Shown here: positions 1 to 35,130 of the stretch, in pieces
How the letters are laid out: each line of letters starts with the position of its first letter
How positions within the stretch are numbered: the first letter of the stretch is position 1
DNA from: an uncultured Lamprocystis sp.
Lineage (GTDB): Bacteria; Pseudomonadota; Gammaproteobacteria; Chromatiales; Chromatiaceae
Reading direction: 5' to 3'
Assembly (NCBI RefSeq): GCF_903933125.1
Contig: NZ_CAIZIZ010000505.1
Location: 1 to 35,130, forward strand
Length of the DNA stretch: 35,130 nt
Made by a program: the position numbers and the translations under genes
Notes under the pieces: generated by a model
The model's input: the letters and a program-made list of their open reading frames with translations, nothing else
The model's database searches: none
Told to the model about the DNA's origin: nothing

Positions 1-98
1 ATTGCAGATAGGGCTCGAACATATCCACATGAACGTAGAGCCCCTCCTCGACATAACCGTCGCCGAACAATTCACTCGCCGGGAAACGCAGGTTGTAG
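1..98 (-). pseudogene. C-terminal remnant of a nitrile-hydratase-beta-like protein (partial)
   Basis: Reading the minus strand gives an open frame starting GYNLRFPASELFG and continuing to YVHVDMFEPYLQ at the window edge. This pattern (Y-x-x-x-F-x-x-x-ELFG, then V-x-VD-x-FE-x-YL) matches the C-terminal SH3-like barrel of nitrile hydratase beta subunits and related proteins. The rest of the domain, which should lie at higher coordinates, is absent: the frame runs back into the palindromic repeat at 102-175 and then into the terB gene in another frame, with no start codon or ribosome binding site. I read it as a 5'-truncated remnant whose stop lies just outside the window. A frameshifted or rearranged intact gene is possible but not visible here. 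The family assignment rests on about 33 residues. Confidence 0.4.
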
Positions 99-101
99 CC
101 C

Positions 102-175
102 GTAGGTTGGGGTGAGGAACGAACCCCAACATCCCGGCCGCCGATTGTTGGGGTTCGTTCCTCACCCCAACCTAC
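102..175. repeat. Perfect 30-bp inverted repeat (REP-like palindrome)
   Basis: Arms at 102-131 and 146-175 are perfect reverse complements over 30 bases with a 14-base loop. The outer ends read GTAGGTTGGGG and CCCCAACCTAC. It would form a very stable hairpin. Palindromes with GTAGGTTGGG ends recur in gammaproteobacterial genomes as dispersed REP-like elements (from memory, not searched). It supplies the last codons and the stop of the TerB gene and abuts the nitrile-hydratase-like remnant, so it sits at a probable breakpoint. It may also act as a terminator or mRNA stabiliser for terB. Confidence 0.9.
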
Positions 176-644
176 CGGGCTGCACCGCCCCGGCGGTCGC
201 GCCCATGACCCGATGCTTCGCGGCGATGAAGGTCTGGTGCGGCACATGGAGCAGGTTCGCCACCTTACGCACCAGATACTCCTCATGTTTGCACAGCACC
301 TGATCGGCATAGGCGACCTGCCACAGCAGTTCGACCAGGGCGGCCCGCTGCCGCGGGTCGAATTGGGTGTTGATGAGCGAGGTGAACTGGTGGTCGTCGG
401 TCGCCTGCTGTCGCTCCTCCTGGGCGCAGGCGATCAATTCATCCGCCTGTTCGGGCGACAGGCCGAAGCGTTCCCGCACCGCGGCGACGATGGCCGCCTG
501 TTCCACCGCCGTCATGGCGTCATCCATGTGCGCCATCTCCAGCAGCAGGGCGGCGGCGGCACACCGGGCGGCCGCGGCCGGGTCCTGGTCGGTTGGGGCG
601 GCGCCCAGATGCGTGTCGAAGAAGCGTCGAATGCGGTTCAGCAT
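162..644 (-). CDS. TerB-family (tellurite-resistance-like) cytosolic protein
   Basis: 160 residues with no signal peptide. The all-helical TerB-like fold is suggested by two repeated acidic helical segments: MAHMDDAMTAVEQ followed by an RERFGLSPEQA turn, and VAYADQVLCKHEEYLVRKVANLL about 65 residues later. These aspartate/glutamate motifs are where TerB proteins bind metal. Stand-alone TerB homologues like this are common in proteobacteria outside ter operons, and their function is poorly defined. The ATG at 644 is preceded by AGGTG at about 9 bases. The last residues (roughly VQPGRLG) and the TGA are encoded inside the palindrome at 102-175, so the natural C-terminus was probably replaced. 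The gene stands alone; the next gene, also on minus, lies over 200 bases upstream. Confidence 0.8.
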   Translation of the reverse strand: MLNRIRRFFDTHLGAAPTDQDPAAAARCAAAALLLEMAHMDDAMTAVEQAAIVAAVRERFGLSPEQADELIACAQEERQQATDDHQFTSLINTQFDPRQRAALVELLWQVAYADQVLCKHEEYLVRKVANLLHVPHQTFIAAKHRVMGATAGAVQPGRLG

Positions 645-759
645 ATTTGGTGCACCTGAAAACAGCGGTCAGTCAAGGTCGATGCGTTGGAGGCCGTTGA
701 CGGTTGTGCAGTCCGGCTTTGGTCATAAACCCGGCCGCCGCGCGATCGGCACGGTCGTT

Positions 760-817
760 GGTCCGCACAGCGGTCCCTACAGGTCACGGGGTTACCGTAG
801 GGTCCGCTGTGCGGACC
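760..817. repeat. 21-bp inverted repeat, second REP-like palindrome
   Basis: Arms at 760-780 and 797-817 are reverse complements at 20 of 21 positions with a 16-base loop. The outer ends read GGTCCGCACAGCGG and CCGCTGTGCGGACC. It lies 3' of the flavoprotein gene that ends at 857 and upstream of terB, so it could stop or stabilise the flavoprotein transcript. It is unrelated in sequence to the palindrome at 102-175. There is no T-run, so it is not a typical intrinsic terminator. Confidence 0.8.
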
Positions 818-856
818 GTCTGCGGCCGGCCGGAACGATGATCGGGGCCGGATGGC

Positions 857-2275
857 TCAGTCCGACAAAGGCGCCAGTTCAGTCAGCCCGCCGCTGTTCT
901 TGGTATTGACCTTGGCATAAAGGTCATACAGCGCGGATTGCAGGGCTTCCTCAATGACCGGGTGATAGAAGGGCATCCGCAGCAGGTCGCCGACGGTCAG
1001 GCTCTGTTCGATACACCAGCACAGCAGGTGCGCCAGATGCTCGCCCTTGGGGCCGATCATTTCGCCGCCGAGCAGGCGTCCGCTGGCCTGGTCGGCATAG
1101 ACGCGCAGCAGGCCCCGGTTCTTGCCCATGATGAGTGCCCGGCCGACCGGGGCGAATTTGACTTGACCGACCGCCGTGGTCGCCGGATCGCGTTGTTCCC
1201 AGCGCAGGCCGATGGCGCAGATGTTGGGGTCGCAGAAGTTGATGAAGAGCGGCGTCTTGCGGCGGAAGCGCGTCGGAGTTTGGTCGATGCGGGCGGCGTT
1301 GTAGCCGGCGATCTTGCCCTCGTCGCCGGCCTCGTGCAGCAGCGGGCGATCACCGGAGATGTCACCGGCGATGAAGATCGGCAGGTCGCCGACCTGCATG
1401 CTGTGGTGGTCGATGGGTGGGAGACCACGGGCGTCCAGGGGCAGTCCGAGCACCTCCAGGCCGAGCCCGTCCACGCGGGGGACGCGTCCGATACTGCACA
1501 AGACCTTGTCGACCAGGACACTGTGCGCGCCGGCCGTCACCCGCAGTTGTTCGCCTTCTGCTTCGATTCGCGCCGGCTCGCCCAGGCGGATCCTAAACTC
1601 CCGCCCCATCAGATCGATGGCGCACTGGTTGACCTCGGGGTCGGAAATCCCGGCGATGCTGGTGAGTTGGTCGAAGCCGGTGACCTGCACACCCAGTCGC
1701 GACAGGCTCTGGCCGAGTTCGAGGCCGATGGTCCCCAGGCCGATGACCGCCATGGCGGTCGGCAGGGCTTCGAGTTCGAAGACTTGATCGGTCGTGATCA
1801 CCCGATCGCCGAATTCCCGCCAGGGTTCCGGCACCAGCGGCCGTGAGCCGGTGGCGATCACCACCGCGCGGGCACGGATGCGCTGGCCGGCCACCTCGAT
1901 CAGCGTCGGTTCGAGCAGGCGGGCATAGCCCTGGATGAAGAGGTCCGCCGGCATGTCGTCGGTGCTGTTGCTCAACACCCGGTCGACGAAGGTGTCGCGC
2001 AAATCCTGAACGTGTTCGAGGGCTTGCGGAACATTTAAGGTCAGGTCTTCGTGCCCTGCGACGCCATACTGACCCAGGTGCATCCGTCGATGGTAATCCT
2101 CGGCGACCTGGATCATGGCCTTGGACGGCATGCAGCCGACCCGCGCGCAGGTGGTTCCGGGCTCACCGCCGTTGATCAGGACAAAGGACTTGTCGGCCCG
2201 GCGCGCCTGACCCATGGCGTTGAGGCCGGCGGTCCCCGAGCCGATAATCGCGACATCGACGTTGCGTTCTTCCAC
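857..2275 (-). CDS. Dihydrolipoamide-dehydrogenase-type pyridine nucleotide-disulfide oxidoreductase
   Basis: 472 residues, the usual length for this family. The FAD-binding GSGTAG motif is at 12-17, the redox-active disulfide is C43-ARVG-C48, a second Rossmann motif (GLGTIGLELGQSL) follows mid-protein, and the C-terminal dimerisation domain carries the catalytic HP-x-x-x-E (H438, E443). Together these support FAD-dependent oxidation of a dithiol with NAD. GTG at 2275 is chosen because GGGAG lies 6 bases upstream and because the family N-terminus begins just before the FAD motif; the open frame extends further but that part does not look like protein. No E1, E2 or lipoyl-carrier gene is adjacent, so the partner is unknown. 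It may be a general Lpd or a paralogue serving another dithiol such as a mycothiol- or mercury-type substrate. Confidence 0.88.
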   Translation of the reverse strand: MEERNVDVAIIGSGTAGLNAMGQARRADKSFVLINGGEPGTTCARVGCMPSKAMIQVAEDYHRRMHLGQYGVAGHEDLTLNVPQALEHVQDLRDTFVDRVLSNSTDDMPADLFIQGYARLLEPTLIEVAGQRIRARAVVIATGSRPLVPEPWREFGDRVITTDQVFELEALPTAMAVIGLGTIGLELGQSLSRLGVQVTGFDQLTSIAGISDPEVNQCAIDLMGREFRIRLGEPARIEAEGEQLRVTAGAHSVLVDKVLCSIGRVPRVDGLGLEVLGLPLDARGLPPIDHHSMQVGDLPIFIAGDISGDRPLLHEAGDEGKIAGYNAARIDQTPTRFRRKTPLFINFCDPNICAIGLRWEQRDPATTAVGQVKFAPVGRALIMGKNRGLLRVYADQASGRLLGGEMIGPKGEHLAHLLCWCIEQSLTVGDLLRMPFYHPVIEEALQSALYDLYAKVNTKNSGGLTELAPLSD

Positions 2276-2766
2276 GAGAGTCTCCCAAGGATTGGTTGCG
2301 AGGCGATGTCGGCGCGCTGCCGACGCGGGTCTGCGGTCGTATCCCGAGGCGCGAATCATAACCCGAGCGCATGATGATCGGCGTCCGCTGGGCCACGCGT
2401 TTTCGCGGCGGGGGACAGTGCAGCAATTCCGTAATGCCGCGAGGCGTTCGATCACATCGGGCGAAATCCTGGGGCTCGGCGATCACGATCTCGGCGACGT
2501 GCGGTCTGAGTCTGGACGCAACGCAAAGGCATGGTGTCTCCTAACCGTGCTCTACCTCACGGTTCGTGACCCCGGCTACATGGTAAAAATGCTGACATGG
2601 GGGTTACCGGCGCAATCACCGGTCAATTCCACCGTCCTGGCCTACGCGCCCCGGTGTATTATCCCGATGCAAGCCCCAAACACATGCCCAGATCGCCATC
2701 ACCGCGGATCAGCGGTGCCGCGGGCCGCAACGCCCGCCAGCGACCGCAAGGAGTGACGCCAAGCCC
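2276..2766. other. Intergenic region between divergent flavoprotein gene and defence operon
   Basis: 491 bases without a convincing gene. It must hold the promoters of both the flavoprotein gene (leftward) and the defence operon (rightward). Visible items are the operator-like palindrome at 2543-2564, a TATTAT -10-like hexamer at 2657-2662 without a convincing -35, and AAGGAG at 2748-2753, which is 13 bases before the first ATG of the operon. No repeat element was seen. Confidence 0.6.
2543..2564. promoter_or_regulatory. Operator-like palindrome upstream of the defence operon
   Basis: AACCGTG at 2543-2549 and CACGGTT at 2558-2564 are perfect 7-base inverted arms separated by 8 bases. A second, overlapping short palindrome, TCACG-GTT-CGTGA, covers 2557-2569. 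The geometry suits a dimeric helix-turn-helix repressor. It lies about 200 bases before the first gene of the operon. No regulator gene is encoded next to the operon, so a binding protein cannot be named. Confidence 0.35.
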
Positions 2767-3720
2767 ATGGTCTCCATCGCCCCCAACCATAAGTCGCTGG
2801 AGTACCGCTTCGACCAAGTGTCCTTCGGCCGCCATCAGACCTTCCATCTGCGCTACGCCTGGCTGACCAAGGGTTTCCAGGCGATGAGCGCCGACCCCCG
2901 CGCCTTCGACGGCGACGAGTCCACGGTGACCCTGGGCGTTGGCAAGAACATGGTGGTCGCCATCCACTACTGGCTCCAGGCGACTCGCATCGCCGAGCGC
3001 AGGCCCGCGGGGCTCTGCCCCACCGCTCTCGGTCAGGCGGTGTTCGCGGAGGACGGGCTCGACCCTTATCTGGAAGACGAGGCCACGATCTGGCTGATCC
3101 ATTGGCTGCTTGCCACCAACGGCGCCCAGGCGACCGTCTGGCGCTGGTTCTTCAATCACTTTCACCAGGCCGAGTTTTCGCTGCCCGAGGCCGGCAACGC
3201 CCTGACCCGCTTCGTCCAGGAGCGGCTCGGTAACAAGGCGCCGCCCAAGACCATGGTCAATGACCTGCGCATCCTCCTGCGCATGTACGAGCCGTCCGCC
3301 GTCGGCCCCCGTGTCCCCCTGGAGGATGCGCTGGACTCGCCCCTCTCCGTACTCGGGTTGATGCGCGCGCTGCCTGAGTCCAATCGCCACCGCTCCGCCG
3401 CCGAGGAGCGGGATGGGCCACCCGACGGCATCTTCGGCTACGCGATCACGGATTTGTTCGACCAGATTGGCCTGCGCACCCTGCCGATCGGCGAATTGAT
3501 GTACGGACGCCCCGGGTTCCCCGCGCTCGGCGCCGTCTTTCGCCTGACTGAAAATGCCCTCATCACCAAGCTGGAGCGGATCATCCGCTGCCTCCCCGGA
3601 CGCTTTGCCCTGCGCGAACAGGCCGGGGTCCATCAACTCTACAGTCTGCGCGACGCCATCGATCCCATGGACTACCTCCGCTCCCACTACCGCAGGGGCC
3701 AGCCGGCCAACACCCGATGA
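2767..3720 (+). CDS. DUF4007 family protein (copy 1), first gene of BREX type 4-like operon
   Basis: 317 residues, soluble. The N-terminal SFGRHQTFHLRYAWL and LGVGKNMVVAIHYW (about 19-33 and 56-69), and then PYLEDEATIWLIHWLL (about 100-115), are the pattern I associate with DUF4007. These proteins are found beside PAPS-reductase/DndC-like genes in phosphorothioation-type and BREX type 4 loci. The segment around 60-95 reads like a winged helix, so DNA or target recognition is a reasonable guess. It shares motifs with the second DUF4007 gene at 7965-8822. The ATG at 2767 is the only in-frame start in this region that fits; AAGGAG is 13 bases upstream, an unusually long spacing. The stop overlaps the start of the next gene (ATGA), so the two are translationally coupled. 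Biochemical function is unknown. Confidence 0.82.
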   Translation: MVSIAPNHKSLEYRFDQVSFGRHQTFHLRYAWLTKGFQAMSADPRAFDGDESTVTLGVGKNMVVAIHYWLQATRIAERRPAGLCPTALGQAVFAEDGLDPYLEDEATIWLIHWLLATNGAQATVWRWFFNHFHQAEFSLPEAGNALTRFVQERLGNKAPPKTMVNDLRILLRMYEPSAVGPRVPLEDALDSPLSVLGLMRALPESNRHRSAAEERDGPPDGIFGYAITDLFDQIGLRTLPIGELMYGRPGFPALGAVFRLTENALITKLERIIRCLPGRFALREQAGVHQLYSLRDAIDPMDYLRSHYRRGQPANTR

Positions 3721-6700
3721 GCCTGCAAGAGCGCATCAGCGTCAACGCCCACTACACCCGCTCCGCCAACCTGGAGCGTGACATCGACTCACTCGACGGT
3801 GTGGAGACCTACATTCCGACCGCCCGCAGCCTGGACACCCTGGGCCGCATCCTCAACGGCTTCGACGCTGCCGAAGCACCCCGCGCTTTCTCGCTCGTCG
3901 GACCCTACGGTGTCGGCAAGTCATCCTTCGCCGTCTTTCTCTCCCACCTACTGGGCGACGAGACCTATGACACCGGTGCGGCGGCCAGGCGTGTACTGAC
4001 CCGGTTCGATCAAGGGTTGGCCGGGCGCTTCTCGACATTAGGCGCCGACTCCGCCGGCCACTGCTGCGTCTTGCTCACCGGAAGTCCGGAGCCCCTCTCC
4101 GAACGACTCGCCACCGCCCTATTCCACGGGGCCAACGAGTTCTGGCGCGATCGAGGCCGTCGCCCCGCCATTTTGGGTACCCTCGAAGCCTTGGCTCAGG
4201 GCGGACGCCTGCGCCCCAGCGACGTCAGGCCGGTGATCGGTCAATTGCAGGCCGCCATTGCCCAAGCGAAGGGTAACGGTCTGCTCCTGATCATCGACGA
4301 ACTGGGCAAGTTCCTGGAGTACGAGGCCCGCCACGGCACCAACGACATTTTCCTCCTGCAGGCCCTGGCCGAGCACGCCGTCAGTCGTCAGGGGGTGCCG
4401 CTGAACCTCGTGGTCTTGCTCCACCAGTCCTTCGAACAATATGCACAGCGTCTCGGCGAGGCCCTGCGCAACGAATGGACCAAGGTTCAAGGGCGCTTCG
4501 AGAACATCGCCTTCCTGGACCCGGCTGACCAGACCCTGCGCATCGTTGCCGCCGCTTGTCGCCAACGACTCGACGCGGATGAACTCGCCCTGGTGCGGCG
4601 CAAGTCCGCGCAGGCCGCCGCCGCGCTCCAGGCGGAAGGTGCCCTGCCCGCGTCACTGGACCTCACCGCAGCGACGGACCTGCTCGCCTCCTGCTACCCG
4701 CTTCACCCGGTCGCCGCCCTGCTGCTCCCGCCGCTCTGCCAACGCGTCGCCCAGAACGAACGCACCCTGTTCAGCTATCTCGGCAGCCAGGAGCCCCACG
4801 GCTTCCGCGACAGTTTGACGCGCCTCGACCGAGTCGGCGACCGCATTGCGCCCGCGGAAATCTACGATTACTTCATCCTCAACCAGCCTGCCGCCTCGAC
4901 CTCCCACCATACCCATCGCCGCTGGAACGAGGTGGTGACAGCGCTCGAACGTCTCGGCGACGCTCCGCCCGCGCAGATCGCCTTGCTCAAGGCCATCGGG
5001 CTGCTCAACATCATTGGCGCCCAAGGCAGCCTCAAGGCGTCCCCGTCGATCATCGCCCTGTGTGTCGGGGACGATGCCCAGCCCCTGATCGATGACCTGC
5101 TCGCCCGCTCGCTCATCCAATTCCGGCGTTTCAGCAATGAATACCGCGTCTGGGCCGGCAGCGATTTCGACCTCGAAGCTGAACTCGCCCGCGCTCGTGT
5201 CGAGTTCGGCGAAATCGACCTTGTGACCACCCTGGCAGAGCGTCCCCCGCCCCGCCCCCTGGTCGCCCGCCGCCACAGCATCGCCACTGGCACGCTACGC
5301 TGGTTTCAGCCCATTTACACGGATCTGGATCGTTGCCTTGACCTGGAGACCGACCCAACCGCTCCGCGCCTACTTCAAATCCTGGTGGATGAAGACGACG
5401 ACCAAGCCGAACTCACCCAGACCCTCCGTGCCTTGCCCACGGGCGATCTTGCCGTTGTGTGCGCCAACGCCGGTTTACTCCGGGAGGCCCTCATCGAGGT
5501 CCTGGCCGGTGAAACCCTGCGTCGACAAGCCCAGGGACTCCAAGGCGACCCGGTTGCCGAGCGCGAGTTGCGCGAGCGGCAGGGCATGGCCGAGCGGCGA
5601 CTGGAGCAGGAATTGTCCCAGGTTTTCGCGTGCCCAGGGGAGGCGCGTTGGTATTGCCAGGGCCGCGAGTTGCCGATCGGCGGTAAAGGCGACCTCCAAC
5701 GGAGCCTCTCGGCACTCCTCGATGAGCGCTACCGCCATGCGCCTGTGCTGCGTAATGAGCTGATCAACCGCGATCAGCCCTCCAGCCAGGCCGTGGCCGG
5801 TCGCAATAAGCTACTCGCCGCCATGTTCGAACACGCGGCCGAGAGCGACTTGTGCATCGACAAGTTCCCGCCCGAGAAGGCCATGTACCGCGCCCTGCTG
5901 CATGCCCCTGGACTGCATCGGCAAGAAGATGGCGTGTGGGGCTTTCACCGCCCGCCGCAGCCCGATACGTATCGCTTCGGTCCGGTATTTTCCGGCATCG
6001 ACGCGCAGTTGTTGGCCGACGAGGGCCGTCCGCTGGGTCTGACCCAACTCTTCGACGCGCTGAGCGCGCCGCCCTACGGCCTCAAGGCCGGCGTCCTGCC
6101 GATCCTGCTGATCGCTTACTACCTGGCCAATCAGCGCGAGATCGCCTTGTACGAAGACGACGTCTTCTGCCCCGCACCAGGCAACGAACATCTGGAACTC
6201 CTGGCGCGACGCCCCGAGCGTTTCGCCATCGAGCGCTTCCGCTTACAGGGCGGGCGTCTGGTGCTGTTTCGCAAATACCTGGAGACCATTGTCGGCCGGA
6301 TTCCGGAACCGGCGACCCTGCTCGACATCATCCGGCCGCTCGCCAAGTTCATGCGCACCCTACCGCCCTATACCCAAAGGGCCGTACACCTGAGCGACAC
6401 CGCCACGGCGATTCGCGACACCTTCCCACGCGCCCGCGGTCCGGCCGCCCTGCTCTTTGAGAACCTCCCGCGCGCCTGTGGCTTTGCCCCCATCGCCATC
6501 GCCGATCAGGACGAAGGCGGGATGGACGACTACCTGCGCACCCTGGTGGCGGGCCTGCGCGAGTTACGAGACGCCTATCCGGCAATGGTCGAGGAATTTG
6601 CGAAACAGCTTGCACGCGTCTTCGGCCTGGACGACGGCCTGCCGTTGAATGCCGTCCGTCAGGCATTGACCAGGCGCTTCGAAGGTTTGGAGCGCTATGC

Positions 6701-7121
6701 CAGTGAGGACCGTCAGGACTTGCGGACCTTCATTCGTCGCGTGAGCGCCGGTCACCACGAAGACCAGCCCTGGTTGGAATCCGTGATGACCCTGCTTGGC
6801 AAGACCCCGCCGGCGAAATGGTCCGACGCGCAACGTTTGCAGGCGTTCGAGTCCCTGAGCGATCTGACGGTACGCCTGCGCGATCTGGAGACCCTCGATC
6901 GCGCCGTAGCGGCCCGTCCAGCGCCAGACAACGAAGTTATCCTGCTGCGCAGCGTCTCCAGCAGCGCCGGTGAACAGCGCGGTAAGGTCGCCTATATCCG
7001 CCCCGAGCAACAGCCCCTGATCGACGCCCACGCTTTGCATCTCAGTCAGTTGCTTGCGAGGGTCGACAGCCGGGAGGTTCGACTCGCGATCCTTGCCCGA
7101 TTGCTGCAAACCGAGGAATAA
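3717..7121 (+). CDS. Large P-loop ATPase, BrxC/PglY-like (copy 1)
   Basis: 1134 residues. The Walker A motif GPYGVGKSS is at about 62-70 and the Walker B segment LLLIIDEL at about 189-196, followed by a conserved HQSFEQY element and the CYPLHPVAALLL motif near 326-337 with QNERTLFSYL just after it. These are also found, in the same order, in the BrxC/PglY-like protein at 9316-13011. After the AAA-type core comes a long helical C-terminal half. BrxC-type ATPases are required for BREX defence and modification. The start overlaps the preceding DUF4007 stop by 4 bases, which pairs the two products in a module. It could equally be described as a DndH- or DptH-like P-loop protein; the exact family name needs a profile search. 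GC content is high, like the chromosome. Confidence 0.78.
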   Translation: MSLQERISVNAHYTRSANLERDIDSLDGVETYIPTARSLDTLGRILNGFDAAEAPRAFSLVGPYGVGKSSFAVFLSHLLGDETYDTGAAARRVLTRFDQGLAGRFSTLGADSAGHCCVLLTGSPEPLSERLATALFHGANEFWRDRGRRPAILGTLEALAQGGRLRPSDVRPVIGQLQAAIAQAKGNGLLLIIDELGKFLEYEARHGTNDIFLLQALAEHAVSRQGVPLNLVVLLHQSFEQYAQRLGEALRNEWTKVQGRFENIAFLDPADQTLRIVAAACRQRLDADELALVRRKSAQAAAALQAEGALPASLDLTAATDLLASCYPLHPVAALLLPPLCQRVAQNERTLFSYLGSQEPHGFRDSLTRLDRVGDRIAPAEIYDYFILNQPAASTSHHTHRRWNEVVTALERLGDAPPAQIALLKAIGLLNIIGAQGSLKASPSIIALCVGDDAQPLIDDLLARSLIQFRRFSNEYRVWAGSDFDLEAELARARVEFGEIDLVTTLAERPPPRPLVARRHSIATGTLRWFQPIYTDLDRCLDLETDPTAPRLLQILVDEDDDQAELTQTLRALPTGDLAVVCANAGLLREALIEVLAGETLRRQAQGLQGDPVAERELRERQGMAERRLEQELSQVFACPGEARWYCQGRELPIGGKGDLQRSLSALLDERYRHAPVLRNELINRDQPSSQAVAGRNKLLAAMFEHAAESDLCIDKFPPEKAMYRALLHAPGLHRQEDGVWGFHRPPQPDTYRFGPVFSGIDAQLLADEGRPLGLTQLFDALSAPPYGLKAGVLPILLIAYYLANQREIALYEDDVFCPAPGNEHLELLARRPERFAIERFRLQGGRLVLFRKYLETIVGRIPEPATLLDIIRPLAKFMRTLPPYTQRAVHLSDTATAIRDTFPRARGPAALLFENLPRACGFAPIAIADQDEGGMDDYLRTLVAGLRELRDAYPAMVEEFAKQLARVFGLDDGLPLNAVRQALTRRFEGLERYASEDRQDLRTFIRRVSAGHHEDQPWLESVMTLLGKTPPAKWSDAQRLQAFESLSDLTVRLRDLETLDRAVAARPAPDNEVILLRSVSSSAGEQRGKVAYIRPEQQPLIDAHALHLSQLLARVDSREVRLAILARLLQTEE

Positions 7122-7137
7122 CCAGAGCATTCATGCG

Positions 7138-7905
7138 ATGAGCGAAAAACCCGTCAGGCACCTACTCGGACTTTCCGGCGGCAAAGACAGTGCCGCTCTT
7201 GCCATCTACATGCGCGACAAGATTCCCGATATGGAATATTTTTTCGCGGATACGGGCGCTGAGTTACCGGAAACCTTGGAGTTTATTGAGCGAATGGAGG
7301 ATTATCTTGGAAAGAAAGTTGTTCGCATTAACGCGGGCCGTGATTTTAATTATTACTTGAAGCTGCACGACAACTTCTTGCCCTCTGTAGATCAGCGGTG
7401 GTGCACGATAAATCTGAAAATAAAGCCATTCGAGCGATTCGTCGGAAACGACGAAGCGATCAGCTACGTTGGAATTCGCGCGGACGAGCCAGGTAGAAAA
7501 GGATATATATCGCGGAAACCCAACATCACCGCACGCTTCCCTTTCCGGGAAGATGGATTGGAAAAAAAGGATATCCTGCGAATATTAGAAGACGCGGGAA
7601 TAGGGCTACCGGATTACTACAAATGGAGAAGTAGGTCTGGCTGTTATTTTTGCTTTTTCCAGCAGAAACATGAGTGGTTGGGTCTCTATCGCGAGCATCC
7701 TGAGTTATTTGAGCTTGCCAAGACATACGAGAAGTACGATGAAGAGACCGGCGAGCGGTATACTTGGTCGCAGCGGGAGTCGCTGGACGAGTTAATTGCA
7801 AGAGCCAGCGAGATTTCAGAGCAGCCAGCAAAACAGGAGAAAAAAACATGGACCGATCTGGTGGCGGAAGATGAGGGTGACGGCTGCCCATATTGCTTCA
7901 AATAG
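7138..7905 (+). CDS. brxP: PAPS-reductase-family / DndC-like sulfurtransferase, BrxP type
   Basis: 255 residues, about half the length of DndC. The PP-loop SGGKDS is at 13-18 and binds ATP to adenylate or activate the substrate. Cysteines occur as WC89T, C169-YF-C172 and a terminal C250-PY-C253. The first three resemble the Fe-S ligands of PAPS reductases and DndC; the C-terminal CPYC could be a further metal or redox pair. In Dnd systems this protein class inserts sulfur into the DNA backbone, and a PAPS-reductase-domain protein is the marker of BREX type 4. I therefore infer a sulfur-based self mark on DNA. No DndA desulfurase is encoded here, so IscS or similar may supply sulfur. The open frame extends upstream, but ATG 7138 gives the family N-terminus; it lies 16 bases after the ATPase stop. 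GC is much lower than in flanking genes. Confidence 0.82.
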   Translation: MSEKPVRHLLGLSGGKDSAALAIYMRDKIPDMEYFFADTGAELPETLEFIERMEDYLGKKVVRINAGRDFNYYLKLHDNFLPSVDQRWCTINLKIKPFERFVGNDEAISYVGIRADEPGRKGYISRKPNITARFPFREDGLEKKDILRILEDAGIGLPDYYKWRSRSGCYFCFFQQKHEWLGLYREHPELFELAKTYEKYDEETGERYTWSQRESLDELIARASEISEQPAKQEKKTWTDLVAEDEGDGCPYCFK

Positions 7906-7964
7906 ACTGGATCATGTCCGAGGTATTGGTTTAGGAACGGTTAACCCTCTGGAGTTTGACGATT

Positions 7965-8822
7965 ATGGCGCTGATCGACACTCAGACTTTCCCATTAACC
8001 AAGCAACGACTGATTACCGCCTTAGCCTTTATTCCGAACGAACCAGACGTCTTTAGCTCAAGCAACATGCGCAAGACAAGGGTGGCGTTCATATCAGGGA
8101 AGAATGTCTTGTCTTCGATCCGCGGATGGCTGCTCGCAGCAAGTGTTATCACTAATGACCGATCCCAGTATTATTTAACTGATTACGGAAAACGACTTTT
8201 CGCAAACGATTCAAGAATGGAGAAGGCTGCCTCCTGGTGGAGCTTCCATCTTAGCATTTGCTTCTCCGAGCGCTGTGAACCTTACAGAGCGCTTTTTTAT
8301 GTCGTCGGGGAGAGTGGAGGCTATGTGATTCAGGACGATACCTTGATCTCAAAAATTGCCGCCATCCTTGATGACCATTCAGGGCTCGGCGCTGCAAACG
8401 CTTCCATAGAAACAAATCTGTCCGGTGTGCTCAAAATGTTTATGGGCGACAGCCCACTCTCTGACCTCGGGCTTTTCGATATACTCGAAGAGGACAACAA
8501 GCGGCGATTGCGATTAGCAGAACCTAGTGTACCCGATCAGGCAATTGTTCACGCGCTTGCCCTCGCTCGCCAAAAACATTTCCCAACGCGTGTGACTGTG
8601 CACTTCTCGGAGCTTATAGAGCTTGGCTTTCACCACTTTCTCTGCTTGCCTCTCAGCACCCTACGCAAGCGCCTCCGTGAGCTTTGCAAGTCATCGGTAT
8701 GGCAGCAACATTTAGAGTTTCTCGAAGGGCAGGATCTGGACTCCATTCGTTTTGGGGATCGACTGAACGCTAACCAGACGCTGCTCAATCTGTTGCAAGA
8801 ATCCGAAGACACTTGGATCTGA
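7965..8822 (+). CDS. DUF4007 family-like protein (copy 2)
   Basis: 285 residues. SGKNVLSSIRGWLL (about 44-57) aligns with VGKNMVVAIHYWLQ of the first DUF4007 protein. The following YYLTDYGKRLFANDS aligns with CPTALGQAVFAEDG, and the region reads like a winged helix (Y-x-LT-x-x-G-x-x-LF). I therefore call it a divergent DUF4007 paralogue, although overall identity is low. ATG 7965 is preferred because GGAG lies 10 bases upstream; an upstream TTG at 7956 is too close to that site. It follows the sulfurtransferase gene after 59 bases and shares its low GC and its use of codons such as ATA and AGA, so these two genes probably have a common origin distinct from the rest of the operon. Its stop overlaps or abuts the next gene. 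Confidence 0.7.
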   Translation: MALIDTQTFPLTKQRLITALAFIPNEPDVFSSSNMRKTRVAFISGKNVLSSIRGWLLAASVITNDRSQYYLTDYGKRLFANDSRMEKAASWWSFHLSICFSERCEPYRALFYVVGESGGYVIQDDTLISKIAAILDDHSGLGAANASIETNLSGVLKMFMGDSPLSDLGLFDILEEDNKRRLRLAEPSVPDQAIVHALALARQKHFPTRVTVHFSELIELGFHHFLCLPLSTLRKRLRELCKSSVWQQHLEFLEGQDLDSIRFGDRLNANQTLLNLLQESEDTWI

Positions 8823-8833
8823 TGGGGACAGAC

Positions 8834-9319
8834 ATGGACCGCAAGCAGCTCAATCTGGCGCTACAAGCCTTCTTCACCGCTTACCGCTCGGCGCGCTATC
8901 AGGGAATAGTCATCACCGTACCATCGGAGTCCCATCTGGCGTTGTTGTGCGGCCAGATCGAGGCCATCCTCTTGGAACACGACATTTGGCAACAACCCGG
9001 CATGGGGTGTGCCCCTAACATTCCGTGTGGGAGGCGCGATTTCATGGACGCCGTCTTCCTGCCGCGACCGCGGGGCTTGGTCATCGTCTCCCCGATGGAA
9101 TGGATGATCGATTGGCCTGAACAGGATCAGGCCACCCTGTGGACCGGCATCGCGGACGCCTTCGGTCGACACGACATCCTGGGTTTGAGCGTTGCAACGC
9201 GCTCCGTGACCGCACAGTTGCGCGTGAGCCTTGCGGAACATGGCTTGCCCGGGGTTCCGGTCTCGGTATGGCTGTCGCGTCACCAACCGCTCGATCTCTT
9301 GGAAGGGGTACTGGCATGA
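8834..9319 (+). CDS. Small uncharacterised BREX-operon protein
   Basis: 161 residues, not recognised. There are no membrane segments or signal peptide. The middle segment RGLVIVSPMEWMIDWPEQDQ followed by a helix and GRHDILGLSVAT looks like a Walker-B-type beta strand plus sensor strand of a P-loop fold, but no GxxxxGK[ST] is present. It could be a degenerate ATPase or a distant counterpart of the small BREX protein BrxF; this is speculation. ATG 8834 has GGGGA about 6 bases upstream. ATG 8822, within TGATG overlapping the previous stop, is an in-frame alternative adding four residues. Its stop overlaps the brxC start (ATGA), so it is coupled to brxC and probably acts with it. Confidence 0.7.
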   Translation: MDRKQLNLALQAFFTAYRSARYQGIVITVPSESHLALLCGQIEAILLEHDIWQQPGMGCAPNIPCGRRDFMDAVFLPRPRGLVIVSPMEWMIDWPEQDQATLWTGIADAFGRHDILGLSVATRSVTAQLRVSLAEHGLPGVPVSVWLSRHQPLDLLEGVLA

Positions 9320-12300
9320 CCAGGCTATGTGATCTCGTGACGATTGACGGGACGCGCCGCAGCGCGGCCATACGACTGGACGACGGACTTTACGCGTGCG
9401 CCCCGGCATTGGTTGAGGCATTTACTCCCACCCGGTCATCGGTTGCAATCCTGACTCACTTGCAGAAGGCCGTCCTGCAAAACGCCCCCCAACAAAGCCG
9501 CGCCATGATCTGGCACGGGGTCTATGGCTCCGGCAAGAGCCACTTAGGCGTGTTGGTGGGTGAGTTGCTGCGTCATGGTATCGGCACCAGCGCCATGCAG
9601 GGATTTTTGGATCGCCTCAATAATCAGGGAGAGTCCCGACTGTGCGACGCGCTGAAGACCACCTTCCATGCATCAGACGACCAGGATGCCCGGCCCTATC
9701 TCGTGGTGCCACTTTATGGATCTCCTGCACCAACGTTGCAGAACGCCCTGCTTGAGGGGCTGTATCGCGCACTACGTGATACGGACGGGCTCGATCCACA
9801 GACGATCATTCCGAAGACCGAATTCGCGGCGGCACTGGACCGACTTTCCGTCATCCTCGAGCACGAGCCGGACTATCGTTCCAAGCCATTATCACATTGG
9901 CAGATTCACAGTGCGGCGTTCAACCTGGAGGAATTGAAGACACAGCTTGATGGATTTGTCCCTGAAGCGCTGGAAGCCTTCAAGGACTGGCACCCCAAGG
10001 TCTCGGCGGGGCATCGATTCGATCCGCAGGCATTGGGCGGCATGGGTGTGGCTGATGCCTTCCGCGAGGCCGGCGCGGCACTGGCCCAGAACCATGGGTA
10101 CAACGGCATCGCAATCATTTGGGACGAGTTCGGTTACGCCCTGGAAAATTTGCTCAATCAGCATCAGCGCAATCCAGTTGCGGAAATTTTTGGCCTTCAG
10201 AATTTTGTCGAAACCGCCTGCGCCCCATCCAGGGGTCACACCTTGTTTATGGCTCTGACACACAGATCCTTACGCGAGTATGGCACCATCACTCAGGCCA
10301 GCGACGATGTGAAGAATCGTCTGGAGACGATCGAGGGCCGCTTTGGCGGGTTCCCTGTCGCACTCAAGAGTTCAGAGACCGAAGGCTATCATCTGCTTAG
10401 TGCCATGGTCGCACCGACCGAAGCGGGCGCAGTTCTGTTGGGGCAGGCGCGGCCCCGTGCCGAATGCCTTGCCCAAGTGTGCGCGAAGATGCCTTTATTT
10501 ACGAGTCTGGCCGCCGAGCTTCAGGATATCGTGACGGGCTGCTATCCATTGCATCCCGTGACCGCCGCCGGCCTATTCGCCATCGCAGCCCATGGTGTCT
10601 ATGCCCAAGCGAACCGTACGGTCTTCACCTTCTTCCAAAACCTGGAAGCGATTACTGCCGGCGCTTGTTTAGAGCGCGCCGCGACGGCGGATGCGCTGTA
10701 TGGGGCAGAGTTGATTCGCTTGCCGGAACTACTCATGGTTTATCGTAAGGAGGTCTTTGAAGAATATCCGGGTCTCGCGGATGCGTATAAACACGCGGCC
10801 GCCACTGTTGTACAGGGGTTTCCTGAGCCGCGACGTCCCAAGTACGATATTCTGGGCGTGCTGTTGCTTGCACGCGTGCTCGGCGAGCAGTTCCAGCCAA
10901 CGGACAGCTTTCTCGCTGCCGCGCTGTACGACGCCGAGACAGCACCTTTGGCGCTCATGCAGGATCTGGAGGCCCTGCACCGGGCGGGCTTGATTTGGCC
11001 ACGGGAGACGGACATCCGGGTTTGGGAGTTGGAGTCGGAAAGCGGTACTCAGATCGAGCCGCTGATTGCGGAAGGGCTGGCGCAACTGCAGTCACGCACT
11101 ATCACCGGCTATTTCCAATACCACCCCGACCTTTTGCAAGATCTGTTACCACAGTGCAGGACTCATGATCTCGATCCCTCTCCAGCCGGGATCGTACGAT
11201 CATTCGAGGTCCGCCTGCTCCCGGACGACCTGACGGATAGGGTGGCGCCCACGCCTAAAGATGAACGTATTTCGGCGTTGATCCTGTTATTGATGCTGAC
11301 AGACGAGCGGCAGGCCGACCAGGCCATCGCTCACTGCGATGCGATGCAAGCGCCGCGTACCATGACCTACGTCTGGATCCCCCGCCGTGGTCTGCGGGAT
11401 TTGATCGAGCCGCTGCGCCGCTACATTGTCATCGCGGGGCTGTTGAAGCAGCAGGCGGCGGGGGAAGGACTGTCGCGTCGGCTACGAAATGAATGGGACA
11501 AGATCCGTAGGCTCCTGCGCACTGTGATCAATGAACGGCTCGGGCGGGTCGCGTTGGAGCGCGGCGATGTGACCATCAAGCGCCTTGGCGACTCGGATGA
11601 GCAGGTCAGCGTGACCAGCTGGCACGCATTCACCGATTATCTGGAAGTTCGGGTGCAGGCTTTGTATCCCAAGGAGATTATGGTGCGGACGATGAACGTC
11701 AATCGTCTGTACAGCCCGGATGAGCGCAAGATCACGCGGATCGAGAATTTGCTGCGCAACATTCTTCACTTCGATGACCTTCCACCGGATTTACGCAATG
11801 ACCTCTTCGGCGAAGGCGTCGGCAGTGAGGCCGCTGCGTTGATCGACGGCACATTGGGGGTCTACAGCAACGGACTCCTGATCGAGCGCGGCGATGGCTG
11901 GGGTCTGAAAGCACCGGATGAGGCCGTAGGCCCAGTGGGTGAGCTGTTGCGTCTGATCCGCGATACGGTGCTAGACAAGCGGCGCAAGTCTTGTGAGATC
12001 GCCGACTTACGGGCGACGCTGATCGCGCCGCCCTTCGGCCTGCCTGTCATGGTGATGCCGGTATTCACCGCGGTCGCCATCCGCAAAGACGCGGGGCGCT
12101 TGAAGTGGGTCAACCGGACGGGAGCCTTCGAGTCCTTACTCTGGGACGCCTTCAGCGCCGGCACGGCGATGAAGTTGCGCTTTGATACGTTCACACCGAA
12201 GCAGCGCGAAGTCTTGGATGCCTTGAGCGACCTACTACGATTGCCGTTATCGGCCGCGCGCGATCCGGACGAGAAGGGGCACGGTGCGGTCTCCGGCCTG

Positions 12301-13011
12301 CGCTCTTATTACGCCGATCTGCCCGAGGCGGTCAAAGGGTCTGCGAAGCTATCCGGCGCTGCACGCGATCTCTTTCAGGTTCTCAGGAAGCCTGGACTGG
12401 ACGCCCAGGATGTGGCTAACGCGCTGGTCGACTTAAGCAAAGGCGCGGTGGATGGGGAGCAGATTCGCGCGAAACTGCGCGAGCTGTTCGATGCCATCGC
12501 GTCCATCACGGACGAGCGTGCGGCGGCGGTGCATCAGGTCATCACAACCGCGCTGAGCGAACAGGACAAAAAACAACGCATCATCGGATCACTCCGGAAA
12601 CAGGAACGACACAAGTTGATCGAAGCGCTGGAGCGCGTCGAATCGGGCGCAGCGGAAGCCTTGTCCGCGGTAGCCCAGAGCATGATCGGCAAGGCGTTGG
12701 ATCAATGCAGCGACATTGAAGTTGGAAGCCTGAAAAGCGACCTGCAACGGCTGCTTGAAGAGGCGGCAACGCCTGAGCCCGTGCGTCTACCTGATCTGCC
12801 TGTGCCCGACCGCGTAGCGACGCCAAAGGCCACCATCTACTCACCACCGGTGATCCCCGGCCCGAGCACCGAAGAGGAGTTCAGGCAAGAGCTGGCCGCA
12901 CTGATCGACCGTTACCTGGTCGCACTGGATGCCAAGAAGCTGGCCGCGCTCCTTACCGGGCAGATGGAAACGCTTGGCAGCCCCGCTGCTGCTGCCAGCC
13001 ACAGGAGCTAG
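9316..13011 (+). CDS. brxC: BrxC/PglY-like P-loop ATPase (copy 2)
   Basis: 1231 residues, the usual size for BrxC/PglY. Walker A GVYGSGKSH is at about 68-76, in the form typical of the family, and Walker B IAIIWDEF at about 265-272. THRSLREYG follows, then GCYPLHPVTAAGL at about 408-420 with ANRTVFTFF, both shared with the ATPase at 3717-7121. The C-terminal third is helical and charged. An upstream extension of the frame exists, but ATG 9316 overlaps the previous stop and matches the expected N-terminus. BrxC ATPases form the assembly hub of BREX complexes; in type 4 systems it is expected to work with PglZ and BrxL. GC is intermediate between the AT-richer middle genes and the GC-rich ends of the operon. 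Confidence 0.85.
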   Translation: MTRLCDLVTIDGTRRSAAIRLDDGLYACAPALVEAFTPTRSSVAILTHLQKAVLQNAPQQSRAMIWHGVYGSGKSHLGVLVGELLRHGIGTSAMQGFLDRLNNQGESRLCDALKTTFHASDDQDARPYLVVPLYGSPAPTLQNALLEGLYRALRDTDGLDPQTIIPKTEFAAALDRLSVILEHEPDYRSKPLSHWQIHSAAFNLEELKTQLDGFVPEALEAFKDWHPKVSAGHRFDPQALGGMGVADAFREAGAALAQNHGYNGIAIIWDEFGYALENLLNQHQRNPVAEIFGLQNFVETACAPSRGHTLFMALTHRSLREYGTITQASDDVKNRLETIEGRFGGFPVALKSSETEGYHLLSAMVAPTEAGAVLLGQARPRAECLAQVCAKMPLFTSLAAELQDIVTGCYPLHPVTAAGLFAIAAHGVYAQANRTVFTFFQNLEAITAGACLERAATADALYGAELIRLPELLMVYRKEVFEEYPGLADAYKHAAATVVQGFPEPRRPKYDILGVLLLARVLGEQFQPTDSFLAAALYDAETAPLALMQDLEALHRAGLIWPRETDIRVWELESESGTQIEPLIAEGLAQLQSRTITGYFQYHPDLLQDLLPQCRTHDLDPSPAGIVRSFEVRLLPDDLTDRVAPTPKDERISALILLLMLTDERQADQAIAHCDAMQAPRTMTYVWIPRRGLRDLIEPLRRYIVIAGLLKQQAAGEGLSRRLRNEWDKIRRLLRTVINERLGRVALERGDVTIKRLGDSDEQVSVTSWHAFTDYLEVRVQALYPKEIMVRTMNVNRLYSPDERKITRIENLLRNILHFDDLPPDLRNDLFGEGVGSEAAALIDGTLGVYSNGLLIERGDGWGLKAPDEAVGPVGELLRLIRDTVLDKRRKSCEIADLRATLIAPPFGLPVMVMPVFTAVAIRKDAGRLKWVNRTGAFESLLWDAFSAGTAMKLRFDTFTPKQREVLDALSDLLRLPLSAARDPDEKGHGAVSGLRSYYADLPEAVKGSAKLSGAARDLFQVLRKPGLDAQDVANALVDLSKGAVDGEQIRAKLRELFDAIASITDERAAAVHQVITTALSEQDKKQRIIGSLRKQERHKLIEALERVESGAAEALSAVAQSMIGKALDQCSDIEVGSLKSDLQRLLEEAATPEPVRLPDLPVPDRVATPKATIYSPPVIPGPSTEEEFRQELAALIDRYLVALDAKKLAALLTGQMETLGSPAAAASHRS

Positions 13012-13013
13012 GC

Positions 13014-15350
13014 GTGTCCATGGCCGTACGCATCATGGTCGATGATCTGGGCCTCTGCCAGGCCGAGGACGCCGAAGCCGTCTTGTCCCCGGAGGTGGCC
13101 GCGCTCCACGCCGTCCGGGAGCGTATCCGCCATCGTCTGCGCGCCCCTGAGCCCACACCCTTGGTCCTGCGCATGTCATCGGCGATCTTCCGGCGCTTCG
13201 CGGACCTGGAAGGACAACCGGGGCTGGTGGTCCAGCGCCTCTCGCCCCGGCGTGCCCTGCGCGAGCGGTTGGGCTGCCCGCTGCCCCCATGGCTGGGCGA
13301 CGAACTGATCGCCTTGCTCGGAGCGTTTCCCGAAGACCGCCGGGCAGCGGGCGCGGAGACCGACCCCACGGACCGGGTCCTGATGCTCATCAACTTGGCC
13401 CAGGCGCAAGCCCCCGACACGGCGTCCATACTCGGCGCCCTGTCCCAACAGGCGCCCGAGATGAATGCCTTACTGGCTGTCCCGCAGGTGCGGCAACGGC
13501 TCCAGGAACGGTTCGAGTCGACTGGGATCGCTGCTGCGACGGAACTGCTGGCCCTGTTTGTGGATGGTCCGCCAACGCCCAGGGAGGCGTATCGCGTCCT
13601 CGCTCTGGCGGTGGTGCGCGAGCGCCTGGACGAGCTGATCGCTCGCGATGGTTTGTCCGCGGAATCTGCTCTGCCGCCGCGCCTTTGCTCTCGCAATCTG
13701 GTGCGCCAACTACCCCGGTTACCGGTCGCGGAGTCGGACGCGGCGCCTTATCCGGACCTGGTACGGCGCCTATTGCTTCAGGCCGAACGCAGGACCCACG
13801 ATGGGCTCCCGGTCCAGTCACTCGCCGACTATGTGGTGGCGGATTGGCCGGGGCTGTGCGAGTGTCTCCAGGCACTGTTCGAGCAAAACCCAGGGATCGC
13901 CAGTGCGCCCTTGGTCCTGGCGCTCAGCGACCCCCTGATCAATCACACCGGAGTCCTCGCCAGGGACCTGGCCGTGCGTATGCAGGAGTATCTGGCCCAT
14001 GCCCATTGCGACCCGCTGCCGCGCGATGCCTCGGTGAACGAGGTCATGCGCTGGAGCGAACGCTATTTCCGGTATGCGATCGGCACCTTCGAACGTCATG
14101 CGGAACCCGACGCAGCGGTCGGTGTCAGTTTCGCCCGCTGGGTGACGGAAGAACAAACGCGCATCATCCAGTCTGAACACGACTGGCGGGTGGTCGCACG
14201 CACGGTGGAACAGGAACTGGCCGGCGGGAACCTGGTGATTCTCTGTGTTATCGACGCCTTAGGCGCCATCCATACGGACCTGGTGGAGTTGGAGTTGCGG
14301 CAACGGCTGGCGGATCAGGCCGCACCGGTTATCAAGACGCTCTTCGCCCCCCTGCCCACGATCACCGAGGTGGGTAAGATCGGGGTCTTGACCGGATGGG
14401 ATAGGGCCAGCTCAACGGCGGATTATGAAAGGGCACTGCGCGAGCGTTTCGCGGACCAGCTTGCCGCGCCCGAGTCGTTACAGATCGTCAAGAGTTGGAA
14501 AGACTTCCACGAAGCGCTGCGGCCGGGAACTCGACTCCTGGTGTGTCTGGACAATCGGGTGGACGACGACCTCCATCAATGCACGGAATTTCGTCTGCAT
14601 CGCGAGCGGGTGCGTACGGTTGCCGCGCAACTCGCCGGGCTGATCGTCGATTGGCAACTCGACGCCGCGCGCTTCGGTCTGAAGGCGACCATCATGATCA
14701 CGGCCGATCATGGCGCGACCAAGGTCTCGCACAGCCGTCAGCCACTGCCCGGCACCACCCCGGTTGAACGCCGTTTGCTTCAGGTCGCCGCGGCGCCTGA
14801 GTCCGTTCCGGCTGGATTCGCCTACGTTGGGGCGGACACTGCGGGTGGCGGCTGGCTAATCCCGCATGAGCGGGTTGCGTTCGGATCGACCGCGACCCTG
14901 CTGCATGGGGGGCTGACCCCCGAGGAGGTGTTGATCCCCTTTATCCTGATCACTCGGGACGGCGCGGGGTCTGCGGTGGCGCTACGTCTGTCGGCAGCCG
15001 AGTCGCGTTGCCACGCGGCAACCAAGGGCTGGCACGCGACCCTCTGTCTTGAAAATTCGACGAATGACAGCTTCTTCAATCTGAAGGTCGTCGCCCGTCC
15101 ACCCTTTGCCGGAGAGGGTCAGTTGATCGCCCGTCTCGGTTCCTACGAAACGCTACCGGAGATCATCCTCAAGCTCACGTCGACTGTCGAGCAGCAGGGC
15201 AAGACGCAAGTACCCTTCGAACTGCGCTACCAAACCGGGAGTCAGGCGTCCTATGAGCACTTGTCGTTCCACCTGGATTTAGACCTCGGCGTGCACCTGA
15301 TCGAACACACCGCTGCCGCCCGCGAGTTCGACAATTTCTTCGATCTCTGA
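13014..15350 (+). CDS. pglZ: PglZ-domain BREX phosphatase-like protein
   Basis: 778 residues. The alkaline-phosphatase-superfamily PglZ domain occupies roughly 405-650. VIDALGAIHTDL contains the metal-binding D414, PTITEVGKIGVLTG lies near 447-460, TADHGATK has D565 and H566, and LLHGGLTPEEVLIPF has H631. The usual DALR-Y-D form of the first motif is DALGAI here, so one conserved arginine is replaced. The 400-residue N-terminal part is helical and BREX-specific. GTG 13014 is chosen because AGGAG is 6 bases upstream; it begins 2 bases after the brxC stop. PglZ is present in every BREX type, is required for modification and defence, and its true substrate is unsettled. Confidence 0.92.
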   Translation: MSMAVRIMVDDLGLCQAEDAEAVLSPEVAALHAVRERIRHRLRAPEPTPLVLRMSSAIFRRFADLEGQPGLVVQRLSPRRALRERLGCPLPPWLGDELIALLGAFPEDRRAAGAETDPTDRVLMLINLAQAQAPDTASILGALSQQAPEMNALLAVPQVRQRLQERFESTGIAAATELLALFVDGPPTPREAYRVLALAVVRERLDELIARDGLSAESALPPRLCSRNLVRQLPRLPVAESDAAPYPDLVRRLLLQAERRTHDGLPVQSLADYVVADWPGLCECLQALFEQNPGIASAPLVLALSDPLINHTGVLARDLAVRMQEYLAHAHCDPLPRDASVNEVMRWSERYFRYAIGTFERHAEPDAAVGVSFARWVTEEQTRIIQSEHDWRVVARTVEQELAGGNLVILCVIDALGAIHTDLVELELRQRLADQAAPVIKTLFAPLPTITEVGKIGVLTGWDRASSTADYERALRERFADQLAAPESLQIVKSWKDFHEALRPGTRLLVCLDNRVDDDLHQCTEFRLHRERVRTVAAQLAGLIVDWQLDAARFGLKATIMITADHGATKVSHSRQPLPGTTPVERRLLQVAAAPESVPAGFAYVGADTAGGGWLIPHERVAFGSTATLLHGGLTPEEVLIPFILITRDGAGSAVALRLSAAESRCHAATKGWHATLCLENSTNDSFFNLKVVARPPFAGEGQLIARLGSYETLPEIILKLTSTVEQQGKTQVPFELRYQTGSQASYEHLSFHLDLDLGVHLIEHTAAAREFDNFFDL

Positions 15351-15418
15351 ACTCATGATCGAGACTGGAGTTTTACTGGCGACTGGCGTTATCAGGGTGA
15401 CATCAAGAGTGAGTGACT

Positions 15419-16831
15419 ATGGCGATTATCACTGATCTGGACTTTAAGATTGTCGAACTTCTCGGCGATCTGACGATCGACAAGGAGCGGGTACGTAATC
15501 TCCACATTCGCGAGGCACGGACCGTGACGACGTTCGTCGAGGAGTGGCTGGTATCACGTTATGAACGGCCGGACAAGAAAGACGACGCGGTCTATCAGGA
15601 AATCACGGCTTTCATGACCCAACACCTGCCCACCAAGACCGAAAAAGAGGGCCTCAAGAATCGGATCGTCAATGGTGACTCAGTGGTCGTTCTCGATCGC
15701 TTCACCGTGCGCGTCGATGTGTCCAAGGGTAAGCGCTTGGTCAGCATCCCCTGTCTAGACGAGAGTCGGGCCGAGGCCAGCAATGTCCTCTTAGATGAGC
15801 ATCCCGGCCTTCTGAGCGGAGGCCAGTGGGGAGCCGGTCGACTCGCACTGCGATCGGACGGCAAAGACCGCAACGTGATCGAGTTGATCGAGTTTCGACC
15901 TATGCAATCCGGTCAGGTCCGCTTGCAGGCCCTGATCGATGCCCGCCAAGGATTCGATACCGAAGAATGGCTGAGAGTGCTGATTCGCACCATGGGCTAT
16001 GAGCCTGAAGCCTATAGCGAGAACCAGCGGCGGAACCTCGTTCTGCGGCTGCTACCCTTGGTGCAAAAGAACTTGAACATGATGGAACTGGCACCTAAGG
16101 GAACCGGTAAGTCATTCGTTTTTTCTAATCTGAGTCGCCACGTCTGGCTCAACAGCGGCGGGGCCTTGACCCGAGCGCAACTGTTCAAGAACCTGAGTAC
16201 GCGGGAGGAGGGTTTGCTCGCCCGCTTTGACCTACTGGTTTTGGATGAGGGTCAGTCCATCGAGTTCAAGGGGGAGAGCGACATCCATGCTAAGTTCAAG
16301 GATTACCTGGAGTCCGGCCATTACACGATCGGCCATGATAAGATTACCAGCGAGTGCGGCTTGATGGTCCTGGCAAATATCGAGTTGGACTACCGCGGAT
16401 TGCCAACGCGGCCTGATTTCATACGCCAGTTGCCCGAGATGTTCCATGACGACGCGCTGCTCGACCGCTTTCACGGTATCGTGGCCGGGTGGAAGATTCC
16501 ACGCATCACCAACGCCCATTTCGCCCAGGGGCCGGGCATCAAGGCTGATGTCTTCGGCGAGTATGCGCACCAGATCCGTACCGCCAGTTCAGCGATTTTT
16601 CCCTATGGCCAGGTGCCGTCGCTGCAAGGCGACACCCGTGACTCCAAGGCCATTGAGCGGTTAGCGCGGGCGTTGTCACGGCTGTTCATGCTGAATCCGG
16701 AGCACTCCGATTACGATGACTACGTTCTCAAGCCCGCTATCGGACTGCGCGAGCGCGTCAGAACCCAGCTTGCGGCGTTGAATCCAAGTGAGTTCTCACC
16801 GCAGGTCAAGATCGAGGTCGCCGATCATTGA
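15419..16831 (+). CDS. brxL: BrxL, short form lacking the Lon protease domain
   Basis: 470 residues. The Walker A motif APKGTGKSF is at 225-233 and the Walker B segment LLVLDEGQ has D276 and E277, in the AAA+ arrangement of BrxL. An N-terminal region of about 200 residues precedes it. Long BrxL proteins of type 1 systems are close to 700 residues with a C-terminal Lon-like domain; this one ends at VKIEVADH with no Ser-Lys protease region, matching the short BrxL subfamily. BrxL forms ring complexes that act on DNA and is needed for phage restriction in some BREX systems. ATG 15419 is preferred; GTG 15413, two codons upstream, is an in-frame alternative. It lies 68 bases after pglZ and is the last gene of the operon. 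No strong terminator follows. Confidence 0.88.
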   Translation: MAIITDLDFKIVELLGDLTIDKERVRNLHIREARTVTTFVEEWLVSRYERPDKKDDAVYQEITAFMTQHLPTKTEKEGLKNRIVNGDSVVVLDRFTVRVDVSKGKRLVSIPCLDESRAEASNVLLDEHPGLLSGGQWGAGRLALRSDGKDRNVIELIEFRPMQSGQVRLQALIDARQGFDTEEWLRVLIRTMGYEPEAYSENQRRNLVLRLLPLVQKNLNMMELAPKGTGKSFVFSNLSRHVWLNSGGALTRAQLFKNLSTREEGLLARFDLLVLDEGQSIEFKGESDIHAKFKDYLESGHYTIGHDKITSECGLMVLANIELDYRGLPTRPDFIRQLPEMFHDDALLDRFHGIVAGWKIPRITNAHFAQGPGIKADVFGEYAHQIRTASSAIFPYGQVPSLQGDTRDSKAIERLARALSRLFMLNPEHSDYDDYVLKPAIGLRERVRTQLAALNPSEFSPQVKIEVADH

Positions 16832-17005
16832 TCATGCTGACGGTTCTGCGCCGGGTTGCGCAATGCGCACGGCGGCGGACGGCGGCTCACGCGGGAGTGG
16901 TTCAGCGTATGCTGTCACGCTGAGCGAATCCGGTTGCAACGCAAGCTGACGGCTGATCGCTGACCGCTTTTTTCCATACTTATTTTTTCAAAGGGGTAAA
17001 TGTCA

Positions 17006-17638
17006 ATGGCACTTGATCAGAAGGCCTTGCAGAAGAAGCGGGCCAAGCGGGAGATGAAACGCAAGCAGGCGAGACAGGGGGCTTCCGGCCAGTCGGGTGT
17101 CCTGTCCAAGGCGCGCGAGTGGGCGGCAGCGGTGCGGGCGCCGATCGCGGACGTTCTGGTACCCTCGAGCCTGTTCGAAGCGGGGATCGGCACCGTGTGG
17201 ATCAGCCGGCTGTTGCCGGATGGCCGCTATGCGTTGGCTGGAATCCTCGTTGATACCTACTGCCTGGGTGTCAAGAACGCGCTCTTCAAGATCTTCGAGG
17301 GTGCGGAGTATCCCGCATTCCTGGACAAGATACAGGACGGTCCCGTGGGCGAACTCGTGCGGCAGGAGCCGGCCTACGCGCGCAAGCTGGTCGAGGATGC
17401 GGCGGCCTATGCCAGGAATCTCGGTTTCGAGCCGCATCCGGACTACCGGATCGCCGGGTTGATTTTCGGTGATATCGACCCGGCCGAGTGTCCGGTCGAC
17501 TTCACCTTCGGGATGAACGGTCGGCCCATGTATATCGAAGGACCGGACGATAACCCGGCCATGCAGCGGCGCATTCTGAAACAGCTCGGACAGGCGGCGC
17601 TGCGCCAAGCGGACGCCGGCGTCGATCAAATCAGCTAG
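17006..17638 (+). CDS. Uncharacterised conserved-looking protein with basic N-terminus
   Basis: 210 residues, not recognised. The first 25 residues are strongly basic (KKRAKREMKRKQAR), which suggests nucleic-acid or ribosome contact or a disordered tail. The remainder, containing WISRLLPDGRYALAGILVDTY and CLGVKNALFKI, looks like a compact soluble alpha/beta domain; an acidic segment, FGDIDPAECPVDFTFG, lies near the C-terminus. AAGGGG at 16991-16996 is 9 bases from ATG 17006; ATG 17000, two codons upstream, is only 3 bases from it. It has its own ribosome binding site 174 bases after brxL in the same direction. Cotranscription with the defence operon is possible but nothing links it functionally. 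Chromosomal-type GC. Confidence 0.8.
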   Translation: MALDQKALQKKRAKREMKRKQARQGASGQSGVLSKAREWAAAVRAPIADVLVPSSLFEAGIGTVWISRLLPDGRYALAGILVDTYCLGVKNALFKIFEGAEYPAFLDKIQDGPVGELVRQEPAYARKLVEDAAAYARNLGFEPHPDYRIAGLIFGDIDPAECPVDFTFGMNGRPMYIEGPDDNPAMQRRILKQLGQAALRQADAGVDQIS

Positions 17639-17650
17639 GCCTGGCGGGCC

Positions 17651-17771
17651 TCGATCAAGATTCCGGCCACTTGGACTCGCCGGGTGCGTAGTCAGGCCAT
17701 CCTGGCCTGAGATCGTCAGGGCTGGAAGCCCTGACTACGCACGCCGCTGGCCGGGATTACGATCAAGGCCG
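17651..17771. repeat. MITE-like palindromic element, copy 1
   Basis: 121 bases. The ends carry imperfect terminal inverted repeats (GATCAAGATTCCGG and, on the other strand, GATCGTAATCCCGG, 10 of 14) and the 8-mer CGATCAAG occurs near both ends in direct orientation. The core is a cloverleaf: an outer stem GTGCGTAG/CTACGCAC enclosing two hairpins, TCAGGCCA-TCC-TGGCCTGA and GTCAGGGCT-GGA-AGCCCTGAC, whose loops TCC and GGA are complementary. The second copy at 18405-18516 is nearly identical, in the same orientation, and lacks 9 bases near the left end. This copy supplies the stop codon of the methyltransferase at 17763. Confidence 0.9.
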
Positions 17772-18353
17772 CCTGGCGCGGCGCAGGACCACGGTGAAGT
17801 CTTCACGCAGATAGCCGGTCTCGATGGCGCAGACGGCCCCCAGGTCCTGGGCGAGGGCGAGCATCTCGTCCGGTTCCCAGTAGTTGAAGGTGTCGCAATC
17901 GTCGAGGCCGCGGAGCAGGTTGAAGAGAAAGCCGCCGCGCGAGGCCGCCAGACAGCGCGCGATGAATTGCCGGGTCTCATCGCGGGTGAAGGTGTTCATG
18001 GCGCCGCTGCAGACGTAGTAGTCGGCCTCCGGCAGTGGGTCTTGCAAGGCGTCGAGCAGCAGGATTTCCTGGCGCGTGCGGGCGCGGGCGAGTTCGACCA
18101 TGGGGGCGACCACGTCGATGCCGAGATAACGTCCCGGCAGTGCCCCTGCCGATTTCAGGTAGGTATAGAAGTCGCCCATGCCGCAGCCGACATCGACCAG
18201 GGTCAGGTCGGCCGGATCCGCGGGCAGCAAGCGGCGCAGCACATCGAACCGGACGCGTTGGGTGTGCGCCGATTCCCAATGGGCGCCCTCGGCGTTATGG
18301 CCGTAGCGCTCCAGTGCCAGACGGTAGAAGGCGTCGGTGTCGACTCTGGGCAT
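17763..18353 (-). CDS. Class I SAM-dependent methyltransferase
   Basis: 196 residues. Motif I, LVDVGCGMGDFYTYL, at about 52-66 binds S-adenosylmethionine. The acidic end of the next strand is in YLGIDVVAPMVELARA and a motif IV-like segment is YYVCSGAMNTFT. It resembles small-molecule or tRNA-type Rossmann methyltransferases; the substrate cannot be told. ATG 18353 gives a normal N-terminus; the open frame extends upstream into repeat DNA and is unlikely to be translated. The ribosome binding site is weak. The gene is bracketed by two direct copies of the MITE-like element, one providing its stop codon and the other lying about 50 bases before its start. It is not linked to the defence operon. 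Confidence 0.85.
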   Translation of the reverse strand: MPRVDTDAFYRLALERYGHNAEGAHWESAHTQRVRFDVLRRLLPADPADLTLVDVGCGMGDFYTYLKSAGALPGRYLGIDVVAPMVELARARTRQEILLLDALQDPLPEADYYVCSGAMNTFTRDETRQFIARCLAASRGGFLFNLLRGLDDCDTFNYWEPDEMLALAQDLGAVCAIETGYLREDFTVVLRRARRP

Positions 18354-18404
18354 GGGGCTTGGCCTGTGCGGCTCTGATGAAACCGCGTGATTGGCGAATT
18401 GGCA

Positions 18405-18516
18405 TCGATCAAGATTCCGGCTCGCCGGGTGCGTAGTCAGGCCATCCTGGCCTGACACCGTCAGGGCTGGAAGCCCTGACTACGCACACCGCTGGCCGGG
18501 ATTACGATCAAGGTCG
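18405..18516. repeat. MITE-like palindromic element, copy 2
   Basis: 112 bases, the same orientation and cloverleaf core as copy 1 at 17651-17771. The hairpin stems are identical in the two copies. Differences fall in the linker between the hairpins (GAGATCG versus GACACCG), at one base after the outer stem, one base near the right end, and a 9-base gap near the left end. Identical stems with variable linkers suggest the folded structure is what matters. It lies just upstream of the methyltransferase start. Confidence 0.9.
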
Positions 18517-18522
18517 GCGAAC

Positions 18523-18604
18523 TATACCGGTCGTTGTTGGTTTTTCGTATTTCGTAAGCTGATGCTTGATGACTCTAACGAAAAACGAAAAACCGTTCGG
18601 TATA
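18523..18604. terminator. Long imperfect inverted repeat, possible terminator for the zinc-finger gene
   Basis: TATACCG (18523-18529) and GGTTTTTCGT (18539-18548) pair with ACGAAAAACC (18585-18594) and CGGTATA (18598-18604). The loop is about 36 bases. On the minus strand this follows the zinc-finger gene stop by about 10 bases and contains T-runs, so it could end that transcript. The long loop makes it an atypical intrinsic terminator. The motif ACGAAAAA is tandemly duplicated at 18578-18592. Confidence 0.45.
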
Positions 18605-18613
18605 ACGGCGGGC

Positions 18614-18829
18614 TCAGTCGACAAGTCGGTAATGGGCCCCGCAGTAGGGGCAGACGGCGGTGCCGTCGGGGGTGTTCTCGATCGGCAGGTAGACGCGCGG
18701 GTGCATGTTCCACAGTTTGTCGGCATGGCGCGGGCAGCACAGCGGCAAGTCGGCGCGGCTGACCGCGATGCTGTTTGCACTCTGATGCGCGGCGGTCGTG
18801 TTGGCTGGCTGAGCGGCGGCCTGGTGCAT
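18614..18829 (-). CDS. zf-CHCC zinc-finger protein
   Basis: 71 residues. The segment LPLCCPRHADKLWNMHPRVY and then CPYCGAHYRL fits the small zf-CHCC family (related to the NDUFS6 zinc domain), with likely ligands C31 or C32, H43, C60 and C63. These proteins are typically encoded just after ilvE in gammaproteobacteria; their role is not established. ATG 18829 has GGAG 6 bases upstream. The first 25 residues are low-complexity (Ala/Gln/Ser) and longer than in most relatives. It lies 90 bases after ilvE in the same direction. Confidence 0.85.
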   Translation of the reverse strand: MHQAAAQPANTTAAHQSANSIAVSRADLPLCCPRHADKLWNMHPRVYLPIENTPDGTAVCPYCGAHYRLVD

Positions 18830-18919
18830 TGGGGGCTCCGGTGTCTGGATACGGTTGCGGCGCGTCCGGATCGGCGCTGACCCGGCGTCACGCCGGATCC
18901 GGGCCGGTCCGGAATCGGG

Positions 18920-19843
18920 TCAGGCCAGGGTCAGCCACTCCGGGTGCGTGTCCCGGCGGCCATGGACCTGATCGAAATAGAGCGTTTGCAGGCGCTCGGT
19001 GAGCGGGCCGCGGCCGCCCTTGCCGATGGTGCGGTTGTCGACCTCGCGGATCGGCGTCACCTCGGCGGCGGTGCCGGTGAAGAAGGCCTCGTCGGCAATA
19101 TAAACCTCATCGCGTGTGATGCGCTTCTCCACCACCCGCAGACCCAGTTCCTCGCATAGGGCAAAGACGGTGCGGCGGGTGATGCCGTCCAGGGCGGAGG
19201 TCAAATCCGGGGTGTAGAGGACCCCGTCGCGCACGATGAAGATATTCTCGCCGCTGCCTTCCATGACATAGCCGGAGGTGTCCAGCAGCAGGGCTTCGTC
19301 ATAGCCGTCGCGCATGGCCTCCTGCAGCGCCATCATGGAGTTCATGTAGTTCCCGTTGGCCTTGGCGCGACACATCGTGATGTTCACATGGTGACGGGTA
19401 AAGGACGACACGCGGATGCGGATGCCGTTCTTCATGTTGTCTTCACCCAGATAGGAGCCCCACTCCCAGGCGGCGACCATGCAGTGGACCTTGAGGTTGT
19501 CGGCGCGCAGGCCCATGCCCTCGGCGCCGTAGAAGCACATCGGACGGATGTAGGCGGAGGCGAGCGCGTTCTCCCGCACCACGGCACACTGCGCGGCCTG
19601 CAGGGCCGCGCGGTCCCAAGGCATGGGTATCCCCAGGATGTGGGCCGAATTGAACAGCCGGTCCGTGTGCTCCTGAAGACGGAAGATGGCCGCGCCGCGG
19701 TCGGTCTGATAGGCGCGGACGCCCTCGAAGACGCCCATGCCGTAGTGCAGGGTGTGGGTCAGGACATGCACCTTGGCCTCGCGCCAGGGCACCATCTCAC
19801 CGTCCAGCCAGATCAGACCATCACGGTCCGCCATCGTCGCCAT
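18920..19843 (-). CDS. ilvE: Branched-chain amino acid aminotransferase
   Basis: 307 residues, the usual length. It is a class IV PLP-dependent aminotransferase that interconverts 2-oxoacids with valine, leucine and isoleucine. The PLP lysine is K161 in CRAKANGNY, with E195 in the YVMEGSGENIF motif that contacts the cofactor pyridine nitrogen. HYGMGVFEGVRAY near the N-terminus and TGTAAEVTPI near the C-terminus are typical of IlvE rather than D-amino-acid transaminase or PabC. ATG 19843 has GGAG 6 bases upstream. It sits 78 bases after glnE and before the zinc-finger gene, a conserved gammaproteobacterial order, suggesting cotranscription. Confidence 0.96.
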   Translation of the reverse strand: MATMADRDGLIWLDGEMVPWREAKVHVLTHTLHYGMGVFEGVRAYQTDRGAAIFRLQEHTDRLFNSAHILGIPMPWDRAALQAAQCAVVRENALASAYIRPMCFYGAEGMGLRADNLKVHCMVAAWEWGSYLGEDNMKNGIRIRVSSFTRHHVNITMCRAKANGNYMNSMMALQEAMRDGYDEALLLDTSGYVMEGSGENIFIVRDGVLYTPDLTSALDGITRRTVFALCEELGLRVVEKRITRDEVYIADEAFFTGTAAEVTPIREVDNRTIGKGGRGPLTERLQTLYFDQVHGRRDTHPEWLTLA

Positions 19844-19921
19844 GTGCTACTCCGCTCGGGTCGGGGCCGGTGCCCCGCCGTGGTTGATTCCAGAAAAGTG
19901 CCGGTCGGCCGGCGTGCCCCT

Positions 19922-22804
19922 TCAATCGCCCATCAACTCCTGCCACAGGCCGCGGACGCGCGCGCGCTCCGGGAGCAGGGCGTCGTCGGGTACCGTCTTG
20001 GGTTGATCCTGCAAGGTACTGCGATGATAGGCGCCACGCAGGGCCTTGTAGGCCTCCGTGAGATCGGCCGTGGTTTGACCGGGCAGCAGGTTCAGCCGGG
20101 CCAGGGTTTCGAGTTGACGGATGTTGTCGGTCCAGAATGCCAGGTCCGGGTACTGCGCGGCCCACCGCAGGACCGAGTATTGAACCATAAACTCGATGTC
20201 GGCAATACCGCCGCGCCCTTGCTTGAGGTCGAAACGTCCGCGCCCGCTCTTGTCCAGGTTGTCGCGCATGCGTGCGCGCATCGCCCGGACATCCTCGCGC
20301 AGTGTCTCGGGATCGCGCGGCCGGCAGATGATCGCGTGGCGGATCAAGCCGTAGCGCTCGGCCAACGCGGCGTCGCCGGCCGTCGGCCGGGCGCGGATCA
20401 ACGCCTGGTGTTCCCAGGTCCAGGCACTGTGTTCCTGATAGTCGGCGAAGGCGGTGAGTGAGCGCACCAACATGCCCTTGTTGCCGTCCGGGCGCAGGCG
20501 CATGTCCAATTCGTAGAGGATGCCCGACGGAGTGTGCGCGGTCATCATGTGGATCATGCGCTGGCCGAGCCGGTTGTAGAACTGCTCGGCGCTGATGGGT
20601 TTGGGTCCGTCGGTCTCGGCACCGGGCTGGATGCTGCCGTGGAGAAACACCAGGTCGAGGTCGGACCCGTAGCCCAGCTCCAGCCCCCCGAGCTTGCCGT
20701 AACCCAGCACCAGCAGGCCGGTGTCGGCGCCCTGCAGGCCCGCGGGCCGGCCGTGGCGCCTGGCCAGATGGGCGAAGGTCAGCGTCAGGGTGCGGGCGAC
20801 CGCGACCTCGGCGATCTCGGTGAGGTAATCGCTGACCTTCATCAGTGGCACCACGCCGGTCAGGTCGGCGGCGGCCACCCGCAGCATGTTGCCGTGGGCG
20901 AACTGACGCAGCCGCTCCATCTGCTGGTCCAGGTCTTCCGCGTCGATCGGGGCGAGCAGGGCGGCCAGCTCCGCCTCGAGGTCATGGCGCCGCTGGGGGG
21001 TATAGAGTCGGCGCGGGTCGATCAGCTCGTCGAGCAGCAGCGGCTGGCGGACGATTTGCTCCGCGATCCAGGGGCTCATGCCGGTGAGCCGCGCGAGCTG
21101 CGTGAGGGCCATCGGCCGCTCCATCAGCATGGCCAGATACGCCGTGCGCCGCACCACCGACTCCAGCACGCGCAGGACGCGCTCCAAGGCCAGGTCCGGC
21201 GCCTCGCTGGCGGCAATGACCTGCAGCGCCAGCGGCAGCAACTGGTGGAGCCGCTCTCCGCCGCGGGTGCTCAGTCCCTTGCGGGCGGTGGCGTCGCGGA
21301 AGGTACCCAGCCGCTGCCAGGCCGCCTGAGGGTCCGTAAAGCGCGCGGCGGCCAGGACCTCCAGGGCGCGCGCGTCGTCCAGGGTGCCGCGCCACAGCGC
21401 GGTGAGGTCCGGGTCCAGGCCGGCGGGCTCGGTCGGGGGGGCCGCGAAGACCTGATCGAATTGATTCTGGACGCATTGCCGGTGCCCATCCAGGTCCTTG
21501 GCGAAGGTCTCCCAGTCGGCACAACCCATGGTGCGCGCCAGCCGTAACCGCCCCAGGTCATCGGCGGGCAGCAGGTGGGTTTGCCGGTCCCGGTAGGCCT
21601 GGATGCGGTTCTCCACCAGGCGCAGGAAACAGTAGGCGTCATCGAGTTGCTGCACGGCGACGGCCGGCAGCCGCCCGCGCTGTCCGAGCAGGGTCAGCAC
21701 CCGGCGGATCGGGCGGGTCTGCAGGTCCGGATCGCGTCCGCCGCGCACCAACTGAAAGGCCTGGCCGATGAACTCGATCTCGCGGATGCCGCCCGGACCG
21801 AGCTTGATATTGGCGTCCATGCCTTTCTTGTAGAGTTCCTTGGCGATCATCTGCTTGAGATCACGCAGGGAGTCGATGGCGCCGAAGTCGAGATAGCGCC
21901 GGTAGACGAAGGGCCGCAGCAGGTTCTCGAGGGCGGCGACGGCCGGCGGGTCGCCGGTCAGGACGCGCGCCTTGATCATGGCGTAGCGCTCCCACTCGCG
22001 CGCCTGGGACTGGTAATAGTCCTCCAGCGCATCGAGCGCCATCACCAGTGGGCCGGCGTCGCCAAAGGGACGCAGGCGGGTATCCACGCGGAAGACGAAG
22101 CCGTCGACGGTCTGGTTGTCGAGCGTCTGCACCAGGCGCTGGGCGAGCCGCAGGAAGAACTGTTGATTGGTCAGTTCGCGCGGTCCGCCGCTCACCTGGC
22201 CTTGGGCGGGAAAGGCGAAGATCAGGTCGATGTCGGACGACAGATTCAGCTCGCGCGCCCCGAGCTTGCCCATGCCGATGACCAGCAGGTGTTGCTCGCG
22301 GGCCGGGCCGCCCGCCACGTCGGCCGGGTTAGCGGGATCGACCGGTGTACCGAGTTCGGCGCGCGTCCAGTCGTGGAGCCGCGCCAAGGCTTCGCGGATG
22401 CAGCAGTCGGCCAGTTCCGAGAGGTCTTCCAGGGTTTCGTCCAACCCGGCCAGGCCGCCCAGGTCGCGCCAGATGATGCGCGTCTGCTCGCGGCGGCGGA
22501 AACGCCGCAGGGCGCGCTGCAGGGCCGGCTCGTCGGTCACGCCGGCCAGCGCGCCGGCCAGCCGGGACGCGAGGTCACTGGGCTGATAGACCCGATCCAG
22601 ATCGCCGCAGTCCAGCAGATCGGCGAACTCGGCCGGGTGGCGGGCCGCGGCCTGAGCGACGTATTCGCTGCCTTCCCAGACGCGCGTGCGGATAGCATCG
22701 AACACGGGGGCGGCGGGCCGCGCGCGGCCCTGGGTGGCGGCCCAGTCCAGCCACTGCTGCCACAGGCGGTCGGGGGCTTCCTGAAGTGCCGGCTCCGCGA
22801 TCAT
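19922..22804 (-). CDS. glnE: Bifunctional glutamine synthetase adenylyltransferase/deadenylase
   Basis: 960 residues, close to the E. coli enzyme. It adenylylates and deadenylylates glutamine synthetase in response to PII, tuning nitrogen assimilation. Two nucleotidyltransferase domains are visible: the N-terminal deadenylylating one with KLGARELNLSSDIDL (D191, D193) and the C-terminal adenylylating one with KLGGLELGYGSDLDL (D715, D717), separated by a helical regulatory linker. Both are intact. ATG 22804 has AGGA about 5 bases upstream; the open frame extends about 56 codons further, overlapping the region near the mutarotase, but lacks family similarity there. It is followed by ilvE. Confidence 0.96.
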   Translation of the reverse strand: MIAEPALQEAPDRLWQQWLDWAATQGRARPAAPVFDAIRTRVWEGSEYVAQAAARHPAEFADLLDCGDLDRVYQPSDLASRLAGALAGVTDEPALQRALRRFRRREQTRIIWRDLGGLAGLDETLEDLSELADCCIREALARLHDWTRAELGTPVDPANPADVAGGPAREQHLLVIGMGKLGARELNLSSDIDLIFAFPAQGQVSGGPRELTNQQFFLRLAQRLVQTLDNQTVDGFVFRVDTRLRPFGDAGPLVMALDALEDYYQSQAREWERYAMIKARVLTGDPPAVAALENLLRPFVYRRYLDFGAIDSLRDLKQMIAKELYKKGMDANIKLGPGGIREIEFIGQAFQLVRGGRDPDLQTRPIRRVLTLLGQRGRLPAVAVQQLDDAYCFLRLVENRIQAYRDRQTHLLPADDLGRLRLARTMGCADWETFAKDLDGHRQCVQNQFDQVFAAPPTEPAGLDPDLTALWRGTLDDARALEVLAAARFTDPQAAWQRLGTFRDATARKGLSTRGGERLHQLLPLALQVIAASEAPDLALERVLRVLESVVRRTAYLAMLMERPMALTQLARLTGMSPWIAEQIVRQPLLLDELIDPRRLYTPQRRHDLEAELAALLAPIDAEDLDQQMERLRQFAHGNMLRVAAADLTGVVPLMKVSDYLTEIAEVAVARTLTLTFAHLARRHGRPAGLQGADTGLLVLGYGKLGGLELGYGSDLDLVFLHGSIQPGAETDGPKPISAEQFYNRLGQRMIHMMTAHTPSGILYELDMRLRPDGNKGMLVRSLTAFADYQEHSAWTWEHQALIRARPTAGDAALAERYGLIRHAIICRPRDPETLREDVRAMRARMRDNLDKSGRGRFDLKQGRGGIADIEFMVQYSVLRWAAQYPDLAFWTDNIRQLETLARLNLLPGQTTADLTEAYKALRGAYHRSTLQDQPKTVPDDALLPERARVRGLWQELMGD

Positions 22805-22913
22805 CGTGTCCTGAATACCTGAGTAACCCGGTTCGGTGATCGGGAATGCCTGGTCCGCACCGGCCGCGGGACGTCCGGGTTCGCGTGGTTGCGCGGGCGC
22901 ACCGGGCTGGCCT

Positions 22914-23825
22914 TCACAGGGGCTCGATGGCGTAATCGGCCTCCACCCGGGTCTCGCCGCCGCCGGGGACATCGATCACCTCGGAGGCGGTGTTGACGGT
23001 CTCTACGCACAGCATGAGGCGATAGTCCTCATCGGCCAGGTCATCCATGGCGCGGGCGGTCGCCACCCACGGGTTCCACACCACGCAGGTGGCGCTGTGG
23101 CGGCTGTTGATGCGGATGCGCCGCTCCAGCACCGGGTCTTCAATGGTCAGGGCCGGCGGCACCGACTCGTAGATACGGTTGACCTCGGCGGCGATCGTGA
23201 TCGGCCCCTCCTGGGTGCGGATGGCGTTCTGCGCCCCGGCGGCCTTATCGATGTAGTTGCAGTCTTCCAGGCCCAGCACGCGCACCCGGGTGGCGTCGCC
23301 GACGCTGAAATAGGTGTGCAGGCCCTGGGTGATCTGGAAGGTCCGATCACCGGCATTGCGGGTGATCAGTTCCACACCCAGGGTGGCGCCGACGGTGATT
23401 TCCACCAACAAATTGAAATAATAGGGCCACAGGGCGCGGGTCCGGGCGTCGTCGGCCACGCCCAGGGTGATGCGGGTGGCGCCGCTCGGCAGCGTGCTGG
23501 TCGCCAGGACCGACCAGGGCCAGGCGCGCACGAAGCCGTGGGCCGGCCGGTCCAGTCCCGCGGGGTCGGCGCCGAACCAGGGCCAGCAGATCGGGATGCC
23601 GCCCTTGATCGCCTTACTCGGCGCGAAATAGGCGCGCTTGCTGACGAACAGCAGGTCGGTCGCGGCGCCCGCCGGACGGTAGGCCAGGACCTGGCCCGCG
23701 TAAGGTGAGACCAGGGCGGTCGCCAAGCCGTTGTCGATCTCGATCATGGTCAGACCGCCGCGTCCCGTGGTGAAACGCAGGGTTCCGCTGATCCCGAAAT
23801 CAGCATTGAGAATGTCGATGTCCAA
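22914..23825 (-). CDS. D-hexose-6-phosphate mutarotase (YeaD-type aldose 1-epimerase)
   Basis: 303 residues. It has the galactose-mutarotase beta-sandwich pattern of YeaD-like enzymes: AGQVLAYRPAG, then AIKGGIPICWPWFG and PAHGFVRAWPW with a conserved His, then QGLHTYFSVGD with the second His and VVWNPW near the end with a catalytic-region acidic residue in YRLMLCVE. The expected reaction is alpha/beta interconversion of hexose 6-phosphates. The start is TTG 23825 with GGAG 8 bases upstream; starting at the internal ATG would remove the first beta strands. It lies 109 bases upstream of glnE on the same strand. Confidence 0.9.
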   Translation of the reverse strand: MDIDILNADFGISGTLRFTTGRGGLTMIEIDNGLATALVSPYAGQVLAYRPAGAATDLLFVSKRAYFAPSKAIKGGIPICWPWFGADPAGLDRPAHGFVRAWPWSVLATSTLPSGATRITLGVADDARTRALWPYYFNLLVEITVGATLGVELITRNAGDRTFQITQGLHTYFSVGDATRVRVLGLEDCNYIDKAAGAQNAIRTQEGPITIAAEVNRIYESVPPALTIEDPVLERRIRINSRHSATCVVWNPWVATARAMDDLADEDYRLMLCVETVNTASEVIDVPGGGETRVEADYAIEPL

Positions 23826-24055
23826 GATGAAGACTCCGGAAATGGGGTGTCCGCCGGGGGTTCATGGATCCTGCCCGAGAAGACGCAGGGTACCGCTCAC
23901 GGGTGAAAACGGAAAGCTTAGAGCGATCCATGTGTTTACGCCAGAATCACAGCGCCGCCGCACCCCTGCCGATGATGCGGTACCGTTCAACAATCGCATT
24001 GGCTCGGTCAGGACTCGGGAATCCCTCTGGGGAGCGGCGTCCGTACAGACACCCG

Positions 24056-24688
24056 CTACTTGGGCAGGAATCCGGCCTCCGCCAGGCTGCGGATGATGGT
24101 CTCGATGACCTCGTTGATGGTGGTTTTCTCGGAGCCCGGGTCCATGGGCTGTGACCGCGCGGACCAGACCAGCTTCTCGCGGGCGACGTCATAGAGGTTG
24201 GTCTCGAGCTGGAGCACCGGGAAGTTGGCGTAATAGCCGGGTTCGGTGACATAGCCGTGGACCCGCTGGTAGTAGGGGTAGAGACTGCCGGAGAGGCTGG
24301 GGCTGACGAAGTTGCGGGACTGGACTTGGCTGGAGCGCCCGCCCACCAGGTGAGTGATGACGACACCTTGTGCGCCGGTGCCGGCAACCGCGCGCTTCAC
24401 CGCCTTGACGTCCCCGAGACCGCCATCGGGCAGCAGGCCATGGCCGGCGCGCGCCGAGACCCCGCGTGCACGCAACGCGGCAACGAAATTCACCTCATAG
24501 GCGCGCCGCACCTTGCCGTTGGCCGCGACGCCGAACACGACCAGATTGCGGTAGGGCTTGGGTGTGACTCCGGGCGCGCTCCAGGTCACGGGAGCCGGGT
24601 TCGACGCGCAGCCGTTGACCAGCAGGGTAAGCAGGATGGCGCTGCACAGGGCCAGGGAGGCGGCGATGCCGGTTCGGGCTGGGCGCAT
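24056..24688 (-). CDS. Predicted outer-membrane lipoprotein, DUF4136-like
   Basis: 210 residues. A type II signal peptide ends at LLVNGC with the lipidated cysteine at 27. The mature part has no membrane segment and ends with KTTINEVIETIIRSLAEAGFL, the style of C-terminus seen in DUF4136-like lipoproteins. Function is unknown. ATG 24688 has AGAGGA 8 bases upstream. It is a single-gene unit separated by over 100 bases from its neighbours, and the position after the signal (SNPAP) does not carry the inner-membrane Asp, so outer-membrane sorting is expected. Confidence 0.8.
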   Translation of the reverse strand: MRPARTGIAASLALCSAILLTLLVNGCASNPAPVTWSAPGVTPKPYRNLVVFGVAANGKVRRAYEVNFVAALRARGVSARAGHGLLPDGGLGDVKAVKRAVAGTGAQGVVITHLVGGRSSQVQSRNFVSPSLSGSLYPYYQRVHGYVTEPGYYANFPVLQLETNLYDVAREKLVWSARSQPMDPGSEKTTINEVIETIIRSLAEAGFLPK

Positions 24689-24810
24689 GGCGATGATCCT
24701 CTAATGGCAGTCGGGAAGGTTCCCGTCCGGCCGCGGAGTTTGACCGCGAACGGGTCGCAGAGGCAAGGACCGCGGGGTTGATCGGCCGTCGCGAACTGTG
24801 TGTTGCCGGC

Positions 24811-25833
24811 TCAGCCGCCCGCTGCCGCGCGGGTCTCCGGGGCATATTCGAAGGCGTCGGAGAACAGGTGATCCCGAGGCAAGCCGCGGGCCTCGAAGGC
24901 GCGGCGGCCGGCCTCCACCATCGGCGGCGGCCCGCTCAGGTAGCAGTCGAATCCGCTCAGATCCGCGTGATCCGCCGCGACCGCCTCATGGACGAATCCG
25001 GTTCGTCCCTGCCAGTCCGGGTCGGGCTCCGAGAGGACCGGGGTGTAGGTGAAGTGCGGGTGCGCCCGCGCCCAGGCGAGCGGCAGGTCGGGGAGATAGA
25101 GATCGCGGCGCGCCCGCACCCCCCAGTAGAGTTGCATGGGGCGTTCGATCCCGATATGGAAGGCGTGCTCGATCATGGCTTTGAGCGGCGCGAAACCAGT
25201 GCCGCCGCCCATCAAAATGATCGGGCGGTCGGTGTCCTCGCGCAGAAAGAAAGTGCCGAGCGGTCCCTGGATGCGCAGGATGGTCTTTTCCTGCAAGTCA
25301 TTGAACACATAGTCCGTGAACTGGCCCTGGGGCACGTGGCGCACATGCAATTCGATGGCCGCGTCGTCATGAGGGGCGTTGGCAATGGAGAAGGCGCGTT
25401 TGCGCCCGTCACGCAGGATGAAGTCCAGATACTGACCGGCGAAGAACTGGAGCCGCTGCTGCTCCGGCAGTTTCAGATAGAGGCGCACCACGTCATGACT
25501 CAGGTGCTCCTTACGGACGACGCGGCACGGCAGGGTCCGGACCTCGATCTGGGCGACGCCGCGGATCTGCGTCACGCCGAGGACCAGATCGGCCGTCGGG
25601 ACCGCCTGGCAGGTAAGGCAGGTCCCCGGCGGTTTGCCTTCCAGGCCGCTCGTCGTGCCGCTCGGATAGTCGACCTGACCGGCGATGAGCTGGGCGGCGC
25701 AGGAACCGCAGGTGCCGTTGCGGCAGCCGTAAGGCAGCCCCACGCCCTGGCGCAGCGCGGCGGCGAGAATGGTCTCGCCGGGCGCCGCGTCGAAGTGCTG
25801 GTCGGCCGGCTCGGTGCGGATCTGGAAGCTCAT
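24811..25833 (-). CDS. 2Fe-2S ferredoxin / FAD / NAD(P)H oxidoreductase (CDP-6-deoxy-glucoseen reductase family)
   Basis: 340 residues. The N-terminal plant-type ferredoxin domain has ligands C37, C42, C45 and C75 (CX4CX2CX29C). The FAD domain carries KRAFSIANAP (the RxYS-like flavin motif) and the NAD(P)H domain GGGTGFAPLKAM, followed by YWGVRARRDLYL and CYLSGPPPMVEA. It moves electrons from NAD(P)H through FAD to the iron-sulfur cluster. Homologues next to ubiD in gammaproteobacteria are annotated as CDP-6-deoxy-delta-3,4-glucoseen reductase or Fre-like; the true acceptor is uncertain. Here ubiD lies 3.7 kb away on the same strand with plus-strand genes between. ATG 25833 is the only sensible start; the ribosome binding site is weak. 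Confidence 0.9.
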   Translation of the reverse strand: MSFQIRTEPADQHFDAAPGETILAAALRQGVGLPYGCRNGTCGSCAAQLIAGQVDYPSGTTSGLEGKPPGTCLTCQAVPTADLVLGVTQIRGVAQIEVRTLPCRVVRKEHLSHDVVRLYLKLPEQQRLQFFAGQYLDFILRDGRKRAFSIANAPHDDAAIELHVRHVPQGQFTDYVFNDLQEKTILRIQGPLGTFFLREDTDRPIILMGGGTGFAPLKAMIEHAFHIGIERPMQLYWGVRARRDLYLPDLPLAWARAHPHFTYTPVLSEPDPDWQGRTGFVHEAVAADHADLSGFDCYLSGPPPMVEAGRRAFEARGLPRDHLFSDAFEYAPETRAAAGG

Positions 25834-25913
25834 GTCAGTCGACCGCCTTTGCGCCGGCGCGCCTTTGGGTGAATAATCCGAACGGATTACAAAGAAATGA
25901 CTTCGGCGGGATT

Positions 25914-26804
25914 GTGGACGAAATCATCATTGTCGGCTGCGGATATGTGGGCACGCGTCTGGCCCGCCAATACCTGGACCTTGGCCTGTCCGTGACCGGT
26001 CTGGTGCAGAGTCCCGCCGGGGTCGAGCGCCTGGGCGCCGCCGGGATCCCGGCGCGTCGCGTCCAACTGGCGCAGGGCAGCCTGACGGCAACGGAGCCCC
26101 TTGGCGCCCTGGACGGCGCCCGCGTCTTCCATCTGGCGCCGCCGTCGGTCGCGGGCAGCGAGGACCAGCATACCCGCTGTCTGGTCGATGCGTTCGCGCG
26201 GACCGGTCACCCGCGCCGGGTGGTCTACATCAGCACCACCGGTGTCTATGGCGACTGTCAGGGGGCCTGGGTGGATGAGTCCTGGCCGGCCCGCCCCGGG
26301 GCCGATCGCGCGCGCCGCCGCTGGGATGCCGAGCAGACCCTGAGGCGCTGGAGCGCGGCGAGCGGGGGTGAACTGGTGATCCTGCGGGTCGCCGGAATCT
26401 ACGGCCCGGACCGGCTCCCGTTGGAGCGTATCCGCCAGGGCCAGCCGCTGGTGCGGCCGCAGGAGTCGCCTTTCAGCAACCGCATCCATGTGGACGATCT
26501 GGTTGCGGCCTGTGTCGCCGCGATGGAACGCGGCCGGCCGGGTGCCGTTTACAATGCGTGTGATGACGCGCCGAGCACCATGACCGACTATTTCCTGGCG
26601 ATTGCCGACGCCGCGGGTCTGGCGCGCCCGCCATTGATTCCGATGGCGGAGGCGGCCGGTCAGGTCTCCGCCGGGATGCTGTCCTACCTGGCTGAATCGC
26701 GACGTCTGCGCAATCGCAAGCTGCGCGAGGAGTTGGGTTTGAGTCTGCGGTATCCCAGTCTGGCGGACGGGCTGCGCGCCTGTGGCATCGTGCGTGGCGA
26801 CTGA
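25914..26804 (+). CDS. NAD-dependent epimerase/SDR-family protein (YeeZ-like)
   Basis: About 296 residues. An extended short-chain dehydrogenase fold is indicated by IIIVGCGYVGTRLA (G-x-G-x-x-G) at the N-terminus, STTGVYGD (the YG part of the active-site region) mid-protein and a Rossmann-type RIHVDDLVAAC near the C-terminal half. The canonical YxxxK is not clear, as in YeeZ-like atypical members, so it may bind a nucleotide without being an epimerase. GTG 25914 is my choice because it begins just before the nucleotide motif; GTG 25869 upstream in frame would add 15 residues. It is divergent from the reductase gene with 80 bases between. Confidence 0.78.
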   Translation: MDEIIIVGCGYVGTRLARQYLDLGLSVTGLVQSPAGVERLGAAGIPARRVQLAQGSLTATEPLGALDGARVFHLAPPSVAGSEDQHTRCLVDAFARTGHPRRVVYISTTGVYGDCQGAWVDESWPARPGADRARRRWDAEQTLRRWSAASGGELVILRVAGIYGPDRLPLERIRQGQPLVRPQESPFSNRIHVDDLVAACVAAMERGRPGAVYNACDDAPSTMTDYFLAIADAAGLARPPLIPMAEAAGQVSAGMLSYLAESRRLRNRKLREELGLSLRYPSLADGLRACGIVRGD

Positions 26805-26913
26805 CAGCGGGATGACAAGCAGCTAGACTTCAAGTCCGCTCGGGCGCTGTTCAGGGGTTACCTGGACCCGTCCGGCGGTCGTTTTCGACCAGATCGAGCC
26901 AGGAGACTTATCC

Positions 26914-27312
26914 GTGAGCCCAACCATCCGATCGTCCGCCTTGGCGACCGCCCTGATCGCGGTCATGTCGCTGTCGGCGCCAGTCAGCGCTGTGGATGAC
27001 AGCAGCTTCAACTACGAAACCACCAAGGATCTGCTCGCCGTCTGTGCCGCCGGCATGGATGCGCAGGCTCAGGTCGCGGCGGCTTTCGGCTGCCGCGCCT
27101 TCATTGAAGCGACGGTGCAGTACCACGACGCGGTCAGCGACCGTAAGAAGATGAAACGGCTGATCTGCTACCCCAAGGATGCCACCATTGCCGGTGCCCG
27201 CGACGTTTTTCTCGCCTGGGGTCAGAAGAACGCGGACAACGCCAAACGGATGAACGAACTGCCCGTCGTAGGTCTGGTGCGGTCTCTGGCGCAGGCGTAC
27301 CCCTGCCGATGA
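26914..27312 (+). CDS. Rap1a/Tai-like periplasmic protein (copy 1)
   Basis: 132 residues. A Sec signal peptide ends near PVSA. The mature part has four cysteines, in LLAVCAAG, FGCRAF, LICYPKD and the terminal YPCR, which matches the Rap1a/Tai family whose members are disulfide-stabilised periplasmic immunity proteins against type VI amidases. No effector is encoded nearby, so an immunity role is not shown. Its close paralogue is at 27673-28074, with the same cysteine positions and the shared sequence KQMKRLICYP or KKMKRLICYP. GTG 26914 has AGGAGA about 6 bases upstream. The stop is 50 bases before the first glycine-zipper lipoprotein. Confidence 0.8.
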   Translation: MSPTIRSSALATALIAVMSLSAPVSAVDDSSFNYETTKDLLAVCAAGMDAQAQVAAAFGCRAFIEATVQYHDAVSDRKKMKRLICYPKDATIAGARDVFLAWGQKNADNAKRMNELPVVGLVRSLAQAYPCR

Positions 27313-27362
27313 GCCGCCCGGTTCAACATTTCTTCTCGTCGCATCATTACCCGGAGCTTTTC

Positions 27363-27596
27363 ATGAAACCGATCGCCATTCTCCTCCTTGCCGCGGCTGC
27401 CGGGCTGGCAATGACCGGCTGCGGCGACACCTCCCGTGCGCGGGTCGCCACCGGGACCGGCATGGGTGCCGCCACCGGTGCCATCATCGGCTCGTTCAGC
27501 GCGAATGCCGGCACCGGCGCCCTGATCGGCGCCGGGGTCGGTGCCCTGGGCGGCGTCCTGGTGGACGAGCACGCCCGCGGCAGCTTCAATAACTGA
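27363..27596 (+). CDS. Glycine-zipper lipoprotein (copy 1)
   Basis: 77 residues. The lipobox AMTGC follows a short hydrophobic signal. The mature part contains glycine/alanine repeats (ATGTGMGAATGAIIGSF and GALIGAGVGALGGVL) typical of glycine-zipper segments that pack in membranes. ATG 27363 has GGAG 6 bases upstream; an upstream ATG overlapping the previous stop is in frame but gives no lipobox at the right distance. The sequence from the zipper to VDEHARG is shared with the two lipoproteins at 28141 and 28412. Function is unknown; similar small lipoproteins are seen in envelope-stress contexts. Confidence 0.78.
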   Translation: MKPIAILLLAAAAGLAMTGCGDTSRARVATGTGMGAATGAIIGSFSANAGTGALIGAGVGALGGVLVDEHARGSFNN

Positions 27597-27672
27597 GATC
27601 ATCCGCCGGTCCGTCGCTGCGACGGGCCGTTTTGCCGCGGCCACGCGTAACAATTCCTTAAGGACCCGATCG

Positions 27673-28074
27673 ATGCAAGCCAACTCAGCGTTCATTCATG
27701 CCCTGGCTGCCGCCGGGATTGCCTTGGCCTTGGGCCAGCCGGCCGTGGCCGTGGAAAATGCGGATTTCCGCTTCGATACCACCAAGGACCTGTACGCCGT
27801 CTGCGCGGTGCCGTCCAACGCTGCCGAGTATCCGATGGCACACCAGGCGTGCCGTGCGTTCATCGAGTCCGCAGTGCAATACCACGATGCAATCAGCAAG
27901 CCGAAGCAGATGAAGCGACTGATCTGCTATCCGGCGAACGCCACCATCGAGGAGGGTTTGTCGGCCTTCAATGCCTGGGCTGCGGCCAAGGCCGGTGACG
28001 CGACGCTGATGGGCGAGCCGCCGGTGGTTGGTTTGATCCGCGCACTCGCGGCCAAGTATCCTTGTAAGGGCTGA
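27673..28074 (+). CDS. Rap1a/Tai-like periplasmic protein (copy 2)
   Basis: 133 residues. Signal peptide ends near PAVA. The mature protein has the same order as copy 1: FRFDTTKDLYAVC, HQACRAFIESAVQYHDAI, KQMKRLICYP and a terminal YPCKG, so all four cysteines are kept. The N-terminal helix also reads F-x-x-TTKDL in both. AAGGA lies about 9 bases before ATG 27673. It follows the first lipoprotein by 76 bases and precedes the second lipoprotein by 66, so the pair of genes has been duplicated in tandem. Whether it binds an effector is unknown. Confidence 0.8.
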   Translation: MQANSAFIHALAAAGIALALGQPAVAVENADFRFDTTKDLYAVCAVPSNAAEYPMAHQACRAFIESAVQYHDAISKPKQMKRLICYPANATIEEGLSAFNAWAAAKAGDATLMGEPPVVGLIRALAAKYPCKG

Positions 28075-28140
28075 CCCGCCGCGTCCCAGGCGCCCCCGGT
28101 CGCGGCCGCGGGCAACCTTTCTCAGATACCAGGAACTCTC

Positions 28141-28398
28141 ATGAACACCTTTGCGATAAAGACTGTCGGCGTCCCCAAGGCCCTGATCGGCGCGGTCCTG
28201 ATCACCACGCTGCCGCTGGCCGGATGCGGCAACACGACCGGGACACGTTCAGCGACCGGTGCGCTCATGGGTGCCGCGGGCGGTGCGCTGATCGGTTCAT
28301 TGACCGCTCAAGCCGGGGCCGGCGCCCTGATCGGGCTCGGCGTGGGCGCCCTCGGCGGCTACCTCTATGACCAGCACCTCAAAGGCAATATCGACTGA
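28141..28398 (+). CDS. Glycine-zipper lipoprotein (copy 2)
   Basis: 85 residues. The signal ends in the lipobox LPLAGC. The mature part is TGALMGAAGGALIGSL then GALIGLGVGALGGYLYDQH, the same zipper layout as the other two. The C-terminal YDQHLKGN corresponds to VDEHARGS of copy 1. AGGA lies 7 bases before ATG 28141. It is followed after 13 bases by the third member, which has its own GGGAGG site, so these two are very likely cotranscribed. Confidence 0.78.
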   Translation: MNTFAIKTVGVPKALIGAVLITTLPLAGCGNTTGTRSATGALMGAAGGALIGSLTAQAGAGALIGLGVGALGGYLYDQHLKGNID

Positions 28399-28411
28399 TC
28401 GGGAGGCGCCG

Positions 28412-28642
28412 GTGAAGGCTATTGTCGTGACCGTCCTGCTCACGGCCGCCCTGGTACTCTCCGGTTGCGGGACCACCGCTCGGGCCAGGCAGGCCAGTGG
28501 GACGGCCTTGGGCGCCGGCGTCGGCGCGATCATTGGGTCTTTGAGTGCCGATGCCGGTCAGGGCGCCCTGCTGGGCGCCGCCATTGGCTCCCTGGGCGGG
28601 GTGTTGATGGACGAGTATCGTACCGGTGGGTTCGGTCCCTAG
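28412..28642 (+). CDS. Glycine-zipper lipoprotein (copy 3)
   Basis: 76 residues. Lipobox VLSGC; zipper ASGTALGAGVGAIIGSL and GALLGAAIGSLGGVLMDEY, ending MDEYRTGGFGP. Start GTG 28412 with GGGAGG about 5 bases upstream. This copy has no Rap1a-like partner in front of it, so the array is two pairs plus one extra lipoprotein. A T-run lies just past the stop (28654-28660) but without a clear stem. Confidence 0.76.
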   Translation: MKAIVVTVLLTAALVLSGCGTTARARQASGTALGAGVGAIIGSLSADAGQGALLGAAIGSLGGVLMDEYRTGGFGP

Positions 28643-28674
28643 CGTTTCGTTGCGTTTTTTTACTCAAACGACGG

Positions 28675-28703
28675 TTGACGCACCGACCCTGATACACTAC
28701 TTT
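28675..28703 (+). promoter_or_regulatory. Predicted sigma70-type promoter for the RRM gene
   Basis: TTGACG at 28675-28680, 17 bases, then TACTTT at 28698-28703. The -35 is a near-perfect match and the spacing is ideal; the -10 is moderate. Transcription would start near 28710 and produce a leader of about 360 bases before the RRM gene at 29072. Confidence 0.5.
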
Positions 28704-29071
28704 TCGCCCTGTTTCCATTGCCGCCAGACGCCAGGGTTCCAATCGACCGACAAGACACTACCCTATCGCCCCTCCGGAGTCCCTCCCGGGGCATGTCTTT
28801 GGGACCCGACCCGTCCGAAAGCCGAAGTCAGCGCCGATGCAGGCGCCGTCTGAAGGTTGCCGGACCCACTCCCGATCCATCCCCAGGCCCGATTCCGATC
28901 GCGCGATGCGGTTTGTCTCCGCGTGTCCTACCCTTGTGGCATCGCATACCGCATGTGCGGCATGCCGTCGGCAGCGACGGCGGGCAGTTCTCAGTTTCCG
29001 ACGAGCGGACTTGTGTATTGGTCGCTCGGCGGGTTTCCTCCGACCAATGCACACGAACGTGAGAGACAGCG
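28704..29071 (+). other. Long predicted 5' leader of the RRM gene
   Basis: No convincing gene lies in these 368 bases; short open frames look like noise. Visible structures are GGCAT (28938-28942) pairing with ATGCC (28962-28966) around an inner CCGCA-TG-TGCGG (28949-28960), and TTGGTCG (29018-29024) pairing with CGACCAA (29041-29047) about 25 bases before the ATG. Long structured leaders are common in cold-responsive RNA chaperone genes, so a post-transcriptional switch is possible. Confidence 0.4.
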
Positions 29072-29434
29072 ATGAGGATCTACGTAGGCAACCTGTCGTA
29101 TAGCGTCACTGATGAGGATCTGCGCGAGGCCTTCGGCGAATACGGCGAACTCGCCGCCGCCGAGGTCATCAAGGACAAATTCTCTGGTCAGTCCAAAGGA
29201 TTTGGGTTTGTCGATATGCCCAACAACGCGGATGCGGATACCGCAATCAAGGAGTTGAACGAGTCCGTCTACAAGGGCCGTAAGCTCACCGTCAACGAGG
29301 CCCGTCCGCGCGAGCAGAATCGTCCGCGCGGCGGCGGCGGAGGTGGCGGGGGAGGCGGTGGTTGGGGCGGCGGCGGTGGCGGGCGCGACCGTGATCGCGA
29401 CGGCGGCGGCCGTGAGGGTGGCGGGCGCTACTGA
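29072..29434 (+). CDS. Single-RRM RNA-binding protein with glycine-rich tail
   Basis: 120 residues. One RNA recognition motif: RNP2 is IYVGNL at 3-8 and RNP1 is KGFGFVDM near 42-49, both with the aromatic residues that stack on RNA bases. The tail, from about 85, is glycine-rich with Arg/Asp repeats (runs of Gly, then GRDRDRD), resembling RGG-like tails. Such proteins in cyanobacteria and gammaproteobacteria are often cold-induced RNA chaperones. The ATG is preceded only by a weak GAGA, and the leader is structured, so translation may be regulated. It stands alone, convergent with ubiD. Confidence 0.92.
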   Translation: MRIYVGNLSYSVTDEDLREAFGEYGELAAAEVIKDKFSGQSKGFGFVDMPNNADADTAIKELNESVYKGRKLTVNEARPREQNRPRGGGGGGGGGGGWGGGGGGRDRDRDGGGREGGGRY

Positions 29435-29570
29435 AGCCGGAACCTGGTTGACGGATCGGCCGCTGGCGTTTGCGGGCGACCGATCCTGAAGTTGCTTGAG
29501 GCGCGTTGGTGTCGTTGTCGAAGAAGCGATTCAACGACTATTTCCCGCTCCACGCCCCGCGCCAGACCGG

Positions 29571-31049
29571 TCATGCGCGCGGACCATCAATGCCCAGATC
29601 CCCCCAGATTCGATCGACCCGTTCGCGCACCGCGTCATCCATACGAATCGGGCGTCCCCACTCGCGCGTCGTCTCCCCAGGCCATTTGTTGGTCGCGTCG
29701 AATCCGATCTTGGACCCGAGACCCGACACCGGCGAGGCGAAGTCGAGATAGTCGATCGGGGTATTCTCGATCAGCACCGTATCGCGTGCCGGGTCCATGC
29801 GCGTGGTCATGGCCCAGATGACATCCTTCCAGTCGCGGGTGTTCACATCGTCGTCCACCACGATGACGAACTTGGTGTACATGAATTGCCGCAGAAAGGA
29901 CCAGACGCCCATCATCACGCGCTTGGCATGGCCTGGGTATTGCTTCTTCATGCTGACGACGGCGAGCCGGTAAGAACAGCCCTCGGGCGGCAGATAGAAG
30001 TCCTCGATCTCCGGGAATTGCTTTTTCAGGATTGGCACGAAGACCTCGTTCAGTGCGACCCCGAGGATGGCGGGCTCATCCGGCGGCCGGCCCGTGTAGG
30101 TGCTGTGATAGATCGGGTCGGCGCGCTGGGTGATGCGGTCGATGGTGAAGACCGGGAAGCGGTCGACCTCGTTGTAATAGCCGGTGTGGTCGCCGAACGG
30201 GCCTTCGGGCGCCAGATCGTCCGGATGGATGTGGCCCTCAAGGACGATTTCGGCGCTGGCCGGGACTTGCAGGTCGGAGCCCAGGCAGGCGGCCAGTTCG
30301 GTCCGGCTGCCGCGCAGCAAGCCCGCGAAGGCATACTCCGACAGGGTGTCGGGCACCGGTGTCACCGCCCCCAGGATGGTCGCCGGGTCAGCGCCCAGGG
30401 CCACCGAAACCGGGAAGGGCTGGCCCGGATGCGCGCGCTGGAAGTCCCGAAAATCCAGGGCCCCGCCGCGATGGGCGAGCCAGCGCATGATGACGCGGTT
30501 GGGTCCCAGCACCTGCATCCGGTAAATGCCGAGATTCTGTCGCGACTTCTCCGGGCCGCGGGTCACCACCAGGCCCCAGGTGATCAGGCGCGCGGCATCT
30601 CCAGGCCAGCAGTGCTGGATCGGGTAGCGTCCCAGGTCGACCTGATCGCCAACGAAGACCTGCTGCTGACAGGGGGCGTTGCGTCGCACCTTCGGAGCCA
30701 TGTCCAGGACTTTCTTGAAGATCGGCAAGGCGGCCCAGGCTTCACGCATGCCCTTGGGCGGGTCCGGCTCCTTGAGGAAAGCGAGCAGTCGCCCGACCTC
30801 GCGCAAGGCTTCGACCGACTCCTCGCCCATCCCGAGCGCGACCCGCTTGGGCGTGCCGAACAGGTTGCCCAGCAAGGGAATCCGTGACCCTTTGGGCCGC
30901 TCGAACAGGAGCGCGGGACCGCCGGCGCGCAGGGTGCGGTCGCAGATCTCGGTGACCTCGAGGTAGGGATCGACCTCGGCCCGGACGCGCTTGAGTTCGC
31001 CGCGTCCTTCCAGTTGCTCGATGAAGTCACGGAGATCGGCGTATTTCAT
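29571..31049 (-). CDS. ubiD: 4-hydroxy-3-polyprenylbenzoate decarboxylase
   Basis: 492 residues, full length. UbiD-family decarboxylase using prenylated FMN, in ubiquinone synthesis. Typical segments are the N-terminal [19 protein letters not shown], then [36 protein letters not shown] (acidic catalytic region) and [20 protein letters not shown] near the C-terminus. ATG 31049 gives the standard N-terminus. The flavin cofactor is made by UbiX, which is not in this window. A Fre-like reductase usually found next to ubiD is at 24811-25833 on the same strand but separated by an inserted plus-strand block. Confidence 0.95.
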
Positions 31050-31262
31050 GGGCTGAGGTCGGCTGAGTGCGGGCCGGCATGATCGGGCATTGCGCGGCTC
31101 GGCTCAAGCCGCGGGCGCCTCAGTCGTACTTGATGTCTGAAACCCCGCAAACCTGAGTGTGCTTGTCTGGTATCTGACATTCCAGGGGGCTGTGCGGTTG
31201 CAGGCGCGGATCAAGAGGGCTTCCCCGATGCGATTTCTCCTGATATACTATCGGCATAAATA

Positions 31263-31284
31263 TTGCTTTAATATGACAAAGCAA
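31263..31284. promoter_or_regulatory. Operator-like palindrome upstream of pflB
   Basis: TTGCTTT at 31263-31269 and AAAGCAA at 31278-31284 are perfect inverted arms separated by 8 bases, within an AT-rich patch. It lies about 520 bases before pflB and 215 before ubiD, so it could serve either gene. The arms do not match FNR, ArcA or CRP consensus sites. Confidence 0.3.
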
Positions 31285-31520
31285 GTTGGACCGTAGGTCA
31301 GCCGGGCGCTGCTGTACCGGATCTTCGTACGTGCCGACCGTTGCCGCGAACGAACGCATGTGTGTACCCGAGGGTTTCATTCTCGTTCTAGGTCCGGCCG
31401 TTGCGGTTTGGCAGGCGGGTTGTATCGGTGACCGGGTTTGCGGGTTCCAGGCCGACCACGTCTCGCAAGATCGTTGGTCGGCTATACCCTTAAAAAATGA
31501 CTACTTGAATAGTAATATGA

Positions 31521-31557
31521 AAGCCCAACTTCGCCAGCCTTGTGCAGGCTGGGGCTT
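31521..31557. repeat. Strong hairpin, possible REP-like element
   Basis: CCAGCCT (31534-31540) pairs with AGGCTGG (31546-31552) around a 5-base loop, and an outer pair AAGCC/GGCTT (31521-31525, 31553-31557) extends it. No T-run follows. It lies between the AT-rich patch and pflB and could be a REP-like sequence or leader structure. Confidence 0.5.
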
Positions 31558-31806
31558 GGCAAACTTCCAGCCGCGAATGAACTTCACAGCACCGATGATC
31601 AGCCCTGTCTCGTTTGACGCGGCTGGCATTTAGGCGATTCGTGTAGAATTGCCGAGTGCGGACGCGATCCCCGGTTCGCCGGGAGAATGTGTGCCGCAGA
31701 TGAAGACCGCGCAGACGGTCGTAGTGCGCTGACCGAGGGCCCGAGGCCAGGCGGCTCAGCCAAGCTGTCCACCAAGACGACCAAAGAGATCTAGAGGAGC
31801 ATCCCG

Positions 31807-34125
31807 ATGACCAGACAAGACCACGAGAGCGCCGCGCTCGCCGACGACGAGCAGACGTGGGGCAAAGGCAATACGCCCGAGGTCTCATGGGCGGGCTTTA
31901 CTGCCGGTCCCTGGCAGCACGAGATCGACGTGCGCGATTTCATCCAGCGCAACGTCACGCCCTATACCGGCGACCATCAGTTCCTGGCGGGCGCCACCAA
32001 GGCCACCAAGGCGCTATGGAACCGCGTAATGGAACTGCGCAAAGAAGAGTTCGAGAAAGGCGGCGTACTGGATGCCGACACCAGCGTGCCGTCGGACCTG
32101 CTGTCGCATGGTGCGGGCTATATCCAGCCATCGCTCGAATCGATCGTCGGCCTGCAGACCGACAAGCCGCTCAAGCGGGCGATCATGCCCACCGGCGGCG
32201 TCAAGATGGTGGTCGATGGGCTCAAGGCCTACGGCTATAAGATCGATCCGGCGATCCAGGAAATCTTCGGCCGCTATCGCAAGTCGCACAATCAGGGGGT
32301 CTTTGACGCCTATACGTCCGAGATGCGGGCGATCCGCAAGTCCGGCATCATCACCGGTCTGCCGGACGCCTATGGCCGTGGGCGGATCATCGGCGACTAC
32401 CGCCGCGTTGCCCTGTATGGTGTCGATCGCCTGATCGCCGAGCGTGAAGAGCAGAAAGACATCAGCGACGCGGCGCGCATGAGCGAAGAGGTCATCCGTG
32501 AGCGCGAGGAGCTCAGCGATCAGATTCGCGCGCTGAAAGACCTCAAGGTGATGGCTGCCAAGTATGGCTATGATATCTCCGGACCGGCCAACACGGCCCA
32601 GGAAGCCATCCAGTGGCTCTATTTCGGTTATCTCGGCGCCATCAAGGAGCAGAACGGTGCCGCCATGTCGCTGGGGCGTACCTCGACCTTCCTCGACATC
32701 TACGTGGAGCGCGATCTGAAGGCGCGTCGCCTGACCGAGAGCGAGGCGCAGGCGCTGTTCGACCAGTTTGTAATCAAGCTGCGGCTGGTGAAGTTCCTGC
32801 GGACGCCGGATTATGACGCGCTGTTCTCGGGCGACCCGACTTGGGTGACCGAGTCCATCGGCGGCATGAGTTCCGACGGCCGCACGCTGGTGACCAAGTC
32901 GTCCTTCCGCTTCCTGCATACGCTCGAGACCCTGGGCGCTGCGCCGGAGCCGAATCTGACGGTCCTGTGGTCGCACGCGCTGCCGCAGGGTTTCAAGGAT
33001 TTCTGTGCGCTGACCTCCATCCGCACCTCATCGATCCAGTATGAGAACGATGACCTGATGCGCGGTTTCTGGGGGGACGACTACGGCATTGCCTGCTGTG
33101 TGTCGCCCATGCGGATCGGCAAGCAGATGCAATTCTTCGGCGCGCGCGCCAATCTTGCCAAGTGCATGCTCTACGCCCTGAACGGTGGGCGCGACGAGTT
33201 GACCGGCGAGCAGATCGGGCCAGCCCTGGAGCCGATTTCCTCCGACGTGCTGGACTACGACGAGGTGATCGGACATTTCCTGCCGATGATGGACTGGCTG
33301 GCGCGAACCTATGTCGGCGCGCTCAATGTCATTCATTACATGCATGACAAATATTCTTACGAGCGGCTGGAAATGGCGCTGCATGACAAGGATGTGCTGC
33401 GCACCCTGGCCTGCGGCATGGCCGGCTTGTCCGTGGTGGCCGACTCGCTGGCCGCGATCAAATACGCCAAGGTCACGGCGGTGCGTGACGAACGCGGCCT
33501 CGCCCAGGACTTCATCATCGAGGGCGATCCGCCGCGCTTCGGCAACAACGACGAGCGAGTCGACGCGATTGCCCGCTGGGCCATGGAAGCCTTCATGGAG
33601 AAGCTCAAGAAGATCCCGGCCTATCGCAATGCGGTGCATACCCAGTCGATCCTGACCATCACCTCCAATGTGGTCTACGGCAAGAAAACGGGGGCAACGC
33701 CGGACGGACGCAAGAAGGGTGAACCCTTTGCGCCCGGCGCCAATCCGATGAGCGGCCGTGACTTCAAGGGTGCCCTGGCGTCCATGTCCTCGGTGGCCAA
33801 GTTGGATTACCGCCATGCGCAGGACGGGATCTCCTACACCTTCTCGATCGTCCCGAGTGCGCTCGGACCAGTGGAGTCGGACCAGATCGCCAATCTGACC
33901 GGGTTGCTGGACACCTATTTTGGTTTGAATCCACACAGCAACGGCGCTCAGCACATCAATGTCAACGTGCTGGAGCGTGAAGCCCTGCTGGATGCCATGG
34001 AGCATCCGGAGAAGTATCCGCAGCTCACCATCCGGGTGTCGGGGTACGCGGTTAACTTTGTCAAGCTGACGCGCGAGCAACAGCTCGATGTGGTCAACCG
34101 CACCTTCCATGGCTGCTGTGCCTGA
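31807..34125 (+). CDS. pflB: Pyruvate formate-lyase (formate C-acetyltransferase)
   Basis: 772 residues, full length. It converts pyruvate and CoA to acetyl-CoA and formate under anoxic conditions using a glycyl radical. The active-site pair is C430-C431 in GIACCVSPM and the radical glycine is G746 in RVSGYAVNF, both in the standard PflB context, so this is PflB rather than a diol dehydratase or TdcE-like paralogue with altered pocket, though TdcE cannot be excluded. AGGAG lies 7 bases before ATG 31807. The 3' end overlaps pflA by 17 bases. In a phototroph it suits dark fermentation of storage carbon. Confidence 0.97.
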
Positions 34126-34870
34126 AGTCACTGCGGTGGACGGCTACGTCCACTCCGTTGAGACCGCCGGGACCGTTGACGGTCCCGGCGTGCGCTTTGT
34201 CGTGTTTCTGGCCGGCTGTCGTCTGACCTGCCTCTATTGCCATAACCCGGACACGCAAAAGCTCGGTGGCGGGCGGCTCCTATCGAGCCGTGCGTTGCTG
34301 CAGGAGATCGCGGAGTACAAGCCCTATCTGATGCATACCCACGGCGGGGTGACCGTCAGCGGCGGTGAGCCGCTGGTGCAGCCCGCGTTCGTCGAGGCGG
34401 TCTTTCAGGGCTGCAAGGATCTGGGGCTGCACACGGCATTGGACACCAGCGGTTTTCTCGGCGCACGTGCGTCGGATGCGCTGCTCGATGCCACTGATCT
34501 GGTGTTGCTCGATATCAAGTCCGGTCTGCCCGGGTTGTATCAACGGGTGACCGGCGTGCCGCTCCAGCCGACGCTGGAGTTCGCCCGACGACTGGAGGCC
34601 AGGAAGCAACCGGTCTGGGTGCGATTCGTTCTTGTTCCCGGTCTGACCGATGGCGAGGACAACATCCGTGCCGTTGCGCGCATCGTGGCCAAACTCACGA
34701 ATGTCGAGCGCGTCGAAGTGTTGCCCTTCCATAAAATGGGCGAGCACAAGTGGGATGAGATGGGCATGGAGTACAAGCTCAAAGCGACGCCATCGCCAAC
34801 CAGGGAGCAGCTTGAGCACGCGGATGCAATATTCCGTGCTGAGGGTGTGGTGACCGCGTCGTCAGGGTAG
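34109..34870 (+). CDS. pflA: Pyruvate formate-lyase activating enzyme (radical SAM)
   Basis: 253 residues. The radical SAM cluster motif is C37-RLT-C41-LY-C44 (CX3CX2C), followed by [14 protein letters not shown], the SAM-binding GGE motif, and [10 protein letters not shown] near the C-terminus, typical of PflA. It installs the glycyl radical on PflB. Start ATG 34109 overlaps the pflB end; GTG 34118 is a shorter alternative. The overlap indicates translational coupling. Confidence 0.96.
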
Positions 34871-35130
34871 TGCGCGCAATGCTCCGGGCGATCCGCAGCG
34901 CGCGTTGTGGCATCGTTACCCGAGTCGCCGCGCCGGACCTGCGGCTCCCAAGCCCCGACCCGCTTGGCTGAGCGGATTCGGTTGCAGATTAAGAGGATAT
35001 CCGGAACAAAATATGCTAAAACTGACAAATCCTATAATTTACAACGCTTAATCTATCAAGTGCCGAAAGCGCCGTATTGTCAGAGTTCAGTAACATATCA
35101 AGAAATTGCAAACGGTTGTCTTTAATATGC
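34871..35130. other. Region after pflA, turning AT-rich
   Basis: 260 bases. No convincing gene; a 72-codon open frame has no ribosome binding site. From about 34990 to the end the sequence becomes distinctly AT-rich, suggesting a promoter region or the edge of acquired DNA. A 20-base stretch at 34967-34986 resembles one at 16919-16938 (18 of 20). No terminator with a T-run is seen after pflA. Confidence 0.5.

Follow-up and report, generated by a model that had tools for sequence, protein, structure and literature searches.

A probable phosphorothioation-based, BREX-like two-module defence operon in an uncultured Lamprocystis

Introduction

BREX systems based on phosphorothioation are already known: the described type 4 systems unite a PAPS reductase, DUF4007, a BrxC/SspC homologue, PglZ, and BrxL, and an iSTAND/BrxB part has been found in only 64% of them (PMC12839542). 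For type 1 BREX, one study has described BrxB, BrxC, and PglZ as a core complex, in which BrxB is an inactive AAA+ protein bound to the N-terminal 98 residues of PglZ, and has reported all three to be required for modification and restriction alike (PMC13326643). Because BrxC thus serves both activities, marking and attack have been hard to separate in that system. SspFGH, which accompanies SspBCD in other loci, also damages unmarked DNA and harms cells without the mark (PMC8092258). Here we describe an operon from an uncultured Lamprocystis sp. that carries genes of both kinds; the window analysed is the complete stretch of 35,130 nucleotides.

Organisation of the locus

The operon comprises eight intact reading frames between positions 2767 and 16831, the eight tightly coupled genes of the preliminary description; all are open, encoded on the plus strand, and joined by overlaps or short gaps (Table 1). 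SspB and SspC overlap at 3717-3720, the small gene and BrxC2 at 9316-9319, and the largest intergenic gap, between PglZ and BrxL, measures 62 bp. The likelier starts have been placed at 7138 for SspD, 7965 for the second DUF4007 gene, 8822 or 8834 for the small gene, and 9316 for the second ATPase. A scan for promoters and terminators has returned no more signals than were seen in shuffled sequences.

Table 1. Features of the operon and of the island that contains it
Feature	Position	Strand	Basis
Inserted defence island: whole operon and upstream region	2392..16837	.	absent from Lamprocystis contig C179 and genome G511
SspB (DUF4007), putative DNA-recognition/nicking subunit of the phosphorothioation writer	2767..3720	+	Pfam, PADLOC, structure match
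SspC, predicted writer ATPase	3717..7121	+	PADLOC, tree
SspD, predicted PAPS-reductase-family sulfur transferase	7138..7905	+	PADLOC
DUF4007b, second DUF4007 protein, putative BrxA-like DNA-binding core subunit	7965..8822	+	Pfam, hhalign
Small Walker-less AAA+-like protein, candidate BrxB (iSTAND)	8822..9319	+	AlphaFold model, Foldseek, Abditibacteriota positional counterpart
BrxC2, second BrxC/SspC-type ATPase	9316..13011	+	PADLOC, motifs, hhalign
PglZ, predicted metal-dependent nuclease effector	13014..15350	+	invariant residues; BREX_PglZ_4 under cutoff
BrxL, short form, AAA+ DNA translocase-like subunit	15413..16831	+	TIGR02688, structure match

The operon is a clean insertion as one block. 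In the Lamprocystis contig C179, the island is missing and its two flanks (∼94% identity) are directly adjacent, and a second genome of the genus (G511) lacks it as well, with ∼290 bp of other sequence between the flanks. The Lamprocystis with the empty site carries its own copy of the operon elsewhere, and the only repeat found at the island ends is a 9-mer. The island probably serves the anti-virus defence of a purple sulfur bacterium.

The writer genes

Genes 1 to 3 are assigned by their sequences as a full SspB-SspC-SspD phosphorothioation writer, in line with the sulfur mark that the preliminary description had suggested. SspB carries DUF4007 (3.5e-70, Pfam), scores 271 bits with the PADLOC SspB model, and matches the solved SspB structures 6juf/6lb9 at 1.2e-28. 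The first ATPase reaches 1335 bits over the full length of the PADLOC SspC model and clusters in the tree with SspC of other loci, by which it is classified as SspC and not as a generic BrxC, the name under which it had previously been listed. The expected PAPS-reductase-family protein is indeed present as gene 3 (PAPS_reduct 1.2e-11, Pfam), but its proposed DndC type has been ruled out, as it scores 360 bits with SspD vs 39 with BrxP and about 22 with DndC (PADLOC). A metabolic PAPS/APS reductase, a grouping that had been named as contrary to a sulfur mark, has been ruled out likewise, with 25.5 bits against the phosphoadenylyl-sulfate reductase model (cutoff 154). The operon holds no cysteine desulfurase; the genome to which it belongs gives three matches to the SspA desulfurase model, one of them in an isc-like operon, and this model is unspecific, matching also in 13 of 14 control genomes.

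The effector core

The remaining genes are assigned as a methylase-free BREX-like effector core, and the second DUF4007 protein, second BrxC-like ATPase, and small extra gene noted earlier have all been recovered. DUF4007b retains the family signature (3.3e-17, Pfam) together with a weak SspB match (58 bits, PADLOC), and is related to SspB at 96% by hhalign. BrxC2 bears the Walker A motif GVYGSGKS and the Walker B motif IIWDEFG, of which GxYGSGKS and WDEFG are invariant in the six sequences compared. It matches the PADLOC SspC model weakly with 138.5 bits vs 22 bits for the BrxC models, gives no match to NCBIfam BrxC, and is related to SspC at 98.6% by hhalign.

The small protein has no PADLOC match, and its AlphaFold model (pLDDT 77.6, pTM 0.76) has yielded weak Foldseek matches; of the 50 listed, most are AAA+/ORC-Cdc6 proteins at E 0.01 and above and none is a BrxB, and no match reaches E 0.001. 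Profile comparison with the small proteins of Thermomicrobium roseum and Abditibacteriota has been negative, and the Abditibacteriota gene at the corresponding position possesses Walker A and B-like motifs. Fold class, position, size, and Walker loss make the small protein a candidate BrxB. If so, the reported incomplete occurrence of an iSTAND/BrxB part in type 4 BREX might reflect that it is elsewhere a separate, very fast-evolving small gene.

PglZ and the short BrxL have been upheld from the preliminary description. PglZ has no PADLOC match and matches BREX_PglZ_4 weakly (39 bits, cutoff 140), and its predicted structure is poor (pLDDT 60.5). Across eight PglZ sequences, D414, PT(x)T(xxx)K 448-455, D517, H521, DHG 565-567, and HGGL(x)PEEV 631-639 are invariant; the core motifs of the protein align with those of other PglZ, and although divergent it has kept the residues of the active site. 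BrxL is matched by BrxL_ATPase (4.5e-89, Pfam), the PADLOC model (355 bits), TIGR02688 (365.7 bits, cutoff 329), and the BrxL structure 8emc (9.5e-53). Pfam, PADLOC, and NCBIfam scans have detected neither a DNA methyltransferase among the eight genes, consistent with the reported lack of PglX, nor a second sulfur enzyme in genes 4-8. No SspE-named family occurs among the PADLOC matches of the operon, and no operon protein has a Pfam match to FtsK/SpoIIIE, the type of the FtsK-like SspH.

Two ATPases and independent variation

In the ATPase tree, the proteins at the SspC position group together in a single clade (100/99) that excludes every BrxC2, by which a recent duplication as the source of the two ATPases has been ruled out. 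The BrxC2 proteins themselves do not form a single clade, being split into T. roseum with Pseudanabaena and Proteobacteria with Abditibacteriota; several branches are long, and the backbone is open once the BrxC of Methanosphaera is added. The genome of the window holds other BREX ATPases as well.

SspB and SspC vary out of step with DUF4007b, the small protein, BrxC2, and PglZ. Between the window and Lamprocystis, the former are 92 and 82% identical vs 66-68% for the latter, and between the window and Thiocystis, the values are 40 and 43% vs 57-66%. The two modules anticipated earlier, a writer and a five-gene BREX-like core, are retained on the sequence evidence.

Distribution

Nine further proteobacterial loci share the gene order, several of them cut by contig or stretch ends. 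Besides the window, T. roseum and at least four more proteobacterial genomes have all eight genes in this order, and Lamprocystis purpurea DSM 4197 carries the full operon. Since independent genomes share both the gene set and its arrangement, neither is due to chance. The T. roseum plasmid has a cysteine desulfurase appended to the eight genes, Pseudanabaena shows the same order with inserted genes and an attached cysteine desulfurase, and in Thiocapsa marina a class V aminotransferase (desulfurase-like) lies ∼0.6 kb upstream of SspB. The T. roseum proteins differ from those of the window, with 20% identity for PglZ, 10% for the small protein, and 22% over one 409-column piece for the second ATPase, which has no PADLOC match.

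On the Abditibacteriota plasmid pIAD-21, an Eco57I-type methyltransferase is followed by DUF4007, a small P-loop protein, a BrxC-like protein, PglZ, and BrxL, so that the five-gene layout is that of the core, with a DNA methyltransferase in the place of SspBCD. This is a single, distant case, in which the DUF4007 protein gives a match to SspB but none to the DUF4007b profile (only 42% to DUF4007b by hhalign). A BREX_PglZ_4 search of 299 genomes has given weak matches in three, the genome of the window included, and none over the cutoff. Viral contigs searched with profiles of PglZ and BrxC2 have given 42 and 67 candidate stretches, none of them confirmed; on plasmids, tblastn queries with PglZ and the small protein of the window have found nothing, and BrxC2 has found eight records, every one partial and with <60% identity.

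Proposed function and alternatives

We consider it probable that the operon is a phosphorothioation-based, BREX-like defence of two modules, in which SspBCD marks self DNA and the core attacks unmarked DNA. In the writer, SspB would locate and nick the site, SspC would drive the complex as its ATPase, and SspD would exchange a backbone oxygen for sulfur on self DNA, with the sulfur presumably delivered by a cysteine desulfurase encoded outside the operon. In the attacking module, the small protein, as BrxB, would bridge BrxC2 and PglZ in the way that BrxB bridges BrxC and PglZ in type 1 BREX, DUF4007b would supply DNA binding in the role of BrxA, BrxL would translocate, and PglZ would nick unmarked DNA or stall its replication. 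As writer and attack core thus seem to own one ATPase each, it could be possible to separate marking from attack by genetic means.

The locus might instead be an ordinary type 4 BREX with accessory gene copies, in which a single integrated complex performs both marking and attack, with SspC and BrxC2 able to replace each other in it. Known type 4 systems likewise join these protein families (PMC12839542), and T. roseum proteins run full length in the PADLOC BrxC, PglZ, and BrxL models at ∼2.4 bits per residue, so that the eight-gene locus seems to be counted as BREX there already. We nevertheless hold this unlikely, given the single BrxC, long BrxP, and different PglZ subfamily of the four-gene locus of Methanosphaera, a window PglZ below the type 4 cutoff, the separate tree groups of SspC and BrxC2, and the uncoupled variation of writer and core. 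That two unrelated systems are merely neighbours, with SspBCD acting alone or with other effectors beside a PglZ-based system blind to phosphorothioates, is quite improbable: sspBCD has mostly been found without adjoining sspE or sspFGH in one survey (PMC8092258), and the core has its methylase-linked relative in Abditibacteriota, but the shared order of all eight genes across phyla and their insertion as one block speak against it. Hardly credible is a second mark set by genes 4-8, with SspBCD mainly regulatory; type 1 modification does need BrxB, BrxC, and PglZ, as does restriction (PMC13326643), yet genes 4-8 contain no methyltransferase or second sulfur enzyme that the scans could find.

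Returning to the two-module system, its arrangement in other phyla suggests that the attack set can pair with different self-marks. A tentative and rather doubtful extension would regard the core from DUF4007b to BrxL as a mark-agnostic attack engine, pluggable to different writers, in which self/non-self information reaches PglZ via the writer complex and not by the core reading one chemical mark. The writers in such a scheme would be SspBCD in the window, the Eco57I-type methylase in Abditibacteriota, and, in Thiocystis and Thiocapsa, an SspBC of another lineage. The methylase-linked relative is in effect a swap experiment of nature, relevant to how BREX-like effectors tell self from non-self.

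Relation to described systems

No published description of a two-ATPase, exchangeable-writer layout has been found in the limited literature covered. With type 4 BREX (brxP-brxC-pglZ-brxL), the operon shares the replacement of the methylase by a sulfur-transfer enzyme as well as a BrxC-type ATPase, PglZ, short BrxL, and DUF4007 (PMC12839542). It differs in having SspB, SspC, and SspD as separate genes, in the additional second DUF4007, second ATPase, and stand-alone small protein, and in a PglZ from another subfamily. BrxP is a long PAPS reductase with a ferredoxin-like part that is often fused to DUF4007; of the type 4 features, the operon has BrxL, whereas its sulfur enzyme is not a BrxP, its PglZ is not of the type 4 subfamily, and it has two ATPases in place of one BrxC. 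In Methanosphaera, BrxP scores 818 bits with its model vs 39 bits for the window SspD, and the one BrxC scores with other models than the window ATPases, from which it follows that the window operon represents another layout; the earlier view of a type 4 core with extras has thus been abandoned. A search of 398 genomes of the phylum with the BrxP model has detected no canonical type 4 BREX at E 1e-40, while two of 14 controls matched.

With SspBCD-SspFGH and SspBCD-SspE, the operon has the writer genes in common, but its effectors are BREX-like (PglZ, BrxL, BrxC2), and an Azospirillum locus of SspBCD-SspFGH appearance carries effector genes of quite another kind, including an FtsK/SpoIIIE gene. 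With type 1 BREX (BrxA-B-C-PglX-PglZ-BrxL), it shares an A/B/C/Z/L-like effector set, except that DUF4007 replaces BrxA and SspBCD replaces PglX, the marking methyltransferase of type 1, to which genes 1-8 give no match, and that BrxC2 lies far closer to the SspC models than to BrxC.

Organization of the Operon

The eight genes that the preliminary description had claimed are present, and every ORF is open and lies on the plus strand. SspB/SspC and small/BrxC2 overlap by 4 bases each and DUF4007b/small by 1 base, while the remaining gaps measure 2-62 bp. The operon proteins have been scanned with Pfam, PADLOC and NCBIfam models, which have found no methylase among the eight genes, in agreement with the initial reading. 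The GC drop over part of the operon hints, as a compositional signal, that SspD and DUF4007b may be of different source.

Features with coordinates and, for operon genes, results of the Pfam, PADLOC and NCBIfam scans
Feature	Position	Observation
Gene 1, SspB		SspB, 271 bits
Gene 2, SspC		SspC, 1335 bits
Gene 3, SspD	7138-7905 (likelier start 7138)	SspD, 360 bits
Gene 4, DUF4007b	likelier start 7965	DUF4007, 3.3e-17; weak SspB, 58 bits
Gene 5, small	likelier start 8822 (or 8834)	no match in these scans
Gene 6, BrxC2	likelier start 9316	weak SspC, 138.5 bits; BrxC models, 22
Gene 7, PglZ		weak BREX_PglZ_4, 39 bits against a cutoff of 140
Gene 8, BrxL		BrxL (TIGR02688), 365.7 bits, above its cutoff
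Low-GC stretch (SspD, DUF4007b)	7201-8800	GC 48-50%, against 64-66% either side of island
Insertion	2392-16837	relative to abutting Lamprocystis flanks
Dispersed repeat	17643-17773	~125 bp; internal inverted repeat 17679-17710 / 17716-17747
Methyltransferase-domain gene, general type	17763-18458	minus strand; outside island
Rap1a-type immunity-like proteins	26914-28074	tandem pair
UbiD-family decarboxylase, pyruvate formate-lyase type glycyl-radical enzyme	29571-34125	opposite strands
Abditibacteriota locus	L026:26-1732	sigma-70 region 4 protein immediately preceding the methyltransferase
Thiocystis MAG locus, SspC/SspD interval	L012:4135-7197	four ORFs, one PIN-like by eye
Locus of genome G388	L036:9663-10142	160-aa ORF; BrxC2 match of 48 residues only

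Writer and Sulfur Supply

Judged from their sequences, genes 1-3 are the SspBCD phosphorothioation set. Among solved structures, gene 1 matches SspB (6juf/6lb9, 1.2e-28), and SspD comes closest to chain C of PDB 21fy, named 'PptA' (7e-09), on whose system a literature search has returned nothing relevant. According to the available text of PMC8092258, an SspBCD set produces single-stranded phosphorothioates and iscS has partnered sspBCD. No desulfurase linked to the window operon has been found. The SspA model has three matches in the window's own genome, being unspecific as it matches in 13 of 14 control genomes too; the best of the three has a 173-aa ORF before it and a chaperone-like ORF after it, and we take these two from their sequences to be IscR and HscA, respectively.

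Core Proteins

BrxC2 carries a Walker A (GVYGSGKS) and a Walker B (IIWDEFG) motif, with GxYGSGKS and WDEFG kept in all six aligned sequences, and is linked to SspC by hhalign at 98.6%. The window PglZ retains the core residues, which are invariant across eight PglZ proteins including those of Thermomicrobium roseum, Annamia, Pseudanabaena and Abditibacteriota. In its low-confidence predicted model (pLDDT 60.5, pTM 0.34), the chain seems to run from an N-terminal alpha/beta part of ~100 residues through a helical part and the core to a C-terminal beta part, resembling the type 1 layout in the available text of PMC12839542, with no obvious additional N-terminal iSTAND.

For the small protein, an alpha/beta model of moderate confidence has been obtained from eight sequences (pLDDT 77.6, pTM 0.76). 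Foldseek has returned nothing at E <= 0.001; the matches, from E 0.01 upward, are for the most part AAA+ or ORC/Cdc6 proteins, with the helicase RadD in the top row and BrxB absent among the 50 matches listed. The Abditibacteriota protein in the same place carries GPPLSGKS as Walker A and IVVDEFD as a Walker B-like motif, and it matches Pfam AAA_33 below cutoff. Because ARYQGIVITVPSES of the window protein stands opposite its ERFRAFILHGPPLSGKS, we read the P-loop as probably lost in the former; profile comparison has not proven a link of the window protein to the Abditibacteriota protein, nor to that of T. roseum. In the available texts, BrxB is a Walker-less, rapidly evolving AAA+ protein (PMC12839542) that in type 1 BREX bridges BrxC and PglZ via the N-terminal 98 residues of PglZ (PMC13326643). 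Given these descriptions, the fold matches and the apparent P-loop loss, a BrxB role would fit the small protein best.

Related Loci in Other Phyla

The plasmid of T. roseum carries SspB, SspC, SspD, DUF4007, a 166-aa protein (taken as the small protein from place and size alone), a 1401-aa ATPase, PglZ, BrxL and a cysteine desulfurase in this order. Profile links to the window family reach 97.6% for BrxC2 and 96.8% for PglZ. PADLOC identifies SspB (303 bits), SspD (368) and SspA (511), with no match for the small protein and the second ATPase, and gives full-length single-model scores of 2632 bits for SspC (BrxC model), 1742 for PglZ and 1150 for BrxL. These three models therefore evidently derive from this locus or a near-identical one, so that the eight-gene locus would already be classed as BREX in PADLOC, with SspC standing as BrxC.

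In Pseudanabaena (L044/L045), the series begins with DUF4007, a 1200-aa ATPase and, on the opposite strand, a PemK/MazF toxin gene accompanied by a small gene, followed by a 372-nt gene, PAPS reductase, Uma2, DUF4007, a 142-aa protein, an 1803-aa ATPase, PglZ, BrxL and desulfurase. Annamia has DUF4007, a 117-aa protein, an interrupted ATPase, PglZ, BrxL and a desulfurase-type protein. The methylase-linked relative, a single case (n=1) on Abditibacteriota pIAD-21, has the order methyltransferase (1119 aa, Eco57I-type, Pfam 1.5e-22, PADLOC DrmMI 287 bits), DUF4007, 161-aa P-loop protein, BrxC-like, PglZ and BrxL. Its BrxC-like protein and PglZ are linked to the window family by hhalign at 98.8% and 98.6%, whereas its DUF4007 matches SspB rather than the DUF4007b profile (hhalign to DUF4007b 42%), which, like its being a single case, counts against reading it as a relative of the core.

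Distribution and Possible Exchange of Modules

With the own genome counted, a single-sequence BrxC2 search of the class has matched 3 of 369 genomes at 1e-10, G249 over residues 1-1160 and G076 as a distant relative in a locus of different kind, and, of 210 genomes from the order, the BrxC2 profile has matched 10, all in one family and G388 among them. The PglZ profile has found only the own genome among 398 in a phylum sample. A single-sequence scan, which detects close relatives only, has confirmed 6 of 51 candidate stretches as named BrxC2 relatives, all titled Chromatiaceae (two Thiodictyon, Lamprocystis, two Thiocystis, Thiocapsa); by coordinates these are G512, G510, G372, G513, G477 and G375, each counted once, with G510 being Lamprocystis purpurea DSM 4197. 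From these relatives, the host is probably a purple sulfur bacterium. The short ORF of G388 is apparently a decayed BrxC2 copy.

Nine proteobacterial loci besides the window have been read (L007, L008, L009, L010, L011+L037, L012, L034, L020 and L005+L038). The eight genes stand in the same order in L008 (Lamprocystis), L010, L034 (G523) and L005+L038 (G249), with an in-frame stop within BrxC2 of L010. The Thiocapsa set lies on two contigs (L011+L037), SspB of the Thiocystis MAG (L012) is truncated by the stretch end, and contig ends interrupt L007, L009 and L020 (G415). Insertions among operon genes, besides the four ORFs of L012, are a PF04754 gene in L011 and a gene in L005 that is transposase-like by eye; an inserted 441-aa protein of L012 has no Pfam match.

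Protein identity (%) to the window, from best BLAST pieces; Thiocystis SspB, G249 SspC and Thiocapsa BrxC2 are incomplete
Compared	SspB/SspC/SspD	DUF4007b/small/BrxC2/PglZ	BrxL
Lamprocystis	92/82/90	66/66/66/68	93
Thiocystis	40/43/62	66/57/63/64	82
Thiocapsa	42/44/68	65/50/59/57	80
G249	46/48/77	38/22/36/27	63

On these four comparisons, divergence of the SspB/SspC pair is decoupled from that of DUF4007b, small, BrxC2 and PglZ, and BrxL belongs to the slowest-changing operon proteins throughout. In an ATPase tree of 23 N-terminal parts, with several long branches, the proteins at the SspC position in Chromatiaceae, G249, Pseudanabaena (the 1200-aa ATPase) and T. roseum form one clade (100/99), sister to an Azospirillum SspC from an SspFGH-like locus, and the BrxC2 proteins form two groups outside it. 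With Methanosphaera added (24 rows), the backbone is left open.

The flanks are adjacent on one contig without the operon in two of seven other genus genomes (93-95% identity), abutting directly in Lamprocystis and separated by ~290 bp of other sequence in G511; the remaining five have no long left-flank match. Lamprocystis has its own operon copy at another site (contig C111). Since four of its core proteins reach just 66-68% identity to those of the window despite 94% in the flank DNA (writer proteins and BrxL, 82-93%), the two copies have probably not been inherited together. A query containing the dispersed repeat matches 85 times in the own genome and 82 times in Lamprocystis; among the matches listed, most fall on the repeat. 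The own genome is BREX-rich, with six more BrxC genes over the NCBIfam cutoff (contigs C405, C205, C515, C249, C501 and C145).

Comparison With Known BREX Systems

The operon had been proposed to hold the core of type 4 BREX. The canonical form, in a Methanosphaera plasmid, consists of four consecutive genes: BrxP (785 aa, 818 bits, with Pfam PAPS reductase and ferredoxin-like parts and no DUF4007 found by Pfam), one BrxC (1186 aa; BrxC model 813 bits, SspC 81), PglZ and BrxL. Its PglZ, annotated as BREX-4, aligns with the window family over 88 columns only (90.8%). Because of this BrxP, the single BrxC and the PglZ comparison, the window departs from BREX-4 in three of four tested features, and BrxL is the one shared. 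In its working, the operon is predicted to be a phosphorothioation-based BREX, in another layout than canonical BREX-4.

Phosphorothioation-based BREX is already known; Yuan et al. have reportedly dealt with phosphorothioation in BREX-4. The available text of PMC12839542 names BrxC/SspC, PAPS reductase, DUF4007, PglZ, BrxL and a desulfurase as parts of type 4 BREX, counts 292 of 457 taxa in which PglZ carries a fused iSTAND, and has yielded nothing on two ATPases. Literature searches have found no pairing of SspBCD with PglZ or of T. roseum with BREX, and only PMC12839542 for DUF4007 with PglZ; within this searched literature, the layout is not described. New within this scope are a separate SspBCD with its own ATPase before a complete BREX-like core, recurring across phyla, and the methylase-linked relative, and the layout is a variant that merits testing.
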